Of a stretch of 64,000 nt of DNA, positions 1 through 64,000 are shown piece after piece. How positions within the stretch are numbered: the stretch's first letter is position 1; every line of letters starts with the position of its first letter. The notes under the pieces are model-generated. The model was given only the letters and a program-made list of their open reading frames with translations, did no database searches and had not been told where the DNA came from. Origin of the DNA: Gemmatimonadota bacterium (lineage in GTDB: Bacteria > Gemmatimonadota > Gemmatimonadetes > Gemmatimonadales > GWC2-71-9); assembly GCA_003220935.1 (NCBI GenBank), contig QHTT01000071.1, positions 1-64,000 on the forward strand. Reading direction: 5' to 3'. Both the position numbers and the translations under genes were made by a program.

Positions 1-1419
1 TACGTCGAGGACACGCCGTTCACCTGGATTCAGGGAGACCAGGTGGGCGGCAAGTCACTGATTTGGGGCCGGCAGGTGTACCGCTGGAGCGACCTCGATT
101 TCGAGGCAAACCTGCGCGACGGGCATGGGGTCGACTGGCCGATCCGCTACGCCGACGTGGCGCCCTGGTACAGCTACGTCGAGCGCTTCATCGGCGTGAG
201 CGGGGAGAAACTGGGCCTGCCACAGCTCCCGGACGGCGAGTTCCAGCCGCCGATGGACATGAACGGGGGCGAGAAGTTCGTGAAGGCCGGGCTCGAGCGC
301 GCGTTCCCCGACCGGCGGCTCACCATCGGCCGCGTGGCGATCCTCACCCAGGCGTTGAACGGCCGCCTGCCCTGCCACTACTGCGGCCCCTGCGAGCGGG
401 GCTGCTCCACGGGATCGTATTTCTCGACCCAGGCGTCCACGCTCCCCGCCGCGCGGGCGACCGGTCGGCTCACGATCCTTCCCAACAGTCTGGTACACTC
501 GCTGATCTACGACGCGGCCACGAACCGGGTGACCGGCGTGCGCGTCGTGGACACGAACACGAAGCAGACGCGCGAGTACTCCGGCCGTCTGGTGTTCCTG
601 TGCGCCTCGACGCTCGCCACCGCTCGTGTGCTCCTCAACTCCAAGTCGGCCCGATTCCCCAACGGCCTCGCCAACTCGAGCGGGGTGCTCGGACGCTACC
701 TCATGGACCACCACTTCCGGGTGGGCGCGAGCGGGGTGATCGAGGGACTGCTGGACCACTACTACCAGGGCAATCGCCCGAACGGCATCTACGTGCCGCG
801 GTTCCGCAACCTAGGGGACGACGCGTCGCGCCGCAGCGACTACGTGCGCGGGTTCGGCTATCAGGGCGGCGCGAGCCGCCAGGGCTGGGCACGCGGCGGA
901 GGCGAGCCCGGCTTCGGCGTGGAGCTGAAACGCAAGCTGCACGACCCGGGGCGCTGGACGATGGGCCTGACCGGGTTCGGCGAATGCCTGCCGCGCGCCG
1001 ACAACTACGTCGAGTTGGCTGACCAGACCGACGAGTTCGGGATCCCGCAGTTGCGGGTCCACTGCACCTGGAGCGACAACGAGCTAGCGATGCGGAAGGA
1101 CATGGCTGCCTCGGCGGCCGAGATGCTCGAAGCGGCAGGGTGCAAAGAGGTCCGGACGTATGACGCGAATCGCGCGGGTGCGCTCGGCGCAGAGCCCGGG
1201 CTGGCGATCCACGAAATGGGCACCGCCCGCATGGGGCGCGATCCTCGGACCTCGGTCCTGAACGCGCACAATCAGGCGCACGACGTGCCCAACCTGTTCG
1301 TGACCGACGGCGCGTGCATGGCCAGCTCGTCGTGCGTCAATCCGTCGATCACGTACATGGCGCTCACCGCGCGCGCCTGCGACTATGCGGTGGCCGAGCT
1401 GAAGCGCGGCAACCTCTGA
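1..1419 (+). CDS. GMC-family FAD-dependent oxidoreductase (5' end outside window)
   Basis: The frame is open from base 1, so the N-terminal FAD-binding part lies outside the window; 472 residues are visible. The visible start of the frame carries the GMC signature around GGKSLIWGRQ. The C-terminus has the GMC_oxred_C block with HEMGTARMG, TDGACMASSSCVNPS and a final helix. A four-cysteine stretch, CHYCGPCERGC, near residue 126 is typical of the sugar-oxidising GMC branch (gluconate-2-dehydrogenase or glycoside 3-oxidase like). These enzymes oxidise a sugar hydroxyl using FAD. It is followed 16 bases later by a DUF1080 gene and then a Gfo/Idh gene, which suggests C3 oxidation of a glycoside. 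The exact substrate is unknown. Confidence 0.9.
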   Translation, partial: YVEDTPFTWIQGDQVGGKSLIWGRQVYRWSDLDFEANLRDGHGVDWPIRYADVAPWYSYVERFIGVSGEKLGLPQLPDGEFQPPMDMNGGEKFVKAGLERAFPDRRLTIGRVAILTQALNGRLPCHYCGPCERGCSTGSYFSTQASTLPAARATGRLTILPNSLVHSLIYDAATNRVTGVRVVDTNTKQTREYSGRLVFLCASTLATARVLLNSKSARFPNGLANSSGVLGRYLMDHHFRVGASGVIEGLLDHYYQGNRPNGIYVPRFRNLGDDASRRSDYVRGFGYQGGASRQGWARGGGEPGFGVELKRKLHDPGRWTMGLTGFGECLPRADNYVELADQTDEFGIPQLRVHCTWSDNELAMRKDMAASAAEMLEAAGCKEVRTYDANRAGALGAEPGLAIHEMGTARMGRDPRTSVLNAHNQAHDVPNLFVTDGACMASSSCVNPSITYMALTARACDYAVAELKRGNL

Positions 1420-1435
1420 GACTTGCGGAGGGGAC

Positions 1436-2260
1436 ATGATCGCCTATCGATGGTGGCTCCTCGCGCTCGGGGCCTGCGCCACGGCGCTCGGCGCCCAGAC
1501 GCGTCCCACTACTTTCGGCGCCACCGAAGCACGGCCGAATCAGCTCACCGCCGCCGAGCGCGTCGCCGGCTGGCGCCTCCTGTTCGACGGCCGTACCCTC
1601 GCCGGGTGGCGCGGCCTGGGCTACGACACCGTGCCCACCGCACACTGGAGGATCGTGGATGGCACGATCAAGAAGATCGCGAGCGGCAAGGTGCCCCGCG
1701 TGGCGGATGGGCGCCCGCTGAACGGCGGCGACCTGATGACCGTGGAGACGTTCGGGGATTTCGAGCTGAGCTGGGAATGGAAGGTCACACCGGGCGCGAA
1801 CAGCGGCGTCAAGTACAACGTCTCCGAGGAGCTGTCCGTGGCGCAAGGCGGGGCGATGACCCCCGCGGCGGTCGCGCAGGGCGCCATCGCGCCGAATCAT
1901 TCCGCGTTGGGGTTCGAGTACCAGATGCTGGATGACGATCGCCACCCCGACGGGCAGATGCCGACGCACCGCGCCGGCGCGCTGTACGATCTCGTGGCGC
2001 CGACCGGTGCGAAGCACCTCCGCCCCGTGGGCGAGTGGAACCAGTCGCGGGTGATCTTCCGCGGCAACCACGGCGAGCACTGGCTCAACGGCGAGAAGAT
2101 CGTGGAGTTCGAGCTCGGCACGGCGCGCATGGACTCGGCGCTCGCTGCGAGCAAGTACCACTCCATCCCTGGGTTCGCGGAGCGGCGCAAGGGGCACATC
2201 GTCTTGCAGGATCACGGGGACGAGGTCTATTTCCGCAGCATCAAGGTGAGGGTGCCATGA
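1436..2260 (+). CDS. DUF1080 (3-keto-disaccharide hydrolase-like) secreted protein
   Basis: This is a 274-residue protein with an N-terminal signal peptide (MIAYRWWLLALGACATALGA) and one DUF1080 jelly-roll domain. Typical blocks are LFDGRTLAGWRG near residue 50, a tryptophan-rich WEWKV near 120, and the terminal YFRSIKVR strand. DUF1080 members are known as 3-keto-disaccharide hydrolases/lyases acting on sugars first oxidised at C3. The start ATG at 1436 has a GGAGGGG ribosome site 3 to 9 bases upstream. Its stop overlaps the next ATG as ATGA, so it is translationally coupled to the oxidoreductase gene. It probably acts in the periplasm on the product of the GMC enzyme; that link is inference. 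Confidence 0.85.
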   Translation: MIAYRWWLLALGACATALGAQTRPTTFGATEARPNQLTAAERVAGWRLLFDGRTLAGWRGLGYDTVPTAHWRIVDGTIKKIASGKVPRVADGRPLNGGDLMTVETFGDFELSWEWKVTPGANSGVKYNVSEELSVAQGGAMTPAAVAQGAIAPNHSALGFEYQMLDDDRHPDGQMPTHRAGALYDLVAPTGAKHLRPVGEWNQSRVIFRGNHGEHWLNGEKIVEFELGTARMDSALAASKYHSIPGFAERRKGHIVLQDHGDEVYFRSIKVRVP

Positions 2261-3567
2261 AACGGCGCAAATTCCTGAAGACCGCTTCCGCCGCGGGGCT
2301 CGGACTGGTCGCTCCGCGGGGGTTATCGTCCCTGGTGTCGCGGCCCAGCGAGCAGGTCGTCGTCGCAGTCATGGGCTTGAACGGCCGCGGCGCGGTGTTG
2401 GGCCGGACGTTCGCCCGCACGCCCAACGCCTTAGTGGCCTACGTGTGCGACGTGGATGCACAAGTCCTGGCCAAGGCCGTAACCGACGTTGCGGGCGCTC
2501 AAAGCAAGGCCCCCAAGGGGCTCGGTGACTTCCGCCGGGCACTCGAGGACAAGAGCGTGGACGCGCTCGTCATCGCGGCGCCCGACCACTGGCACACGCC
2601 GGCCGCGCTCCTCGCCATGCAGGCGGGGAAGCACGTCTACGTCGAGAAGCCGTGCGGGCACAACGCGCGCGAAGGCGAGCTGCTGGTCGAGGCGCAGCGC
2701 AAGCACCAGCGCGTAGTGCAGATGGGGACGCAGCAGCGCTCCGCGCCGCGCTCCATCGAGGTCGTGCAGGCAATTAAGGAAGGGGCGATCGGACAGCCCT
2801 ACCTGGCACGCGCCTGGTACGCCAACACCCGCGCCACGATTGGACGCGGCAAGCCCGCGCCCGTGCCGGCGAACCTCGATTACGAGCTGTGGCAGGGCCC
2901 GGCGCCCCACACCCCGTACCGCGACAACGTCATCCACTACAACTGGCATTGGTTCCGGCTGTGGGGCACGGGCGAGATCTGCAACAACGGCACGCACGAG
3001 ATCGACGTCGCCCGCTGGGCCCTGGGCGTGGACTACCCGATCCGCGTCACCTCGGTCGGGGGCCGCTATCACTTCGACGACGACTGGGAGTTCCCCGACA
3101 CCCAGGAAGCCTGCTTCGAGTTCGCGGGGGGGAAGACCATTATCTGGCAGGGCCAAAGCTGCAATGGCCTGACCACGTATGGTCGCGAGCGCGGCACCGC
3201 CATCCTCGGCACCACGGGCAGCGTGGTCATGGACCGCGACGGCTACGTCGTGCACGACCTCAAGGGCAAAGTCGTGAAGCAGTCCCTCGCCGCGCAAGCC
3301 GGAGACGGTCTCAATACGCATGCCGACGACGACATGACCGTGCTGCACATCGCGAACTTCGTCGACGCGATCCGCACCGGCGCCGCGCTCCATCAGCCGA
3401 TCGCGGAGGGCGCGAAGAGCGTGCTGTTGGGCCACCTCGGCAACATCGCCCAGAGCACGGGCCGCGCGCTGCGCACCGATCCCCAATCCGGCCGCATCAC
3501 AGGAGATGAGGAAGCGATGAAGCTGTGGCGACGGGAGTACGCTCCGGGCTGGACACCAGTCGTGTGA
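2257..3567 (+). CDS. Gfo/Idh/MocA family oxidoreductase, Tat-exported
   Basis: This is a 436-residue protein. The ATG at 2257 (overlapping the previous stop as ATGA) is chosen because it begins with a twin-arginine-like leader, MKRRKFLKTASAAGLGL. A Rossmann motif GLNGRG lies near residue 35 and the family hallmark EKP (YVEKPCGHN) near 130; the C-terminal alpha/beta domain contains the NNGTHEIDVARWALG block. The family oxidises or reduces sugars with tightly bound NAD(P). In a cluster with GMC and DUF1080 genes, it may reduce or otherwise process 3-keto sugars in the periplasm. Its end overlaps the uronate isomerase frame. Confidence 0.9.
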   Translation: MKRRKFLKTASAAGLGLVAPRGLSSLVSRPSEQVVVAVMGLNGRGAVLGRTFARTPNALVAYVCDVDAQVLAKAVTDVAGAQSKAPKGLGDFRRALEDKSVDALVIAAPDHWHTPAALLAMQAGKHVYVEKPCGHNAREGELLVEAQRKHQRVVQMGTQQRSAPRSIEVVQAIKEGAIGQPYLARAWYANTRATIGRGKPAPVPANLDYELWQGPAPHTPYRDNVIHYNWHWFRLWGTGEICNNGTHEIDVARWALGVDYPIRVTSVGGRYHFDDDWEFPDTQEACFEFAGGKTIIWQGQSCNGLTTYGRERGTAILGTTGSVVMDRDGYVVHDLKGKVVKQSLAAQAGDGLNTHADDDMTVLHIANFVDAIRTGAALHQPIAEGAKSVLLGHLGNIAQSTGRALRTDPQSGRITGDEEAMKLWRREYAPGWTPVV

Positions 3568-4967
3568 CTACGATCGCCCGCCCCGTGACGCGGCCGCTTC
3601 ACGAGGACCGGTTTTTCGATCCCGACCCGGCGATCCGACGCGGCGCGCGGGCGCTGTACGAGGAAACATGCCGGCTGCCCATCATCGCGCCGCACGGGCA
3701 CATCGACCCGCAGATCCTGGCGGAGAACGCGCCCTTCCCCGAGCCGACATCCCTGATCGTTCAGCCCGACCACTACATCCTGCGGCTGCTGTATGCGCGC
3801 GGGATCCCGCTCGAGCGGCTGCTCGAGGGCGATCCGCGCAAGGTATGGCAGCTGTTCGCCGAGCACTACTTCCTGTTTCACGGCACGCCGACCGGCGCCT
3901 GGCTCGATCACGAGCTGCACGAGGTGTTCGGGATCGCAGAGCGCCTGACGGGAGAAACGGCCGGCCGCACCTACGACGCGATCGTGGAGAAGCTCGCCAG
4001 CCCGGAGTTCCGGCCGCGGGCGCTGTTCGAGCGGTTCAACATTGAGGTGCTCGCCACCACCGACCAGGCCAGCGACCCGCTCGATCACCACCGTGCGATC
4101 CGGGAGTCGGGGTGGCAGGGAAAGGTGATCCCGTGCTTCCGGCCCGACGCGGTTTTCAAGATCGCGGCGCGCGACTGGCCGGTGCAGCTCGACGCGCTGG
4201 GCCGCGAGCACGGCGCACCGCTCGTCGACTACGGCGAATTCGTTCACGCCCTCGAGGATCGCCGCCTCTTTTTCAAGCGCATGGGGGCCACCGCCACGGA
4301 TCACGCCGTGCTGGAGCCTTACACCGGCTGGCTCTCCCCGGACGACGCCGAGGTGCTGTTTCAGCAGGCGCGCCAGGGGGAGGCGAGCCGCGCGGACGAA
4401 CGACGCTTCGAGGGACACTTGCTCATGGAGATGGCGCGGATGTCCCTGGAAGACGGGTTGGTGATGCAGCTCCACCCCGGGGCGTTTCGAAACCACAACC
4501 AGTCACTGTTCGAGCGGTTCGGTCCCGACCGGGGCGGCGATATTCCCGTCGCTACCGAGTTCACGCGCAACTTGCGGCCGCTCTTGAACGCGTACGGCAA
4601 CGACCCGCGATTCACGCTCGTGTTGTTCACCCTGGACGAGTCCACCTACAGCCGCGAGCTGGCGCCGCTCGCCGGCCACTACCCCGCGGTGCGCCTCGGG
4701 CCTCCCTGGTGGTTCCACGACTCGCTCGAGGGGATGCGGCGCTTTCGGGAGCGGACGACGGAGACGGCGAGCATCTACAAGACCGCCGGGTTCAACGACG
4801 ATACGCGCGCCTTCTGCTCGATCCCCGCCCGGCACGACCTGGCCCGGCGCGTGGACGCGAACTTCCTGGCGGGACTCGTCGCCCGACACGTCCTCGACGT
4901 GAGCGATGCGCGCCGCATGGCCCGGGCCCTGGCGTATGATTTGGCGAAGGAGACCTACAAGCTCTGA
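3564..4967 (+). CDS. uxaC: Uronate (glucuronate) isomerase
   Basis: UxaC is an amidohydrolase-fold enzyme that converts D-glucuronate to fructuronate or D-galacturonate to tagaturonate. The N-terminal metal motif is HGHIDP, the DHY(I)LR block aligns with the family, and the C-terminus has FNDDTRAFCSIPARHD and a final YDLAKETY helix. The GTG at 3564 overlaps the preceding stop as GTGTGA and gives 467 residues, the usual family length. An in-frame GTG at 3525 would add 13 residues and overlap the upstream gene by 43 bases. This is the last gene of the four-gene sugar operon, so a uronic acid is a likely end product of the pathway. Confidence 0.9.
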   Translation: MTTIARPVTRPLHEDRFFDPDPAIRRGARALYEETCRLPIIAPHGHIDPQILAENAPFPEPTSLIVQPDHYILRLLYARGIPLERLLEGDPRKVWQLFAEHYFLFHGTPTGAWLDHELHEVFGIAERLTGETAGRTYDAIVEKLASPEFRPRALFERFNIEVLATTDQASDPLDHHRAIRESGWQGKVIPCFRPDAVFKIAARDWPVQLDALGREHGAPLVDYGEFVHALEDRRLFFKRMGATATDHAVLEPYTGWLSPDDAEVLFQQARQGEASRADERRFEGHLLMEMARMSLEDGLVMQLHPGAFRNHNQSLFERFGPDRGGDIPVATEFTRNLRPLLNAYGNDPRFTLVLFTLDESTYSRELAPLAGHYPAVRLGPPWWFHDSLEGMRRFRERTTETASIYKTAGFNDDTRAFCSIPARHDLARRVDANFLAGLVARHVLDVSDARRMARALAYDLAKETYKL

Positions 4968-4978
4968 GCCGGGCCATT

Positions 4979-5000
4979 GCTGTGGCGTAAGCGCCACAGC
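4979..5000. terminator. Perfect 9-bp hairpin after the uronate operon
   Basis: The arms GCTGTGGCG and CGCCACAGC are separated by a TAAG loop, eleven bases after the uronate isomerase stop and about 90 bases before the next ribosome site. No T-run follows, so this may be a Rho-assisted end or an RNA-stabilising structure rather than a canonical intrinsic terminator. The rest of 4968-5086 shows only the AAAGGAG ribosome site of the adaptor gene. Confidence 0.45.
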
Positions 5001-5086
5001 GCTACGCCTGTACAACCAAAATGCGCGCGACGGTGTCTAAATAGGGCTGGACCCAGCGCCCGAGTCCCTCCGCGAAAGGAGTCCCC

Positions 5087-6406
5087 ATGCGCTTCCTCGA
5101 TACGCGCCGGCAGCGAATCGCCGCGGCCGTGCTCACGCTTGGAGTCCCGGGCGCATGGCTGCTGGCGGGCGAGCGCCGAGCAGCAGATCCCTCGGTGGTG
5201 GCACCTGTGAAGCGCGGGGAGTTCAGGGCGGTGGTCTCGACGGCCGGCGAGCTGCGGGCGCGCCAGTTCGTCCAGATCACCGTGCCGACCGGCGGGCAGC
5301 AGGCGGGCGTCTACCAGATCAAGATCTCCTCGATCGTGCCCGAAGGCACGGTGGTGAAGCAGGGGGACGTCGTCGCCGAGCTCGACCGGACCACCGTCGC
5401 CCCGAAGCTCCAGGAAGTGTCCCTCGCCCTCCAGAAGGCGGAGGCGCAGTACGAGCAAGCGATGCTCGACTCGACGCTCAACCTCTCCACGGCACGGGAG
5501 AACATTCGGACCATGGAGCTGGGGCTCGAGGAAAAGCGGCTCGCCAAGGAGCAGGCCGTCTACGAGGCGCCCACGGTCAAGCGTCAGGCGGAGATCGATT
5601 ACGAGAAGGCCGAGCGCGCACTGGCGCAGGCCAAGACGGACTACGAGACCAAGACCGAGCAGGCGAAGGCCAAGATGCGCGAAGTCGGCGCCGAGGTCGC
5701 ACGCCAACGCGGGCTGCTCAAAGCGGTGCAGGATTTCATGGCCGGCTTCACCATCAAGGCGCCCAGCCCGGGAATGGTCATCTATGCTAAGGAATGGAAC
5801 GGCAAGAAGCGGACGACGGGCTCTCAGGTGAACGTCTGGGATCCCGGGGTCGCCCAGCTTCCCGACCTCACCCACATGGAATCCGTCACCTATGTCAACG
5901 AGATCGACGTCCGCAAAGTGGCCGTGAGGCAGCCCGTGGCGATCACGCTGGACGCCGATCCCACCAAGCGCCTCACCGGTAAGTTGACGAGCGTCGCTAA
6001 CGTAGGAGAGCAACGCCCCAACTCCGACGCGAAGGTGTTCGAGGTAAAGGTCGAGGTCGAGCAATCGGACTCGACGTTGCGCCCCGGCATGACTACCGGC
6101 AACGCGATCGAGACGCTCAAGGTCGCCGACGCGCTGTTCGTGCCCCTCGAGGCGCTCGGCAGCGAAGGCGGGTTGTCGTTCGTGTACAAGCAGTCGGGCG
6201 GACGGGTCGTCAAGCAAGAGGTCATCACGGGCGCGGTGAACGACGACGAGGTGATCATCGTCCGCGGCCTCGGTGCGGACGATCGGGTGCTGCTGTCGCC
6301 GCCCGCGAACCCCGAGCGCCTCACGCTCACGCGGTTGGCGGCCGCCGGCGCGAGTGTGGCAACCGCGCCCGGCGACACGGGAAGGCAGGCGTCCAACAAG
6401 GATTGA
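5087..6406 (+). CDS. HlyD/MacA-like periplasmic adaptor subunit of an efflux system
   Basis: This is a 439-residue membrane-fusion protein. It has an N-terminal anchor (hydrophobic residues about 9 to 26), a first barrel/lipoyl half (VPEGTVVKQGDVVAELD), a long alpha-helical hairpin at about residues 105 to 220 rich in E, K, Q and A, the second lipoyl half (FTIKAPSPGMVIY), and beta-barrel and membrane-proximal domains (LRPGMTTGNAIETLKV). The start has a strong AAAGGAG site. It is followed by an FtsX-type permease and a TolC-like gene, the order of MacAB-TolC systems. It should connect the inner-membrane permease to the outer-membrane channel; the cargo is unknown. Confidence 0.88.
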   Translation: MRFLDTRRQRIAAAVLTLGVPGAWLLAGERRAADPSVVAPVKRGEFRAVVSTAGELRARQFVQITVPTGGQQAGVYQIKISSIVPEGTVVKQGDVVAELDRTTVAPKLQEVSLALQKAEAQYEQAMLDSTLNLSTARENIRTMELGLEEKRLAKEQAVYEAPTVKRQAEIDYEKAERALAQAKTDYETKTEQAKAKMREVGAEVARQRGLLKAVQDFMAGFTIKAPSPGMVIYAKEWNGKKRTTGSQVNVWDPGVAQLPDLTHMESVTYVNEIDVRKVAVRQPVAITLDADPTKRLTGKLTSVANVGEQRPNSDAKVFEVKVEVEQSDSTLRPGMTTGNAIETLKVADALFVPLEALGSEGGLSFVYKQSGGRVVKQEVITGAVNDDEVIIVRGLGADDRVLLSPPANPERLTLTRLAAAGASVATAPGDTGRQASNKD

Positions 6407-6410
6407 TGTC

Positions 6411-7808
6411 GTGCGCCTCGATCGCGCGACCCTGGCGCGGCTCCGCGTCGAGCTCGGTCCCCTAGCGAGCTCCACATTCCGCACGGCCGTCGAAGCGCTC
6501 CGACACAACAAGCTGCGTGCCTTCCTGACCTCGCTGGGTATCCTGTTCGGCGTCGCCTCCGTCATCGCCATGCTCGCCATCGGCAAGGGCGCCGAGCGCG
6601 AGATTCTCGAGCAGCTGCGCCTGCTCGGCTCCAACAACCTGATGATCACCCCGCTGGTGGAGCAGAGGGAGGGGCCGATCGAAGAGCGGTCGGAGAAGGA
6701 GGTGAAGAAGTTCTCACCGGGGCTCACCTACGCCGACGCGGAAGCGATCGCGCGGGTGATTCCCGGCGTCGATGCCGCCTGCGCCGAGATCGTCCTAAAC
6801 ACGACGATCACGCGCGAAGGGCGGCATCGCTCGGGCAAGGTCGTGGGCGTGGACACGTCGTACTTCCGGCTGACGAACCTCGCGCTCGCGAGCGGCGATC
6901 AGTTCACGCCGCTGCAGGTGGAGCGCGGCCTGCCCGTCGCGATCATCGGGCTCGGCGTGCGGTCGCGATTCTTCACCACGGAGGATCCGATCGGCAAGCC
7001 GCTCAAGGTAGGCAACAACTGGGTCACCGTGATCGGGGTGCTGGTGGACCGGCGCGTGAGCAGCGAGACCAGCCAGAAGCTCGGCATCCGCGACGTCAGC
7101 ATGGACGTGTATGTCCCGGCGCGCACGCTGCTGCTGCGCTTTCGCAATCGCGCCCAGCTGACCCAGCGCGACATCGAGGCCGCGGCCCGCCGCTTCACCG
7201 TCGTCACTTCCGACAGCGCCACCGAGAGCGAAGAGGACCGTCAGGAGCGCCTCAATCGCAATCAGCTCAACCGCATCATCGTGCGGGTGACCGACTCGCG
7301 GCTCGTCCCCTCCGTGGCCAGCGTCCTCCAGCGCATGCTCGCGCGGCGCCACAACTCGGTCGTGGACTTCGAGATCACGGTGCCCGAGCTGCTGCTGAAG
7401 CAGGAGCAGCGCACCAAGGGGATCTTCAACGTCGTGCTCGGCGCCATCGCGTCCATCTCGCTGCTCGTCGGCGGCATCGGGATCATGAACATCATGCTCG
7501 CCTCGGTGCTGGAGCGCATCCGGGAGATCGGCGTCCGCCGGGCCGTCGGAGCCACGCGGCGGGACATCCTGCTGCAGTTCCTGAGCGAGGCGGTGCTCAT
7601 CAGCGTCGCCGGCGGGGTGGCGGGGATTCTCGTCGGCACCGGGCTCAGCGCCGCCATCGAGCGCTTTGCGGGCATCCAGACGATCGTGTCGTACCTGTCG
7701 GTGGTCGTCGCCTTCGGCGTGTCGTTCACCGTCGGCCTCGCGTTCGGGATCATGCCGGCGCATCGCGCCGCGCGTCAGGATCCGGTAGTCTCCCTTCGCT
7801 ACGAGTGA
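6411..7808 (+). CDS. MacB/FtsX-type ABC transporter permease without an ATPase domain
   Basis: This is a 465-residue protein. The GTG at 6411 begins four bases after the adaptor stop. The first membrane helix is at about residues 32 to 55 (LRAFLTSLGILFGVASVIAML), followed by a large periplasmic MacB_PCD domain. Three C-terminal FtsX helices run from about residue 335 to 455 and include SLLVGGIGIMNIMLASV and IREIGVRRAVGA. There is no Walker A or B motif, so the ATPase must come from elsewhere or be absent. The protein probably couples conformational change to extrusion through the adaptor and TolC-like partner. Confidence 0.88.
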   Translation: MRLDRATLARLRVELGPLASSTFRTAVEALRHNKLRAFLTSLGILFGVASVIAMLAIGKGAEREILEQLRLLGSNNLMITPLVEQREGPIEERSEKEVKKFSPGLTYADAEAIARVIPGVDAACAEIVLNTTITREGRHRSGKVVGVDTSYFRLTNLALASGDQFTPLQVERGLPVAIIGLGVRSRFFTTEDPIGKPLKVGNNWVTVIGVLVDRRVSSETSQKLGIRDVSMDVYVPARTLLLRFRNRAQLTQRDIEAAARRFTVVTSDSATESEEDRQERLNRNQLNRIIVRVTDSRLVPSVASVLQRMLARRHNSVVDFEITVPELLLKQEQRTKGIFNVVLGAIASISLLVGGIGIMNIMLASVLERIREIGVRRAVGATRRDILLQFLSEAVLISVAGGVAGILVGTGLSAAIERFAGIQTIVSYLSVVVAFGVSFTVGLAFGIMPAHRAARQDPVVSLRYE

Positions 7809-7813
7809 TTCCC

Positions 7814-9271
7814 ATGCGCTCCTCACACGGCAGGGGCGCCGTGGCGGTGTGGCTCGCGCTGGTCGGCGCGCCACCGCTCGGCGCACAGCAACCGATCACG
7901 CTCCAGGACGCCGTCGCCCTGGCGCAGCAGCGCGGGCTCCAAGCCCAGGCGGCGAGAGCCGCGCGTGACGCCGCCCGCTACCGGAGCGCGGCGTTCACGG
8001 CCCGGCTGCTGCCGCAGCTGTCCCTCGGTGGGAGCGTGCCGACCTACAACCGATCGATCATCCCGGTGACGCAGCCCGACGGCAGCACGCTGTTTCGCCC
8101 CCAGGACCAGACCAACGCAGCCCTGCGCCTCCGGTTGTCCCAGAGGCTACCGGTCACGGGCGGCGAGCTGTTCATCTCCTCGTCGCTGGCCCGCCTGACC
8201 GTGAGCGGCCCCCAGGCGATCGAGACATGGTCCTCGACGCCGATCACCATCGGACTGCAGCAGGACATCCTGCGGCCGAACGTCGCGGCGTGGGACCGCC
8301 GCGAGCAGGCGGTGAGCGCCGAGCTCGCGGAGCGACAGTATCGCGAGGCGCTGGAAGACATCGCGCTCGCGACGACCGACCTTTTCTTCGACAAGTACGC
8401 CGCACGGGTGGCGCTGGACAACGCCGTCACGAACGCCGCCGTGAACGACACGCTCTACACGCTGAACAAGGGCCGCTTCGAGGTCGGCAAGATCGGCGAG
8501 AACGACCTGCTACAGAGCGAGCTGGCGCTGCTGCGGGCCCGGGCCGCGCTGGAGCGTGCGCGGCTCGAAGATGAGCGCGCCACGGCGGCGCTGCGCCTCG
8601 CCCTCAACCTCCCCCCAGGCACGCCGCTCGAGATCGCCGTGCCCAGAACCGTGCCGGAGTTCGATGCCGACACCGCGCGCGCCGTGGCGGAGGCCCTCCA
8701 CAACCGCGCCCTGGTGAGCGACGCAGAGCTGCAGGACGTGCAGGCTCGGCGCCGGGTGACCGAGGCCAAGCTGGGGGGAGGCTTCGGCGCGACCGTGCAG
8801 GCTGGCTACGGCTTCAACGCGACCGCACCGACGGCGGGGCTCGCGTATCAGAACCTGCTCGAGGCCCGCCAGTTCACGGTCGCGGTGCAGGTGCCGCTGG
8901 TGCAGTGGGGCGCGCACAAAGGGGACGTGCAGGCCGCCGAGGCCGATCGCCAGCGCGTGGCAAGCCAGTCGCGGGCGGCGATCGATCAGGTCGCGCACGA
9001 CGCGCACTTCGCGGCGTTGCAGCTGTCCCAGGCGCGTCGTAACGTGGCCCTGCTCGCCAAGGCCGACACGGTCGGCCAGAAGCGGTTCGAGGTGGCCTAC
9101 AACCGCTACGTGATCGGCCGCATCGCGATGGACAATCTGTACATCGCACAAACCGAAAAGGACCAGGCGCTCACCAACTTCGTGCAGGGGCTGCGCGGCT
9201 ATTGGCAGGCGCACTACCGCCTGCGGCGCGTCACGCTGTTCGACTTCCCGGCTGGTCAGCCGATCCGGTGA
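7814..9271 (+). CDS. TolC-like outer membrane efflux protein
   Basis: This is a 485-residue outer-membrane factor with a signal peptide ending at about GAPPLGAQ. The ATG at 7814 is preferred over an in-frame GTG at 7805 because it gives a clean leader; it begins five bases after the permease stop. Two OEP halves are visible. Each has long helices with repeated A, R, E and Q (for example ENDLLQSELALLRARAALERA near residue 235 and RVASQSRAAIDQVAHDAHF near 390) and a short beta-barrel stretch. It forms the channel for the upstream adaptor and permease. Confidence 0.9.
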   Translation: MRSSHGRGAVAVWLALVGAPPLGAQQPITLQDAVALAQQRGLQAQAARAARDAARYRSAAFTARLLPQLSLGGSVPTYNRSIIPVTQPDGSTLFRPQDQTNAALRLRLSQRLPVTGGELFISSSLARLTVSGPQAIETWSSTPITIGLQQDILRPNVAAWDRREQAVSAELAERQYREALEDIALATTDLFFDKYAARVALDNAVTNAAVNDTLYTLNKGRFEVGKIGENDLLQSELALLRARAALERARLEDERATAALRLALNLPPGTPLEIAVPRTVPEFDADTARAVAEALHNRALVSDAELQDVQARRRVTEAKLGGGFGATVQAGYGFNATAPTAGLAYQNLLEARQFTVAVQVPLVQWGAHKGDVQAAEADRQRVASQSRAAIDQVAHDAHFAALQLSQARRNVALLAKADTVGQKRFEVAYNRYVIGRIAMDNLYIAQTEKDQALTNFVQGLRGYWQAHYRLRRVTLFDFPAGQPIR

Positions 9272-9286
9272 AGAAAGGAGCGAGCG

Positions 9287-10759
9287 ATGGATCGCCGCGT
9301 GTTCCTGGAGACTGCAACGCTGGTCGCGGGAGGTGCGGCGCTGGGCCGGGTGTCCGGGGAGCGAGTGCCCGATGACCCGCCGACGGTCGGCATTCAGGTC
9401 GGGGCCGTGTCGTTCGCCGACGAAGGCACCGACAAAGTGCTCGATGGCTTCCAAGAGATGGCCGGGATCAACACCCTGTTTCTCGCCACGTTCACCTATG
9501 GCCGCGGCATCGGCGGTCGCCAGCTGCGCGGCCAGCCGCTCCCGGATCATGGCAAACAAGAGTACGATGACAACTTTCGCGGCGGCAACTTCGCGACGCC
9601 GCATCCCCAGTACTACCGCCACACGAGCATCGCGCCCGAGAGGGCGCCCGATCACCCGGACTACGACGTGGTCGCCGATGTGCTGCCGGCGGCACACCGC
9701 CGCGGGATGAAGGTGATCTGCTGGTTCGAGGACGTGTTCCGCCCCGACGTGCCGGGGTTCGACCAGGCGGCGGAGATCGATCTTCACGGCAAGCCGACCG
9801 GCCTCACCTGCCACCGCAATCCCAACGCACGAAACTTCTGGCTCGGGCTCGCCGAGGACTACCTGCGGTCCTACGACGTGGACGGCCTGATGTGGGGGAG
9901 CGAGCGCCAGGGACCGCTCGACAACGCCCTCGGCGCGAGCCACGGCAGCTCGAGCGCGGGCGGCGTGATCGCCTGCTTCTGCCCCCACTGTCTCGCAGCC
10001 GCGCAGCAGGGTGGGATCAACATCGAGCGTGCGCGGGAAGGCTATCTGGCGCTCGAGCGTTGGACCGCGGCGCTGCGTGCCGGGCAGCGACCCACCGACG
10101 GGGCGTTCGTGACCTTCTGGCGCCTGCTGGTGAAGCACCCGGAGCTCCTCGCGTGGGAGCGGCTCTGGAACGAGGGGCTCCATGACACCTACCGAGACCT
10201 GTATCGCCTCGCCAAGAGCATCGCCCCGACCAAAGGGAGCGGCTGGCACATCTGGCACAACAACTCGTTCTCGCCGTTCTACCGCGCGGAGCAAGAGTAC
10301 GCCGAGTTCGCCAAGTATTCGGACTTCTTGAAGGTCGTGATGTATAACAACTGCGGCGGCCCGCGCCTCGCGCAGTACGTGCGGAACATCCACGGAACGC
10401 TGTTCGCCGACTTGACACCCGAGCAGATCCTGGACTTCACCTACGGCGTGCAGCAATACCGCGAGCAGCCGCTCGATCGCATCGCCGAGCAGGGCCTCTC
10501 GGCCGACTACGTGCTCCGCGAGACGCAGCGCGCCGTGGCCGGCGCCGGACCGCGCCTCAAGATCTGGCCGGGGATCGACATCGACATCCCCACTGGGGCG
10601 AGCGAGAAGAAGACCCAACCCGAGGACGTGTATCAGGCCGTGCGGGCGGCGTTCCAGGGCGGCGCCCCCGGCGTCCTACTGTCCCGGAAGTACTCTGAGA
10701 TGCAGCTCGCGAACATCCGCGCCGCGGGGCGGGCGGTGCGCGAACTGCAACCGGCGTGA
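9287..10759 (+). CDS. Secreted TIM-barrel-type protein, glycoside-hydrolase-like, function unknown
   Basis: This is a 490-residue protein 15 bases after the TolC-like gene, with its own GAAAGGAG site. It starts with a Tat-like leader (MDRRVFLETATLVAGGAALG). The body alternates short hydrophobic strands and helices as in a TIM barrel: GMKVICWFEDVF near 145, DVDGLMWGSERQG near 200, and FLKVVMYNNCGG near 350. A CFCPHC cysteine motif near residue 226 resembles that of putative glycosyl-hydrolase-like families. I cannot assign catalytic residues or a substrate. Its position beside sugar genes favours a periplasmic carbohydrate role, but that is inference. Confidence 0.75.
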   Translation: MDRRVFLETATLVAGGAALGRVSGERVPDDPPTVGIQVGAVSFADEGTDKVLDGFQEMAGINTLFLATFTYGRGIGGRQLRGQPLPDHGKQEYDDNFRGGNFATPHPQYYRHTSIAPERAPDHPDYDVVADVLPAAHRRGMKVICWFEDVFRPDVPGFDQAAEIDLHGKPTGLTCHRNPNARNFWLGLAEDYLRSYDVDGLMWGSERQGPLDNALGASHGSSSAGGVIACFCPHCLAAAQQGGINIERAREGYLALERWTAALRAGQRPTDGAFVTFWRLLVKHPELLAWERLWNEGLHDTYRDLYRLAKSIAPTKGSGWHIWHNNSFSPFYRAEQEYAEFAKYSDFLKVVMYNNCGGPRLAQYVRNIHGTLFADLTPEQILDFTYGVQQYREQPLDRIAEQGLSADYVLRETQRAVAGAGPRLKIWPGIDIDIPTGASEKKTQPEDVYQAVRAAFQGGAPGVLLSRKYSEMQLANIRAAGRAVRELQPA

Positions 10760-10876
10760 GGGAGCGTGTGTAACGCGTGCTCTCGATGCGCTCGCGATAC
10801 AACGATCCCCACTGAGCACGCTCGTGTCCCTACCTTCGACCCCCTGGCTAGTCGCGTGGTGCTTGCTTATGCGATC

Positions 10877-10905
10877 TTGACGCGGCCGACGGGGAGCACT
10901 AGACT
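10877..10905 (+). promoter_or_regulatory. Sigma-70-like promoter in the galK leader region
   Basis: TTGACG at 10877-10882 and TAGACT at 10900-10905 are separated by exactly 17 bases. A second TTGACG occurs at 10914. Transcription would begin near 10912 and soon run into the 13-bp hairpin at 10946-10981. The region 10760-10876 upstream shows no coding potential and no other clear signal. Confidence 0.5.
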
Positions 10906-10945
10906 CCTTAGCACTTGACGGGTTGCTGTAGCGATTTTGCCACCA

Positions 10946-10981
10946 ACGAAGGGTCCGGGAAGCACTCCCCGGACCCTTCGT
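10946..10981 (+). terminator. Long GC-rich hairpin in the galK leader
   Basis: The arms CGAAGGGTCCGGG (10947-10959) and CCCGGACCCTTCG (10968-10980) pair perfectly around an eight-base loop, with one more A-T pair outside. Only a weak TATT follows, so this is either a terminator of a roughly 70-base RNA started at the promoter just upstream or a leader structure for galK, which begins 93 bases later. Confidence 0.5.
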
Positions 10982-11020
10982 ATTGGCGGCTGCGAGCGGG
11001 TCGCTTCTTCTTCTATTTCC

Positions 11021-11067
11021 CGGAGCGCGCGCGCTTGTCATCCTGAGCGCCGCAGGCGCGAAGGATC
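11021..11067 (+). repeat. Family B element (TGTCATCCTGAGCG type) directly before galK
   Basis: This copy of the dispersed element reads CTTGTCATCCTGAGCGCCGC then AGGCGCGAAGGATC. Its last bases, AAGGA at 11061-11065, lie eight bases before the galK ATG and are the only Shine-Dalgarno candidate. Other copies are at 24858, 25337, 25510 and 28797. Confidence 0.75.
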
Positions 11068-11073
11068 AGCCTC

Positions 11074-12309
11074 ATGACCTCCACCGACCTGGCCGCGGCT
11101 TTCGCGCATGCGTTCGGCGCCCCCCCCTCCTCCGCCGGCCCCGTTCACGTGGTTCGCGCGCCCGGGCGCGTGAACTTGATCGGCGAGCACATCGACTACT
11201 GTGGCCTGCCCGTCTTTCCCATGGCTCTCCGGCAGAGCGTCCGCATCGCGTTTCAGCCGCGCTCGGAGCGAGAGACCCGCCTCGTCAACCGCGATTCGCG
11301 CTTCGCGCCCAGCGCCTTCGTGATGAGCGAGAGCATCCCGCCAGCTCCGGCGGGGGACTGGGGCAACTACGCCCGGGCGGCGGCCCGGGCCCTGGCCGAA
11401 CGCTTCCCGGACCTGCGGGGCGTCGACGCACTGGTGGACAGCGATCTCCCGATCGCCGCGGGGCTCAGCTCCTCGTCCGCGCTCGTCGTGGCCATGGCCC
11501 TCGCGCTCATGCACGCGAACGGGGTGACGGTGCCGTCGCTCGAGCTGATGGAACTCCTGGGCCGCGGCGAGCGCTACGTCGGCACCGCCGGCGGCGGCAT
11601 GGACCAGGCGATTATCCTCGGTGCGCGGGCCGGGTGCGCGTCACGGATCGACTTCCACCCGCTCCGGCTCACGCCCACCGCCGTGCCCGCCGACTGGCAG
11701 TTCCTCGTGGCGTGGAGCCTGGTGCCCGCCGAGAAGTCCGGGGCCGCCCGGCAGGCGTACAACGAGCGGACGCACGAGTGCGACGAGGCCCGGCGCCTCG
11801 TGGCCATGCGGCTCGGCCAGCGAGACGACATCACCTACCCCGCCCTGCTCGCGGCGGCCTCAGTCGAGCAGCTGCTCGAGCTGGCGGGTGCGAGGGCGAC
11901 CCTCTCCGGCGTGCTCTCGCGGCGGTTCCGCCACGTGGTCACAGAGGGAACACGCGTGCGCCAGGCGGAGGCCGCGATGGCCGCCCAAGACCTCGCGGCG
12001 TTCGGGCAACTGCTCGACGCGTCGCACCAGAGTCTGCGGGACGACTACGAGGTGAGCCACCCCGAGCTGGACCGGCTGGTGGAGCTGGCCCGGGAGGCGG
12101 GCGCGGCGGGCGCAAGACTCACGGGCGCCGGGTTCGGTGGCTCGATCGTGGGGCTGTGTCGCGCCGAGCGCGCGCCGGAGGTCAGGGACGCGCTGCGGGA
12201 CCGCTTCTACGCCCCACGCGGCGCGGCAGGCGACGTCGAGCGGTATTTGTTCAGGGCCGAGCCGTCGGCAGGTGCGGAGGTTCTGACCCCGGGCGCAAGC
12301 CCGGGGTGA
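11074..12309 (+). CDS. galK: Galactokinase
   Basis: This is a 411-residue GHMP-fold kinase that phosphorylates galactose at C1 with ATP (Leloir pathway). Motif 1 is PGRVNLIGEHIDY at residues about 30 to 42, motif 2 is GLSSSSALVVAMA near 130 (phosphate-binding loop), GTAGGGMDQA follows near 170, and motif 3 is LTGAGFGGS near 350. The final residues (TPGASPG) are encoded by a family A palindrome, so the native end has probably been extended or replaced. The last 103 bases overlap the convergent sigma-factor frame. The B element immediately upstream supplies its ribosome site. It fits with the GH109, GH123 and epimerase genes nearby. Confidence 0.93.
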   Translation: MTSTDLAAAFAHAFGAPPSSAGPVHVVRAPGRVNLIGEHIDYCGLPVFPMALRQSVRIAFQPRSERETRLVNRDSRFAPSAFVMSESIPPAPAGDWGNYARAAARALAERFPDLRGVDALVDSDLPIAAGLSSSSALVVAMALALMHANGVTVPSLELMELLGRGERYVGTAGGGMDQAIILGARAGCASRIDFHPLRLTPTAVPADWQFLVAWSLVPAEKSGAARQAYNERTHECDEARRLVAMRLGQRDDITYPALLAAASVEQLLELAGARATLSGVLSRRFRHVVTEGTRVRQAEAAMAAQDLAAFGQLLDASHQSLRDDYEVSHPELDRLVELAREAGAAGARLTGAGFGGSIVGLCRAERAPEVRDALRDRFYAPRGAAGDVERYLFRAEPSAGAEVLTPGASPG

Positions 12310-12908
12310 GTGAGGGCCCCCGCCGGGCGGATCTGGTCGCGCAGGAACTTCAGGCCGCGAGCGAGTTGCGTCTCCACGGTCTTCTCGCAGATGCCGAGCC
12401 GGTCGGCGATTTGGGCGTAGCTCAGGCCGTCGATCAGCCGCAGCCTGCACACTACGGCTCGTTTAGAGGGAAGCTCGGCGAGGGCTCGTTCTACGGCCGC
12501 GACCAACTCCGCCGCCTCCAGGTCGGACTCGATCTCAGCCGCTGCTGCCACCGGACCGACCCGCCCCCTCCACCGGCGCGCCACGGCGGCACGCTCCAGT
12601 CGGTCGCGGGCGGCGTTGCGGACGGCGAGGTAGAGGTAGTTGCGCACTGCGCCGGCGGGGACCCAGTGCTCCCGGCCGCGCCAGATCCGGAAAAACACCT
12701 CCTGCGCGACCTCTTCTGCATCCTCCTTCGAGCGTACGTAGCGGAAGGCGAACGCGTACAGCCGCTGCCAGTACGTGCGATACAGCGCCTCGAACGCGTC
12801 CATGTCCCCGGCGCGGATGCGATCCGCCCACGCGCGTTCGTCGACGTCGGTACGGACGTCGTCCCAGGAGGTCTCGGGCTCGTTGGCGAAGCTGGTGTTG
12901 AGCGGCAT
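12207..12908 (-). CDS. ECF-type RNA polymerase sigma factor
   Basis: From the ATG at 12908 the protein has 233 residues. Region 2 contains YRTYWQRLYAFAFRYV and DAEEVAQEVFFRIWR. Region 4 contains LPSKRAVVCRLRLIDGLSY and a helix-turn-helix, YAQIADRLGICEKTVETQL. The tail after KFLRDQIRPAG is about 40 residues long, runs antisense through the end of galK and includes repeat-encoded residues, unusual for this family. TTG and GTG codons upstream (to 12986) would add residues overlapping the DUF5107 gene. It is the last gene of the FecR-SusC-SusD run and is the probable partner of that FecR, although sigma genes usually precede fecR. Confidence 0.88.
   Translation of the reverse strand: MPLNTSFANEPETSWDDVRTDVDERAWADRIRAGDMDAFEALYRTYWQRLYAFAFRYVRSKEDAEEVAQEVFFRIWRGREHWVPAGAVRNYLYLAVRNAARDRLERAAVARRWRGRVGPVAAAAEIESDLEAAELVAAVERALAELPSKRAVVCRLRLIDGLSYAQIADRLGICEKTVETQLARGLKFLRDQIRPAGALTHPGLAPGVRTSAPADGSALNKYRSTSPAAPRGA
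12283..12310. repeat. Family A palindrome at the galK / sigma convergent ends
   Basis: ACCCCGGGC and GCCCGGGGT flank a GCAA loop, preceded by CTG. The element contains the last codons of galK and part of the antisense tail of the sigma factor. It could also act as a bidirectional transcription stop between the two convergent genes. Confidence 0.7.
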
Positions 12909-12960
12909 CGACGGCGACCCGGGCGTCAGCTTGCCAGAATCCCACCACGACGGCGAGTAA

Positions 12961-14700
12961 TCATTCAAACTCCCGATACGCACCAAACACGGCTAACTGA
13001 TCTTCTCCAAGCTCAGGAGGAATCGGCAGACAGGGTTCATGCAGTTTTTCGCATAACTGATTCCACAATGCCGTGCGGGCATACCTTTGATGTACCTTCT
13101 GAAACGAAACGGACAACAGGAGTTTTTTGGCCTCCTGAGATTCACCTTTATCGATCAAGAGCTGCACGCGTCGTTCTATTATCCACTCATCGTGAAGGGC
13201 GTCTACCCGGTTCAACCACTGCTCACGTTCGGCTAGAGTTCGTGTTCCTGAGCTGCGGAGCACGTCGTCGCGCTCGACAATAATCTGGGGATGCAATTGC
13301 AACCATTGCTCCTGAATAGATCCTAACGCCTGTGCGGCCCCTTCGATATCACCGTCCAATTTGAGCAGCCGGGCCAACAAAGCCTTGGCGATCCCCAGGC
13401 TGCTCGTCGAGAGCACTTGGATCGCTGCTTGCTTCTTGCCTATTCCGGCGAGCCAAGTGCCATAATAGAATGCCCATCGTTCTGCCTTATCACCATCGGT
13501 ATTCTCGATGGCCCATTCAAAAGCTGCATTCATATTTTCCATCGCGGAAGGAGCCCAAAGACACTGCTGAATTTCAGGGGGTTCCGGTATGGTTCCTTTG
13601 GCTTTATGAGCACTCAAAAGATCTTTCCAAACCTTCACTTCTTCCTCTCTTGCCCAATCGAACAGCGGAACTTCGTCGATAGGTCTGAGTTCTACGTTGG
13701 GAAGCTGCAGCGAATAGATATCCAATGCTTTGTTTGCAGGGATCCAAAACTCCACGTGCGATCGGGCTTCCTGGGGTTGTAATTCCAACTTTATCGACTG
13801 ATCACGCATGGGTCCGCCCTGGATTTCCACGTACGGGGCGTCTCGTGCGCTACTCAGCGTCGCCCACACGCGGTCCTTGCCGACACCGTAGCTCCATAAT
13901 TTCATTCCCGGCGCGATCGCCTCATCAGCGATGTGATAGAGCCCTGTCCCCAATGACGCGGTGAAGGCCCCAAAGGCATTCGCGTCCTTTGTCTTCCAGA
14001 AGTAGCCCGTCATCTCCGTGATATCCGATTCCCGTCTCGGCCCCGATTGCTGCCAATCGATGGTCGCAAGCTTCGAACCATGTCGCAGCACTTCACCTCT
14101 GGGAAAATGGAATTCGGTATCGGGAGCGGATGGCAACGCGGCATTCGACCAGGACATCCAGGGATAGGCAGCGGTTCCGGGATTATGAAACACGGCGCGC
14201 TGCGTCAGGAACTCATCGCCCTCCCCCAGCGAGTATTCCACTGTCCACTGCATGCCAAACCGCAGTTCCCGTTCGCCACAGCTGACGTACACCCGCTTGT
14301 CTGTCTGATCGGTCCGGGAGAGTACCTGTTCGTTCTGCGTAGGGGAGTGCGAAATGGGAAAGCTGACGGCAATCCCGCCGGCCACAAAAGCGAATCGGGG
14401 GAGAATCCGCACCGGCCTGATGACAGCCGATGTGTAGAGAACCTCCTTGCCGGATCCCTTATGAATGAGGGATGTGACTTTGCCCCCGAGGTCGGGGCAA
14501 ATCACGGCTCTGACGTGCTCGTTCTCCAACACGATGAACCGGTAGTTTTTGAGTACCGGTCGGTGGGAGGTCTCTACATAGCTGATGTAGGGATAGACAC
14601 CATTCGGATCGAACGCTGTCGGAACCGGACCTGCGGGCGTCAGTTCGTGGGTGAGGACGTAATCCTGAACCTCGCTACAGACCACTCCGCTATCGCGCAA
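12961..14700 (-). CDS. DUF5107 domain-containing protein with C-terminal TPR-like helices
   Basis: This is a protein of up to 579 residues. The N-terminal half looks like an aldose-epimerase-type beta sandwich (ENEHVRAVICPDLGGKVTSL, MSWSNAALP, GYFWKTKDANAFGAF). The C-terminal half has helical repeats. DUF5107 proteins occur in polysaccharide-utilisation loci and are presumed to bind or process carbohydrate. The TTG at 14700 overlaps the preceding gene; a GTG at 14685 is an alternative. No signal peptide is seen, so it may be cytoplasmic. Base composition is near 50% G+C with A/T-ending codons, clearly below its neighbours, which suggests recent acquisition. Confidence 0.82.
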   Translation of the reverse strand: MRDSGVVCSEVQDYVLTHELTPAGPVPTAFDPNGVYPYISYVETSHRPVLKNYRFIVLENEHVRAVICPDLGGKVTSLIHKGSGKEVLYTSAVIRPVRILPRFAFVAGGIAVSFPISHSPTQNEQVLSRTDQTDKRVYVSCGERELRFGMQWTVEYSLGEGDEFLTQRAVFHNPGTAAYPWMSWSNAALPSAPDTEFHFPRGEVLRHGSKLATIDWQQSGPRRESDITEMTGYFWKTKDANAFGAFTASLGTGLYHIADEAIAPGMKLWSYGVGKDRVWATLSSARDAPYVEIQGGPMRDQSIKLELQPQEARSHVEFWIPANKALDIYSLQLPNVELRPIDEVPLFDWAREEEVKVWKDLLSAHKAKGTIPEPPEIQQCLWAPSAMENMNAAFEWAIENTDGDKAERWAFYYGTWLAGIGKKQAAIQVLSTSSLGIAKALLARLLKLDGDIEGAAQALGSIQEQWLQLHPQIIVERDDVLRSSGTRTLAEREQWLNRVDALHDEWIIERRVQLLIDKGESQEAKKLLLSVSFQKVHQRYARTALWNQLCEKLHEPCLPIPPELGEDQLAVFGAYREFE

Positions 14701-16528
14701 GGCGATCGCTTAACGCCTCCAGCATCCGCATCCCCTTGTGCACGGCTTCCGTGATTCTCGCCTGATCGTAATTGCGCTTACTGTAATCGCGATCTCCCAC
14801 GAATGTGGCCAAGTGGTTGTCCAGTTCCCGGAGCTGCCGTCTGATCGTGCCATTGGTCGATTGGGATGCCAGCGCGCGCAAGATCCGAATCTTTTCATAA
14901 TCGACGATTCCCTCGCGTAGCTTCTCAAATCGGACACTGCTGCTCGCGCCTGGATAAACGAGAAACTCATCGCCTGCGGGCCACAACGCATGGCGCGCGT
15001 CCCGCACCGGATCGGCCGGCCAGGCATCGTAGGCCCAGCGCAGGAATCCATCATACCCGTACGCTGCCGAGTACCAACCGATATACCGGCCTTCGATCGG
15101 CGGCGAAAAGACAAACGTGTTGGGCTTCTGGGGCGTGCAGCACACGTAGTACGTGGTCGTGGACCCTCGTGCGGAACGCGCCCTGAGCTCCTGCTGGCTC
15201 GGCTCGCTGGTGATGATCGGAGAGTAATCGTTGAGGAGCGAGTCCAGCTCCGTATGCCAGTTTCCAGCGTAGGTGATCTTCCATTTTGGAGAATGCGCCC
15301 TGATCACCCGGATCGCGGCGAGGGTGAGCGGCATTTCATTTTCGTTGATGCCAAGATAGGTCCGATCGAACCAGCCGCGCTGTTCCAGGTGGCCTTTGAG
15401 ATCGTCGAGAAACGCCCGCCACGCTGCGGCGAATTGCGCCGAGTCGGGTGACCACTGTTCGGAGACGTAGTTTCCGGATCGCTCGTCGAGGTAGCGGAAG
15501 CGGTTCCCCCACGGCAGCGGCGTATAGATCGTGATCGCCTGCTGCACGCCGACGGCGGTCGCCAGCTCCACGTACTGATCGAAGATGTTGTAGTCGAATT
15601 TCCAAGTCCCGTCAGCCCGCTTGGTCCATTCGATCATTGCCCCTTCGATCATGTAGGAATTGTCCGACCACGGGGAATGGACGGCGTAGGTGGTGATGTA
15701 TTTCCCACCCGCATCCGCGTACAACTTGAGATGCCGCCGCAGGAGTGCTTTGTGCTCTTCCGACCAGGGCTCGACGTGGTAGTACCAGGCCACCACCCAG
15801 GGATTCTGCCATAAGTCCAATCTGAACTTCCAATCACCAGGTGGAGGCAAGGTTTGGTCTTGGACCGTGATCGCCACCCGCAGTGTCGCACGACCCTTCT
15901 CAGAACTGATGTCGACCGTTCCCCGGTACACGCCGGATGTCGTGCCCGCGGGAATGTCCAACGACAGCCAGATCGGCCTCACGCTGCTTGCGGGCAGGTC
16001 GAACCGCTGGAACGGCTCCAGCCGGTCCGGCATGAGATAGGGCGGGTTCGAATCGGTCGCCCCGCAGCTCACCTCGTTGGCGCCGTACGGGTAGTTCGAT
16101 ACGACATACCGCACGAGATACATGTGCACGTTGGCGCCGGGCAGGACGCCGCCGTTCGCGTTGACGAGATCGCTGACGGCCACGCGTATCTGGTTTACGG
16201 TATCCGGTGACCAGACGACCAGCTCGGTGTTCAGCCGTTCGCCTTTCCAGCCGGTGGCTTCCCATGTTTGGGATTGCTGCTGCAGGTCCGGGACCTCACT
16301 TCTGAAGTATGCCTGGTCGGTGGAAGCGAACGAGACGTTCAGCCCCTTGGGCTGGAGCGACCAGCGCCGCGGATCGCTCGGGGAGTCGAACGTGTATTCC
16401 GGTTGAAAATGGAACGGCGGAACGCGGAGTTTGGCAGGATCAAGCCGTGCGCGTTGGACTCCGTCCTGGCCGTGAACGACGGCGACAATCAGACACGAGA
16501 GACAACAGGCTACCAGAATCCTGCGCAT
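14690..16528 (-). CDS. GH123/DUF4091-type secreted glycoside hydrolase
   Basis: This is a 612-residue protein with a signal peptide (MRRILVACCLSCLIVAVVHGQ). An N-terminal beta-sandwich is followed by a TIM-barrel region and the DUF4091 C-terminal block (GFLRWAYDAWPADP, LVYPG, LREGIVDYEKIRIL). GH123 enzymes are beta-N-acetylgalactosaminidases that normally use an Asp-Glu pair; the corresponding strand here reads YLGINENEMP, with Asn before Glu. The ATG overlaps the SusD stop as TAATG, so the two are coupled. The likely role is periplasmic or surface trimming of glycans imported by SusCD. Activity on GalNAc is inference and the altered pair adds doubt. Confidence 0.8.
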   Translation of the reverse strand: MRRILVACCLSCLIVAVVHGQDGVQRARLDPAKLRVPPFHFQPEYTFDSPSDPRRWSLQPKGLNVSFASTDQAYFRSEVPDLQQQSQTWEATGWKGERLNTELVVWSPDTVNQIRVAVSDLVNANGGVLPGANVHMYLVRYVVSNYPYGANEVSCGATDSNPPYLMPDRLEPFQRFDLPASSVRPIWLSLDIPAGTTSGVYRGTVDISSEKGRATLRVAITVQDQTLPPPGDWKFRLDLWQNPWVVAWYYHVEPWSEEHKALLRRHLKLYADAGGKYITTYAVHSPWSDNSYMIEGAMIEWTKRADGTWKFDYNIFDQYVELATAVGVQQAITIYTPLPWGNRFRYLDERSGNYVSEQWSPDSAQFAAAWRAFLDDLKGHLEQRGWFDRTYLGINENEMPLTLAAIRVIRAHSPKWKITYAGNWHTELDSLLNDYSPIITSEPSQQELRARSARGSTTTYYVCCTPQKPNTFVFSPPIEGRYIGWYSAAYGYDGFLRWAYDAWPADPVRDARHALWPAGDEFLVYPGASSSVRFEKLREGIVDYEKIRILRALASQSTNGTIRRQLRELDNHLATFVGDRDYSKRNYDQARITEAVHKGMRMLEALSDRLAR

Positions 16529-18222
16529 TACCAGCCCGGATTTTGGGTGAGCGTGCCCTTTGACAATTGAATCTGCTGCAACGGAAGCGGGTCGAGATAG
16601 TGCTTCGGCGCGATGAATTGGCGTGAGGCCGCCGGATCAGAGATGACGAAGCCACCGGCGTCGACCTGGATATCCGCCCCGATCACCAGGCCGGGATCCC
16701 GCTGCTGGTATTCCGTGCCGACGAACTTCACGCCGCGCAACGCCTGCGGCAGCTCGGTTTCGGCCGTCTTCCAGCGCCGCAAGTCGTCACGCCGGAATCC
16801 TTCGAACGCCAATTCCACGGTCCGCTCTCGCCGAATCTCCGTGAGCATGTCGAGCCCGTTGGCGCTCACCAGACCATTAGTGAGGGCAGGCATGCCAACC
16901 CGGTCGCGCAACAGTTTGATCGTCCGGTTCAGGTCGCCATCTGAGATTGTACCGTCCCGCTCAAACAGCGCCTCGGCGAGGATCAACAGCACTTCCCCGT
17001 AACGAAACTCCTTGAAATCGTACTGCCCGACAAAGTGGGCCGCCTCGTCGGTTTCGTCCAGGAATTTGCGCAGCATGTAGCCGGTGCGAGTGGCGTTAGT
17101 GCCCGAAAAGCCTGGAATGACCGGGTTGAACCCATTCTCCTGGTGAACAGTGCTGCCGGGGACGACGAATGTCATCGCCATTCTCGGATCCCGGTTTTGA
17201 AATTCAGTTGTCTCCAGCGAATCATATCCCTGAAACTGCGGCGAGATCGTAATGGGCAGGCCGTCCTTGCACAGGTACATGTCCGCCAGCTTCTTCGTCG
17301 GAATCATGTAATTGAACCACAGTTCTCTGGTCCAGTTGTGGGTGGCGCGACCCGCGTAATACCGTCTGGCAAGGATTACTTCCTTGCTGTCATCGCCCTG
17401 CAGGATGAACAGGAACTTGTAGGCGCTGTCTGTACCGTGGTCTCGATACAGATCGTACTCATTCGACGCAATCAGTTGCTCCGCGGCATTGATCGATGCC
17501 GTAATCATCGCCGTGGGTGAGCCCTCGTTGTGATACCTGAGCCAGGTCCCCTGGTACAGCGCGGCCCGGGCCTTCAGCGCGAGCGCCGCGCCTTGCGTCA
17601 CCCGCCCCATCTCCTCGGGGGCCAGCTGACTCTGCTTGACGAGTTTCGGCACCGCGGCGTCGAGGTCGGCGATGATGAAATCGATGATCTCTTGTTGCGT
17701 GGCTCGCGGTGAGTACACCTCCGGCGAGTTGACGTCGAGCACCGTGGTGATGAGCGGCACACCGCCGTACTTCTTTACCAGGTTCCAGTAGTTATACGCC
17801 CGGAAGAACAGCGCCTCGCCTACCCAGCGATCGATTTGCGATCCCAGTCCCGATTGCGTGGCTTTCGCGAGCAAATAGTTGGTCGCCCGGATTCCGGCAT
17901 ATGCATTGTTCCAGACGTCGGAATTCGCCTGTGGCAGATACGACCCGTTGCTCATCGATGACATCTCCGAGCTCCCGCTGCCGGTGGCGATATCTGAATT
18001 GAGGTCGACGTAGGTACCGCGTGCACCCCCCCCTTGGTCAGGGCCGCGCAGCGCGAAGTAGAAATCATTGGCGGCCAGCTTGAACTGGTCCGGACTCTTC
18101 CAGAACGAAGCGTCCGAGACTTGATCCTTCGGACCGAGGTCGAGGCCTTTGCAGCCCAGCGCCAGCATGAGGAGGGCGCCGGTGTACGTGACAGTGAGCC
18201 GGTTCATGAGTGCGCGCCCCAT
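16528..18222 (-). CDS. RagB/SusD-family glycan-binding outer membrane lipoprotein
   Basis: This is a 564-residue protein. A lipobox (LLMLALGC) follows a short leader and should anchor it by lipidation to the outer membrane. SusD features include KDQVSDASFWKSPDQF near the start, the TPR region with WNLVKKYGGVPLIT, and the C-terminal block RERTVELAFEGFRRDDLRRW. The ATG at 18222 overlaps the SusC stop as TGATG; an in-frame ATG at 18207 also gives a good leader. It pairs with the SusC-like porin to capture oligosaccharides. G+C is lower than in the flanking genes. Confidence 0.92.
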   Translation of the reverse strand: MGRALMNRLTVTYTGALLMLALGCKGLDLGPKDQVSDASFWKSPDQFKLAANDFYFALRGPDQGGGARGTYVDLNSDIATGSGSSEMSSMSNGSYLPQANSDVWNNAYAGIRATNYLLAKATQSGLGSQIDRWVGEALFFRAYNYWNLVKKYGGVPLITTVLDVNSPEVYSPRATQQEIIDFIIADLDAAVPKLVKQSQLAPEEMGRVTQGAALALKARAALYQGTWLRYHNEGSPTAMITASINAAEQLIASNEYDLYRDHGTDSAYKFLFILQGDDSKEVILARRYYAGRATHNWTRELWFNYMIPTKKLADMYLCKDGLPITISPQFQGYDSLETTEFQNRDPRMAMTFVVPGSTVHQENGFNPVIPGFSGTNATRTGYMLRKFLDETDEAAHFVGQYDFKEFRYGEVLLILAEALFERDGTISDGDLNRTIKLLRDRVGMPALTNGLVSANGLDMLTEIRRERTVELAFEGFRRDDLRRWKTAETELPQALRGVKFVGTEYQQRDPGLVIGADIQVDAGGFVISDPAASRQFIAPKHYLDPLPLQQIQLSKGTLTQNPGW

Positions 18223-21200
18223 CAGAAGGTGATGTCCATACCGAAGGAGTACAGCCGCTGGAACGGATAGTTGAAGCCGTTCGCGATCGACTCGGGATCC
18301 CAGCCGCCCTTCACGCTGTGCTTCTCCCAGAGATCGAACCCGCTGAAATACACTCGGGCGTGCGTCATCCTGGCCTTCGCAATCAGACGCTCCGGGAGCG
18401 TGAACCCGACCTGCAGGTTCTTCAGCCGCAGATAGGCCGCGTTGACCCTCTGCAGAGACGACGGCTGATAGTTCCAGAACCGGATGTCGCCGTGCGACAG
18501 CCGCGGATACGGCGCGTTGGGACGATCCTCATTCCAGGTCTGGCCGTAGTAGAAGAGCGGCGGCTGCCTCCACCAATCACTCCAGGGCATGCGGTAGTCC
18601 CCTTCTCGGAACAGGGTCCGCTTGCCGACCCCCTGGAAGAAGGTGCCGAGATCGAACCGTTTCCACGCCAGCGTGAGATTCAGCCCGTACGTGTACCGCG
18701 GCGCGAGATTCCCCAGATTGACGACATCACCATCCTGGCCCGGGTTGTCCCCGTACAGGCTGATCTTCCCGTCGCCATTCAAGTCTTTGTACCGCGCGTC
18801 GCCGATCCCGATGTCGCTGGGCACGCCGCCGAGCAGCTTGTACGCGTCGAGCTCGGCCTGATTGCGGATCAGCCCGTCGAACACGTAGCCGAAGTACGTG
18901 TTCACCGGATAGCCCTGACGGACATAGTTGTAGCCCAGGACATAGGTGTCCTGGCCGCCATAGTTCACGACCTTGTTCTGGGCATCGCTGAGCGATATCC
19001 GGGCCGAATACGATAGTCCCCGGAGCGCCCCTCTCCATCCAACCGATGTTTCGAAGCCCCAGGCCTTGAGGCTTCCCGCGTTTGCGAACGGCGGTGTTGC
19101 CCCCAGCAATGCCGGAGCGTTGATGGGCACGAGCATGTCTTTGTTGCGTTTGACGAAGTAGTCGAACGTCACGTTGAGACGGGATGACAACAGCGTCGCG
19201 TCCCACCCCACGTTCGTCGTGGCGATCGTCTCCCACGTCCGGTCTTTCGCCACCATGCCCGACAGGTAGGCCGATTGATCCTGGCCACCAGCTCCGAACG
19301 GATACGGCCCACGGCCGCCGATGGTGATCAGCTGCAGGTAGTCGTAGAGGTTGATGCCTTCCTGATTCCCGGTCTCGCCGTACGAGACGCGCAGCTTCAG
19401 GTCATCGAACGTGCTGAGATGACGGCGCGCAAATGGCTCTTCGGAGATCCGCCAGGCGAGCGACACGCCCGGGAACAATCCCCAGCGCTTGTCGGGGCGG
19501 AAGCGGGAGCTGCCATCGTAGCGCAGCGTGGCATCGAGCAGGTACTTGTTGTTGAACCCGTAACTCAAGCGAGAGAAGAGCGATCGGATCGCCCACTGCG
19601 AGCCGCCGCCGCCGGTCCACGTGTTGCCGGTCCCGCCGAGATTGAGTCCCCACACGTCCTGGTTCGGGAAGTTGTATCTGCCTGCCTGGAACCAGTCCAC
19701 GTCGTCGTCTTCGTGCGATACGCCGCCCATCAACTCGACCGCGTGCCGGTCCGCAAACGTCCGGCTGAACTGCGCATACCCGACGTAGTTCCGATGCACC
19801 GTGGTGCCATTGTACCGGCCCACCCAGTTTTGATCGGGATTGGTCGAATAGTAGGCGATGTTGCTGTCATTCCACTGGTAGTACGGGAAGGACTTGCCGA
19901 TATCGGTGTTGTCCTCCGTGCGGTAATCGATGCCGGACTGGAGATTCAACTTCAGTCCATCCAGCGGCTCGACGATCAATTTGAAATTGGTATTGACGTT
20001 CCGCGTGACAAAGGTGGCGGTCGCAGCTTCCTTCGCTTGAGCCACCGCGTTGCCCCAGCCCCCTTGCGCAAAAAAGTGCTGACCGCTCTCCGTGTAGATG
20101 GGATGATTGGGCATCCCAAAGATCCCTTCCACGATCACCCAGGGGCAGCTACACCAGGAACCGTGGGTAAAGCCGCCGATGTCCGACCGGTCCTGATTCT
20201 CTACGCCGAGGCGTGTTTCGAGCCGGACGCGCCGCGAGAAATCGTAATCGTAATTCAGCCTGAGCTGATAGCGCCTGTTGTTGTCGTTCGCGTAGCGAAT
20301 CACGCCGTTCTGATCCGAGTAGGCGGCCGAGACGTAGTAGGTGGAATTGTCGCCTCCACCCGAGACCGACACCGTGTGCTTCTGCTCGAAGCCGTCTTCG
20401 AACAGGGCTTTGCGCCAATCGGTGTTCGTAAAGAAGAGCATCCACCCCGAGCTCGCGTAGATCGGATGCGGGATGGGCGTCGGATCGCCGATACGTACGC
20501 GGTTGAGCAGATCCGGGGTGTACATCGGCGCCGCGCCGGCGTGGATGTTCGCCTCATTATCCATGACCGCCATCTGATAGTTATTCGGCGTATCCATCAT
20601 TCCGGTTAACTTCGTGACGGCGGTGTTGTTGCTGTACGTGAAGACGGGCGCGGTGCGCGTCCCGCGCCTGGTCGTAACCAGCAGCGCTCCGTCGGCCGCC
20701 CGCGCGCCATAGATCGACGCAGCCGCATCCTTCAACGCCGTGATCGATTCGATGTCCGCGGGGTTCACCAGATCGAGATTGCCGGGGACCCCATCGATCA
20801 GCACCAGCGGCGTGTTCCCGCCATTGGCCGACGAAACACCCCGCAGATTCAGATCGAAGTCTTCCACCCCCGGCTGCCCCCCAGACCGCTGCACGATCAA
20901 TCCGGGAAGCGCACCCTGAAGCGCCGACAACGTGTTGGTGATCGGGCGAGACTCCAGTGCCTGGGAGCTCACAGTACCAACCGCTCCGGTGAGGTCCTCC
21001 CTTCTCTTTTCACCGTAGCCCACGGCCACCACCGCCTCCAGCTCGATGGCCTGCGCTTTGAGCTGAAAGTTCACGACCGCCTCCTGCCCTTCCGCCACCA
21101 CCACGCTGGTGTCGGCGGGAGTGTAGCCCAGCATCCGGGCCCGCACCCGGTGCGTCCCGACCGGCACACTGCCGATGACATAGCGGCCGGCGGTATCGGT

Positions 21201-21728
21201 CTCGGCGGTAAGCCGCGTCCCAGTGACGCTCACGATGGCGCGCGGCAGGGGAGCACCGGTCTCCGTCGCGGTCACCCGTCCGGCGATGGAGCCCAGCTGC
21301 ACCGCCGGCCCGTCGGGCCGCTTGACCAGCGTGGCGCGCCCGTCCGGCGTGAACACGACGTCCACGCCCGCGTCGAGCAGCACGTCCGTCAGCGCCGCGG
21401 CCACGGTAATCCGATCCGCGCGCAGATTCACCGTCGCCGCGATCGGCAGGTCGTCGTCGGCATAGACGAGGTTGAGTCGCGCCTGGCGGGAGATCTCCGC
21501 CAGCGCCTCCTTGAGCGTGACGCCGTCGAGCGCGAGCGAGAGCGGCTGTCGCAACACCCACGAGCGCTTCAGGTCAACCGGTACCGGCGCTCGGCGCTCC
21601 GCCATTGCCAACAGGAATCGCGGGGCTCGGCTGTCGCTCGGATCACCCCCGTATTGCGGGGCCGCGGTGCGAGGGAAGAGCGCCAGGGCCAATGCAAGCA
21701 TGACAAGGAACGATGGAAGGCGGTTCAT
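18222..21728 (-). CDS. SusC/RagA-family TonB-linked outer membrane protein with STN domain
   Basis: The ATG at 21728 is preceded by GGGGAG and gives 1168 residues beginning with a signal peptide (MNRLPSFLVMLALALAL). Domains in order: STN (LKEALAEISRQARLNLVYAD, about 50 to 120), carboxypeptidase-regulatory-like barrel (GSIAGRVTATETGAPLP), the SusC box VVAVGYGEKRREDLTGAV, a plug (GVSSANGGNTPLVLIDGVPG) and a 22-strand-type barrel ending in aromatic FGMDITF. The STN domain marks it as a transducer signalling to the adjacent FecR. The region coding STN is much richer in G+C than the barrel, suggesting a domain-level exchange. Confidence 0.93.
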   Translation of the reverse strand: MNRLPSFLVMLALALALFPRTAAPQYGGDPSDSRAPRFLLAMAERRAPVPVDLKRSWVLRQPLSLALDGVTLKEALAEISRQARLNLVYADDDLPIAATVNLRADRITVAAALTDVLLDAGVDVVFTPDGRATLVKRPDGPAVQLGSIAGRVTATETGAPLPRAIVSVTGTRLTAETDTAGRYVIGSVPVGTHRVRARMLGYTPADTSVVVAEGQEAVVNFQLKAQAIELEAVVAVGYGEKRREDLTGAVGTVSSQALESRPITNTLSALQGALPGLIVQRSGGQPGVEDFDLNLRGVSSANGGNTPLVLIDGVPGNLDLVNPADIESITALKDAAASIYGARAADGALLVTTRRGTRTAPVFTYSNNTAVTKLTGMMDTPNNYQMAVMDNEANIHAGAAPMYTPDLLNRVRIGDPTPIPHPIYASSGWMLFFTNTDWRKALFEDGFEQKHTVSVSGGGDNSTYYVSAAYSDQNGVIRYANDNNRRYQLRLNYDYDFSRRVRLETRLGVENQDRSDIGGFTHGSWCSCPWVIVEGIFGMPNHPIYTESGQHFFAQGGWGNAVAQAKEAATATFVTRNVNTNFKLIVEPLDGLKLNLQSGIDYRTEDNTDIGKSFPYYQWNDSNIAYYSTNPDQNWVGRYNGTTVHRNYVGYAQFSRTFADRHAVELMGGVSHEDDDVDWFQAGRYNFPNQDVWGLNLGGTGNTWTGGGGSQWAIRSLFSRLSYGFNNKYLLDATLRYDGSSRFRPDKRWGLFPGVSLAWRISEEPFARRHLSTFDDLKLRVSYGETGNQEGINLYDYLQLITIGGRGPYPFGAGGQDQSAYLSGMVAKDRTWETIATTNVGWDATLLSSRLNVTFDYFVKRNKDMLVPINAPALLGATPPFANAGSLKAWGFETSVGWRGALRGLSYSARISLSDAQNKVVNYGGQDTYVLGYNYVRQGYPVNTYFGYVFDGLIRNQAELDAYKLLGGVPSDIGIGDARYKDLNGDGKISLYGDNPGQDGDVVNLGNLAPRYTYGLNLTLAWKRFDLGTFFQGVGKRTLFREGDYRMPWSDWWRQPPLFYYGQTWNEDRPNAPYPRLSHGDIRFWNYQPSSLQRVNAAYLRLKNLQVGFTLPERLIAKARMTHARVYFSGFDLWEKHSVKGGWDPESIANGFNYPFQRLYSFGMDITF

Positions 21729-21762
21729 AAGCCAACTCCCCGGAAGCAGACGGGCATGACGG

Positions 21763-22803
21763 TTACCTACCGTTCCGAAGCAAGAACGCGGACCCGCCGG
21801 CGCGTTCGACACGCAGACCGAGGGTCAATGCAATCCGCTGCAGGACCAGGTCGATCGGCTCGTTCTGGAGCGTCGCCGTCAGCCGGCGCCCGGCAAGCGC
21901 GCTTTCGGCCAGACGGATCTCGACGTTGTACCACCGCTCGAGCGTGAGCACCACGTCGCCCAGCGGCGTGCCGTCGAAAGTGAGCACCCCTCTGGTCCAC
22001 GCGAGGTACCGCCCGACATCGACGCGACGCCGGAGCGTGACGACGCCGCTCGGATCGAGCCGTCCGAGGTCCCGGACCCCGAGCACCAGCGCGGAGGGGG
22101 GGGCGTCCGGTCGAGGACCGCGCGCGCGCGCAGCCGCCGTCGTATCGGCCCGCCACAGCGCCACGCGCCCTTCGGCCACGACCACCTCGGTCGCGGTTTG
22201 ATCATACGCCCTGACCACGAACGCCGTCCCCAGATCCTCGGTCACGCTGCGGGTGGTGTGGACGCGGAGCGGACGCTGTGAGTCGGGTGCGACCTGGAAA
22301 TACGCTTCGCCGTCGAGATACAGGTCGCGGTGCGCTGTGCCGTAGTCGGCCGGGTAGCGCACGCGACTTTTGGGCGCGATAGTGACCTGCGTGCCGTCCT
22401 GCAGGCGGATGACCATCCGCTGCGCCGCGGCGGTGGCGTACTCAGTCCACTGCGGCGTCCGCCGCAGCAAGCCCCCCAAGCCCCGCACACCCCGCCCCCC
22501 GATCAGTGCGATAACAACCGCCGCGGCGGCAAGCGCCGCCGCGAGCAGCCGGCGTGACACGCGCGGCGGCGGAGGGTGGGCGACCTTGAGCGCCTTCACC
22601 GCCTTCGCCCAGGCCGCATCGGTGCCGCTGTGCGGTGCTTTGTCGGCTATGACGCGCTTGATGAGCCGCAGATCGTCCAGGAGCAGGGCGTGCGCGGGGT
22701 CCTCCGCGAGCCACTCCTGCACGGCCTTCGCGTCGCTAGCCGTCGCCTCGCCGGCCAAGTAGCGGTCCAACAGGAGGTAGAGGCGCTCGTCCTCGAGGTG
22801 CAC
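21763..22803 (-). CDS. FecR-family anti-sigma factor / sigma regulator
   Basis: The GTG at 22803, preceded by ATAAGG, gives 346 residues starting MHLEDERLYLLLDRYLAGE, the usual anti-sigma start; an upstream TTG at 22839 is less likely. One membrane helix lies at about residues 88 to 105 (LLAAALAAAAVVIALIGG). The periplasmic FecR domain has MVIRLQDGTQVTIAPKSRVRYP and YLDGEAYFQV, and a C-terminal STN-binding region has LTFDGTPLGDVVLTLERWYNV. It should sense the SusC STN domain and control the ECF sigma factor at 12207-12908, 8.9 kb downstream on the same strand. Confidence 0.92.
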   Translation of the reverse strand: MHLEDERLYLLLDRYLAGEATASDAKAVQEWLAEDPAHALLLDDLRLIKRVIADKAPHSGTDAAWAKAVKALKVAHPPPPRVSRRLLAAALAAAAVVIALIGGRGVRGLGGLLRRTPQWTEYATAAAQRMVIRLQDGTQVTIAPKSRVRYPADYGTAHRDLYLDGEAYFQVAPDSQRPLRVHTTRSVTEDLGTAFVVRAYDQTATEVVVAEGRVALWRADTTAAARARGPRPDAPPSALVLGVRDLGRLDPSGVVTLRRRVDVGRYLAWTRGVLTFDGTPLGDVVLTLERWYNVEIRLAESALAGRRLTATLQNEPIDLVLQRIALTLGLRVERAGGSAFLLRNGR

Positions 22804-22861
22804 ACCCTTATAACGGGGCAGGCCGGTCCTGACCCCCAAACCGACCTTTCCTACAGTTCCC

Positions 22862-23036
22862 AGGCGATCAGGCGTCAGCGTTCAGGGCAGTTGCCAGACG
22901 CCAAGTTGCAAGCGGTCGCCAGACGTCAGCCTCCAGGCATCAGGACTTCCTAACCACTTGCACTGGTGTCTTGAAACCGCCTGCGGCTTGGCGTCTGTCA
23001 ACTGCCCTGAGCACTGCCGACTGGCGACTGCCGGCT
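22862..23036. repeat. Family C repeat cluster (CAGTTGCCAG / CTGGCGACTG type)
   Basis: This intergenic stretch is made almost wholly of degenerate, imperfectly inverted units such as GGCAGTTGCCAG, GCCAGACGTCAG and ACTGGCGACTGCCG. It lies between the FecR start and the end of the symporter gene. A similar cluster is at 59741-59886. No coding potential or promoter is evident beyond these units. Confidence 0.65.
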
Positions 23037-23044
23037 TAGTACGC

Positions 23045-24811
23045 TTATTCGAACCCCACCCGCGGCAGCGCGCGGAACAGCCCCCACGCCGCCGCGCCTG
23101 CGGCTACCAGGCACACGATCGCGGGCAGCGGCTTCCCGTACAACACGTATCCCGTGCCGAACAGCGCCGCGTAGATGACGACGCAGCCCAGGAACCAGCA
23201 CAGGAAGGCGGCGGTCACGCTTTCCCCGGGAGTCGCCGGCCGGGTGGTCACTGCGCGGCTCCAGCCTGGGCCCAGGGGCCGAATGCGGTCATAAAACGTC
23301 TGGAGGGTGGCGCGGTCGGTGGGCGGCGTCGCGAACGTCACGGCCAGCCACCCGACGGTGGTGATGGCGATCCCGATCACGAGCCGGAGCGTTGGGGCGA
23401 GCGGCGCAAGCCCGAGCGCCCCGTGCACGAACTGGAAGTACACGGCTACCACGAAGGAGATCACCATGCCGGCGATCTCGCTCCACGCGTTGACCCGCCA
23501 CCAGAACCAGCGCAGCAGGAAGATCAGCCCGGTCCCGGCGCCGATCTGGAGCAGGATCTGGAACGCCTGATAAGAGTTCTGGAGCCAGAGCGACAGCGCC
23601 GACGCGAGCGCGATCAACAACACCGTGACGGCGCGCCCCACCCGCACGTAGTGACGTTCGTCCTTGTGGGGCGCCACGAACCGGCGGTAGCAGTCCTCGA
23701 CCGCGTAGGACGCGCCCCAGTTCAAGTGGGTGCTGATGGTGGACATGTACGCCGCCGCGAGCGAGGCGATCATCAGGCCGAGCAGCCCGTGCGGGAGATA
23801 CACGAGCATCGCGGAGTAGGCCAGGTCGTTGCGCACGATCGCCCGGTCGATGTGGGGGAAACGCGAGGCGATGGAGGCGAGGTCGGGATAGATGATGAGC
23901 GACGCGAGCGCCACGATGATCCACGGCCAGGGCCGCACGGCATAGTGGAGTACGTTGAACAGCAGGGTCGTGCGCATGGCGTCGCGCTCCGTGGGCGCGG
24001 CGAGCATGCGCTGCGCCACGTAGCCCCCGCCTCCGGGCTCGGCGCCGGGATACCAGGTGCTCCACCATTGCACCGCGAGCGGCACGACCAGGACGGCGGC
24101 CGCCGTGCTCCAGTCCGAGAAGTCGGGCAAGAGCGACAGGTGCCCGGCCACCGCGGGGTGGGCGAACAGCCCCGTCAGGCCGCCGACTTGGGGGAGCCCG
24201 AGCGCCACGACGGCGGCCATCACGGACCCGACCATCGCGATCAGGAACTGGACGAAATCAGTCAAGACGACTCCCGACAGCCCGGAGCTGGCCGCGTACA
24301 GCACGGTGACGGCGCCGCCGACGAGGACCGCCGTGGAGCGATCCCAGCCGAGCAGCACGCCGGCGATCTTGGTCGCGGAGAGATTGACCGAGGCCATGAT
24401 CATCACGTTGAAGAACACGCCGAGGTAGATCGCCCGGAAACCTCGGAGAAAGGCCGCCGGCCGGCCGGAGTAGCGCACCTCGTAGAACGCGATGTCGGTG
24501 AGGGCCGCGGAGCGCCGCCACAGCTTGGCGTAGAAGAACACGGTGCACAGCCCCGTGACCGCGAAGGCCCACCACACCCAGTTCTGGCTCACGCCGCCGG
24601 TGCGCACCAGATCGGTGACGAGGTTCGGCGTGTCGGTCGAGAACGTCGTGGCCACGAGCGACACCCCCAGGAGCCACCACGACAGCCGGCGTCCGGAGAG
24701 GAAGAACTCGTGGCGCCCCTGACCGGCGCGGCGCACCACCGCCAGGCCAATGGCCACGCAGACGATGCCGTACAGCGCCAGCACGATCCAATCGAGGGTG
24801 TCGAGTCGCAT
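23045..24811 (-). CDS. Sodium:solute symporter (SSS family)
   Basis: This is a 588-residue integral membrane protein with about 13 to 14 hydrophobic segments, beginning WIVLALYGIVCVAIGLAVV. The SSS signature region FFLSGRRLSWWLLGVSLVAT is near residue 36, and TFSTDTPNLVTDLV follows as the first sodium-site helix. It should import a sugar or related solute with sodium. An AGGGGG ribosome site is just upstream of its ATG. Its place in the glycan block suggests import of the monosaccharide released there, but sequence alone does not give the solute. Confidence 0.9.
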   Translation of the reverse strand: MRLDTLDWIVLALYGIVCVAIGLAVVRRAGQGRHEFFLSGRRLSWWLLGVSLVATTFSTDTPNLVTDLVRTGGVSQNWVWWAFAVTGLCTVFFYAKLWRRSAALTDIAFYEVRYSGRPAAFLRGFRAIYLGVFFNVMIMASVNLSATKIAGVLLGWDRSTAVLVGGAVTVLYAASSGLSGVVLTDFVQFLIAMVGSVMAAVVALGLPQVGGLTGLFAHPAVAGHLSLLPDFSDWSTAAAVLVVPLAVQWWSTWYPGAEPGGGGYVAQRMLAAPTERDAMRTTLLFNVLHYAVRPWPWIIVALASLIIYPDLASIASRFPHIDRAIVRNDLAYSAMLVYLPHGLLGLMIASLAAAYMSTISTHLNWGASYAVEDCYRRFVAPHKDERHYVRVGRAVTVLLIALASALSLWLQNSYQAFQILLQIGAGTGLIFLLRWFWWRVNAWSEIAGMVISFVVAVYFQFVHGALGLAPLAPTLRLVIGIAITTVGWLAVTFATPPTDRATLQTFYDRIRPLGPGWSRAVTTRPATPGESVTAAFLCWFLGCVVIYAALFGTGYVLYGKPLPAIVCLVAAGAAAWGLFRALPRVGFE

Positions 24812-24857
24812 GGGCCCCCTGTGATGCGTGCTCGGAGGCGTGGCGTCAAGCCCCGGG

Positions 24858-24904
24858 CCTTCGCTCGCGCGCGTGCCGCGCGCTCGCTCAGGATGACAGC
24901 GCCG
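24858..24904 (-). repeat. Family B element, left 47-bp direct repeat of the GIY-YIG cassette
   Basis: The sequence begins CCTTCGCTCGCGCGCGTGCC and ends CAGGATGACAGCGCCG. It is identical over 47 bases to 25386-25432. It contains its own palindrome, CGCGCG-TGC-CGCGCG. The element lies 46 bases before the symporter start and 25 bases beyond the stop of the GIY-YIG gene. Confidence 0.85.
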
Positions 24905-24928
24905 CGCCTCTATGGTTTAAGAATAGAG

Positions 24929-25234
24929 TCACAATGGAGGGGGAGGCGCGGCGAACCAGGCCTCCGCCAGGTCCTCCCATGTGGGGTTTTTCTGTTCGAT
25001 CAACCGCATCTTGCGTGCGCGAACCCAGCCCTTGAGCTGCTTTTCGCGAGCAATGGCATCGCGAATGTCGCCGTACTCCTCGAAGTAAACCAGCCGCGTG
25101 ATGTGGTACCTGCTCGTGAAGCCGGGAGTGAGGCCGCGCTTGTGCTCATACACGCGCCGCGCGAGATCGTTGGTGACGCCCGTGTACAGCACTCGCGAGC
25201 GACTGGCTATGATGTACACGTGGTAGGTGCGCAT
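24929..25234 (-). CDS. Free-standing GIY-YIG nuclease-domain protein
   Basis: This is a 101-residue protein of the small UvrC-N-like type. It begins HVYIIASRSRVLYTGVTNDL, matching the GIY-YIG core (VYI and LYTG), followed by the conserved Arg (RRVYEHK) and the metal-binding Glu region (YFEEYGDIRDAIAREKQLKGW). Such small proteins are predicted DNA nucleases, but their cellular role is largely unknown. The gene lies between two identical 47-bp family B repeats (24858-24904 and 25386-25432), in contrast to its metabolic neighbours. That arrangement suggests a repeat-associated cassette rather than part of the sugar operon. Confidence 0.9.
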   Translation of the reverse strand: MRTYHVYIIASRSRVLYTGVTNDLARRVYEHKRGLTPGFTSRYHITRLVYFEEYGDIRDAIAREKQLKGWVRARKMRLIEQKNPTWEDLAEAWFAAPPPPL

Positions 25235-25336
25235 GACCCACCAAAGTGTCGCCTGGGGAGGTCGCGACCGGTATCATTTCTCGGAAGGCCGGTGCACAAT
25301 CTTGCATCGGAAAGTGGTTCCTTCATTTCTGCTTCT

Positions 25337-25432
25337 CAGAGCGAGCGGACTTGTCATCCTGAACGCCGCAGGCGCACCAGCAGATCCTTCGCTCGCGCGC
25401 GTGCCGCGCGCTCGCTCAGGATGACAGCGCCG
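25337..25432. repeat. Family B inverted pair, right side of the GIY-YIG cassette
   Basis: A plus-oriented copy (CAGAGCGAGCGGACTTGTCA onward, 25337-25376) is followed by a minus-oriented copy at 25386-25432 that is identical to 24858-24904. Together they form a long imperfect palindrome. No gene is found in 25235-25526 apart from these repeats. Confidence 0.8.
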
Positions 25433-25509
25433 GGCGTTTCGGTGGGAAAAAGAGTGATGGTGAACCTGGGAAGTGCCTCGGAGCGTGGTCTCTCTCTTCA
25501 ATTATTCCC

Positions 25510-25532
25510 CAGAGCGAGCGGCCCTGTCATCC
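25510..25532 (+). repeat. Partial family B element overlapping a stop codon
   Basis: CAGAGCGAGCGGCCCTGTCATCC differs at two of 23 bases from 25337-25359. Its TCA (25527-25529) is the stop codon of the minus-strand nucleotidyltransferase gene, so the repeat has become that gene's end. Confidence 0.7.
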
Positions 25533-26453
25533 CCAGAGCCGTTCCGGGTACTCGCCCGCAGCCACCAGCTGCCGCAATGCCTCCTCGACGCGCGGGCGGT
25601 CATCCGGGTAGGTCATGCCGAGCCAGCGGCCGCGTGTGTCCAGCAGCCGCACCCGCGCCTCGCCCCGACGCACCGCGTCCCGGATCCCCTGTGAGATCAG
25701 GAACTCGCTCCGCCCGGCATCGGCCTGGCGCAGGAACTCCGCGAACCCGCGCCGCAGCAGGTCGAACACCACAGGCGTGAAGGCCCACAGGTTCATCGAA
25801 ACCAGGGCGTCGGCCGCGAGCTGCACCGGCCGGCCGCGAGGATCGATTCCTTCATACGCGCCGCTTCCCAGGCGCCGGATCTCCACGATCTCCTCCACGG
25901 TTTCGAGCCACCCGTCGCCATCGGCACAGACGACAGCGCGGTTCACGCCCCCGGCAGCGCTGAGCGTATTGCGGAGCGGGTACGCGATGTTGGCGAACGT
26001 CCCGGACGCTTCGCCCGCGTGCCCAGCCACGAGGAACTCCGCCGCCCGCGTGAAGGCGTCGCGGCCATAGAAGTCGTCCGCATTCACCACGGCGAACGGG
26101 CCCCTGACCTGGGAGGCCGCCGCCAGCACCGCGTGGCTCGTGCCCCACGGTTTGCTGCGCCCCGACGGGACGGCCGAGCCGGCGGGGACGTCGTCGAGCC
26201 GCTGTCGGGCATAGACGAGAGCCGGGCGGCCTCCTCCACCCCCTCCCCAGCGCGCCCCGATCGTGGCGCGCACCGCCGCCTCCAGCTCGTCTCGGATCAC
26301 GAGGACAACGGTCCCGAAGCCCGCGCGCACCGCGTCGTAGATGCTGTAATCCAGCAGGGTGGCGCCGGCGGGCCCGAGCGGCTCGATCTGCTTCGACCCG
26401 CCATAGCGGCTGCCGACTCCGGCCGCGAGGATTACCAGTGCGGGCGCGCCGAT
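25527..26453 (-). CDS. Sugar nucleotidyltransferase-like protein with apparent AUC start
   Basis: From an ATC at 26453 the protein has 308 residues. It opens with APALVILAAGVGSRYGGSKQ, the NTP-transferase signature (GxGxR and Lys), followed by VVNADDFYG (metal-binding Asp) and EGIDPRGRP. No ATG, GTG or TTG precedes the signature: the frame runs back to the TAA stop of the epimerase two codons before the ATC. A GAGGT ribosome site lies five bases before the ATC. The first ordinary start, a GTG at 26330, would delete the active-site loop. The product class (NDP-sugar synthesis) is well supported; the exact sugar is not. Confidence 0.8.
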   Translation of the reverse strand: MGAPALVILAAGVGSRYGGSKQIEPLGPAGATLLDYSIYDAVRAGFGTVVLVIRDELEAAVRATIGARWGGGGGGRPALVYARQRLDDVPAGSAVPSGRSKPWGTSHAVLAAASQVRGPFAVVNADDFYGRDAFTRAAEFLVAGHAGEASGTFANIAYPLRNTLSAAGGVNRAVVCADGDGWLETVEEIVEIRRLGSGAYEGIDPRGRPVQLAADALVSMNLWAFTPVVFDLLRRGFAEFLRQADAGRSEFLISQGIRDAVRRGEARVRLLDTRGRWLGMTYPDDRPRVEEALRQLVAAGEYPERLWG

Positions 26454-26456
26454 GGC

Positions 26457-27431
26457 TTACCTCGCGGGCTCGAGCTTGGCTCTCGCGGCCTCCACCACCC
26501 GTCGCACCCCGTCCTCGAGCGACACCGACGGGCGCCAGTCCCACGTCCGCTGCGCAACGGCGGCATCGAGACAGATCCGCACGATGTCGCCGCGCCGGTC
26601 GGCAGCGTGGGTCGGGCCATTCGGGTAGCCCGTAGCAGCGGCTACTTCTCGAAACAGCTCGAGATCCGAGACCTCCCGCGCCCATGCGACGTTGGCGACG
26701 ACCCCCGACGGTCCGGCTGCCGCGCGCATGGTCGCCTCCACCACGTCGCCCACGTACACGTAGTCGCGTGTCTTGGTGCCGTCGCCGAAGATTGTCACGG
26801 GCTCGCCGGCGAGCATCTGTCGCGTGAAGATCGCCACGACTCCGGCCTCCCCATCGGCACGCTGTCGTGGACCGTACACGTTGCCGTATCGCAGCACCGC
26901 GGACTCGATCAGCCCGCGTGCCGTGTAGGCGCTGAGATAGTGCTCGACCGCGAGCTTGCTCGCGCCATATTCGGAAATCGGGCGCGTCGCGTCGGCCTCG
27001 GACACGGGGAGGCGCTTCGGGTCGCCGTACACGGCGGCCGACGACGCGTAGACGATGCGCCGTGCATCGACGGCTACGGCCGCGCGCACCACGTTGAGGC
27101 CGCCCAGCACGTTCACCCGGGCGTCGAAATCCGGCTCCCGGATCGACCGGCGCACGTCCGTCTGCGCCGCCGCGTGGAACACGACCTCCGGCCTGAAGTC
27201 TGCGAAGACTTCACGCAGCGACGCCAGATCGCAGATATCGAGTCGCTGGAGCCGGGCATCCGGCGGGACGTTGCTGGCCGATCCCGTGGACAGATCGTCC
27301 ACCACGCACACGCCCTGGCCGTCCGCCACCAGGCGGTCGACGATGTGGGAGCCGATGAATCCCGCTCCACCCGTCACCAGCACCCGCGGCCCTGTGCCGG
27401 TCAAGCCGTGACGATCCCCAACCGCGGCCAT
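26457..27431 (-). CDS. NAD-dependent epimerase/dehydratase (UDP-glucose 4-epimerase-like)
   Basis: This is an extended short-chain dehydrogenase of about 324 residues. It has RVLVTGGAGFIGSHIVDRL at its N-terminus (NAD-binding GGxGFIG), DDLSTG, the catalytic YGASK (Tyr and Lys) near residue 148, and YVYVGDVVEA near 240. It probably interconverts NDP-sugars such as UDP-glucose and UDP-galactose, which would fit with galactokinase. The ATG at 27431 overlaps the preceding gene by 31 bases; a TTG at 27404 with GGGGA upstream gives a tighter overlap. It is followed without a normal start codon by the nucleotidyltransferase. Confidence 0.88.
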   Translation of the reverse strand: MAAVGDRHGLTGTGPRVLVTGGAGFIGSHIVDRLVADGQGVCVVDDLSTGSASNVPPDARLQRLDICDLASLREVFADFRPEVVFHAAAQTDVRRSIREPDFDARVNVLGGLNVVRAAVAVDARRIVYASSAAVYGDPKRLPVSEADATRPISEYGASKLAVEHYLSAYTARGLIESAVLRYGNVYGPRQRADGEAGVVAIFTRQMLAGEPVTIFGDGTKTRDYVYVGDVVEATMRAAAGPSGVVANVAWAREVSDLELFREVAAATGYPNGPTHAADRRGDIVRICLDAAVAQRTWDWRPSVSLEDGVRRVVEAARAKLEPAR

Positions 27432-28786
27432 GTCTTCCAGCGGCCGCGCGTGAAGTCCGGGAACTCGACGGGCTGGCTGCCGTTCGCCACCGACCATTCG
27501 GAGAGCGGCGTGACGACGCTCAGGGCAACCGCATCGTAGACGTTCATATCTGTGGGCAGCCCTTCGCGCAGGCACTTGATGAGCCGGTAGTCCTCCAGGT
27601 AATCCATGCCGCCATGCCCGGCGCCCCGGCTTTTCTCCTCCATTTGCTTCCACAGCGGGTGATCGAATTCGGCCACGTACGTCTCAGCCGGGTCCCACTC
27701 GTCCGGCTTGCTCCGCCCCTCGAGGTAGACGCGGTCGGGGTAGCCCTGGAACAGCCCGCGGGTGCCCTGGACCACGTGGACTCTGCTGTAGGGGCGCGGG
27801 AGGTTCGTGTCGTGGCTCACGCAGATCGTTCGCCCATTTGCCGTGCGGATCAAACTCATGTTCACGTCCCCCAGGACGTACTGCTCCTGCCGCTGGGGAG
27901 AGCCCTCCAGGAAGTGCTCGCGGGCGTACAGCTGGAGCCCGCGAGATGGGCTGCTCAGCGAAACCAAGGACGCAAACCGGTCGCCCCGGTTGATGTCCAT
28001 GCAGTTGGCCACGGGACCAAGGCCGTGCGTCGGGTAGAGGTTGCCGTTGCGCTGCATCGAATGGGCCCGGCGCCACAGCCCTTCGCCTTCGGGACTGAAT
28101 TTCACGGACCGCAGGTCGTGCAGGTAGCCGCCCTCGGCGTGCAGGATCTCTCCGAACAGGCCCTGGCGCACCATGTTGAACACCATCATCTCCATGCGCC
28201 CGTAGGTGCAGTTCTCCATCATGACGCAGTGCTTGCCATACTTCTCCGCGTGCTCGACCAGGGCCCAGCAGTCGTCGATCGTGTAGGTCGCCGGCACCTC
28301 GGTAACGGCGTGCTTGCCGTTGCGCATCGCCGCGAGGCAGATTGGGACGTGCCACTCCCACGGGGTGGCGTTGAAGACCAGATCCAAGTCTTCGTCCTCG
28401 CACATGCGGACGAAGTCCGTGGGGCTGCGGGAATAGCCCGCGGGGCGTGGGAAGCCGGCCTGCTCGACCAGGTCCTGGATGTGGGTCACCTTCTCGGGCA
28501 CGATGTCGTCCACGGCCTTGATCACGCACCCCTCGATGTGGAGCAGGTTGCGCACGTGCGCGCTCCCCTGTCCGCCCACGCCGACGAAGCCGATCCGCAC
28601 CGTGTCCATCGGCGGGGCCGCGAAGAACCGCTCAGGTGCAAGTCCGGCCTGCGGCCGCGGCGCGGCCGACGCAGCGCGCATGGTCGGGGCGCAGGCCGCG
28701 GTCCCGCCCAGGGCGGCGAGGCCCAGCCCGCCGGCGATCAGCTTCAGCGCGTCCCGCCGGTCCAGGTCGTCACTACTCGCGGTCAT
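27401..28786 (-). CDS. GH109-type NAD-dependent glycosidase (Gfo/Idh/MocA fold), Tat-exported
   Basis: The ATG at 28786 has a near-perfect AAGGAGGT site five bases upstream and gives 461 residues. A Tat leader (DRRDALKLIAGGLGLAALGG) is followed by the Rossmann motif GFVGVGGQGSAH. GH109 hallmarks are HAVTEVPATYTIDDCW near residue 155 and MMENCTYGRMEMMVFNMV near 187. GH109 members cleave alpha-N-acetylgalactosaminides through a transient oxidation with bound NAD. The assignment rests on the TEVPA and MMENC blocks rather than the ordinary EKP motif. With the GH123-type gene it hints at a GalNAc-containing substrate. Confidence 0.85.
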   Translation of the reverse strand: MTASSDDLDRRDALKLIAGGLGLAALGGTAACAPTMRAASAAPRPQAGLAPERFFAAPPMDTVRIGFVGVGGQGSAHVRNLLHIEGCVIKAVDDIVPEKVTHIQDLVEQAGFPRPAGYSRSPTDFVRMCEDEDLDLVFNATPWEWHVPICLAAMRNGKHAVTEVPATYTIDDCWALVEHAEKYGKHCVMMENCTYGRMEMMVFNMVRQGLFGEILHAEGGYLHDLRSVKFSPEGEGLWRRAHSMQRNGNLYPTHGLGPVANCMDINRGDRFASLVSLSSPSRGLQLYAREHFLEGSPQRQEQYVLGDVNMSLIRTANGRTICVSHDTNLPRPYSRVHVVQGTRGLFQGYPDRVYLEGRSKPDEWDPAETYVAEFDHPLWKQMEEKSRGAGHGGMDYLEDYRLIKCLREGLPTDMNVYDAVALSVVTPLSEWSVANGSQPVEFPDFTRGRWKTWPRLGIVTA

Positions 28787-28796
28787 GTGAACCTCC

Positions 28797-28843
28797 TTCG
28801 TGCCTGCGCTCAGGATGACAAGGTCGCTCGCGCAGCGAAACAA
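28797..28843 (-). repeat. Family B element directly before the GH109 gene
   Basis: Read on the minus strand, CTTGTCATCCTGAGCGCAGG is followed by CACGAAGGAGG and then the GH109 start. The repeat tail has become the ribosome binding site, as at galK. Another GCGAGCG unit lies at its outer end. Confidence 0.75.
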
Positions 28844-28930
28844 AGGAAGAGGCCCCTTGCCCGTCGCGGGCCACTCTTCGTAGCTTGCTTGAGCAGCATC
28901 ACCGGCACTAACGCAAAGGATTGTTCTCCG

Positions 28931-29071
28931 ATGATCCGCTTCCGCGACGCGTCACTCACGCTCCGCTGCCGGGCCGCCCGGGAATCCCTGTATCGGGCCG
29001 GCCCGCTGATGGGCGCTGACGGGCGTATTGCGTCTTACGACGCCGCGGTGCGGCGCCGACGAGCCCCCTAG
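28931..29071 (+). CDS. Possible 46-residue basic small protein
   Basis: The ATG at 28931 is preceded by AAAGGA eleven bases upstream and the frame ends at a TAG 27 bases before a strong intrinsic terminator. The product is rich in Arg and Ala (begins MIRFRDASLTLRCRAARESL) and resembles nothing I recognise. It could instead be a non-coding RNA ending at the terminator. Within 28844-29172 this frame and the terminator are the only features seen. Confidence 0.3.
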   Translation: MIRFRDASLTLRCRAARESLYRAGPLMGADGRIASYDAAVRRRRAP

Positions 29072-29097
29072 AAGGATAGGATCCACTGCCGTGATCC

Positions 29098-29146
29098 GGC
29101 CTCCCGGGGTGCTCTACTGAACCCCGGGAGGCCGTTCTTGTTGTCT
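29098..29146 (+). terminator. Intrinsic terminator upstream of the DUF1854-linked ABC exporter
   Basis: The arms GGCCTCCCGGGGT and ACCCCGGGAGGCC pair perfectly over 13 bases around a ten-base loop and are followed by the T-rich GTTCTTGTTGTCT. It lies 27 bases before the exporter ATG, so it ends a short upstream transcript (small ORF or RNA) or acts as an attenuator. Confidence 0.75.
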
Positions 29147-29172
29147 GGACACTTAGAACACGGATCACGTGC

Positions 29173-31461
29173 ATGTCTACTGACGCTCACAACCTTCCGC
29201 ACCTCCACAACCTCGACACCGAGATTGTGGCGCGCTACACCGACCAGCCGCCCCGGCTGCCCGCCGAGCTGCGCCGGCAAGTCGAGGCGTCCTGGAACGG
29301 CGCGCCGGTGCAGCTGTACGCGCTCGCCGACTTAGACCACGCCCTGCGGCTCACTCAGGTGTGGGTCGCGCTCGGGCCCGGGCGCCTGGCCATGGCCCGG
29401 CGGGTGGACCGCGGCGAGCAGTGGGAGATCGAAAGCGTGGAGCGCGCCCGCATCCAGGCGGTGCGTGAGGCACCCGGTCTGTCGGCCACCACGCTCACGA
29501 TCCTCGGGCGTCCCGGCGATGTCCCGCTCGCGGTGCTGCGCTACAGCCATCGCCAACGGCGCGCTTTCGAAAACCTGAAGTTCGTGCTGGAGGAGGCGCT
29601 CGAGGGGCGCAGCGTCACCGCTCCGGACGCGGACGCAGAGTACGCAGCGAGCGTCGCGCGGCCGATGCGCGATGCCCAGGCCCTCGTGGCCGGGCGCCGG
29701 GTGGCGGTGATTCGTCGGCTGCTCGGCTATCTCGCGCCGTACCGCAGGCAGCTCACGCTCGGGATGGCGGCGGCGACGCTGATCACGCTCGTAAGCCTGG
29801 TGCCGCCCTACCTCGCCGGGTATGTGATCGACCGCGTAGTCCGGCCGGCGCAGGAAGGCCGGCTGGACGTCGGCCGCGCCGGCGCGATCGCCTGGCTCGC
29901 AGTCGCGGCGATGGCGCTCGTGTACGTGGTCCGCCAGGCGGCGGCCGTAGTGCGTCTGCGGCTGATGTCCGTCCTGGGCGAGTGGGTCGCCCGGGACCTG
30001 CGCGCTGAGCTGTACGAGCACCTGCAGCGGCTCAGCCTCGCGTTCTTCTCGCGCAAGCGCACGGGGAGCCTGATCACGCGCGTGTCGGCGGACACCGATC
30101 GGCTCTGGGAGTTCCTGGCCTTCGGCGTAGTGGATGTGTCGCTGTCGCTCGTGATGCTGGCCGGTCTCGGCGCCGTCTTGGTGTCACTCGACTGGCGGCT
30201 CGGCCTGGTCATGATCATCCCGGTGCCGCTCTTCTGCTGGGCAATTTACCGGCACGGCGAGGCGCTCAACCGGGCGTTCCTGCGCGTATGGCGCAAGTGG
30301 TCGCGGCTGACGGACGTCCTGTCCGACACGATGCCCGGTATCCGCGTCGTCAAGGCATTCAACCAGGAGGCCCGCGAGGTCACGCGGTTCGGCGGCCACA
30401 ACGACGACGTGACGGACGAGATCAACCGCCTGCACGGCATGTGGACCACGTTCTGGCCGCTGCTGATGCTCGCGGTGCACGCGACCACGCTCGGTGTGTG
30501 GGTGCTGGCCGTGCCGCGCCTGTTGGGAGGCGGGCCGCCGCTGTCGGCGGGAACGTTCGTCTCGTTCCTCTTGTACACCACGATGTTCGTCGGGCCGATC
30601 GAAGTCATCGGCCAGATGGCGCGCACCATGCAGCGCGCCACGACCTCGGCGCACCGCGTGTTCGAGGTGCTCGACACCGAGCCCGAGGTCACGGACGTGC
30701 CGCGGCCGGTGCGGCTCGAGCCGGTCCGGGGCCAGGTCGCGTTCGAGAACGTGACCTTCGCCTACGACGGCGTCCGCCAAGTGCTCCGGGGCGTGAGCTT
30801 CGACGTCGCGCCCGGAGAGTTGATTGGCCTGGTCGGTCCCTCGGGCGGCGGTAAGACGACGATCGTGAATCTGATCGCGCGCTTCTACGACGTCACGGGC
30901 GGTGCGATCCACGTCGATGGCGTGGACCTGCGGCGGCTCGAGACCGGACACTACCGCCGCCAGATGGGGATGGTGCTGCAGGACCCGTACCTGTTTCACG
31001 GCACGATACTCGAGAACATCCGGTACGGATTGCCCGCGGCGTCGCTCGAGCAGGTGGTCGCGGCGGCGCGAGCCGCCAACGCCCACGACTTCATCTGCAA
31101 GCTCCAGCACGGCTATGACACCGTGGTGGGCGAGCGGGGACACACCTTGTCGGGCGGTGAGCGGCAGCGGGTGTCGATCGCGCGCGCGATCCTCCACGAC
31201 CCGCGCATTCTGATCCTGGACGAGGCGACGTCCAGTGTGGACACCGAGACGGAGCGGGAGATTCAGGAGGCCTTGGAGCGCTTGATCGCTGGGCGTACGG
31301 TGTTCGCCATCGCCCACCGGCTCTCCACGCTGCGCAAGGCGTCCCGCCTGTTCGTGATCGCGGACGGTCGCCTGGTGGAGAGCGGCACGCATATCGAGCT
31401 GCTCGGGAAGGCACATGGGAGGTATCGCAGGTTGTACGAGATGCAATTGCAACTGCAATAG
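29173..31461 (+). CDS. ABC exporter with N-terminal extension, cyanophycin-metabolism-associated type
   Basis: This is a 762-residue protein: an unusual 165-residue N-terminal soluble region, six transmembrane helices (about 185 to 470), and an ATPase domain with Walker A GPSGGGKTT near 556, Q-loop VLQDPYLFHG, signature TLSGGERQRVSIA, Walker B ILILDEATS and the H-loop AHRLST. ABC exporters with this extension paired with a DUF1854 protein are known from cyanophycin gene neighbourhoods. The DUF1854 gene follows after a family A repeat. No cyanophycin synthetase or cyanophycinase is in the window, so the role remains open. Confidence 0.9.
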   Translation: MSTDAHNLPHLHNLDTEIVARYTDQPPRLPAELRRQVEASWNGAPVQLYALADLDHALRLTQVWVALGPGRLAMARRVDRGEQWEIESVERARIQAVREAPGLSATTLTILGRPGDVPLAVLRYSHRQRRAFENLKFVLEEALEGRSVTAPDADAEYAASVARPMRDAQALVAGRRVAVIRRLLGYLAPYRRQLTLGMAAATLITLVSLVPPYLAGYVIDRVVRPAQEGRLDVGRAGAIAWLAVAAMALVYVVRQAAAVVRLRLMSVLGEWVARDLRAELYEHLQRLSLAFFSRKRTGSLITRVSADTDRLWEFLAFGVVDVSLSLVMLAGLGAVLVSLDWRLGLVMIIPVPLFCWAIYRHGEALNRAFLRVWRKWSRLTDVLSDTMPGIRVVKAFNQEAREVTRFGGHNDDVTDEINRLHGMWTTFWPLLMLAVHATTLGVWVLAVPRLLGGGPPLSAGTFVSFLLYTTMFVGPIEVIGQMARTMQRATTSAHRVFEVLDTEPEVTDVPRPVRLEPVRGQVAFENVTFAYDGVRQVLRGVSFDVAPGELIGLVGPSGGGKTTIVNLIARFYDVTGGAIHVDGVDLRRLETGHYRRQMGMVLQDPYLFHGTILENIRYGLPAASLEQVVAAARAANAHDFICKLQHGYDTVVGERGHTLSGGERQRVSIARAILHDPRILILDEATSSVDTETEREIQEALERLIAGRTVFAIAHRLSTLRKASRLFVIADGRLVESGTHIELLGKAHGRYRRLYEMQLQLQ

Positions 31462-31463
31462 CG

Positions 31464-31548
31464 CGGCTGACCCCGGGCCGATGGCCCGGGGTAAACCCAA
31501 ACGGCGCCCCGGTTGGTCAACCCCGGGGCGCCGCCCCGGGGTCAGCCG
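31464..31548. repeat. Family A composite element between the exporter and DUF1854 genes
   Basis: Two palindromes in inverted orientation, GCGGCTGACCCCGGGCC...GGCCCGGGGT and ACCCCGGGGC...GCCCCGGGGTCAGCCG, are separated by about 25 bases. The outer ends (GCGGCTGACC and GGTCAGCCG) are inverted copies of one another. The same composite layout is at 44771-44846, and an inside-out version is at 63340-63427. Confidence 0.8.
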
Positions 31549-31568
31549 ACCCTTTCGAGGGAGGGGTT

Positions 31569-32069
31569 ATGGAACTGACGACGTTGGGCAGACCCGTGGC
31601 CGCGGTGGCCTCCGAACTCACGCTCGAGCGCCGCGCCGACGGCCGCCTCTGGGCCGTGCGCGGCGGCGCCGAGCGCGCGGTGTGGGTGCGGCGCTGCTTT
31701 CCGTGGTCGGAGCCGGCGCGGCTCGTGTCGCTGCGCGACGATGAGGAGCGGGAGTTCGCGCTGGTGCGCGACCCTGCCGAGCTCGACCCCACCTCGCGGC
31801 GGGTGCTCGAAGAGGCGATGGTGGCCGCCGGCTTCGTCTTCGAGATCACCCAGGTGACGGCCATCGACGAGGAGGTCGAGATCCGGCACTGGCGGGTGGA
31901 GACTCGGCAGGGGACGCGCTCGTTCCAGACCCGCCTCGACGCCTGGCCGCGGCTGCTGCCGCACGGCGGCCTCTTGATCCGCGACGTGGCGGGGGACCTC
32001 TACCACCTCGGCGAACCCGGGGCGCTCGACCACCACAGCCGGGCGTTGCTGTGGGCGTTCGTGGACTGA
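31569..32069 (+). CDS. DUF1854 family protein (cyanophycin-associated type)
   Basis: This is a 166-residue soluble protein with the DUF1854 pattern: VWVRRCFPWSEPARLVSLRD near residue 40, EREFALVRDPAELD, and FEITQVTAIDEEVEIRHW. The N-terminal extension of the exporter just upstream carries related-looking sequence. Together they form a conserved pair whose biochemical role has not been established as far as I know. It begins GGGAGGGGTT-ATG after the repeat element. Confidence 0.85.
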   Translation: MELTTLGRPVAAVASELTLERRADGRLWAVRGGAERAVWVRRCFPWSEPARLVSLRDDEEREFALVRDPAELDPTSRRVLEEAMVAAGFVFEITQVTAIDEEVEIRHWRVETRQGTRSFQTRLDAWPRLLPHGGLLIRDVAGDLYHLGEPGALDHHSRALLWAFVD

Positions 32070-32092
32070 CGCGAACACCGGGTTCGGTACCG

Positions 32093-32191
32093 GGTTCCCA
32101 TCCTGAAGGATGGGCTCGGCGCAGCACTGTGCAGAAGCACACTACGCTTCAGCGTCGTGGCGTGCCGAGCCCACGCTTCAGCGTGGGGACC
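32093..32191. repeat. Paired palindromic element (CCCATCCTGAAGGATGGG type)
   Basis: CCCATCC-TGAA-GGATGGG (32098-32115) and CCCACGC-TTCA-GCGTGGG (32170-32187) are hairpins that share the adjoining GCTCGGC/GCCGAGC arms in inverted orientation. The TGA in the second loop, read on the minus strand, is the stop codon of the M61 peptidase gene. Otherwise 32070-32177 is empty. Confidence 0.75.
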
Positions 32192-34022
32192 CCGCCGCCC
32201 ATGAGGCCCGGAGCCCGCGCTGGCGCTCTGTAGCCTCCGGGATCTCCTCGAGCTGCACGACCGGCCGCGCGTAGCCCGCGACTACTACGCTCACGCGCCA
32301 CGCGCTGGTGGGGCGTCGCACGCTGACGATCACCGTATCGCCGATCCGCAGCCCGTTCACGAACGAGCGAAAGTCCGCCGTGCTCGGGAGCGTGGTTCCG
32401 TTCATCGTGGCGAGCCGGTCACCCGTGTGCAGCCCCGCCCGTCCCCACGCGCTAGCCGGGTTCGTGATCAACAGGCTGAGAGCGCTGTCGCGCGGCGGCT
32501 GCCAAGCGTAGATCCGCAAGTCGGCCGCGGGCCGCCCGTCCCGGCCGAGCGCCGGAACCCACGACACCCGGGGGCGCATTCCGATCAGGCGCAAGTAGCG
32601 ATCGAAGTCGATCGGCCTTGCCCCGCGGACGTGCGTCTCGAAGAACGGCCGCACGTCGCAGCCGCACACCGCCGCCACCGTGCGCTCGATGTCCCGTCCC
32701 GCGAACCCCCGCTCACCCGAGAAGCGCTCCAGCATCGCGCGCATGACGTCGTCCATCGAGCGGGCGCCATTCGTCGCGTCGCGCACGATCAGGTCGAGCA
32801 TTGTGCCGAGCAGCTCACCCTGCAGGTGCGTGCTGGCGCTGTAGTCACCGAGGGCGCCCGGTTCAGCGCCGTAGGCGATCACGCTCACGCTCTCGGGAGA
32901 GAAGCGGGAGTTCCCCGGGTTCGCGAGGTAGCGCCCGATGAGCCCCTCCAGATGCGCGACGCGGGTGGAGTCGAACACGGGCAGTCCTGCGCGCCGGCGT
33001 AGCAGATCGGCGTAGAGCATCGTGAGCCCCTCGCTCCACCATAACCCGCGCGCCCGCGGCGGCGTTCGGTAGCTCACGTCGCCGTATTCCACCGGATGGA
33101 TGCGCATCAGGTTCCAGGTGTGGAAGTACTCGTGCGCGACCTCTCCGAGCAGCGCCCCGGGATCGCGAGCGAGGTCCGCGCTCGGCGCGCCGAGCGTGAC
33201 CGAGCTGCGGTGTTCGAGCGCGCCGTAGGCACCATCCTGCAGGAGAAACGAATAGTCGCGATACGGCGCGCGCCCGAACAGCGCGACCGCCTGGCGGGCG
33301 AGCCGCTCGATATTGCCCGCGAGCGCCGTCGTATCGAACGGCGCCGCGTCGGGGAGCGGCCAATACACGACGCGGTGCGGTACGCCGTCCACTGCGAAGC
33401 GCCAGCCGCGGAGCCGCCCCACCAGCAGGGGCGAGTCCACCAGGACGCCGACGCTCGGCGCGAAAAACGTGCGCGGATCGAGCGTCGGCTCGAGTCCCGT
33501 CGCAATCTCCCACTCGGGCGGCAGCTCGAGCGTCACATGCGACGGCGCGAGCGTGGCGCCGACGACGTACATGAACGAATGCGGCCCGCCGACCAACCCA
33601 CCCGTGGCGGTGAGGAACGGACGCCAGGCGGCGCGGGGCGACTCGGCCGGCGGCAGGTGGATCCGGTAGCGCACCAGCGCCTCGCCACCCGGCGCGACCA
33701 CACGCCACAGGGCGCTGTCTTCGCGGGTCACCGTCGCCGCGCCGTTCGACGTCGCGACGCGCAGCGCCTCGACGTAGCGCCAATAGCGGTCGTCGTATTC
33801 GGGATGCGCAACCATCGCGAGGCGGAACGTGTCGGGGACGTTGCGGAGCCGCAGCTCGACGTCGAACCCGGAAAGGTCGCCGGCGTCGACACGCAGCGTG
33901 TAGCCGACGACGGGCTGGGCCACGCCCTCCGTGTAATCCCGCAGCGGATTCTGGCCCGATGCGGTGCTGCCGCGCACGGCGAGCGTCACAACAGTGAGGA
34001 AGCAGCCCGCCATCCTGCACAT
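32178..34022 (-). CDS. M61-family zinc metallopeptidase with PDZ domain
   Basis: This is a 614-residue protein. The ATG at 34022 gives a signal peptide (MCRMAGCFLTVVTLAVRGS). The M61 catalytic domain has HEYFHTWN with zinc ligands at His297 and His301 and catalytic Glu298; a third ligand is probably Glu331 in WWSEGLTMLYADL. A C-terminal PDZ domain (SAWGRAGLHTGDRLATMNG) follows at about residues 545 to 595. Such glycyl-aminopeptidase-like enzymes act in the periplasm. The stop codon lies in a palindromic repeat. It is divergent from the Clp_N-GntR gene and may share its control region. Confidence 0.9.
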   Translation of the reverse strand: MCRMAGCFLTVVTLAVRGSTASGQNPLRDYTEGVAQPVVGYTLRVDAGDLSGFDVELRLRNVPDTFRLAMVAHPEYDDRYWRYVEALRVATSNGAATVTREDSALWRVVAPGGEALVRYRIHLPPAESPRAAWRPFLTATGGLVGGPHSFMYVVGATLAPSHVTLELPPEWEIATGLEPTLDPRTFFAPSVGVLVDSPLLVGRLRGWRFAVDGVPHRVVYWPLPDAAPFDTTALAGNIERLARQAVALFGRAPYRDYSFLLQDGAYGALEHRSSVTLGAPSADLARDPGALLGEVAHEYFHTWNLMRIHPVEYGDVSYRTPPRARGLWWSEGLTMLYADLLRRRAGLPVFDSTRVAHLEGLIGRYLANPGNSRFSPESVSVIAYGAEPGALGDYSASTHLQGELLGTMLDLIVRDATNGARSMDDVMRAMLERFSGERGFAGRDIERTVAAVCGCDVRPFFETHVRGARPIDFDRYLRLIGMRPRVSWVPALGRDGRPAADLRIYAWQPPRDSALSLLITNPASAWGRAGLHTGDRLATMNGTTLPSTADFRSFVNGLRIGDTVIVSVRRPTSAWRVSVVVAGYARPVVQLEEIPEATERQRGLRASWAAGSPR

Positions 34023-34128
34023 AGGTAGAACTCGTGGGTTCGGGACTGTCGCCGAGAGCGTGGCTACGATGCCGCGCAGGGGCGGAGGGTTTGTCACCCG
34101 CCGTGCGCCGGGTGAGCGAGAACGCCGC

Positions 34129-34191
34129 CTTGTACCATTCCTATTGACACATTGCGCCGCGCCGATCATTGTTCACTTGCAGTGGTACAAG
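34129..34191. promoter_or_regulatory. Promoter flanked by inverted CTTGTACCA / TGGTACAAG boxes
   Basis: CTTGTACCA at 34129-34137 and its exact reverse complement TGGTACAAG at 34183-34191 bracket a TTGACA (34144-34149). The right box lies within another palindrome, CACTTG-N8-CAAGTG (34174-34193). A weak -10 (CATTGT, 34167) follows the TTGACA after 17 bases. This is a good candidate operator for the GntR-type regulator that starts at 34215. Confidence 0.55.
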
Positions 34192-34214
34192 TGGCACTCC
34201 ACGTCGGAGGGCTC

Positions 34215-35114
34215 ATGCACGCCCGCAGAGCAGGGTTCACCGATCGCGTCCAGATCGTGCTCCAGATCGCGCGCGAGGAAGCGTCGCGGCTGCACCACGG
34301 ATACGTGGGAACGGAGCACATGCTGCTGGCATTGCTTCGCGAACGCCGCGGCGTCGCGGCAGCCGTGTTGACGAATCTCGACGCCGACCTCGACGAGATT
34401 CGACTGCAGATCGAACAGACCGTGGAGCGCGGCACGGCGCAGCCGGCCGCCGACCCCAAGCTTCCCTATACCTCTCGAGCCAAGCACGTCATCGAGCTGG
34501 CGATGCGCGAGGCCCAGGAGCTGGGTCATGACTTCGTCGGTACTGAGCACGTGCTGCTCGGCGTGTTGCACGAGGAGAAAGGGATCGCCGCACAGGTGTT
34601 GCTTGCGGCCGGCGTGACCCTGGAGAACGCACGGGCCGAAACGCTGCGGCTGCTCGCGGGTCTCCCGTCGGCGGTGGTCCGTAAAGCAGAGGCTGCGGCG
34701 CGCAAGTTTCGAGTTCGCATCGATGACGCGTCCGACCGGTCGATCTACGAACAGATCGTCGCCCAGGTGCAAGAAGCGGTTGCGACGGTACAGCTCGGAC
34801 CCGGGGACCGGCTGCCGCCGGTGCGACAACTCGCCGACGAGCTCGACATCGCCCCCGGCACGGTGGCGCGTGCCTACGGCGAGCTGGAGCGGCGCGGCAT
34901 CGTCGTCACGGACGGAGCGCGGGGCACTCGCGTGGCCGAGCGCTCACCGTCGCCGGTTCCGCCCAGTGAGCGTCCCGAGAACCTGGTGGGGCTGCTGCGC
35001 CCGGTCGCGGTCGCCGCTTACCACCTGGGCGCCACGGCGGCAGAGCTCCGGCGCGCCTTGGAGGACGCGATGCGCGACATCTTCGGCGATTCAAAGGAGC
35101 CGAACGCGGCGTGA
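34215..35114 (+). CDS. Clp_N (ClpC N-domain) - GntR helix-turn-helix fusion regulator
   Basis: This is a 299-residue protein. The ATG at 34215 has GGAGGG just upstream. Residues 1 to about 145 form two Clp_N repeats closely resembling the ClpC N-domain (VGTEHMLLALLRERRGVAA and VGTEHVLLGVLHEEKGIAA). The glutamates of both GTEH motifs, Glu34 and Glu111, match ClpC Glu32 and Glu106, which bind phospho-arginine. Residues about 165 to 240 form a GntR winged helix (SIYEQIVAQVQEAV, LPPVRQLADELDIAPGTVAR). No ATPase module is present. It is probably a transcription regulator that senses protein damage or another ligand through the Clp_N domain; the sensing role is inference. Confidence 0.92.
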   Translation: MHARRAGFTDRVQIVLQIAREEASRLHHGYVGTEHMLLALLRERRGVAAAVLTNLDADLDEIRLQIEQTVERGTAQPAADPKLPYTSRAKHVIELAMREAQELGHDFVGTEHVLLGVLHEEKGIAAQVLLAAGVTLENARAETLRLLAGLPSAVVRKAEAAARKFRVRIDDASDRSIYEQIVAQVQEAVATVQLGPGDRLPPVRQLADELDIAPGTVARAYGELERRGIVVTDGARGTRVAERSPSPVPPSERPENLVGLLRPVAVAAYHLGATAAELRRALEDAMRDIFGDSKEPNAA

Positions 35115-35123
35115 TGTCCCCCG

Positions 35124-35963
35124 TTACCCGCCGTCGCGCAGGCGACGCAGATACGTCTGGGGATCGTTCAGGAACGCCCGCGTCAGGGCCACGTGATCCA
35201 GCTCCCCGTACGCGACCGGCTCGATCGGGAGGCGGTCGAAGCTGTAGATGGTCGCGCCAGGAAACGCGAGCAGGATGGGCGAGTGCGTCGCGATGATGAA
35301 TTGGGCATCGCGCTCGATCAGGTCGAGCAGGATCGCTAGCAAACCGAGCTGGTTCTGCGGGGAGAGCGGAGCCTCCGGCTCGTCCAGCAGGTACAAGCCG
35401 CCGGGCACGAACCGGCCCTGAAACAGATTGAGGAACGCCTGCCCGTGCGAGCGCGCGTCGGGATCGTGGCCGTAGCGCCGCTCCATGTCGCCCAGCGACG
35501 CCCGCACCGGACCGGCCGCGAGGCCTTTCGCCACCGCCGACCGGTCCCGATACTGCTCGTCGATCTCCAACAAGCGCTGCTCGAATTCCTGTCGCTCGGC
35601 GGCGAGCCGCCGCTGGAAGCCGAAGAAGTCCTCGGCGCGCAGGAAGAAGCCCCGGTGGGTGCGCTTCGACCAGGTGAGTCGCAGCGCGGCTGCGAGCTGC
35701 CGCTGTGCCGCGAGCGTGCCGTCCTGCGCGACTTCCGCCGCCCCCACCGTGGGAAGGCTCGCGGCGGCCGCGATCCCCTCGAGCAGCGTGGACTTCCCTG
35801 AGCCGTTCTCGCCCACGAAACAAGTCACGCGCGCCGACAGATCGAGCCGGGGCAAGGTGCGGATCGCGGGCACGGAGAAGGGGAACGCCGCCTCGTCGCC
35901 GGCGGGCGAGGCTTTCTTCAGGCTGACAGCCAGGAGGTGGGGCACGCGGCCTATTGATGGCAC
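35124..35963 (-). CDS. AAA/ABC-type predicted ATPase
   Basis: This is a 279-residue protein with an SMC/RecF-like ATPase fold: Walker A VGENGSGKST near residue 50, a Q-loop, and Walker B LYLLDEPEAPLSP near 195 followed by the switch His in IATHSP. Similar stand-alone predicted ATPases are widespread but poorly characterised. No nuclease or toxin partner is adjacent. It is convergent with the regulator gene at 9 bases and overlaps the 5' region of YceI only outside its coding part. Confidence 0.85.
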   Translation of the reverse strand: MPSIGRVPHLLAVSLKKASPAGDEAAFPFSVPAIRTLPRLDLSARVTCFVGENGSGKSTLLEGIAAAASLPTVGAAEVAQDGTLAAQRQLAAALRLTWSKRTHRGFFLRAEDFFGFQRRLAAERQEFEQRLLEIDEQYRDRSAVAKGLAAGPVRASLGDMERRYGHDPDARSHGQAFLNLFQGRFVPGGLYLLDEPEAPLSPQNQLGLLAILLDLIERDAQFIIATHSPILLAFPGATIYSFDRLPIEPVAYGELDHVALTRAFLNDPQTYLRRLRDGG

Positions 35964-36028
35964 GGCCCGCGCGAGGAGTCAACGGTGCAGGCGGAGTGTC
36001 GCAGCGCGGGGTACAATGTGAGGTGCAC

Positions 36029-36646
36029 ATGCCCGCGGGCCGGATCGCCTTACTCGCAACGCTCGCCGTATTCCCCGCCCCCGCGGTGGGCCAAGCCGCC
36101 TCCAGCGACTCGGTCGTCTACCGCCTCTCGCCCGCCAGCCGGCTGGACGTTAAGACTGGCAAGGCCGGGCTGTTCGGCTTCGCCGGCCACGAGCATCTGA
36201 TCCGCGCCCGGGGATTCTCCGGCCGGGTCGTGTATTTCCCCAGTGCGCCTGCGCTGTCCCGCATCGAGATCGTGGTCCGCACCGACAGCCTGGAGGTCCT
36301 CACGCCTCCGGACACGGAGGAGATCCGCAAAGTGACCGAGGCGATGCGGACCGACATCCTCAAGGTGGACCAGTACCCTGAGATCACGCTCGCGTCGAAA
36401 CGCATCACGCCGTCGGACGGCGAGTACCGCATCGACGCTGAGCTGACGATCGTTGGCCAGACGCGCGAGCTGTCGGTCGAGGTGCGGGTCGAGATCGGGC
36501 AGGACACGCTGCGCGCCGTGGCCGCATTCGCGGTGAAACAGACCGATTTCGGGATCAAGCCGTTCCGGGGCGGGCCGGCAGGGATGGTGCGGGTAGCCGA
36601 CCGGGTGACGTTCGACATCGAGGCGGTGGCGGTGCGCGACCGCTAG
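36029..36646 (+). CDS. YceI-family periplasmic lipid-binding-type protein
   Basis: This is a 205-residue protein starting at the ATG at 36029 (GAGGTG upstream) with a signal peptide (PAGRIALLATLAVFPAPAVG). The lipocalin-like YceI beta barrel includes VYRLSPASRLDVKTGKAGLFGFAGHEH, TDILKVDQYPEITL and FGIKPF. YceI proteins bind isoprenoid or other hydrophobic ligands in the periplasm. The gene is followed after 31 bases by an MBL hydrolase. Confidence 0.9.
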   Translation: MPAGRIALLATLAVFPAPAVGQAASSDSVVYRLSPASRLDVKTGKAGLFGFAGHEHLIRARGFSGRVVYFPSAPALSRIEIVVRTDSLEVLTPPDTEEIRKVTEAMRTDILKVDQYPEITLASKRITPSDGEYRIDAELTIVGQTRELSVEVRVEIGQDTLRAVAAFAVKQTDFGIKPFRGGPAGMVRVADRVTFDIEAVAVRDR

Positions 36647-36677
36647 CCGTCACCGCCCTTCCAGTTCCTTCCTTCCA

Positions 36678-37481
36678 GTGATCCACAGCCTCGCGTACGG
36701 CGACGTCCGCTACTTCCGCATGGCCCGGACGTTCTTGGGCCGGGCGCTGTACTGGACGGGCGTGTATCTCGTAGACGGGCTCCTCGTCGACTCGGGCCCG
36801 CCCAACCTTGCGCGCGACGTGCGGCGCCTGGTGAGCGAGCTCGGGGTCCGTCAGTGCGTCACCACCCATTACCACGAGGATCACTCGGGCAACCACGCTC
36901 TCCTGGCGGGTGCGCTGCGCATCACCCCACTGGCGCACGCCGTGGCGGCGGGGCGACTCGCGCAGCGCGATGCGGCGCCGCAGCTGTACCGCCGCCTGGC
37001 CTGGGGAGTGCGGGAGCCCGCCCGCGTCGCCGCGCTGGGCGAATGGCTCGAGACGCCGCACCATCGGTTTCAGGTGATCCACACTCCCGGGCACGCTCCT
37101 GACCATGTGGCCCTGTGGGAGCCGCGGCGCGGCTGGCTGTTCAGCGGCGATCTCTACCTCGCGCCAAAGCTGCGCTATCTGCGGGCCGACGAGGACGTGC
37201 ACGCGATGATCGAGTCGCTGCGGCGCCTGATCGCGCTCGAGCCGGCGGCGCTGTTCTGCCAGCACCGCGGACAGGTGGAGCACGGTGGCACGCGGCTCCG
37301 CCACAAGCTCGAATTCCTCCTCGAGCTGGGCGAGCGCATTCAGGCGTTGCGCCGGCGGGGGCTGGACGAGGCCGAGATCGCGCGGGCCTTGCCCGGGAGC
37401 GATCTGTTCTGGCGGCTCTGGACGGGGGGAGACTTCTCGAAGCGAAACTTCGTGACCGCCTTCCTGCGGCCGAGGAGCTAG
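36678..37481 (+). CDS. MBL-fold metallo-hydrolase
   Basis: This is a 267-residue cytoplasmic protein. Its metal motif is THYHEDHSGNH near residue 63, with later ligands in HTPGHAPDHVAL near 135, FSGDLYL and CQHRGQVEHG. The GTG at 36678 is the only reasonable start. The C-terminal helical extension (about 210 to 267) resembles that of hydroxyacyl-glutathione-hydrolase-like relatives. The substrate is unknown. It ends four bases into the convergent NrnA-like gene. Confidence 0.85.
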   Translation: MIHSLAYGDVRYFRMARTFLGRALYWTGVYLVDGLLVDSGPPNLARDVRRLVSELGVRQCVTTHYHEDHSGNHALLAGALRITPLAHAVAAGRLAQRDAAPQLYRRLAWGVREPARVAALGEWLETPHHRFQVIHTPGHAPDHVALWEPRRGWLFSGDLYLAPKLRYLRADEDVHAMIESLRRLIALEPAALFCQHRGQVEHGGTRLRHKLEFLLELGERIQALRRRGLDEAEIARALPGSDLFWRLWTGGDFSKRNFVTAFLRPRS

Positions 37482-38497
37482 CTCCCGGAGCGGCTCGCCA
37501 GATACTGGCGCGCTGCGCCGAGCACCTGTCGCTGCACGTCGGCGATCGACCCTTCGAGCGACGCTCCCGCCGCCCGCTTGTGTCCCCCGCCGCCGAACCG
37601 ATGCGCCAGGTCCGCCACGTCCACGTCCCCCATGGAGCGAAAGCTCACCTTGATCCGGCCGTTCGCGATCTGGCGGAACAGCAGAGCGAGACGCACGCCG
37701 GCGATGGAGCGGGGATACTCGACGATTCCGTCGAGGTCGTCCGCCGTCGCCCCGTGGCGGTGCAGCGCGTCGGGCGGCACAGTTACCCACGCCAGACCGG
37801 CCTCCGGCTCCACCACCAGCGTCTGTAACACCTCCGTCATCAGCCGCACGCGGCCTTCGGGCGCGCTGGCGTACACCGACTCGTAGATCGACTCAGGGTC
37901 GACACCGCGCTCGAGCAGCGCCCCCGCGACGCGCAGTGCGCGGGGGCTCGTGTTCGCGAACCGGAAGGCACCTGTGTCCGTGAGGAGGCCGACGTACAGC
38001 GCCCGCGCCGCGTCGCGTGAGAGCGGCCAACCGACGGCGCACGCGAAGTCGAACACCAGCTCGGCGGTCGCTGCCGCTTCCGGCGCGACGAGCCGTGGTC
38101 CGTCCGGGAGCGACCCCTGGCTGACGTGATGGTCGATGCACACGACGGAGTGGGACTGCTTGATGGCGCGCTGCAGGTCGCCGAGACGGCCGATGTCGGA
38201 GATGTCGAGCACGACTACGACATCGGCGGCCTCGATCTCCTTCGCGGCCCGATCGGAATGGTCCGCCCCGTTCGGCACCAGAAAGCCGAAGCGCTCCGGG
38301 ATCGGCGTCGGGTTCGCGATCGCCGGCCGATGCCCACGCGCGGCGAGGAGGTGCCACAGCGCCACCTCGCTGCCCACGCCGTCGCCGTCGGCGTTCACGT
38401 GCGTTGTCAAGGCGACGCGCGCACCCGGCGCGAGCACGGCCGCGACGCTCTTCGCAGCGACGGCGCGCTCGGGCGGAACCGGCACTCCATTCAGCAT
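37478..38497 (-). CDS. DHH/DHHA1 phosphoesterase (NrnA-like oligoribonuclease / pAp phosphatase)
   Basis: This is a 339-residue protein beginning at the ATG at 38497. The DHH domain has HVNADGDGVGSE near residue 32 (metal ligands), VVVLDISDIGRLG near 95 and IDHHVSQ (DHH). The DHHA1 domain ends with HRFGGGGHKRAAGAS, which binds the nucleotide substrate. NrnA degrades nano-RNAs and dephosphorylates 3'-phosphoadenosine 5'-phosphate. Sequence fits this family well; the balance of the two activities cannot be read. Confidence 0.88.
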   Translation of the reverse strand: MLNGVPVPPERAVAAKSVAAVLAPGARVALTTHVNADGDGVGSEVALWHLLAARGHRPAIANPTPIPERFGFLVPNGADHSDRAAKEIEAADVVVVLDISDIGRLGDLQRAIKQSHSVVCIDHHVSQGSLPDGPRLVAPEAAATAELVFDFACAVGWPLSRDAARALYVGLLTDTGAFRFANTSPRALRVAGALLERGVDPESIYESVYASAPEGRVRLMTEVLQTLVVEPEAGLAWVTVPPDALHRHGATADDLDGIVEYPRSIAGVRLALLFRQIANGRIKVSFRSMGDVDVADLAHRFGGGGHKRAAGASLEGSIADVQRQVLGAARQYLASRSGS

Positions 38498-38526
38498 CAC
38501 TACAAGATACGTCGAGCAAGGGCGTA

Positions 38527-38690
38527 GCACGAAGCCGTCGCGCAAAGGCGTCGCGCCAAGGGCGTCACGCGAAGGCGTCCGACGTCTCTGCGTGCCGTTG
38601 TTGCGTGCCGTTGTTGCGTGCCGTTGTTGCGTGACGGTGTCGCGTGACGTTTTCGCGCGACGCCTTTGCTAGACGCCTTTCCTCAGTCTC
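38527..38690. repeat. Inverted arrays of a 13-bp tandem unit
   Basis: The right array has at least six consecutive 13-mers from 38589: TGCGTGCCGTTGT three times, then TGCGTGACGGTGT, CGCGTGACGTTTT and CGCGCGACGCCTT. The left array (38527-38580) consists of the opposite-strand version (AAGGCGTCGCGCC, AAGGCGTCCGACG and relatives). The arms can fold into a long imperfect hairpin. It fills the space between the NrnA start and the end of the permease pseudogene. Confidence 0.85.
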
Positions 38691-40056
38691 GAATGTTTCC
38701 GCCCGTAACTCCAGTAGATCGCGAGTCCGATCGCGAGCCACGCGGCCAGACGGATCCACGTATCGGCGGGCAGCGTCAGCATCAAGCCGAAGCAGCACAG
38801 GATGCCCAAGACTGGGACGACCGGAACCCAGGGCGTGCGGAAGGGGCGGTGCAGGTCGGGACGCTTGGACCTGAGGATCCACACCCCGCCGCACACCAGC
38901 ATAAACGCCAGCAGCGTGCCGATGTTGACCCAGGTCCCGAGCAGCTGCAGCGGCAAGATCCCGGTGGCCAGGCAGACCGCAATGCCGGTGTAGATCGTGG
39001 AGAGGTAGGGGGTGCCACGGAGCCGATGCCCAGGACCGCGCCGACGTCGATCGCGACGCGAATCCACCAGGGGGCGCCGATCCGCTCCATCGCATAGGCC
39101 ATCGGCGCCGCAATGTTGAGGTCGCCATACGGGACCACGCCGACCAGCACGGCCGACACCACCACGTAGAGCAGCGTGCAGACCGCGAGTGAGCCGAGGA
39201 TGCCGATGGGCATGTCGCGCTGGGGGTTCTTCGATTCTTGCGCCGCGGTTGAGACCGTGTCAAACCCGATATAGGCGAAGAACACGAGGCCCGCGCCCCG
39301 CAGCACGCCCGACCAGCCGTACGTGCCCCACTCACCCGTGTTGGGGGGGATGAACGGCGTCCAGTTGGCCCGATCGATGTGCGACAGGCTGACGAGCACC
39401 ACGAGCAGGACGATCGCGACCTTGAGGATCACGATGACGCTGTTGACACGCGCCGACTCCCTGATCCCGATCACCAGTACGGCGGACATCAGCGCCACGA
39501 TGAGAACGGCCGGCAGATTGATGACCGCTCCGGTGAGGTTCAGCGCGGGATGGGCGCATCCCGCGACGTGCGCGGCCGCCTGCGCGGCGGTGCACCATTG
39601 CGTGGGCGGGGCCGTGAGGCTCGCGGGAATCCGGACGTTGAAGAGCCCGAGCAGGGACACGAAATGGGCGGACCAGCCGACGCCCACCGTGGCGGCGCCG
39701 GCGGCGTATTCGAGCACGAGGTCCCACCCGATGATCCAGGCCGCGAACTCGCCCATGGTGGCATAGGCGTACGTGTACGCGCTGCCCGCGACGGGCACGG
39801 CGCTCGCCATTTCGGCGTAACAGAGGCCCGCGAACGCGCAGGCGACGCCGACGACGATCATCGACAGGGGCACCGCGGGACCGGCGTACAGCGCGGCCAC
39901 CTGCCCCGTGATCACGAAGATCCCCGCGCCGATGACGGCGCCGATGCCGAGGGTGACGAGATTGAGGGGCCCGAGCGCTCGCACCAAGGCGTGCGCACCG
40001 GTCGCCTCTGCTTCGGCGCGAAGGGTCGCGATCGGCTTGGTGGCGAAGAGCGTCAT
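38669..40056 (-). pseudogene. APC-family amino acid permease with internal deletion and frameshift
   Basis: The reading frame starts at the ATG at 40056 (MTLFATKPIATL) and covers the first ten helices, including GIGAVIGAGIFVITGQVAAL. After VGAVLGIGS near 39016 the frame shifts: the correct continuation TPYLSTIYTGIAVCLATG is in another frame and runs to a stop at 38669. Aligned with the intact permease at 40924-42354, 33 codons (from ILVMLLGQSR to HPKFQ) are replaced by two bases, a net loss of about 97 bases. The gene is probably non-functional unless this is an assembly error. Note that the C-terminal part remains well conserved, suggesting a recent event. Confidence 0.8.
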
Positions 40057-40133
40057 CCCAGCAGAATGGGCGTTCTCCCCGCCGCCGGGCGACGCCGCCG
40101 GGACGAGCGGGATCGGACGGGGGACGAGGGGGC

Positions 40134-40919
40134 TTACGACGCGCTGGGGGCCAGCAGGTTGTGCCGGTAACGCCGGCTCAAGGTGACTCGTGTTCCGGTG
40201 TGGAGGATGATGATCGCATCCCCGTGGAACCAAGGCTGGAGCTCGCGCACGCGGTCGAGATTCACCAGCGCCGACCGGCTGATGCGGCGGAACCGCTCCG
40301 GATCGAGCCGCTGCTCGAGCGCGGCGAGGGTCGAGCGCAGCAGGTGGGTGCGATCGCCGACGTGGAGCCGCACGTAGTTCTTGGCCGCCTCGATCCAGTC
40401 GACGTCGGCGGTGCGCACGAAAAAGCTCCGGCCGGCGTCCTCGACCAGTAGGCGATCGGCCGGGCGCGCGACGCGGCGCTGCTCCAACGCGTGATGGTAA
40501 TCGTAGGCATGGACGACCGCGACGATCGCCCAGTAGATCAGCACATTCCAGTGAAAGAAGATCGTGAAATCGTCCACCAGCTTCTGGGCGAAGGGGTATG
40601 GCGCACCAGCTGCGGCGTGCAGCAGGTCCTGGATGCCGACGGCGGCGACGAGCTGCAGCAGCGCGACGTCGAGGCTCGCGCCCAGGTGAATGAAGAAATA
40701 CCGGCCGAAGCTCGCCCGGTCCACCCGAAAGCGGCGGGCGAGCCACACGACGACGAGCGAGAGCAGTCCCCACACGTACCACGCGGGAAGCCCTGCGCCG
40801 AGCGCCTGCCACCAGGTTGAGGGATCGCGCGCCAAACGCTGCTTCGCAAAGTAGAGTTGCGCGCTGGAAACGACCCCGAGCAGCGTCCACAGGCCGAGCC
40901 ACCTGAGGCGTGCTCGCAT
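40134..40919 (-). CDS. Membrane-bound LytTR-family transcriptional regulator
   Basis: This is a 261-residue protein. Four transmembrane helices fill the first 140 residues (for example GLWTLLGVVSSAQLYF and WGLLSLVVVWLA). A LytTR DNA-binding domain follows at about residues 155 to 258 (LLVEDAGRSFFVRTADVDWI, AAKNYVRLHVGD, RISRSALVNLDRVRELQPW). It lacks a receiver domain, so it probably responds directly to a membrane signal. It lies four bases after the intact APC permease gene and 77 bases before the pseudogene copy, so it may regulate these transporters. Confidence 0.9.
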   Translation of the reverse strand: MRARLRWLGLWTLLGVVSSAQLYFAKQRLARDPSTWWQALGAGLPAWYVWGLLSLVVVWLARRFRVDRASFGRYFFIHLGASLDVALLQLVAAVGIQDLLHAAAGAPYPFAQKLVDDFTIFFHWNVLIYWAIVAVVHAYDYHHALEQRRVARPADRLLVEDAGRSFFVRTADVDWIEAAKNYVRLHVGDRTHLLRSTLAALEQRLDPERFRRISRSALVNLDRVRELQPWFHGDAIIILHTGTRVTLSRRYRHNLLAPSAS

Positions 40920-40923
40920 CGGG

Positions 40924-42354
40924 TCAGGGCTTCTGCGCGAGCTTCGAGGATCGCACGCCGTACAAGAAGTAGAGCACCATGCCGAACACGAACCAGATGA
41001 TAAGCCGCCGCCACGTCGTCCACGGCAGCGAGACCATGAGGTACGCAGCGGACAGGGCGCCGAGCGGCGCCACGACGAAGACCGCCGGCGTTTTGAAGGC
41101 CCGAGGCAGGTTGGGGTCGCGCACGCGCAGCACCATCACCCCGATCGACACGATCACGAACGCGAGCAGGGTCCCGATCGACACCAGGTTGCCGGCTTCC
41201 CGAACCGTGAGCAGCGATGCCACGATGGCGACGGCGATGCCGGTGACGATCGAGGTGATGTAGGGCGTCTGGAACTTGGGGTGGACCTTGTTGACGAACT
41301 GCGGCAGCAGGCCGTCGCGCGCCATCGAGTAGAACACGCGCGATTGACCGAGCAGCATGACCAGAATCACGGACGACAGGCCGGCGATGGCGCCGAGCTT
41401 GATCAGCGAGGACATCCAGCCGAGGCCGGCGTGATCCGCCGCGACTGCGATCGGGTCCGGAACGTTCAAGTCCTTATAGCTCATCAGGCCGGTCGCGATG
41501 CCCGACACGAGGATGTATAGCACCGTGCAGATCAGCAGCGAGCCGATGATGCCGATCGGCATGTCCTTCTGCGGATTCTTCGCTTCCTGCGCGGCGGTAC
41601 TGACGGCGTCGAACCCGATGTACGCGAAGAAGACCAGGCCGGCGCCCGCCATCACGCCGGTCCAGCCGAAGGCACCCCGGTCGCCCGTGTTCGGCGGGAT
41701 GAACGGGTGCCAGTTGGCGGGGTTCACGGCGTGCGCCGCCGCCACGATGAACAGCAGGACGACGGCCACCTTGATGAAGACGATGACGTTATTGACGTTC
41801 GCCGATTCCTTGATGCCGATCACCAACAGTGTCGTGACGATCGCGATGATGATCACGGCCGGAAGGTTGAATACAGCCGGAGCGGTGCACTGCGGCGCGA
41901 CGACGCCCCGCGCGGCGGCGAGGGAGCAGGGCACGTTGATGCCGACATCCTTCAAGAAGCTGACGACGTAGCCCGACCAGCCGATCGCGACGGTCACGGC
42001 GCCGAGGGCGTACTCGAGGATCAAGTCCCAGCCGATGATCCACGCGATCAGCTCGCCCAGCGTCGCGTAGCCGTAGGTGTAGGCGCTTCCCGCCATCGGC
42101 ACGAGCGACGCGAATTCCGAGTAACACAGGGCCGCGAAGATCGACGCGATGCCCGCCAGCACGAACGCCAGCACCACCGCCGGCCCAGCGTTCTGCGCCG
42201 CGACCGTGCCCGTCAGCACGAAGATGCCCGTGCCGATGATGGCGCCGATCCCGAGCATGGTGAGATTGAGCGCGCCGAGGGCGCGCTTCAGGCTGTGGTC
42301 GGTCAGCGCCTCGGTCTGCAGGTCGGTGACGCTCTTCCGTCGGAGCAGGTTCAT
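40924..42354 (-). CDS. APC-family amino acid permease
   Basis: This is a 476-residue protein with 12 hydrophobic helices. It begins MNLLRRKSV with a cytoplasmic leader, followed by GIGAIIGTGIFVLTG (the APC substrate-binding unwound helix), EFASLVPMAGSAYTYGYATL and FFAYIGFDAVSTAAQE, all hallmarks of cationic amino acid/metabolite permeases. It is intact and closely similar to the broken copy at 38669-40056, indicating a past local duplication. The substrate is unknown. Confidence 0.92.
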   Translation of the reverse strand: MNLLRRKSVTDLQTEALTDHSLKRALGALNLTMLGIGAIIGTGIFVLTGTVAAQNAGPAVVLAFVLAGIASIFAALCYSEFASLVPMAGSAYTYGYATLGELIAWIIGWDLILEYALGAVTVAIGWSGYVVSFLKDVGINVPCSLAAARGVVAPQCTAPAVFNLPAVIIIAIVTTLLVIGIKESANVNNVIVFIKVAVVLLFIVAAAHAVNPANWHPFIPPNTGDRGAFGWTGVMAGAGLVFFAYIGFDAVSTAAQEAKNPQKDMPIGIIGSLLICTVLYILVSGIATGLMSYKDLNVPDPIAVAADHAGLGWMSSLIKLGAIAGLSSVILVMLLGQSRVFYSMARDGLLPQFVNKVHPKFQTPYITSIVTGIAVAIVASLLTVREAGNLVSIGTLLAFVIVSIGVMVLRVRDPNLPRAFKTPAVFVVAPLGALSAAYLMVSLPWTTWRRLIIWFVFGMVLYFLYGVRSSKLAQKP

Positions 42355-42443
42355 GCGACCCTCGAGCGAAGAGGAGAGCTACGGCCTGGGGACGGGCGCT
42401 AGAGTAGGCCCCGGCCCCCCGACCTGTCAAGCCGCGCCGGTCG

Positions 42444-44235
<1,792 letters not shown>

Positions 44236-44239
<4 letters not shown>

Positions 44240-45348
44240 GGCAGCGTCTCCAACGACATGAGGTCGAGCACCGGATTGCCGAGGAACCGGGTGCGACCGG
44301 CGCGCACGCGGGCGGTGACCTGCACGGTCGCGAGCGGGGTGAGGGCATCGAGCTGGAGGCGCTTCGCCTCCGGCACGACGACGTAGACGAAGCCGCGCTC
44401 GGGCAGCGGTCCGCGCGCCAACAGGTAGGTCGCGCCGTTGGGGATGTCGGGCCGGAGCTCGTCCGCCTTCTGCACCGCGATGAACTGGAGCGTCCAGCGC
44501 AGCACCTGCCCCACGTAGCGCTGCGGGTCAGTGCGCAACTCGGCCGCCGTGACGCCGACCAGCACGCCGGCGGGTGCGGCCTGGAGGTCGCCGTTCTTCA
44601 CCCACCCATCGATCTCGACCCGTGTCCAGTCACCCGAACGGCCCAGCACCCGCAGCGGCGCCGCGGGGGCGAGCGTTCCCGTCGGCGGGCCCTCGGGCGC
44701 GCGGTATAGCACCGTGCGCCGCGCGGACTCGACGCGGCTGGGATCGGGGGCGCCGCCGCTCGTGTCCCCGCGGCTGACCCCGGGCCGGCGGCCCGGGGTG
44801 TCCAGGGTCCCCTCATCCCCGGGGCTCCGCCCCGGGGTCAGCCGCGCCTGAGCCGTATCTGAGTCGGCGGTCCCCGCCGCCCGCGAGCCCGCCACCTGCG
44901 CCACCGCCTCGACGTCGCCTCTTTGGACCCAGCCGGTGCGTGTCACGTGTACCCAGCGGTCCGTGTCACCCGCGTTGACCTTCGTGAGCAGAAAGCCCTG
45001 CGGCAGCTTCGCCACCAGCGCGCCCGCCGGGGAGGAGCGGAGGTTCTCCTCGGGCGCGCGGATCACTGCCAGATCGAATCCGGCGCGCGGCGTTGGGCCG
45101 ACCGACGTGGCGAAGATCCAGCCCTCGAGCGTGACGCCGAGCCAGTCGCCCTGCGCGTCGCCGCCCCCCGCTGAGACCAGGGCGCCCCGGGCGAGGCGCG
45201 CGAGGCGCTTGCCGCCCGCTTCCTGGAAGAACCAGGCGCCGTCGGTGGTGATGCGATAGCGCACTTGGGCGGCCAGCGGTGCATCCGGCGCGGACGGCGC
45301 GAGCCACAGGACAGCTGGTAGGGCACGGAGGGCCCGGCTAAATTGCAT
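44236..45348 (-). CDS. Secreted SH3-like domain protein with repeat-derived linker
   Basis: This is a 370-residue protein with a signal peptide (MQFSRALRALPAVLWL, cleavage near APLAAQ). Bacterial SH3-like units are seen at about residues 20 to 75, 78 to 130 and 195 to 235 (NLRSSPAGALVAKLP and VLYRAPEGPPTGTLAP types), followed by an OB-like C-terminal domain. The stretch encoding LTPGRSPGDEGTLDTPGRRP, near residues 165 to 190, is made of a family A composite repeat that stays in frame. The start codon lies only ten bases from the divergent gpmI start. The role may be cell-wall binding, but that is a guess. Confidence 0.82.
44771..44846. repeat. Family A composite element inside the SH3-protein gene
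   Basis: CGGCTGACCCCGGGCC-GGC-GGCCCGGGGT and CCCCGGGGC-TCC-GCCCCGGGGTCAGCCG are arranged as at 31464-31548. All possible stop codons in this strand are avoided, so it is translated as a Pro/Gly/Arg/Ser/Thr-rich linker. Confidence 0.85.
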
Positions 45349-45358
45349 CGCTCTCAAT

Positions 45359-46948
45359 ATGGCAAAGAGGCATGGGCCGCGCACCCCGGTCGTTCTGATC
45401 GTGCTCGATGGCTGGGGCTTCCGTCCTGGCCGGGAGGGAAACGCCATCGAGCTCGGGCGTACGCCCACATGGCACCGTCTCTGGGCGAACGCGCCGCGCA
45501 CGCTCCTCAACGCGTCCGGACTCGCCGTAGGACTCCCCGCCGGGCAAATCGGCAACAGTGAAGTGGGACACCTGAATCTCGGCGCCGGCCGCGTGGTGCC
45601 GCAGGACATCGTGCGCATCTCGCAGGCGATCGAGTCGGGCGAGTTCTTCCAGCTGCCACCGCTCGTCGAGCTGTGCCGCCGCGTCAAGCAGCGCGGCGCC
45701 ACGCTTCACCTCATCGGCCTGATCGGGAACGGCGGCGTGCACGCCCTCGACAAGCACCTCCTGGCCGCCATCCGGCTCGGCCATGTGCACGAGCTGCCCG
45801 TCGCGATCCACGCCTGGCTCGACGGGCGGGATACGCCGCCGCAGTCGGCGCTCGGGTTCATGCGGGAGCTGGTCGAGGGGATCGGGGATCGGGGATCGGG
45901 GATCGGGGGTGGCGGGGCCCGACCCCCGAGCCCCGACTCCCGAGCCCCAGTCGTCTCCACGGTGGTCGGTCGCTACTACGCCATGGACCGCGACAAACGC
46001 TGGGAGCGCACCAAGATCGCGTACGACGCGATGGTCCACGGCGTGGGCCAGCCCGCCCCGGATCCTGTGGCGGCGATCCGCGCGGCGTACGAGGCCGGCG
46101 GGTCGGACGAGTTCGTGAAGCCGCGCATCATTGCCGGAACGCCCCGCATCAGGAGCGGCGACGGGATCTTCTGCTTCAACTTCCGCGCCGACCGCATGCG
46201 GCAGATCGTGCGGGCCCTCGCGCTCCCCGGTTTCGACGCGTTCGACGCCGGCGCGCGGCCGACCGTGGAGCTCGTCACGATGACGCAATACGACGAAACG
46301 TTCCCGTTCCCGATCGCGTTCGGGCCGATGGTGCTGTCGCAGATCGTCGCCCAGGTGCTGTCGGACCAGGGCAAGACAATGTTCCGCACCGCCGAAACCG
46401 AGAAGTACGCCCACGTCACGTATTTCTTCAACGGCGGCTTCGAGGTGCCCTACCCCGGCGAGGAGCGGCTGCTCGTGCCTTCCCAGCAGGTGGCGACCTA
46501 CGACCTGATGCCGGAGATGAGCGCGCCCGGCGTCACCGACGTGCTGTGCCAGGCGATCACGGCCGGACACCACGATTTTATCCTGTGCAACTACGCCAAC
46601 GGAGACATGGTCGGCCACTCCGGGGTACTAGGCGCGGCGGTGCGGGCTGTGGAGACTGTGGACCACTGCCTCGCGCGGGTCGTGAAGACCGTCGAGCAGG
46701 CCGGCGCCACGCTGCTCGTCACGGCAGACCACGGCAATTGCGAGCTGATGATCGATCCGACGACCGACGGCCCGCACACCGCCCACACCACGAACCCAGT
46801 CCCCTTCCTTATTGTAGGTGGGGACGACGCGAAGACCCCGCTGCGCCACGGGGCCGCCCTGTGCGACGTCGGGCCCACCGTGCTGCGGATGCTGGGACTG
46901 GAACCGCCGCCCGAGATGACAGGGCGGGATCTGCGAGAGGTTACATGA
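45359..46948 (+). CDS. gpmI: 2,3-bisphosphoglycerate-independent phosphoglycerate mutase
   Basis: This is a 529-residue enzyme interconverting 3- and 2-phosphoglycerate with two manganese ions. Blocks include LIVLDGWGF (metal Asp), the catalytic Ser in GNSEVGHLNLGAGR near residue 67, HAWLDGRDTPP near 157, RYYAMDRDKRW near 206, and TADHGNCE near 460. An insertion of about 25 residues (GIGDRGSGIGGGGARPPSPD and following, near 173 to 197) is encoded by a repeat that normal GpmI lacks. The ATG has no clear ribosome site and only ten bases separate it from the divergent SH3-gene start; a TAAATT at 45339 could give a near-leaderless mRNA. Confidence 0.93.
   Translation: MAKRHGPRTPVVLIVLDGWGFRPGREGNAIELGRTPTWHRLWANAPRTLLNASGLAVGLPAGQIGNSEVGHLNLGAGRVVPQDIVRISQAIESGEFFQLPPLVELCRRVKQRGATLHLIGLIGNGGVHALDKHLLAAIRLGHVHELPVAIHAWLDGRDTPPQSALGFMRELVEGIGDRGSGIGGGGARPPSPDSRAPVVSTVVGRYYAMDRDKRWERTKIAYDAMVHGVGQPAPDPVAAIRAAYEAGGSDEFVKPRIIAGTPRIRSGDGIFCFNFRADRMRQIVRALALPGFDAFDAGARPTVELVTMTQYDETFPFPIAFGPMVLSQIVAQVLSDQGKTMFRTAETEKYAHVTYFFNGGFEVPYPGEERLLVPSQQVATYDLMPEMSAPGVTDVLCQAITAGHHDFILCNYANGDMVGHSGVLGAAVRAVETVDHCLARVVKTVEQAGATLLVTADHGNCELMIDPTTDGPHTAHTTNPVPFLIVGGDDAKTPLRHGAALCDVGPTVLRMLGLEPPPEMTGRDLREVT
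45876..45955. repeat. Family D palindromic repeat inside gpmI
   Basis: GGGGATC units (GGGGATCGGGGATCGGGG) face complementary-type units (CGAGCCCCGACTCCCGAGCC) around GGTGGCGGGGCCC. The element is in frame with gpmI and adds a Gly/Ser/Pro/Arg linker between conserved blocks of the phosphatase-like and transferase-like domains. Confidence 0.8.
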
Positions 46949-47667
46949 CGCTACGACGCTACGTTGTAAGTCTGCTCCGTGGGGTCCTCGGGGCGATCGT
47001 ATGGCTTAGCGTCGTAGCGTCGTACCACGGGAGTGCCGCTCAAGTCGGCCACGACCCCAGCCACTCTCCGTATCGCGACATCCGCCGGGGGGGGGTGGGC
47101 GTGATCACCTTCGGCTACCTGGGCGGCTCGCGCGGCGGCCCGGGCGTAGGACTCTCGGACGGGCCGACCGGCGGGCTCCGCTACGAGGTGGCCTTCGGCA
47201 ACGCGATCGGCGCATCGCTCGGGGTCGCCTACGCCCGGACCACCCGGTTCGTCGTGGACCCGACGAAGGACTCGCTGTCACGCCGGACCGGCCCGTTCGA
47301 CAACGACGTGGCGCTGGTCGACGTGGCGCTGCAGCTCGCGCTCACCGGCCGCAAGACCTGGCGCGGCTTCGCGCCGTACGTGGGCGGCGCTCTCGGGGTC
47401 GCGCTCGGGGGCAGCTCGCCACCCGAGCCCAACGGCTACGAGTTCGGCAGCAAGTTCACCGTGGCGCCCGAAGCGGGCCTGCGCTGGTATCCCGCGCGGC
47501 GCCTGTCAGTGCGCACCGACGTACGGCTGGTATTCTGGAGGCTCAAGTACCCGCTCGATTACAAGCAGCCGTCCTCCGACAATAGCCGGGTCCTGCCGCT
47601 CGACGCCCCCCTCATCGAGTGGACGGCCCATCCCTGGATCACCATCGGCCTGGGATGGACTTTCTAG
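46945..47667 (+). CDS. Predicted outer membrane beta-barrel protein
   Basis: This is a 240-residue exported protein. The ATG at 46945 overlaps the gpmI stop (ATGA). The leader MTLRRYVVSLLRGVLGAIVW is encoded largely by an inverted repeat. The mature part alternates polar and aromatic residues in short strands (VAFGNAIGASLGVAYARTTR, FAPYVGGALGVALGGS, WYPARRLSVRTDVRLVFWRL) and ends in a strand terminating with Phe (ITIGLGWTF), typical of small outer-membrane barrels. No specific function is visible. Confidence 0.78.
   Translation: MTLRRYVVSLLRGVLGAIVWLSVVASYHGSAAQVGHDPSHSPYRDIRRGGVGVITFGYLGGSRGGPGVGLSDGPTGGLRYEVAFGNAIGASLGVAYARTTRFVVDPTKDSLSRRTGPFDNDVALVDVALQLALTGRKTWRGFAPYVGGALGVALGGSSPPEPNGYEFGSKFTVAPEAGLRWYPARRLSVRTDVRLVFWRLKYPLDYKQPSSDNSRVLPLDAPLIEWTAHPWITIGLGWTF
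46946..47024. repeat. Family F inverted repeat forming the signal-peptide coding region
   Basis: GACGCTACGACGCTA (46947-46961) and its exact reverse complement TAGCGTCGTAGCGTC (47007-47021) enclose 45 bases. The arms extend into further CTACGAC-type units. They encode residues 1 to 26 of the exported protein. Confidence 0.85.
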
Positions 47668-48350
47668 GGGAAGGACTGCGGCGCGCCCTCGCCCTCCTCC
47701 TCGCGGGCGACGCCGAAGTGACGGGCGTCGTGGTGCTCACCCTGAAGGTCGCCGTCACGGCGACGGTGATCGCGTGCGCCATCGGGCTCCCGCTCGGCTT
47801 CTTTCTGGCGACGCGCCCGTTCTGGGGCCGCCGGGCGGCCTTCACGCTCGTCAATACCGCCCTTGCGTTCCCCACCGTCGTCACCGGCTTGCTGCTGTTC
47901 GGGCTGTTGTCCCGGCGTGGGCCGCTGGGCGGGCTGGGATGGCTGTACACCTGGCAGGCGATCGCCGTCGGTGATGTGTGCATCGCGCTGCCCATCGCGG
48001 CAGCATTGTCCGCGGCAGCCGTCCAGGGGGTGGACCCGCGCGTACGGCGCACCGCCCAGACGCTGGGCGCGTCGGCCTGGCGAACGGCCTGGGCTGTCGC
48101 GCGAGAGGCGCGCTTCGCCCTCGCGGCAGTCATCACCGCCGCCTTCGGCCACGTCATCGCGGAGATCGGCTCGGCCATGATCGTCGGCGGGAACATCCGC
48201 GGCTCGACGCGTACCCTGACCACCGCCATCGCGCTCTACACCGGACAGGGCGAATTCGGGCTGGCGCTGGCGCTCGGCGTGATCCTGCTGGTGCTCGCCC
48301 TGCTCGTGAACATCGCCCTGCAGGTGCTGCAGGGCAAAGCGCATGCTTGA
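47655..48350 (+). CDS. Tungstate/molybdate-type ABC transporter permease (TupB-like)
   Basis: This is a 231-residue protein starting at the ATG at 47655, overlapping the previous gene by 13 bases. Six hydrophobic helices are visible, with the binding-protein-dependent permease EAA-like loop RRTAQTLGASAWRTAWAVARE near residue 150. Sequence is closest in style to TupB-type tungstate permeases. It is followed by its ATPase and a Moco-maturation operon, supporting an oxyanion substrate. No substrate-binding protein gene is adjacent. Confidence 0.85.
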   Translation: MDFLGEGLRRALALLLAGDAEVTGVVVLTLKVAVTATVIACAIGLPLGFFLATRPFWGRRAAFTLVNTALAFPTVVTGLLLFGLLSRRGPLGGLGWLYTWQAIAVGDVCIALPIAAALSAAAVQGVDPRVRRTAQTLGASAWRTAWAVAREARFALAAVITAAFGHVIAEIGSAMIVGGNIRGSTRTLTTAIALYTGQGEFGLALALGVILLVLALLVNIALQVLQGKAHA

Positions 48351-49359
48351 GCTCGTGGGCGTGCGTCACTGCTACGGCGGGCGCATGGTGCTCGATCTTG
48401 AGCGGTTCGCAGTCCCGCCGGGTGCGCTGATCGCGATGGTAGGGCCCAACGGCTCCGGGAAGAGCACGCTGCTGCGGCTCCTCGCCCTGCTCGAACAGCC
48501 CACCGAAGGGGAGGTGCGGCTCGATGGCGAGCCCGTGTGCGGCGGGCCGGCGCGCTCCCGGCCGACCGCCGCGGCGCGCCGCCGCGTGACGCTCGTCGAG
48601 CAGCGGCCAGTTCTGTTTCGGGGGACGGTGCGGGAGAACCTGGGATACGGGTTGGTGGTGAGAGGTGTGAGACGCATAGAAGTGAACAGGGTGGTAGACA
48701 ATGTCGCCGCGCGGTTCGGCATCGCGCCGCTGCTCGAGCGTCACCGCCACCAGCTCTCCGAAGGAGAGGTGCAGCGCGTCGCCGTGGCTCGCGCGCTCGC
48801 CGTCGAGCCCGAAGTGCTGCTGCTCGACGAGCCGGCGAGCTCCGCCGACCGCGCGGCGGCGCAGATGTTGTACGGCGCGCTCGCGGAAGAGCGCCGCCGG
48901 CGGCCGCTCGCCATCTGCCTCGCGTCGCACCAGCTCGAGGACGCCTACCGCTGGGCGGACGACGTGCGCGCCCTCGCGGAAGGGAAGCTCTCGCCCGTCA
49001 CGCCGGAGAATCTGTTCCGCGTCGAGCTTCCGAACGCGGGCGCGGGTGACTTAAAGCATATCCGCGTCGGAACGATCGAGATCGCCGTGATGACCGACAG
49101 GGCCGGCCCGGCGATCCTCGCCGTCGCTCCCAGCGACATCTTTGTGAGTCGGGCGCCCCTGACCTCCTCGGCGCGGAACGTGTTCGCCGGGCGGGTGACG
49201 CGGCTCGCCCGGCAGCGTCCGGGGGTTGTGCACGTTACGGCCGACGTGGGCGTGGAGCTCGTCGCCGTCGTGACCGAAGCAGCGGCCGGGGACCTGCAGC
49301 TCACCCCAGGCGGCCCGGTGGTGTTCGCCTTCAAAGCCAGTGCGGTGCGACTGTTCTAG
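48343..49359 (+). CDS. ABC transporter ATPase with C-terminal TOBE domain (tungstate/molybdate type)
   Basis: This is a 338-residue protein: Walker A VGPNGSGKST at about 34 to 43, signature LSEGEVQRVAVARAL near 140, Walker B VLLLDEPAS, and a His-switch SHQLEDAY. After residue 225 a TOBE/Mop-like oxyanion-binding region appears (VAPSDIFVSRAPLTSSARNVFAGRV, VHVTADVGVELVAVVT). Start overlaps the permease by eight bases. The signature reads LSEGE rather than the usual LSGGQ. Confidence 0.88.
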   Translation: MLELVGVRHCYGGRMVLDLERFAVPPGALIAMVGPNGSGKSTLLRLLALLEQPTEGEVRLDGEPVCGGPARSRPTAAARRRVTLVEQRPVLFRGTVRENLGYGLVVRGVRRIEVNRVVDNVAARFGIAPLLERHRHQLSEGEVQRVAVARALAVEPEVLLLDEPASSADRAAAQMLYGALAEERRRRPLAICLASHQLEDAYRWADDVRALAEGKLSPVTPENLFRVELPNAGAGDLKHIRVGTIEIAVMTDRAGPAILAVAPSDIFVSRAPLTSSARNVFAGRVTRLARQRPGVVHVTADVGVELVAVVTEAAAGDLQLTPGGPVVFAFKASAVRLF

Positions 49360-49361
49360 CG

Positions 49362-49781
49362 ATGCCGATCAGCTATCTTACGCGTATCGTTGAGTTTACC
49401 GCGACGCACCGCATCCGGCGCGCGGACTGGAGCGCCGAGCGGAATGCGGCCGAGTTCGGCAAGGCGGTTGTCGATCACAGCCACCGCTATCAGTGCCGCG
49501 TCACCGTGCAGGGGCAGCTGGTGCCGGAGGCGGGCGGGGTGATGAGCCTGCCGGCGCTCGACGCCCTGCTCGCCGAGGAAGTGACCGGGCGCCTCGCGGG
49601 GCGCAGCATCAACAACGCGCTCCCCGAGTTCGCGGACGGTCGCCATCTCGCGACGGGCGAAGCGCTGGCCGTGTACGTCTGGGAACGGCTCGCCCCACGG
49701 CTGCCCGAGGGCGTGACATTGCACGCCGTGCGCGTGCAGGAAGGGCCGCATATCTACTCCGAGTACTATGGCGAACCGTGA
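49362..49781 (+). CDS. PTPS/QueD-family protein lacking the catalytic cysteine
   Basis: This is a 139-residue tunnelling-fold protein. Zinc ligands are kept: His in FTATHRI and both His of DHSHRY (normally HGHNY). The place normally occupied by the catalytic Cys in FGKC reads FGKA, so classical 6-pyruvoyl-tetrahydropterin or 6-carboxytetrahydropterin synthesis is doubtful. Conserved Glu in VRVQEGPHIYSEY near the C-terminus remains. It sits between the transporter ATPase and FdhD, so it may handle a pterin-related compound linked with molybdenum cofactor; that is inference. Confidence 0.82.
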   Translation: MPISYLTRIVEFTATHRIRRADWSAERNAAEFGKAVVDHSHRYQCRVTVQGQLVPEAGGVMSLPALDALLAEEVTGRLAGRSINNALPEFADGRHLATGEALAVYVWERLAPRLPEGVTLHAVRVQEGPHIYSEYYGEP

Positions 49782-50601
49782 CCAGGAATCCCCGCCCTTA
49801 CGGACGGGGCCATCCTCCATAGCCCCGGGCGTCAGCCCGGGGCCGCCGGAGGCCCGCACACCCGGCTCCCGCCGGGGTCGGATGCTCGCCGACTCGGCCG
49901 CGGTGGAGGAGTGGCCGGTCTGGCTCGAGGTCAACGGCGAGCCGGCGGTGACGTGGATGTGCACGCCGGGCCAGCTCGAAGAACTGGCCACAGGGTGGCT
50001 CCACGGCGAGGGCTACATCGAGACGCTGGACGACCTCGTCAAGCTCCGCCCCTGCGCCACGGACCTGGGTTTCTGGGCGGAAGTGAAACCGGAGCGTGTG
50101 GCGCTAGTGAAGGGCGAGGACCGCCGCCGGGTGCTCGCCTCGGGGTGCGGCGCGGTATCCACATTCCTCGCCGATCCGCCGGCGGTACGGCACGCGGTCG
50201 CCCGGGGTGAGCCCCCACCACCCGAGATACAGCGGGCGCTCTTCAAGGAGCTGTTCGCCCGCGGCGTGCGCTACAACGAGACCGGCGGGATCCATGCGGC
50301 CGCGCTCACCGACAATGCGACGCTCCAGTTCCACGCCGAAGACATCGGGCGGCACAACGCGGTGGACAAGGTGATCGGTGCGGCGGTCATCGCGCGACAG
50401 CCGCTCGCCGGCCGGGGACTGCTCGTCACGGGTCGGATCTCGGCCGAGCTCGCGTACAAGGCGGCGCGCGCCGGGCTAGCCTACGTCGCGACCCCGAGCG
50501 TGCCGTCGACGCTCGCCCTCACCATCGCGCAGCGCTCCGGCATGGTGCTGGTGGGGCGGGCGGTGAGCGGAACCCCGCACATCCATCGGCCGGACGCATG
50601 A
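49768..50601 (+). CDS. fdhD: Formate dehydrogenase accessory sulfurtransferase FdhD
   Basis: This is a protein of up to 277 residues that transfers sulfur to bis-MGD of formate dehydrogenase. Key blocks are GWLHGEGYI near 75, the Cys motif ASGCGAVS near 124, ETGGIHAAAL near 165 and FHAEDIGRHNAVDKVIG near 183. The first 38 residues, including IAPGVSPGPPE, are encoded by palindromic repeats; the ATG at 49882 would remove them and give a more usual N-terminus. The ATG at 49768 overlaps the preceding gene by 14 bases. Confidence 0.9.
   Translation: MANRDQESPPLRTGPSSIAPGVSPGPPEARTPGSRRGRMLADSAAVEEWPVWLEVNGEPAVTWMCTPGQLEELATGWLHGEGYIETLDDLVKLRPCATDLGFWAEVKPERVALVKGEDRRRVLASGCGAVSTFLADPPAVRHAVARGEPPPPEIQRALFKELFARGVRYNETGGIHAAALTDNATLQFHAEDIGRHNAVDKVIGAAVIARQPLAGRGLLVTGRISAELAYKAARAGLAYVATPSVPSTLALTIAQRSGMVLVGRAVSGTPHIHRPDA
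49790..49844. repeat. Palindromes at the FdhD N-terminus
   Basis: CCCCGCCC-TTAC-GGACGGGG (49790-49809) and AGCCCCGGGC-GTCA-GCCCGGGG (49821-49842) are consecutive hairpins of the CCCATCCTGAAGG and family A types. They lie in the first codons of the long FdhD frame. Confidence 0.75.
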
Positions 50602-51014
50602 CCCCGGAGGCGCTGGCCGCCCTCCTCCGGGAAGCGAAGACGATCGCCGTCGTGGGGCTGTCCCCCAAGCCCTGGCGGGCGAGCCACCAGGTAGCGCGTT
50701 ATCTGCAGCGGGCGGGTTACCGCATCGTGCCGGTGAACCCTGAGCACGACGCCGTGCTCGGGGAGCGGAGCTACCCGACACTCAACGCCGCGGCGCGGTC
50801 GCACCCCATCGACATCGTCGACATCTTCCGGCGCAACGAGTTCGTGGGTGCGATCGTCGATGAGGCAATCCGCGTCGAGCCGCCGCCCCGCCTCATCTGG
50901 CTCCAGGTCGGCGTGGTGGAAGAGGCCGCCGCGGCACGGGCCGCCGCAGCCGGCATTCCGTGCGTGATGGATCGGTGTCTGATGGTCGATCACCGGGAAT
51001 TACTCGAGGTGTAA
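50598..51014 (+). CDS. CoA-binding domain protein (CoA_binding_2, YccU-like)
   Basis: This is a 138-residue protein with a single Rossmann-like CoA-binding domain: KTIAVVGLSPKPWRASHQVA near residue 15, GYRIVPVNPEHD near 40, and VDIFRRNEFV near 75. Its ATG overlaps the FdhD stop (ATGA). The family is widespread but has no agreed function. Its conserved place in the middle of this operon may be only positional. Confidence 0.88.
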   Translation: MTPEALAALLREAKTIAVVGLSPKPWRASHQVARYLQRAGYRIVPVNPEHDAVLGERSYPTLNAAARSHPIDIVDIFRRNEFVGAIVDEAIRVEPPPRLIWLQVGVVEEAAAARAAAAGIPCVMDRCLMVDHRELLEV

Positions 51015-51820
51015 TGCGCGGTCCCACGCTCCTGCCCCTCGCGCTGCTCGCCGGCACCTCTGTCACCCCGGGCCGATCCGCCGCACAGACCGGTCCCCAG
51101 CCCAACCTTGTCCTGACGCTCGCCGCCGGCGTCGCCGACGGCGGCGCGCTGTGGACGATCCCGCGACAGCCGTTCTGCCCGGCCTACCCGGGCGGCACCT
51201 GCACCGCGCCCGCCGACACGCTCCGCCTGGCGCGCGAGCAGGGCTCGAGCATCACGATCGGCGCGGCGGTGAGCTATTTCCCGGGCCCGAGCGTGGGAAT
51301 CCAGGCCGAGATGGCCTACCTCGGACTACCACTGCGCGACGCCTGTGTCGTCCTCAACGCATCTCCCACTCGGCTCACCGAGCAGCTGTGCGCCAGTATG
51401 CAGGGCGCGTCGCACTCCACGGGCGCGATCTCGTTCGTGGCGAGCGCCCTGGTGCGCGCCGCCGCCCGCCACCAGCTCAGCCCCTATCTGCGCGGCGGCG
51501 TCGGGCTCGTGGCGTTCGATCACAGCACGATCGAGCTCGTCGGCGCCGACACCACGGGCCAGGCGTTCCAGATCCTGAGGGATGAATCGCCGCAGCGGCT
51601 CGCGCTCAGCGTCGTCGCGGGCGCGGGACTCACCCTGGCGCTGGGGCGCGCCTATCAATTCCGCTTCGAGGCCCGGGACGCCGTCGCCCGCTTCGAGCGG
51701 GTGACCGACGCCGCGGACGCGTTGCTGGTGCCGCCCACCGGCACCAGGTTCTTTCATCATTTCGTATTCACGATGGGAGTCGACGTGGTGCTCGAGCAGA
51801 AGCGCGGGCGCCGCTACTGA
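51014..51820 (+). CDS. Exported protein, predicted outer membrane beta-barrel
   Basis: This is a 268-residue protein. The ATG at 51014 overlaps the preceding stop (TAATG) and begins a signal peptide (MRGPTLLPLALLAGTSV, cleavage near SAAQ). Strand-like segments (SITIGAAVSYFPGPSVGIQAE, LSPYLRGGVGLVAFDHS, YQFRFEARDAV) and a final aromatic-rich strand (FFHHFVFTMGVDVVLEQ) suggest an opacity-type barrel. Two cysteine pairs could form disulfides. Not recognised further. Confidence 0.72.
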   Translation: MRGPTLLPLALLAGTSVTPGRSAAQTGPQPNLVLTLAAGVADGGALWTIPRQPFCPAYPGGTCTAPADTLRLAREQGSSITIGAAVSYFPGPSVGIQAEMAYLGLPLRDACVVLNASPTRLTEQLCASMQGASHSTGAISFVASALVRAAARHQLSPYLRGGVGLVAFDHSTIELVGADTTGQAFQILRDESPQRLALSVVAGAGLTLALGRAYQFRFEARDAVARFERVTDAADALLVPPTGTRFFHHFVFTMGVDVVLEQKRGRRY

Positions 51821-51822
51821 GC

Positions 51823-52422
51823 GTGCGCGCGGCCGTCCTCGCTGGCGGCGCGGCCCGGCGCTACGGCGGGCGTCCCAAGGGTCTCGTCGAGCTGGGCGGC
51901 CGCCGTATCCTCGACCGCGTGGTGGACGTGGTGCAGGCCGTCACAGGCGAGCCCCCGCTGCTCGTGGCCAACGCCCCCGACGGCCCCGGCTGGCGCCCCG
52001 ATCTCCGGACGGTTCCCGACGTGCGGCCCGGGTGCGGCAGTCTGGGAGGGATCTACACTGCCGTCGTCTCGGGGTCCGGTCCAGTGCTGTGCGTGGCCTG
52101 GGACATGCCGTTCGTCAGCCCCGCGCTGGTGCGCGCGCTGCTCGACGGGTCGCCGGGCTATGACGCCTTCCTCCCGGAGAGCGACTCGCGCCGCGGCGTG
52201 GAGCCCCTGTGCGCCGTGTACGGCCCCGCGTGCGGAGTGGCCATCGAGCGTCAGCTGGAGCGCGGCGACTTGAAGGCGATCGGCTTCCACGCCGACGTCA
52301 AGGTCGGTACACTACCCCTCGAGCGGGTGCGCGCGTTCGGCGACCCGGCCGGGCTGTTCTTCAACGTGAACACCCCCGAAGACCTGGAGCAGGCGGAGGC
52401 CTTGTGGCGGCGACGCGCATGA
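51823..52422 (+). CDS. mobA: Molybdenum cofactor guanylyltransferase
   Basis: MobA attaches GMP to molybdopterin to make MGD. The 199-residue protein begins with the signature AAVLAGGAARRYGGRPKGL, followed by CVAWDMPFVSP (metal-binding Asp) near 85 and FFNVNTPEDL near 180. The GTG at 51823 starts two bases after the previous stop. The gene overlaps mobB. Confidence 0.93.
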   Translation: MRAAVLAGGAARRYGGRPKGLVELGGRRILDRVVDVVQAVTGEPPLLVANAPDGPGWRPDLRTVPDVRPGCGSLGGIYTAVVSGSGPVLCVAWDMPFVSPALVRALLDGSPGYDAFLPESDSRRGVEPLCAVYGPACGVAIERQLERGDLKAIGFHADVKVGTLPLERVRAFGDPAGLFFNVNTPEDLEQAEALWRRRA

Positions 52423-52937
52423 TCTCGATCATCGGACGCAAGAACGCCGGCAAGACCACTCTCCTGGTGGCCCTCGCGGCGGAACTGGCGCGTCGTCAGT
52501 TCCGGGTCATGACCATCAAGCACGGCACGCACCCGGCGGACATGGACCAACAGGGCAAGGACACGTGGCGGCACTGGCATGAGGGGAAGGCGGAGCGTGT
52601 GCTGATGGAAGCTCCCGGTGAGCGCGTGCTGTTCGAGCGCACCACCCAGGAATCGGACCCGATCACGCTCGCCCGACGCTACCTCGACGGAGCGGACATC
52701 GTGTTGGCGGAAGGGTTCAAGCGGGCGCCGCTGCCCAAGGTCGAGGTATACCGCCTCGCCGCGGGTCCTGACCCCATTTTCGACCCCAAGGCCCACGACC
52801 CGGCCGACTGGGTCGCGATGGTCACGGACAATCCGCGCTACCGCGCCGAGTTTCCGGTGTTCCGATTCTCGGACACTGCGTGGCTCGTGACCCTGGCCAA
52901 CCTCGCGTGGGACCGCGCCAAGATCCTGCCGCCGTGA
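52419..52937 (+). CDS. mobB: Molybdopterin-guanine dinucleotide biosynthesis adaptor MobB
   Basis: This is a 172-residue P-loop GTP-binding protein. The ATG overlaps the mobA stop (ATGA). Walker A is GRKNAGKTTL at residues 6 to 15; other MobB blocks are MTIKHGTHPADMDQQGKDTW near 35 and DIVLAEGFKRAPLPKVEVYR near 85. MobB assists MobA or delivery of the cofactor. Confidence 0.93.
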   Translation: MISIIGRKNAGKTTLLVALAAELARRQFRVMTIKHGTHPADMDQQGKDTWRHWHEGKAERVLMEAPGERVLFERTTQESDPITLARRYLDGADIVLAEGFKRAPLPKVEVYRLAAGPDPIFDPKAHDPADWVAMVTDNPRYRAEFPVFRFSDTAWLVTLANLAWDRAKILPP

Positions 52938-52938
52938 G

Positions 52939-54192
52939 ATGCTGACCCCAACCGAGGCGGCTCAGACCATACTCCAGCACGTCACGCCGCTCCCCACCGA
53001 GCGGCGGGCATTGAAGGAGGCCCTCGACCTCGTGCTCGCCGAGGACGTTCGCAGCCCAATCGACCTGCCGGGCTGGGACAACTCGGCGATGGATGGCTAT
53101 GCTGTCCGGGCGTCCGACCTCGCGGGCGCGGCCAGCGACCGCACGGCGACCCTAACGGTGATCGAGACAGTGGCCGCCGGGCGATTCCCCGCAAAGCCCG
53201 TCGGCCCGGGCCAGGCCACCAGGATCTTCACCGGCGCGCCGCTCCCCGCTGGCGCCGACAGCGTGATCCGCCAAGAGGACGTCGAGCTGCTCCACGACGG
53301 CCGCGTCACGGTGCGCGACGGCCGGGATGCCGGGAAGAACATCCGCCGCCGCGGCGAGGATATCAGGAAGGGCGACGTCGCGCTGGCGGCGGGCGCCACA
53401 CTTGGCCCCGCCCAGCTCGGGGTGCTCGCCTCGATCGCCCACGGCACCCCGCTGGTGCACCGCCCGCCGCGGGTCGCGTTCATGGGGTCCGGAGACGAGA
53501 TCGCGGACGTCGACGAAGCCGAGGCGATCCTCGCAGGGCGGAAGATCGCGACGTCGAACTCCTACACGCTGTTCGGGATGATCCACCGGGCGGGCGGTGT
53601 GCCCCTCGATCTCGGCGTGGCCCGCGATACCAAGGCGAGCCTGCGCGACCATCTCACCCTCGCCGGGGACGCCGACGTGCTCGTCACGACCGCCGGCGTC
53701 AGCGTCGGAGAGCACGACCTCGTCCGCGACGTGCTCACCGAGCTCGGCTGCGACATGAAGCTCTGGCGCATTCGGATGCGCCCGGGCGCGCCACTCGGGT
53801 TTGGCCTGCTCGCGGGGAAGCCGTGGCTCGGGTTGCCGGGGAACCCCGTGAGCACGATGGTGACGTTCGAGCTATTCGTGCGCCCCGTGCTGCGGAGGCT
53901 GCTGGGCCACCCCCTGCCCTTCCGGCGCACCGTGCCGGTATGCGTGGGCGAGCCCATCACGCTGGGTCCCCGGTTGCGACATTTCCTGCGCGCCGTCGTG
54001 AATCCCGAAGGTGCCGGCGGTTCGCTGGTCGCGCGCTTGACGGGCCCCCAGGGCTCGGGCATCCTCAGCTCCATGGCCCGCGCGAACGCGCTCCTCATCG
54101 TGCCGGAAGACCGGCCCTCCGTGGCCGCAGGGGAGACCCTCCAGGCGCTCGTGCTGGACGATCCCCACCACGTCGCCGAGGTCCCCTTCTAG
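52939..54192 (+). CDS. moeA: Molybdopterin molybdenumtransferase
   Basis: MoeA inserts molybdate (or tungstate) into adenylated molybdopterin. The 417-residue protein has the N-terminal linker SPIDLPGWDNSAMDGYAVRA near residue 35, FTGAPLPAGADSVIRQED near 95, the MoCF-like domain with ATSNSYTLFGMI and TTAGVSVGEHDLV near 255, and LPGNPVSTMVTF near 297. It starts two bases after mobB. Confidence 0.94.
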   Translation: MLTPTEAAQTILQHVTPLPTERRALKEALDLVLAEDVRSPIDLPGWDNSAMDGYAVRASDLAGAASDRTATLTVIETVAAGRFPAKPVGPGQATRIFTGAPLPAGADSVIRQEDVELLHDGRVTVRDGRDAGKNIRRRGEDIRKGDVALAAGATLGPAQLGVLASIAHGTPLVHRPPRVAFMGSGDEIADVDEAEAILAGRKIATSNSYTLFGMIHRAGGVPLDLGVARDTKASLRDHLTLAGDADVLVTTAGVSVGEHDLVRDVLTELGCDMKLWRIRMRPGAPLGFGLLAGKPWLGLPGNPVSTMVTFELFVRPVLRRLLGHPLPFRRTVPVCVGEPITLGPRLRHFLRAVVNPEGAGGSLVARLTGPQGSGILSSMARANALLIVPEDRPSVAAGETLQALVLDDPHHVAEVPF

Positions 54193-55020
54193 GTGGCGCT
54201 CACCCCGGAGCTGCGCCGCGGCCTCCGCCTCGCTGCCGTCCTGGCGCTCACCGCCCTGATCTACTGGGTGAACCTCCGCACGCCCGCTGCGTTCCGCTTC
54301 GGCATCTTGTACGTGCTCCCCGTGCTGCTCGCGGCCTGGAATGACGGCCTCGCGTGGGGGATCGTGTTCGCGGGCGCGACCTCTGTGCTCCGCTATCTCG
54401 TCGGGATCGACCAGATGCCGGCCGACACGCCGCTCGAGGCGCGACTCGCGAACGAGCTCTCCTACCTCGCCGTCGTGGCGGTCGCGATCGCGGGGCTGTC
54501 GCAGCTGCGGCGCACGCAGGCGCAGCTGGAGCTGCTCGCCACGCACGATCCGCTCACCAACGTCCTCAACGCCCGCGCCTTCTCGACCGAGCTGGCGCAG
54601 GAGCTGGGCCGGAATCGCCGCTACGGCCGCCCGCTCGCACTGATCTATCTGGACTTGGACGACTTCAAGAGGGTGAACGACGCACACGGCCACGCCACGG
54701 GCGACGCCGTCCTGCGACTCGTGGCCGATGCGACGCGGAGTGCCGTGCGCCAGGCCGATGTCGTCGGCCGGCTCGGGGGCGACGAGTTCGCCGTCCTGAT
54801 GCCGGAAACCGAAGGCACCGTCGCGCACGCCGCCGCCAACCGGCTCGCCGTCGGCATCCGCACGGTGTTCCGCGGCACGCCGTCCGTGACGGCCAGCATC
54901 GGCGTCGTGTCCGTGACGGGGAGCGAGGCAGGCACCGATGAGCTGCTTCGGAAAGCCGACCAGGCGATGTACGAGGCCAAACGAAGCGGGAAGGACCGCG
55001 TAGTGCAGGTGGCGCTGTGA
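54193..55020 (+). CDS. Membrane diguanylate cyclase (GGDEF)
   Basis: This is a 275-residue protein. The GTG at 54193 directly follows the moeA stop. Three hydrophobic stretches in the first 110 residues (LAAVLALTALIYW, ILYVLPVLLAAW, LSYLAVVAVAIAG) form a small membrane sensor, followed by a full GGDEF domain with DLDDFKRVND near 155 and an intact GGDEF near 196. An inhibitory I-site, RQAD, lies five residues before GGDEF. It should make cyclic di-GMP with product inhibition. Confidence 0.92.
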   Translation: MALTPELRRGLRLAAVLALTALIYWVNLRTPAAFRFGILYVLPVLLAAWNDGLAWGIVFAGATSVLRYLVGIDQMPADTPLEARLANELSYLAVVAVAIAGLSQLRRTQAQLELLATHDPLTNVLNARAFSTELAQELGRNRRYGRPLALIYLDLDDFKRVNDAHGHATGDAVLRLVADATRSAVRQADVVGRLGGDEFAVLMPETEGTVAHAAANRLAVGIRTVFRGTPSVTASIGVVSVTGSEAGTDELLRKADQAMYEAKRSGKDRVVQVAL

Positions 55021-55050
55021 CGACGGGATAACGACGTTTCTGAACGCCGC

Positions 55051-55740
55051 TCAGCCCCGCCGCCGGTACTGGGGCGGCGGCAACGAAAGGTCGAACGTGG
55101 GCGGCAGGCGCCACGGCCGTCGCAACCGCGCCGGCTCGAACGCCTCGAGCGGCTGAGGGGCCACGACCTCGAACCAAAAGCTGTCCTTCCCCGCGTGCCT
55201 CGCCCCGTACAGCAGCCGGTCAGCGGCGCCGATCGCCGTCTCCAGGCTGTCTGCCGGTTGCAGGCACGTTACCACTCCCCCGCTCACGGTGAGCGGCAAT
55301 CCGGTCGCCTGCGAGGCGTCCCGCAGCGCCTGCTGGAGCTTCCGGATCACCGCACTAGCGGCGTCGGAGCCGGCCTCGGGAAGCAACAGCGCGAACTCGT
55401 CCCCCCCCACGCGAGCCACCAGATCGCTCGAGCGAATGGACTGGCGCGCCGTTTCGGCCACCATGCACAGTATGCCGTCGCCCACTTGGCGCCCGAAGCG
55501 GGTGTTCACTTCCTTGAAGTCATCGACGTCGCAGTAGGCGAGCGTGAAGGGACGACCATATCGCCGGGCACGCTCGAATTCCCGGCTGGCGATCTCGTAG
55601 AACGCGCGCCGGTTGTCGATTCGCGTCAGGTCGTCGGTGCGGGCCAACGTGCGCTCTCGCTGATGTGCCCGATAATGCAGGAACCCGATGTAGCCGAGCG
55701 CCAGCAAGAGCGCCGTCAGAACGGCAATGTTCCAGGCCAT
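55051..55740 (-). CDS. Diguanylate cyclase (GGDEF) with one membrane anchor
   Basis: This is a 229-residue protein. An N-terminal helix (IAVLTALLLALGYIGFL) anchors the GGDEF domain: CDVDDFKEVNTRFG near 72 and intact GGDEF near 117, with an I-site RSSD five residues before it. The C-terminus carries a 40-residue Pro/Arg-rich tail. It is convergent with the other diguanylate cyclase across 30 bases. A small Arg-rich frame lies just upstream. Confidence 0.9.
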   Translation of the reverse strand: MAWNIAVLTALLLALGYIGFLHYRAHQRERTLARTDDLTRIDNRRAFYEIASREFERARRYGRPFTLAYCDVDDFKEVNTRFGRQVGDGILCMVAETARQSIRSSDLVARVGGDEFALLLPEAGSDAASAVIRKLQQALRDASQATGLPLTVSGGVVTCLQPADSLETAIGAADRLLYGARHAGKDSFWFEVVAPQPLEAFEPARLRRPWRLPPTFDLSLPPPQYRRRG

Positions 55741-55759
55741 GGAGCAGGACGGCCGAGCT

Positions 55760-55984
55760 CTACAGGTCTAAGCGATGGAAGCCCTCGGGGTCCGATGTGC
55801 GTCGCTCCGCTCCCGCGCGTCGCTGGGCGCCGGAGCGGCGATCGCCGCCCTTGCGGCGCTCGAACGGGACCGCGACCGCTTCGCGTCGCCGGTCGCGGAC
55901 CATGCGGCGGCCCAGATCCCTGCGTCGATCCCAACCGCGCCGTCGGGGCTGGTCGCGTGGTGTGGTGGTTGTGCCGTTTCGCAT
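55760..55984 (-). CDS. Possible small Arg-rich protein upstream of the GGDEF gene
   Basis: The frame codes for 74 residues with repeated RR and DRR motifs (FERRKGGDRRSGAQRRAGAE), a pattern seen beside GGDEF genes in other bacteria. The ATG at 55984 has GAGG nine bases upstream, and the stop is 19 bases before the GGDEF start, allowing co-transcription. The alternative is that 55741-56257 is non-coding; other frames here look like shadows. Confidence 0.4.
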   Translation of the reverse strand: MRNGTTTTPRDQPRRRGWDRRRDLGRRMVRDRRREAVAVPFERRKGGDRRSGAQRRAGAERRTSDPEGFHRLDL

Positions 55985-56146
55985 CCCGTCTGCCTCTTCA
56001 TGATATGGCTGGCGTCGCCGCCCAGCTTCCTCCCCTTCCCGAACGGGAGGAGAACGCAGTCGGCCCGTCAGCGTTGCAGGTTCGGGGCCATTCCCTCGGC
56101 TTGGCCCCGATCAGGCTATCGTGTTGACAGGATTGCAGATGTCGTA

Positions 56147-56165
56147 TGACCAAAAGTTTTGGTCA
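56147..56165. promoter_or_regulatory. Perfect 19-base palindrome, possible operator
   Basis: TGACCAAAA-G-TTTTGGTCA is a perfect palindrome 18 bases after a TTGACA on the plus strand (56124-56129). No plus-strand gene follows; the site lies 93 bases after the ETF-QO stop and 163 bases upstream of the small Arg-rich frame. It may be a regulator binding site or a weak bidirectional terminator. Nothing else was seen in 55985-56257. Confidence 0.4.
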
Positions 56166-56257
56166 CTACGCCGGTGCACCAGGAGTGTGCGGGCGGCTCT
56201 ACCACTGATGCAGTGTCGCCGAGGCAGTGACGCTGAGGCGTCAGTCGCGGCGGCGAC

Positions 56258-57991
56258 CTACATGCGCTTGTACTTGGGCCCGCTCCCGCCTTCCCGCGGC
56301 GTCCAGCGAGGCCCCAGGACGTCGGTCGCCTTGCAATCGATGCAGTTGGGCGCGTTCACCCGCAGGCCGCGGTCCACCCGCTCGTACACTCCTGCCGGAC
56401 ACAGACGCGCGTAAAAATCCGCCGCCTCAGGTGACACGTCCCGGCCGACGATGAGGTGCGTGGGGATGGTGTCGCGGGTCGCGTTCCCGGACTTGAACAC
56501 CCCGTCGACCTTGGAGAACGTGAGACGGCCGTCGGGAACAACGGGCCCCGGGCTGACGACTGGCCCCGGACTGACGCCCGGCCCCGGGCTGACGCCCAGC
56601 CCCGGGCTGACGCCCAGCCCCGGGCTGACGCCCAGCCCCGGGCTGACGCCCGGGGCTATGCGGCGTGGCACGTCCACATCGCGCGACATCGCGATCTTTC
56701 CGCCCGGGAAACGGCCCCCCGTGAGCGTCATGAGCCCGGCCTTGAGCCCGCCGGTGTAGAAGCCGTGCTTGAAGGCCAGGCGCATGTTCCGCGTGCGGTA
56801 CAGGTCGTGGATGATGAACGATGCGTTCACCATACGGTCGTAGTCACCGAGCCGCGCGGCGGATGGGTCCCCGTGTTTGAGCGCGGCGAACACGGCCCGC
56901 GCGGCGAACATCCCCGACTGCATCGCGTAGTGGATCCCCTTGAGCGACGGCACGTCCACGAAGCCGGCCGAGTCGCCGACGATCACCACACTGTCGCCCG
57001 AGCGCCGCGCCGGGACGGAGTAGTACCCCCCTTCGGGAATCGTCTTCGCGCCCCATTCGACCATCTCGCCGCCCTCCAGGTAGCGGCGGAACAGGGGGTG
57101 CAGCTTCATCCGCTGGAACAAGCCGTGTACGTCCAGCGCGCTATCCCGGTAATCGAGGCCTACCACGAGGCCGAGCGCCACGAGGTTCGGCGCGAGCGGG
57201 TACATGAAGCTCCCGCCGAAAGCGTCGCTCGCTAGCGGCCAGCCGAGCGTGTGGACGATCGTGCCCAGCGGGCGCTTGGTTTCCCAGATTTCTTTGACGC
57301 CGAGCGCGAAGATCTGCGGGTTCTCCGCCGTCACCTGCTGCCACTCGGACCACGCCTGCGCCAGCATCCCCCGCGTCCCCTCGGCGAGGACCGTGACTTG
57401 GGCGACGAGGTCGTTCGGCGCAAGGTAGTTGGCGAGCGGGTTGCCCGCACGGTCGAGCCCTGTGGCCGCCGTGCGCACGCCTGCCACCCTCGGGCCGTCC
57501 ACGAGCAGGCTCGCCGCCGGGAAGCCCGTGAAGATGTTCACCCCGAGCGCTTCGGCCTTCTCGCCCAGCCACCGCACGATCTCGCACAGCGACGCGACGT
57601 AGTTGCCCTTGTTGCGCATCGTTGGTGGAGTCGGAAGGCGCAGTCGCCTGTTGGCCGTCAACAGATACACCGCTTCGCCGCGAACCGGCGCGCGGAAGGG
57701 AAAGTCCGAATCATGCAGACCGGGGAACAGCTCGCGAAACGCCCGCGGGTTGACGACCGCGCCGGAAAGACAGTGCTCGCCGAGCGCGCCGGCCTTCTCG
57801 AGCACCCCAATGTTGAGCTCGGTGCCGTCTCGCTTGGCGAGCTGCGCTAGCTCGATCGCAGTCGCGAGGCCCGCGGGTCCGGCGCCCACGATCACCACGT
57901 CCAGCTCCATCCGGTCGCCCGCCCCCGGGGTGCCCACGGGCACGAGGAGCTTGTTCAGCGGCAAGGGCGGCTGGTATTGCGCCGGAATCAC
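56258..57991 (-). CDS. Electron transfer flavoprotein-ubiquinone oxidoreductase with tandem-repeat insert
   Basis: ETF-QO passes electrons from reduced ETF to the quinone pool at the membrane. The 577-residue protein has VVIVGAGPAGLATAIELAQL (FAD) near residue 32, GEHCLSGAVVNPRAF near 72, and VIVGDSAGFVDVPSLKGIHY near 335. Residues about 444 to 482 are a tandem repeat (GVSPGL units) encoded by family A-like 18-mers. The C-terminal cluster region has Cys531, Cys550 and Cys553, but the fourth ligand of the [4Fe-4S] site is Thr556 (NCIDCKATD instead of the usual CxxCxxC). It precedes etfA on the same strand. Confidence 0.92.
   Translation of the reverse strand: MIPAQYQPPLPLNKLLVPVGTPGAGDRMELDVVIVGAGPAGLATAIELAQLAKRDGTELNIGVLEKAGALGEHCLSGAVVNPRAFRELFPGLHDSDFPFRAPVRGEAVYLLTANRRLRLPTPPTMRNKGNYVASLCEIVRWLGEKAEALGVNIFTGFPAASLLVDGPRVAGVRTAATGLDRAGNPLANYLAPNDLVAQVTVLAEGTRGMLAQAWSEWQQVTAENPQIFALGVKEIWETKRPLGTIVHTLGWPLASDAFGGSFMYPLAPNLVALGLVVGLDYRDSALDVHGLFQRMKLHPLFRRYLEGGEMVEWGAKTIPEGGYYSVPARRSGDSVVIVGDSAGFVDVPSLKGIHYAMQSGMFAARAVFAALKHGDPSAARLGDYDRMVNASFIIHDLYRTRNMRLAFKHGFYTGGLKAGLMTLTGGRFPGGKIAMSRDVDVPRRIAPGVSPGLGVSPGLGVSPGLGVSPGPGVSPGPVVSPGPVVPDGRLTFSKVDGVFKSGNATRDTIPTHLIVGRDVSPEAADFYARLCPAGVYERVDRGLRVNAPNCIDCKATDVLGPRWTPREGGSGPKYKRM
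56545..56663. repeat. Tandem 18-bp array inside the ETF-QO gene
   Basis: The unit GCCCCGGGCTGACGCCCA recurs perfectly at least three times, with more divergent copies on the left side (CCCCGGACTGACGCCCGG and relatives) and an end unit like the ordinary family A palindrome. The unit length is a multiple of three, so copy-number change keeps the frame. Confidence 0.9.
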
Positions 57992-58012
57992 CTTTCCCCC
58001 TTCCCTGGCCTC

Positions 58013-58987
58013 TCACCCATGCAGTTTCCGGATCTCTTCGGTCAGCCTGGGAACCACCTCGAACAGATCGCCGACGACTCCGTAGTCGGCCACCTTGAAG
58101 ATCGGCGCGTCTTTGTCCTTGTTGATCGCGACGATCACCTTCGACGTGCGCATCCCAGCGAGGTGCTGGATCGCGCCGGAGATGCCAACGGCGATGTAGA
58201 GGGTAGGACTGACGGTCTTGCCGGTTTGGCCCACCTGATCGGCGTGCGGCCGCCAGCCAGCGTCCACCACCGCGCGCGACGCTCCCACTGCCGCGCGCCC
58301 TCCGAACGCAGCCGCGAGCTCTTCGAGCACCTTGAAGTTCGCGGGCTCCTTCAAGCCCCGGCCCCCCGAGATGACGATCGGCGCTTCGGCCACGTCGAGC
58401 GTGCCCGCGGTGGCGGGCTTGATCGCCGTCACCACGACCCGGCCGGTCGGCGCGGGCACCGCCACGGTCTCAGCGCTTCCCGCTTTGGGGCGCTGCACCG
58501 GCGTGAATACATTGGGCCGCAGCGACACGATCGCCGGCGTTGCGGTGAGCTTGAGTTTGAGGAGCGCTTTCCCCGCGTACACGGGGTGGATCACCGTCAC
58601 GGCGCCGCCCTCCACGGCCACGTCAGTGACGTCTTGCGCCAGCGCGACCCCCAGACGGGCCGCCACGCGCGGCGCTAGGTCCCGTCCGGTGGCGCTCGCG
58701 GCGAACACGACCGCGCGGTACCCCCCTGCCTTCGCGCGGTCGGCGATCACGCGGGTGCACGCCTCCGGCGCGTCCCTGCCGAACGCGTCGTTCGTCAGGG
58801 TAAGCACGGTGTCAGCCCCGAACCCACCCAGCTGGTCGATCCCCTGCACCGAGCCCGCCGCGAGGACCAGCGCGTCCACCCTCCCCGCCAGGCCGTCGGC
58901 CAGGCGCCGGGCGCCAGTCACGACTTCGCTCGAGACCTTGCGCAGCGCGCCCTCACGTTGCTCCAGCACGGCGAGGACTTTGCTCAC
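58013..58987 (-). CDS. etfA: Electron transfer flavoprotein subunit alpha
   Basis: This is a 324-residue subunit carrying FAD. Its N-terminal domain is ordinary, and the C-terminal FAD domain shows [14 protein letters not shown] near 205, [20 protein letters not shown] near 235, [21 protein letters not shown] near 260 and [21 protein letters not shown] near 290, all diagnostic. It starts overlapping etfB (ATGA). It passes electrons from acyl-CoA dehydrogenases to ETF-QO just downstream. Confidence 0.96.
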
Positions 58988-59736
58988 AGCACCTTCGCTT
59001 CTTCGCGCAGCAGGCGGAGCAGCTCTAGCACGGCCGCCGGCCCCTCGCCCACGACCCTGCCTTCCTTGCGCTGAGGCGGGGGGGTCAGGGCGAGCACCTC
59101 CAGACCGCCCGCGCCGAGGCTCGCCGGTTTGACCTCGAGCGGCTTCTTCTTCGCGGCCATGATGCCCTTCAAGGCGGGATAACGCGGCTCATTCAATCCC
59201 TTCTCGGCGGTGAGCACGGCGGGGAGTGGAAAGTCCACGATCTCCACGCCGCCTTCGATTTCCCGCTCGGCAGTACCCTTGCCCCCTCCGATCTCGAGAT
59301 GAGCGATCGCCGTGACGCACGGCAGATCGAGCAGCTCCGCCACCATCGGCCCGACCTGATGGTTGTAGTCGTCGATCGCCATCTTGCCGAACAGGATCAG
59401 GTCGTAGCCCGAGTCCCTGACCTCGGCGGCGAGGGCCCTGGCGATCTCGAGACCGTCGGCGGGAATCGTGTCCGTCTGGAGCAGGACGCCGCGGTCCGCC
59501 CCCATGGCCAACGCGGTGCGGATCGTCTCCTGCGCGGCGGCGGGGCCGACCGATACGATGACGACCTCGCCCGCGCCCGCCTGCTCCTTGCGCCGCAGCG
59601 CTTCTTCCACGGCGAACTCGTCATAAGGGTTGAGGATGAACTTGACGCCCGCCTCATCGAGCGATTTGCCGTCGGAGGCGATCTTGACGCGGGTCTCGGA
59701 GTCGGGGACGCGCTTGATGCAGACCGCGATCTTCAT
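58984..59736 (-). CDS. etfB: Electron transfer flavoprotein subunit beta
   Basis: This is a 250-residue subunit. It begins MKIAVCIKRVPDSETRVKI and contains LNPYDEFAVEEALRRKE near 37, the AMP-binding block FGKMAIDDYNHQVGPMVAEL near 120, and VLTAEKGLNEPRYPALKGIM near 175. It heads the etfB-etfA-ETF-QO operon and is preceded by a family C repeat cluster. Confidence 0.96.
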   Translation of the reverse strand: MKIAVCIKRVPDSETRVKIASDGKSLDEAGVKFILNPYDEFAVEEALRRKEQAGAGEVVIVSVGPAAAQETIRTALAMGADRGVLLQTDTIPADGLEIARALAAEVRDSGYDLILFGKMAIDDYNHQVGPMVAELLDLPCVTAIAHLEIGGGKGTAEREIEGGVEIVDFPLPAVLTAEKGLNEPRYPALKGIMAAKKKPLEVKPASLGAGGLEVLALTPPPQRKEGRVVGEGPAAVLELLRLLREEAKVL

Positions 59737-59740
59737 GCGG

Positions 59741-59886
59741 GAGTCATCAGCTGTCGGTTGTCAGTCGTCAGATCCGCCGCAAGGCGCAAGCCCCAAGCGG
59801 TTCATAGTCGTAAGTGCGCAGGAAAGCAAACCTGGCCACTTGCATCTGGCAACCGCTTCCGGCTTGTGGCTTATGGCTTACGGCTT
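59741..59886. repeat. Family C repeat cluster between the TonB receptor and etfB
   Basis: Degenerate units such as GTCAGTCGTCAG, GGCAACCGCTTCCGGCTTGT and GGCTTATGGCTTACGGCTTC fill this intergenic gap, resembling 22862-23036. No promoter is obvious. Confidence 0.55.
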
Positions 59887-62129
59887 CAGAACTCCGCACT
59901 CACGCTCACCTGGAGCTGCCGCGGGAATCCCGGCGTGAGAAACCGCTGCACCGGCGTGCCGGGCGCGAGCGGGTTCTCGGCGAAGGTCCCGAAGCTCGGG
60001 TAACGCCGGTCCAGCACATTGCGCACCGAGCAGCGCACCTCGAACCGTTGCCACTCGAGGGTGAGCGACGCGTCGGCCGCCGCGTAGTCGGGGAGCCGGC
60101 GCGTCGTGTTCGCCTCGTCGCCCCGGAGCCACTGGCGGCCCACGTAGCGCCCGTCGATGCCGAGCCGCAGCGACGGACCGGACGCGCTGCCGACGACAAG
60201 CGGCACCGCAATCCCCGCATTCGCCCGGTGATCGGGAACAAGCGGAAGCGCGTTGCCGGAGACGACGACCTCCCCTGCTGGGTCGCGCGGAGTGGCGAGG
60301 TCTACGGTGCTGTGGAATGTCGCCGCGGTATATCCGTAATTCGCGTACGCCCGCAGCCCCCCGCCCCCCCTCCCCCCCCCGCGCCCCCTGTCAGGGCGGC
60401 TCGACCATTGGGCCCCGAGCTCCAGCCCGGCCCGGCGCGTCGCCCCGATGTTCTGGAAGTAGCCCGCAGTGAGTGTCGCAGCGACGAAGAAGATGTCGTC
60501 CCGGACGTCGGTCCAGTACACGTCGGCGCTCAAGTCCACACGGCCCGTGCGGCCGCGGAAGCGCCACCCCGTTTCGTATGTCGTGGCGACGACGGGTCGG
60601 AGGGCGGGATCGGGGCCGAGCGCGAACGGCAGCGGACACGCTGCAGCAGGGTCCGCGCAGCCGATCTCGACGAGCGCCGGCGCGCGGAACCCTCGGCTCA
60701 CCGACCCAAACAGCTCGTGCCCCGACGGCCCACGCCAGGTGAGCCCCACGCGTGGGCTGAATCGCCGGAAGATGTTGAGGCCGCTCTGGCCCGCATCCAA
60801 CAGGTCTTCGAACGGCACGCGGATGTAGTCGTAGCGCCCCGCGATGGTGGCCGTGAGGGACGGCGCGAGCGGCCAGTTGGCGCCGACGAAAGCGCCCAGG
60901 TCCACTTCGTTCGCGAGGACTGACTCCGTGAGCGAGTCCGGTGCCCCTGATCGGACCGCGTAGAGCCGCACCCCCGTGTGCTGGTAGGCGCCGTCCACAC
61001 CCGCAAGCCAACGCAGCGGGCGCGCCCTGAGAGAGAGTGTACCGGAGAGCTGCACCGCCCCTCCGCCGATGCGCTCGCGGTTGCGCTCGCGCGTATCCGG
61101 TGGGCTCGCGTTCTTGTTGAACTGGTCCGCGGTAAGCGTTCGGCCGAAGGCGTTCACCGCGACCTGCACGCGGCTCCCCCCGAGCAAGCGGTGCGCGTTC
61201 AGGGTGACCAGATGGGCCTGCGGGGCGAAGTAGTCGCCGCTGGTGAAGTTCACACGGGGGGCGACGGCGTACACGCTCTCGGGCAGGCTGCCCGCCTGGT
61301 AGATGCGGTTGTCCGCTGCCGCGTAGCTGAGCGTCGCGTCCCACGTTCCCGTGTTCACTCCGACCTTGCCGAATAGCGTGCCGATGCGGCTCCGCGTGAG
61401 CGCGCGCCAGCCGTCTTCGTGCTCGTAGCGCGCCCCGACGTAGTAGTCCCACATTCCCCGGCGATCGCCGGCGTGCGCCTTGAGCTCGTAGCGCCCGAAG
61501 CTGCCTCCCGAGACCTCGACCTCGCGGTCGGCCGGCGTGGCGCCGCGGCGGGTCACCAGGTTTACTGCGGCGCCGAGCGAGTTCCGCCCGAGCAGCACCG
61601 ACGGACCATACGTCACCTCCACATGGTCCACGTCCTCGAGCGGCAGCAGGTCGAAGTTCACCTCGTGAGCGTCAGGCTCGTTCACCCGCACGCCGTCCAG
61701 GTACACAGTCACTCCCTGGGGGAGCCCGATCGTCGGGGAGACCTGAAATCCGCGGAGCGTCACGTCCAACTCGCTGGGCGCGCCCAGCTCGTCCGCCACC
61801 GTGACACCCGGCAGCTGCTCGAGCGCGTCCGCGAGCGAACGGACGCCGCGCGCATCGAGGTCCGCCGCGCTGAGTGTGGCGGTGCGGCCCGCGAGCCCCC
61901 GTGCCAGCTCGCGCACGGTAGGGAGCCGGACGCCGGTCACGACGACCGGGGGCAGAGTGTCGGTGGGGACGGAGTCGGGCTGTTGGGCCCCAGCGGGCGG
62001 GGGAAGCAGCGCGAGCAGTAGTGCGCCCTTCAGCAAACGCGGAAGTCGGAACGCGGAACGCGGAACAGAAGACGAGCGCACTGGTGGCCTCGTCCTACTG
62101 TTCCGCGTTCCGAGTTCCGCGTTCCGCAT
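59886..62129 (-). CDS. TonB-dependent outer membrane receptor
   Basis: This is a protein of up to 747 residues. After a leader (LKGALLLALLPPPAGAQ) it has a plug (VVVTGVRLPTVREL, LADALEQLPGVTV, TVYLDGVRVNEPDAHEVNFD, LGRNSLGAAVNLVTRRG) and a beta barrel ending in the canonical Phe (LQVSVSAEF). The TonB box lies near PPVVVTG. The ligand is unknown. The first 30 or so residues from the ATG at 62129 are encoded by an inverted repeat (RNAELGTRNS); a GTG at 62081 gives a more ordinary leader. It is on the same strand as the acyl-CoA dehydrogenase. Confidence 0.9.
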   Translation of the reverse strand: MRNAELGTRNSRTRPPVRSSSVPRSAFRLPRLLKGALLLALLPPPAGAQQPDSVPTDTLPPVVVTGVRLPTVRELARGLAGRTATLSAADLDARGVRSLADALEQLPGVTVADELGAPSELDVTLRGFQVSPTIGLPQGVTVYLDGVRVNEPDAHEVNFDLLPLEDVDHVEVTYGPSVLLGRNSLGAAVNLVTRRGATPADREVEVSGGSFGRYELKAHAGDRRGMWDYYVGARYEHEDGWRALTRSRIGTLFGKVGVNTGTWDATLSYAAADNRIYQAGSLPESVYAVAPRVNFTSGDYFAPQAHLVTLNAHRLLGGSRVQVAVNAFGRTLTADQFNKNASPPDTRERNRERIGGGAVQLSGTLSLRARPLRWLAGVDGAYQHTGVRLYAVRSGAPDSLTESVLANEVDLGAFVGANWPLAPSLTATIAGRYDYIRVPFEDLLDAGQSGLNIFRRFSPRVGLTWRGPSGHELFGSVSRGFRAPALVEIGCADPAAACPLPFALGPDPALRPVVATTYETGWRFRGRTGRVDLSADVYWTDVRDDIFFVAATLTAGYFQNIGATRRAGLELGAQWSSRPDRGRGGGRGGGGLRAYANYGYTAATFHSTVDLATPRDPAGEVVVSGNALPLVPDHRANAGIAVPLVVGSASGPSLRLGIDGRYVGRQWLRGDEANTTRRLPDYAAADASLTLEWQRFEVRCSVRNVLDRRYPSFGTFAENPLAPGTPVQRFLTPGFPRQLQVSVSAEF

Positions 62130-62131
62130 TC
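62039..62131. repeat. Family E inverted repeat (GCGGAACGCGGAAC type) at the receptor start
   Basis: GGAACGCGGAACGCGGAACA on the left and TGTTCCGCGTTCCGAGTTCC on the right form long imperfect arms around about 30 bases. The right arm contains the ATG of the long receptor frame. Confidence 0.8.
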
Positions 62132-63319
62132 TTAGTTGAACGCATTCAGCCCCGTAATCTCCTGCCCCAAGATCAGCGTGTGGATATCGTGCGTCCCCTC
62201 GTACGTGTACACCGACTCGAGGTTCGCGAGATGGCGCATCGCCTGGTATTCGGCGAGGATGCCGTTGGCGCCGAGTAGCCGCCGGGCCTCGCGGGCGATG
62301 TCGGTCGCCATGCTCACGTTGTTGCGCTTGGCGAGCGAGACCTGCTGCGGCGTCACCGTCCCCTGGTCCTTGAGACGTCCGAGCTGGAGGCAGAGGAGTT
62401 GCGCCTTGGTGATCTCGGTGAGCATCTCGGCGAGCCGTGCCTGCTGGAGCTGAAAGCCGCCGATCGGCTTCCCGAACACGACCCGGGTCTTGGCGTAGCT
62501 CAGCGCCTCATCGTAGCACGCCAGGGCGGCGCCCACGGCGCCCCACGCGATGCCGTACCGGGCCTGCGTGAGGCACATGAGCGGCGACTTGAGCCCGCCC
62601 GACTTCGGGAGCAGCGCGTCCTTCGGCACGCACACATCCTGTAGCACCAACTCGCTCGTGTCGCTGGCGCGCAGGGAGAGCTTGCCCTTTTGGTCCTTCG
62701 CCGAGAAGCCCTGCGTGTCGGTGGGGACGATGAAGCCGCGGATCGACTCCACGTCGTCCGGCGCCCCGGTCTTCGCCCAGACGATCGCCGCTTGCGCGGT
62801 CGAGCCGTTGGTGATCCACATCTTGGCGCCGTTCAGGATCCAGCCGCCCTTCGTCTCCTTGGCGACCGTGATCATCCCAGCGGGGTTCGACCCGTAGTCG
62901 GGCTCCGTCAGCCCGAAGCAGCCGATCACCTCGCCCGACGCCATCTTCGGGAGCCAGTGCCGCTTCTGTTCGTCGCTCCCGAACGCGTGGATCGGGTACA
63001 TCACGAGTGCGCCCTGCACCGAGGCGAACGACCGGACCCCCGAGTCGCCGCGCTCCAGTTCTTGCATGATGAGCCCGTAGGCGACGTTATTGAGCCCGGC
63101 GCAGCCGTACTCCTCGGGGAGGTTGGCGCCGAACAGGCCGAGCTCGGCCATCTGCGGCACCAGGTGTTTCGGGAACTTCCCCGCCACGTAGTGTTCAGCG
63201 ATGACGGGCATGAGGTTGTCGTCCACCCAGGCGCGCACCGTGTCACGCACGGCGCGCTCTTCTTCGGACAGGAGCCCGTCGACGTTGTAGAAGTCGACGC
63301 CCTGGAATTTGGGTGCCAT
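62132..63319 (-). CDS. Acyl-CoA dehydrogenase, glutaryl-CoA dehydrogenase-like
   Basis: This is a 395-residue FAD enzyme. Features include CFGLTEPDYGSNPAGM near residue 135, KMWITNGSTAQ near 167, RVVFGKPIGGFQLQQARLAEM near 283 and YTYEGTHDIHTLILGQEITG at the end, where the Glu of YEGTHDIH is the catalytic base. The ERGDSGVRSFASVQ block near 90 fits the glutaryl-CoA branch (oxidation with decarboxylation to crotonyl-CoA in lysine/tryptophan breakdown). EtfAB and ETF-QO nearby would take its electrons. Confidence 0.9.
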   Translation of the reverse strand: MAPKFQGVDFYNVDGLLSEEERAVRDTVRAWVDDNLMPVIAEHYVAGKFPKHLVPQMAELGLFGANLPEEYGCAGLNNVAYGLIMQELERGDSGVRSFASVQGALVMYPIHAFGSDEQKRHWLPKMASGEVIGCFGLTEPDYGSNPAGMITVAKETKGGWILNGAKMWITNGSTAQAAIVWAKTGAPDDVESIRGFIVPTDTQGFSAKDQKGKLSLRASDTSELVLQDVCVPKDALLPKSGGLKSPLMCLTQARYGIAWGAVGAALACYDEALSYAKTRVVFGKPIGGFQLQQARLAEMLTEITKAQLLCLQLGRLKDQGTVTPQQVSLAKRNNVSMATDIAREARRLLGANGILAEYQAMRHLANLESVYTYEGTHDIHTLILGQEITGLNAFN

Positions 63320-63339
63320 AAACCCCTCAACTGGGTGTG

Positions 63340-63427
63340 AGAAACCCCGGGGCGCCGCCCCGGGGTCAGCCGCCCCAAATCGGTCGCGGCGTGGCTGACC
63401 CCGGGCCGGTGGCCCGGGGTCTCAAAC
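63340..63427. repeat. Family A composite element, inside-out orientation
   Basis: ACCCCGGGGC...GCCCCGGGGTCAGCCGC is followed by GCGGC-type and GTGGCTGACCCCGGGCC...GGCCCGGGGT. Here the GTCAGCC/GGCTGAC ends face inward, the reverse of 31464-31548. It separates the dehydrogenase start from the phosphoesterase end. Confidence 0.8.
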
Positions 63428-64000
63428 CTACCCCGCCTGCCCGACCGGCAGGGAGTCCTTGCTCGGAACCGCTGCCCGGCCGGGCCTGGCGAACGCCAGC
63501 GTATCCGACGCCCGAAACCTCCCGCGCGCCGCCTCCCAGCGGAAGATCGTGATCTGGACGGCGGACGTCTCGATGGTGACGAAGTTGAAGCTCGACGGAC
63601 GCCCGCCCCGTGTGCGCGTGGAGAGCGTCCCGGCGGTCGAGACGACCACGCGCCCCTGCAGCACGTCCGCGCCCTCCTGATGGTCATGACCGCACAGCAC
63701 CACGTCCGCGCCCGAGTCGACGATGCGCCGCTGCGCCTGGCGCCAGCGGGCGAGCCCCATCCGGCGGGAGATTTCCCCGCGCAGCACGTTGTGGTGGAGC
63801 ACCAGGACCCGCACCTGGTCGGGAGGTGCGGCGGCGAAGACCTGTTTCACGCGCAGCAGCTCCCGCTTCGGCAGGTGCCCCTTCACCGCCAGGTCCCGCG
63901 CGCGCAGCGTGAGCGAGCCCCAGGCCACGCCGTGCGATGTCAGCGCGCTCGCAATCACCGCGCCATGCACGGTGAGGGTCGGTGCCAAGTCCGCACCGAA
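63428..64000 (-). CDS. Calcineurin-like metallophosphoesterase (N-terminus outside window)
   Basis: The frame is open to base 64000 and has 190 visible residues, so the N-terminal metal motifs are not seen. LVLHHNVLRGE and VVLCGHDHQEGADVL (GHDH metal ligands) identify the family, with beta strands VVVSTAGTLSTRTRGG and FNFVTIETSAVQITIFRWE after it. Such enzymes hydrolyse phosphodiesters or phosphomonoesters; the substrate cannot be inferred. The stop lies at the edge of the family A repeat. Confidence 0.85.
   Translation of the reverse strand, partial: FGADLAPTLTVHGAVIASALTSHGVAWGSLTLRARDLAVKGHLPKRELLRVKQVFAAAPPDQVRVLVLHHNVLRGEISRRMGLARWRQAQRRIVDSGADVVLCGHDHQEGADVLQGRVVVSTAGTLSTRTRGGRPSSFNFVTIETSAVQITIFRWEAARGRFRASDTLAFARPGRAAVPSKDSLPVGQAG

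Follow-up and report, generated by a model that had tools for sequence, protein, structure and literature searches.

How does a SusCD locus come to carry its fecR gene at one end and its sigma factor gene at the other? This arrangement is found in the window, i.e. the 64,000-nucleotide stretch of a Gemmatimonadota contig (QHTT01000071.1) analysed here, where the order on the minus strand is fecR-susC-susD-GH123-DUF5107-sigma, with the sigma gene coming last, 8.9 kb downstream of fecR, and galK converging on it (Table 1). The gene order, common direction and family assignments proposed in the initial annotation were borne out: the sigma factor matches the TIGR02985 profile with 133.2 bits (cut-off 126.4), FecR matches PF04773 and PF16344 with 68.5 and 53 bits (both over the cut-offs), SusC matches TIGR04056 with 778.8 bits (cut-off 368), SusD, whose gene is paired with susC, matches PF07980 with 156.7 bits, and the enzyme encoded in the same orientation as susCD matches the GH123 catalytic domain, PF13320, with 342.6 bits. 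The gene overlaps described there are partly artefacts of ORF starts; relatives align to the sigma factor only from residue 24 of its 259-residue ORF, and the ATG that they have in common (position 12908) lies about 50 nt past the DUF5107 stop codon, which leaves a gap instead of an overlap. The sequence suggests ATG 21728 as the start of susC, while the most likely start of fecR is GTG 22803, the end coordinate of the locus as initially annotated. The PDB relatives of the window GH123 include beta-N-acetylgalactosaminidases and, judging from family names and PDB relatives, GH123 together with the GH109-like gene suggests GalNAc-containing glycans as the substrate.

Table 1. Features of the locus and its surroundings (positions in the window)
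Feature	Position	Strand	Remarks
Galactokinase-family (GHMP) gene, galK	11074..12309	+	converges on sigma
ECF sigma factor gene (FecI-like)	12207..12908	-	TIGR02985; start ATG 12908; last gene
Sigma C-terminal tail, ~35 residues	12207..12309	-	antisense to galK 3' end
DUF5107-sigma gap	12909..12960	-	CTTGCG...CT(A/T) element of relatives not recognizable here
DUF5107 + BDI_1685-like C-terminal domain protein	12961..14700	-	PF17128; PDB relative 5cd6
GH123, probable beta-N-acetylgalactosaminidase	14690..16528	-	GH123_cat PF13320
SusD lipoprotein	16528..18222	-	PF07980
SusC plug + barrel, Bacteroidota-type part of chimera	18222..20980	-	identity, tree
Ton-box-like LEAVVAVGYG at graft boundary	21009..21038	-	change point residue 278, about 20981
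SusC signal peptide, STN, CNA/CarboxypepD; Gemmatimonadota-type signalling front	21039..21728	-	identity, trees; STN match below Pfam cut-off
fecR (anti-sigma/sigma regulator)	21763..22803	-	PF04773/PF16344; GTG start
P1, conserved element directly 5' of fecR, candidate operon promoter	22804..22840	-	
SSF sodium:solute symporter	23045..24811	-	upstream neighbour in both layouts
Nucleotidyltransferase-like protein (NUC)	25527..26330	-	no Pfam match; G002 homologue has a weak NTP_transferase match
NAD-dependent sugar epimerase/dehydratase family protein (EPIM)	26457..27653	-	
GH109-like oxidoreductase/glycosidase	27401..28843	-	PF21252

The premise of the initial annotation, that sigma and fecR are usually adjacent, was confirmed. 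Thirty-six other, paralogous fecR loci of the same family were gathered with profile models, and a sigma gene is adjacent to fecR in each of the 33 that allow a judgement (the other three end at a contig edge), upstream and co-directional in 24 cases and divergent in nine, with a largest gap of 924 nt. Within the window clade it is adjacent in none of six loci, three of which (L105, L106 and L108) end inside susC and thus tell of non-adjacency only; one more locus ends at a contig edge. The sigma-last layout with the same neighbours is shared by the window, G168 (complete, on one contig), G111 (on two contigs) and G153, which comprises the GH123 end, DUF5107, a frameshifted sigma gene and galK; G157 retains only galK and the end of the sigma gene. 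In relatives of genus g2 the sigma gene comes first: G002 has the complete order sigma-NUC-SSF-fecR-susC-susD-GH123-DUF5107, with two genes between sigma and the downstream fecR, while G152 (EPIM-sigma-NUC-SSF, on a contig that stops before fecR) and G138 (EPIM-sigma) are partial. All the Gemmatimonadota data used appear to be metagenome-assembled genomes, and several contigs stop inside the cluster; since the sigma-last layout is common to other genera (G168 and, on split contigs, G111 and G153), it is not an accident of assembly. Orthologues of DUF5107 were found in eight of the 102 genomes of the family (E ≤ 1e-50). In G166, a g17 relative, galK, SSF, NUC and DUF5107 occur together (locus L043), and the stretch read there has no fecR, susCD, GH123 or sigma. 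A further GH109-EPIM-NUC-SSF-fecR-susC copy is present in G168, on a separate contig (C14, locus L105), which ends inside susC and reflects either duplication or strain mixture.

The ends of the sigma gene differ between the two layouts. The protein is of natural length in the sigma-first G002, G138 and G152, while in the window, G168 and G111 about 35 extra residues are read antisense through the 3' end of galK; because this tail is present only in sigma-last copies, the sigma-last layout is most likely derived, the sigma gene having moved to the end later. An element comprising CTTGCG at -60/-61 and CT(A/T)A or CTATT at -32/-33 precedes sigma in five of seven orthologues, from both layouts (G111, G153, G002, G152 and G138), is half lost in G168, and in the window is at the level of shuffled sequence. 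A scan of positions 11900-14000 with the sigma-70 consensus returned one weak promoter-like site on the minus strand, inside DUF5107, and no minus-strand terminator was found in this interval. Because the conserved upstream element has been lost, it is plausible that the window sigma depends on read-through from the operon, which would constitute a positive loop; a sigma-first operon would form a loop as well. We regard as a candidate promoter of the operon the 37-nt P1, which is kept before fecR in the window, both G168 copies, G111, G153 and G002, and which the sigma factor may use. The DNA 5' of P1 differs (the window has an inverted repeat, G111 a different palindromic insert, G002 about 590 nt, G153 a repeat and G168 nothing), and P1 is probably not coding, as in G002 its frame differs from that of fecR. 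It occurs once in its own genome (≤3 mismatches), so that no wider regulon can be read from it. Alternatively, the window may harbour an ordinary rearranged SusCD locus with sigma expressed from its own constitutive promoter, wherever the gene happens to lie; this reading, which would agree with the graft described below but not with the loop, has a real if lesser chance of being right, as the upstream element does travel with sigma in both layouts, yet it sits poorly with the erosion of that element in the window and G168, both of them sigma-last.

Several insertions were observed nearby. A 61-nt imperfect inverted repeat (22869-23023) lies between the SSF stop codon and P1 in the window, and different inserts occupy this place in G111 and G002. 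An ORF for a GIY-YIG endonuclease (24929-25234, minus strand) lies between 50-nt direct repeats that are 98% identical (24858-25435), and this element sits as an insertion between NUC and SSF, two genes that adjoin each other in G168; the repeats have a CTCAGGATGACA core, also found upstream of fecR in G153, and the own genome has one other weak GIY-YIG match.

By identity and phylogeny, SusC is a chimera, in which STN and CNA are Gemmatimonadota-like and the plug and barrel are Bacteroidota-like, with the switch at about the Ton box. We compared it with 17 native SusCs and with six STN-bearing SusCs of a related group of Bacteroidota loci (hereafter the block): the identity to native and block sequences, respectively, is 35.7 and 17.9% for STN, 45.7 and 24.9% for CNA, 47.7 and 61.6% for the plug, and 27.6 and 58.1% for the barrel, while native and block SusCs are 17.8, 23.7, 44.8 and 26.4% identical to each other in the same four regions. 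From CNA to plug the preference switches from native to block, and the cumulative change point, residue 278, adjoins the motif LEAVVAVGYG, which was assigned as Ton-box-like by analogy to DEVVVTG of Bt1763 (in the accessible part of PMC7782687). The CUSUM itself peaks further in, at residue 392, and its size was matched in none of 2000 permutations, and a column bootstrap preferred the native sequences in 2000 of 2000 replicates for the front and in 0 of 2000 for the plug-barrel. In the plug-barrel tree the window clade and the block are joined with a support of 100, whereas in the front tree the window clade is nested in the native rows with a support of 93, and the native rows were one-sided in 0% of 200 bootstrap trees. 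For the 204 columns of the front, a clade shared by window and block was not rejected by the AU test (p 0.095, or 0.10 with STN-bearing rows only); conservation of the block STN across Bacteroidota is only 25%, and rapid STN divergence could mimic a replacement. A first clade test of the barrel was dropped, the question put to the tree being uninformative. The same switch is present in all four long window-clade SusCs compared, which is most simply read as a single graft that preceded the split of the layouts, and since the sigma-first G002 has the same graft, the graft is older than the sigma-last layout. No sharp mosaic breakpoint was found within SusC among the Gemmatimonadota relatives. 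A front/barrel mismatch was also observed between two native SusCs, L163 and L114 (barrel 70%, CNA 53%, STN 26% identical), and such exchange may be recurrent.

The genes that follow the barrel are foreign as well. Scanning GTDB genomes with a SusD alignment yielded 17 loci, including nine related Bacteroidota loci with SusDs 59-68% identical to that of the window, eight of which have the order SusC-SusD-GH123-DUF5107 and one of which (L158) has SusC-SusD-GH123, with DUF5107 not seen; a tenth Bacteroidota match, L162 (SusD 24%), is unrelated to the block. The window GH123 and DUF5107 are 53-60% and 58-66% identical to their block counterparts, and the other SusDs of its own genome are 27-38% identical to the window SusD. 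Two short soil contigs labelled Acidobacteria (L147) and Chloroflexi (L153), with SusDs 86-95% identical to the window, may be mis-binned. The different base composition of the cargo, pointed out in the initial annotation, was confirmed as a dip at third codon positions, GC3 being 0.61 in DUF5107, 0.76 in GH123 and 0.77 in SusD, against 0.85 in sigma and FecR and 0.93 in SSF. Composition alone is not decisive evidence of insertion, as the relatives share the dip and the low total GC of SusC barrels is partly driven by amino acids, and the comparison was therefore made in GC3 against 23 native SusCs. Barrel GC3 is 0.74-0.82 in five window-clade SusCs and 0.85-0.92 in most native ones, and the front-minus-barrel difference is +0.075 in the former (n=5) and -0.017 in the latter (n=23), although the step is small in the window SusC alone (+0.029) and reaches +0.091 in the native L173.

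The regulators resemble Gemmatimonadota paralogues more than they do those of the block, FecR being 36.6% identical to native and 23.6% to block sequences, and sigma 35.7 and 25.1%; by identity both look native to Gemmatimonadota. In the trees, AU tests did not reject a common clade of window and block for either (0.29 for sigma, 0.49 for FecR), because these proteins are short and fast-evolving. Within the block, sigma and FecR are only 23 and 27% conserved, and, given that they are far more variable than the barrels (66%), regulators may have been exchanged there as well. Transfer of the whole unit from Bacteroidota, including sigma, FecR and STN, with the front genes diverging faster as they co-evolved for insulation from other sigma/FecR pairs, would fit this poor conservation (shared by the block STN), the non-significant AU tests and the canonical order, with adjacent sigma, of five of the seven FecR matches in Bacteroidota loci. 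We nevertheless consider it unlikely: fast divergence alone would not place the front, FecR and sigma 10-20 points nearer to Gemmatimonadota paralogues, nor nest the front in native rows, and the STN (PF07660) of L151 is a strong match of 55 bits, whereas that of the window is sub-threshold (22.2 bits, cut-off 28.4, E 1.3e-4) and scores like that of a paralogue in its own genome (both about 20 bits). The history put forward in the initial annotation, insertion of the cargo between an adjacent sigma and a fecR-transducer pair so that sigma was left at the far end, was right about foreign origin and draws on the adjacency seen in all judgeable paralogous loci, but is very improbable, for the junction falls within susC, close to the Ton box, G002 shares the graft and has sigma upstream, two genes from fecR, G152 sigma likewise precedes NUC-SSF, and the sigma-last copies, with their galK-derived tail, look derived. 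The initial annotation had named as contrary evidence relatives that share the order and are uniform in composition; the order was indeed shared, but uniform composition was not found.

We therefore favour, as the probable explanation of the whole, a native signalling unit to which a Bacteroidota GH123 block was grafted, followed by relocation of sigma. The native sigma, FecR and STN-CNA head of SusC would have been fused in a single event, at about the Ton box, with a block comprising the SusC plug-barrel, SusD, GH123 and DUF5107, the transfer presumably running from Bacteroidota to Gemmatimonadota. Glycan bound at the foreign SusD and barrel would move the native STN head, which would signal via the native FecR, and the native sigma thus released would transcribe from P1. 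After the graft, sigma with its own upstream region would have left the front of the cluster for its 3' end, where it faces galK, losing its stop codon and gaining the antisense tail; in the window the upstream element has since gone, and sigma would probably rely on read-through from the operon that it activates. The cargo also seems to have been swapped again between g2 and g17. The window SusC, SusD and GH123 are 81, 82 and 92% identical to those of G002 (g2) and 74, 76 and 71% to those of G168 (g17), and GH123 of G111 is 86% identical to the window, whereas for FecR, SSF and sigma, and likewise for rpoB (93.1 vs 89.3%, in a comparison that excludes the G111 and G154 rows), g17 is the nearer genus. 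Two GH123 alleles, about 71% apart, occur in otherwise very similar contexts (in the window, L044, L146 and L153), and in L153 SusD is 95% but GH123 71% identical to the window.

More generally, and as a tentative proposal that falls a little short of an even chance, the Ton box may be a natural exchange point, at which a resident sensor head of Gemmatimonadota (sigma, FecR and STN-CNA) acquires foreign SusC barrels together with their lipoprotein and enzyme cargo, with sigma later able to reach the end of the operon and come to rely on read-through, so that a linear circuit becomes self-reinforcing. If so, new glycans could be brought under old control by one recombination. The locus itself suggests a route by which a regulated nutrient system may be gained with no need to bring in a matching regulator, and the paired sigma-first and sigma-last forms of the circuit in related bacteria make the effect of sigma position directly testable.

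In the literature searched, with most subscription papers outside the search, we found neither a natural graft between SusC front and barrel nor, for Gemmatimonadota, a SusCD locus with sigma in last place described. The closest known systems share parts of the design. FecIRA-type signalling likewise comprises an ECF sigma factor, a FecR-type regulator and a TonB-dependent transducer (FecI, FecR and FecA), the N-terminal STN domain of the transducer having a sub-threshold match in the window SusC, but the window has a glycan SusCD instead of an iron carrier, its sigma is not adjacent to fecR, and sigma possibly lies inside its own target operon, while fecIR of E. coli is not autoregulated (according to the accessible part of PMC9249621). 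Bacteroidota SusCD loci under ECF sigma/anti-sigma control, whose SusCs have STN domains (as the accessible part of PMC7782687 describes), share the order SusC-SusD-GH123-DUF5107, but have sigma and fecR 5' of susC where both were found, whereas in the window sigma is last and the SusC front is Gemmatimonadota-like. Finally, in the engineered PupB/PupA transducers (Koster et al. 1994, as cited in the accessible part of PMC9249621) the signalling domain of one transducer was likewise placed on the barrel of another, and the PupBA chimera answered the ligand of PupA through the pathway of PupB. Those chimeras were made from two Pseudomonas receptors, whereas the window SusC is natural, joins two phyla and has a whole glycan cargo attached; it appears to be the natural, cross-phylum counterpart of the engineered proteins that showed heads and barrels to be separable.

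Follow-up and report, generated by a model that had tools for sequence, protein, structure and literature searches.

REPs lie mostly between genes, the intragenic form being a described minority, and the classic case of palindromes residing in frame is that of the Rickettsia palindromic elements (RPEs). What characterizes REP elements is a hairpin together with a tag (PMC8266576). Accounts exist both of RAYT-REP systems and of what the tag does in them (PMC8266576, TnpAREP), as well as of REPINs (Bertels & Rainey 2011, PMC3116915). Di Nocera et al. 2013 reported tagged REPs (GTAG/CGTC) inside ORFs, often those of replication, repair and tRNA-related genes, as well as RAYT genes flanked by REPs and, in Thauera and Rickettsia conorii, grouped intragenic repeats that encode 43-82 amino acids; in recB, two Xanthomonas species carry different REPs at nearly the same position (PMC3733652). 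The hosts of the Rickettsia elements include DnaE and tRNA-related genes, and two of these elements, RPE-4 and RPE-6, are CGTC-tagged and have no linked transposase (PMC3733652).

The locus described here is found in a 64,000-nucleotide stretch of Gemmatimonadota DNA, which we refer to as the window. Its genome is labeled G000, the genomes of relatives are G001-G004, G014, G027 and G028, and C and L numbers denote contigs and loci, respectively. The closest named relatives are largely soil metagenome-assembled genomes (MAGs). Very probably, the tandem array in the ETF-QO gene of the window is an in-frame intragenic REP that has been expanded in place. The host gene and the components of the array are as follows.

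56258..57991, minus strand: host gene of electron transfer flavoprotein-ubiquinone oxidoreductase (ETF-QO), complete, 577 aa, identified by Pfam, pig ETF-QO and a model match
56528..56655, minus strand: REP-derived tandem array, the founding REP followed by 18-bp units, established by TRF and shuffles; present as an array in none of the relatives examined
56656..56659, minus strand: unpaired 5' tag ATAG of the founding REP, identified by the tag consensus [AC]T[AG]G of 29 contexts
56636..56655, minus strand: hairpin of the founding REP, CCCCGGGC-GTCA-GCCCGGGG, the sole complete palindrome within the array
56618-56635, 56600-56617, 56582-56599, 56564-56581 and 56546-56563, minus strand: units 2-6, 18 bp each, of which units 2-4 are identical
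56528..56545, minus strand: CCCGTTGTTCCCGACGGC, a decayed seventh unit or the native end of the linker, which resembles the unexpanded sequence of G001 and G004

A domain search, the match to the pig enzyme and a predicted model show that the FAD, ubiquinone-binding and 4Fe-4S domains of the host ETF-QO are all present and intact. The ORF matches the Pfam families ETFQO_UQ-bd (PF21162, 8.6e-27) and Fer4_ETF_QO (PF05187, 2e-11) and pig ETF-QO (2GMH, E 6.2e-93), the TM-score of the predicted model against 2gmh_A is 0.83, and C531, C550 and C553 are invariant cysteines in the alignment. The array is located in the interdomain linker ahead of the Fe-S domain. Aligned with 2GMH, this linker falls between the 4Fe-4S domain of pig ETF-QO and its membrane-side helices. 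In the AlphaFold2 model, which was built from 38 sequences, the enzyme folds (mean pLDDT 81, pTM 0.86) and residues 450-480 are without structure (pLDDT of about 34). The array-bearing linker is thus predicted to be disordered.

TRF finds the 107-bp array at 56545-56651 with a period of 18, 5.9 copies and a score of 179. The best scores in the shuffle controls on the gene were 97 for 1000 dinucleotide shuffles and 79 for 1000 codon permutations. The array consists of six 18-bp units, three of which are identical, and a decayed seventh. In the coding direction, the series reads CCGGGCGTCAGCCCGGGG, CTGGGCGTCAGCCCGGGG three times, CCGGGCGTCAGTCCGGGG, CCAGTCGTCAGCCCGGGG and the decayed CCCGTTGTTCCCGACGGC, and the decay of the units increases toward the 3' end of the gene. 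The first-pass annotation had described an 18-bp tandem array with at least three perfect 18-mers in an ETF-QO linker ahead of the Fe-S domain, with which the TRF score, Pfam and 2GMH agree; exactly three units turn out to be identical. Its statement that residues 444-482 are translated from the array is right as to translation and needs a correction at the start, as the GVSPGL/GVSPGP repeats occupy residues of about 446-482. The array contributes approximately 30 extra amino acids. The 5' tag is present only in the first unit, and the tag-less units downstream of it are local copies.

The parent element of the array is a REP, in which a 5' tag ATAG/ATGG precedes the hairpin CCCCGGGC-GTCA-GCCCGGGG. 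The hairpin of a single REP has a 9-bp stem and a 4-nt loop (-14 kcal/mol as DNA, z -5.7), and the CGTC in the element spans stem and loop and is not at the element's end. There are 19 copies of the GTCA flavor in G000 (10 exact and 9 with one mismatch) and 0 matches to the reversed control pattern, whereas palindromes of the general type number 71 (0-1 in the control). E. coli REPs number hundreds, so the copy number of the GTCA flavor is low by comparison. The consensus of the 5' tag over 29 GTCA-flavor contexts is [AC]T[AG]G (ATAG/ATGG), which is related to, but not identical with, GTAG. Other palindrome flavors in the same genomes are tagged CTGA or GGCTGA, every flavor having its own tag. 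Most GTCA-flavor loci of G000 are found inside ORFs of conserved genes and they are not mainly intergenic, a location that does not exclude membership in the REPs. The window itself contains another exact copy of the parent 20-mer, which bears out the earlier proposal that the unit comes from a palindrome found elsewhere, and several palindromes of other flavors.

49819..49842, plus strand: second copy, tag ATAG and the identical 20-mer (49823-49842), located in the N-terminal extension of an FdhD-family gene (49768-50601), where it is read in frame as IAPGVSPG
12287..12306, plus strand: palindrome of another flavor, CCCCGGGC-GCAA-GCCCGGGG, from a pattern search
31462..31552, no strand: inverted REP pair (REPIN-like) of a third flavor, tag GGCTGA, from a palindrome and tag search
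44769..44848, no strand: inverted REP pair of the GGCTGA flavor (REPIN-like), from the same type of search
63341..63423, no strand: inverted REP pair of the GGCTGA flavor (REPIN-like), from the same type of search

Other short tandem arrays in the window, at 38510-38662, 45877-45948 and 62036-62131, have 13-bp and 7-bp units and are unrelated to the REP.

Genes of Y1 (RAYT-like) transposases were sought in ten genomes, and the palindromes flanking them were counted within 700 bp. All 8 RAYTs of the WHT class are flanked by palindromes, compared to 1 of the 11 others (p = 1.2e-4). This one exception, the non-WHT Y1_Tnp gene G000:C124:107623-107958, has palindromes on one side only, with two exact GTCA copies at 273 and 539 bp. 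The WHT-class RAYT of G027:C59 has GTGA/GTCA-type copies on both sides, and no WHT-class RAYT of the exact GTCA flavor was found in G000, which is an 85% complete MAG. Owing to long branches and two out-of-frame rows (L081 and L083), the RAYT tree was used only via motif classes; L095 is a further Y1 match of a different class and L094 lacks a clean protein. The pattern of flanking sequences suggests mobilization by RAYTs as the likely route of the palindromes, with the cognate enzyme of G000 being only a candidate. Three other loci are worth describing. The WHT-class RAYT L109 (G000:C92:3402-3737) has GGCTGA-flavor palindromes on both sides. At L115 (G003:C58:38885-39640), a WHT-class RAYT precedes GCAA-type REPs that are arranged head to tail at a 52-bp spacing. 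The region upstream of the C124 Y1 transposase (L107, G000:C124:108078-108516) contains a nest of diverged palindromes with a GTCA-like loop and different stems and a 30-bp tandem array.

The first-pass annotation had proposed a comparison of the element's copy number in the ETF-QO genes of relatives. These genes contain 0 or 1 element, and the array is present in G000 only. Measured from D438 to P486 in the ETF-QO alignment, the linker of G000 has 47 aa. In Gemmatimonadota that carry one REP it has 16-18 aa, and in most of those that lack the element 14 aa. At the same codons, ATAGCCCCGGGCGTGAGCCCGGGG is present once in G004 and, slightly decayed, in G001. A different palindrome, ACCCCGGGCTTGCGCCCGGGGTCA, occupies the site in G003, G028 and L209, with a slightly decayed form in G014, and L202 and L208 carry a palindrome of the ACCCCGGGCTTGCGCCCGGGGTCA type in the opposite orientation. 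Neither type is found at this site in G002, which belongs to the same genus, and more distant relatives have no element. With no element in the outgroups, a single copy in several sisters and the array in G000 only, these findings are in agreement with the earlier suggestion that a dispersed palindrome was inserted and then expanded in frame. Both the flavor and the orientation of the resident palindrome differ between sister species. Furthermore, G000 and G003 are sisters in the ETF-QO core tree (100/97) and carry different palindromes, and hence the flavor at this site has switched between close species. A single REP is 20 nt long but adds a net 6-12 nt to ETF-QO, and so it did not arrive by clean insertion.

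The same element is found in frame in other genes of G000, namely those of PurH (C14), GidA-family TrmFO (C18), a DnaA-like protein (C37), cytochrome c (C39), a GH38 glycosidase (C40), PanC (C67) and LeuRS (C76), the FdhD-family gene of the window (49823), a C119 gene, and the C-terminus of DnaE (C43), which was assigned by sequence. The C119 host gene, taken as a raw frame, has no Pfam identification. Only homology-backed in-gene copies were counted. A codon-usage classifier of genic and intergenic copies was too weak, as it missed the homology-shown copies in ETF-QO, LeuRS and TrmFO. Besides ETF-QO, the REP is multiplied in seven genes, and the in-gene periods are 18 (ETF-QO, TrmFO and DnaA-like), 21 (PurH, GH38, PanC and C119) and 24 (DnaE). 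All eight are divisible by three, for which the chance is 1.5e-4 if periods are free, whereas the periods of non-genic arrays include 14, 19, 22 and 23, none of which is. The DnaA-like protein (L145, G000:C37:219-2333) is a single chain with two Bac_DnaA ATPase domains.

The element is read in at least five frames, which result in the peptides APGVSPG, SPGREPG, PGLTPG, PGLRPG and PRADAR in unrelated proteins. No gene carrying the element was seen to use the frame in which the tag supplies a TAG, and the C119 gene, in whose frame a TGA would arise from the standard loop, carries the loop variant GTAA. Taken together, these observations mean that what spreads is the DNA unit, with an open frame as its only filter. 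With so many frames in use, selection for one peptide was rejected. In G001, G002, G004, G014 and G028, the linkers of DnaE, cytochrome c and the DnaA-like protein (L182, L185, L187 and L190-L194) contain Gly-rich triplets, GGT GGA GGT, where G000 has REPs, which shows that these linkers are tolerant and change fast.

These data bear directly on the possibility that selection acted on the repeat as a part of the protein, in which case a longer hinge of the Gly/Ser/Pro type moves the Fe-S domain relative to the membrane-bound part and the copy number tunes this movement. Such a hinge would fit the position of the array exactly within the interdomain linker, a unit length that preserves the frame, and the poly-Gly triplets with which sister species fill other linkers. 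However, the ETF-QO linker of the relatives examined is just 13-20 residues long, and the genes with the element have the DNA unit in common and not the peptide. No sign of peptide-level selection was found, and we consider this explanation unlikely.

A role at the level of nucleic acid, in which REP hairpins in mRNA or DNA attenuate, stabilize or terminate etf transcription or bind gyrase, is distinctly improbable. The RNA of the array does fold at -97 kcal/mol (z -3.2), a single REP is a strong DNA hairpin, and such roles of REPs have been described in other bacteria (PMC3733652). Nevertheless, the array is within the coding sequence of what is apparently the last gene of the etf cluster and a U-run is absent, the element occurs in many unrelated genes in both orientations, and related species lack it at the ETF-QO site. 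An artefact of metagenome assembly is, on indirect evidence, highly improbable. The assembly is incomplete and consists of 154 contigs, but several substitutions distinguish the units, a usual short read would span the array, the contig runs on for 34 kb past it, seven other genes of G000 contain independent arrays that differ in unit sequence and in period, and single copies are found at orthologous sites in other assemblies. Finally, ordinary slippage in GC-rich DNA that resembles a palindrome by chance and has no link to a mobile element is extremely improbable, for even though high-GC linkers and native 'APGV' codons can approach the palindrome (for example, in PanC of G001, G002 and G014), exact 20-mers with a conserved 5' tag are found at 10 places in G000 compared to 0 for the reversed control, and copies adjoin RAYT-like genes.

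The preferred explanation is an in-frame REP expanded in place, with the following probable history. The comparison of relatives shows that a tagged palindrome came to occupy the variable ETF-QO linker in the ancestor of the genus or slightly earlier, with only in-frame outcomes surviving. The palindromes would have spread by means of the RAYT-type HUH/tyrosine transposases whose genes they flank, and the resident copy would have been swapped now and then for one of another flavor. In the species of G000 only, the palindrome then underwent 18-bp head-to-tail duplication that omitted the tag; this would have proceeded via replication slippage or unequal exchange on the hairpin, with selection removing the steps that broke the frame. 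If slippage took place on the longest internal repeat (CCCGGG, at a distance of 12 bp), units of 12 bp would be expected, and the fact that the main periods are different counts against it. The product is a disordered 30-residue filler, which ETF-QO probably tolerates. The tandem-unit pattern of this REP family occurs 10 times in G000, whereas 101 other genomes of the family lack it. Loss of mismatch repair and loss of an SbcD-type hairpin nuclease were rejected as causes of this burst, as G000 has an intact MutS1 and an SbcD-like gene on a par with that of the relatives.

The flavor of single REPs also varies at other coding sites. The PurH site is of the GTCA flavor in G002 and GCAA in G003, the LeuRS site is GTCA/GTGA in G000 and G004 and GCAA in G003 and G028, and the TrmFO site is GTCA-like in G004 and GCAA in G002 and G028. 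The PanC and DnaA-like sites of G003 contain a GTCA copy with one mismatch. In PanC, REP sequence takes the place of the native 'APGVxPxY' codons with no change in length in G000 and G003, and this is followed by a 21-bp duplication in G000 (L104, L177, L179-L181, L183 and L186). The native motif appears to have been converted into REP sequence. The net gain of a single REP in ETF-QO, TrmFO, LeuRS and PurH is about 6-15 nt, a small value that gene conversion between dispersed copies and re-insertion with a loss of flanking codons would both explain. The earlier reading is thus refined in three respects: the element is a tagged REP of a type associated with RAYTs, native codons were replaced as well as added, and at least seven other genes are expanded.

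A tentative and rather doubtful extension of these findings is that palindrome families overwrite one another at fixed sites of housekeeping genes. Homology-guided copying, driven by a transposase or by repair, would install the currently active flavor over a resident REP or, as in PanC, over a native REP-like stretch, and one species would now be multiplying it in frame. If this is true, the linkers of essential proteins would evolve again and again through overwriting and in-frame multiplication. Bacterial linkers are usually thought to grow by slow indels, whereas here a mobile palindrome repeatedly supplies and lengthens the linkers of essential enzymes in one lineage. As the single-copy, other-flavor and empty states are all found in sister genomes, the path from insertion to expansion can be read step by step. 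Also of note is that the expanded loci are candidate strain markers.

A literature search found no relevant paper on REPs of Gemmatimonadota, no account of tag-less REP units multiplied in frame across many genes of one genome, and none of one REP flavor giving way to another at fixed coding sites of Gemmatimonadota. Neither 'Gemmatimonas' nor 'tandem duplication' occurs in the text on the GTAG/CGTC REPs (PMC3733652). Compared to the latter, the single REPs of G000 have a tag, ATAG/ATGG, that is not a strict GTAG, and they have multiplied as tag-less units of 18, 21 or 24 bp in eight genes of one genome. Similar to RPE-1, RPE-4 and RPE-6, with which they were compared by description only, the Gemmatimonadota palindromes are in frame in functional protein genes, but unlike RPEs they are associated with RAYTs and expand as micro-tandem arrays. 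They share with REPINs and REPtrons a hairpin with an asymmetric 5' tag, inverted REP pairs elsewhere in the genome and, in the case of sister flavors, an HUH/Y1 gene flanked by matching palindromes, whereas the GTCA flavor is mostly found as singletons or tandem arrays in coding sequence and not as intergenic inverted pairs. As in in-frame bacterial minisatellites, the period is divisible by three and a low-complexity linker is encoded, but the unit of G000 derives from a dispersed mobile palindrome that can be traced in relatives. In summary, REPs inside genes are known. The earlier reports do not extend to a burst of in-frame expansion across a whole genome or to an exchange of REP types at fixed coding sites.
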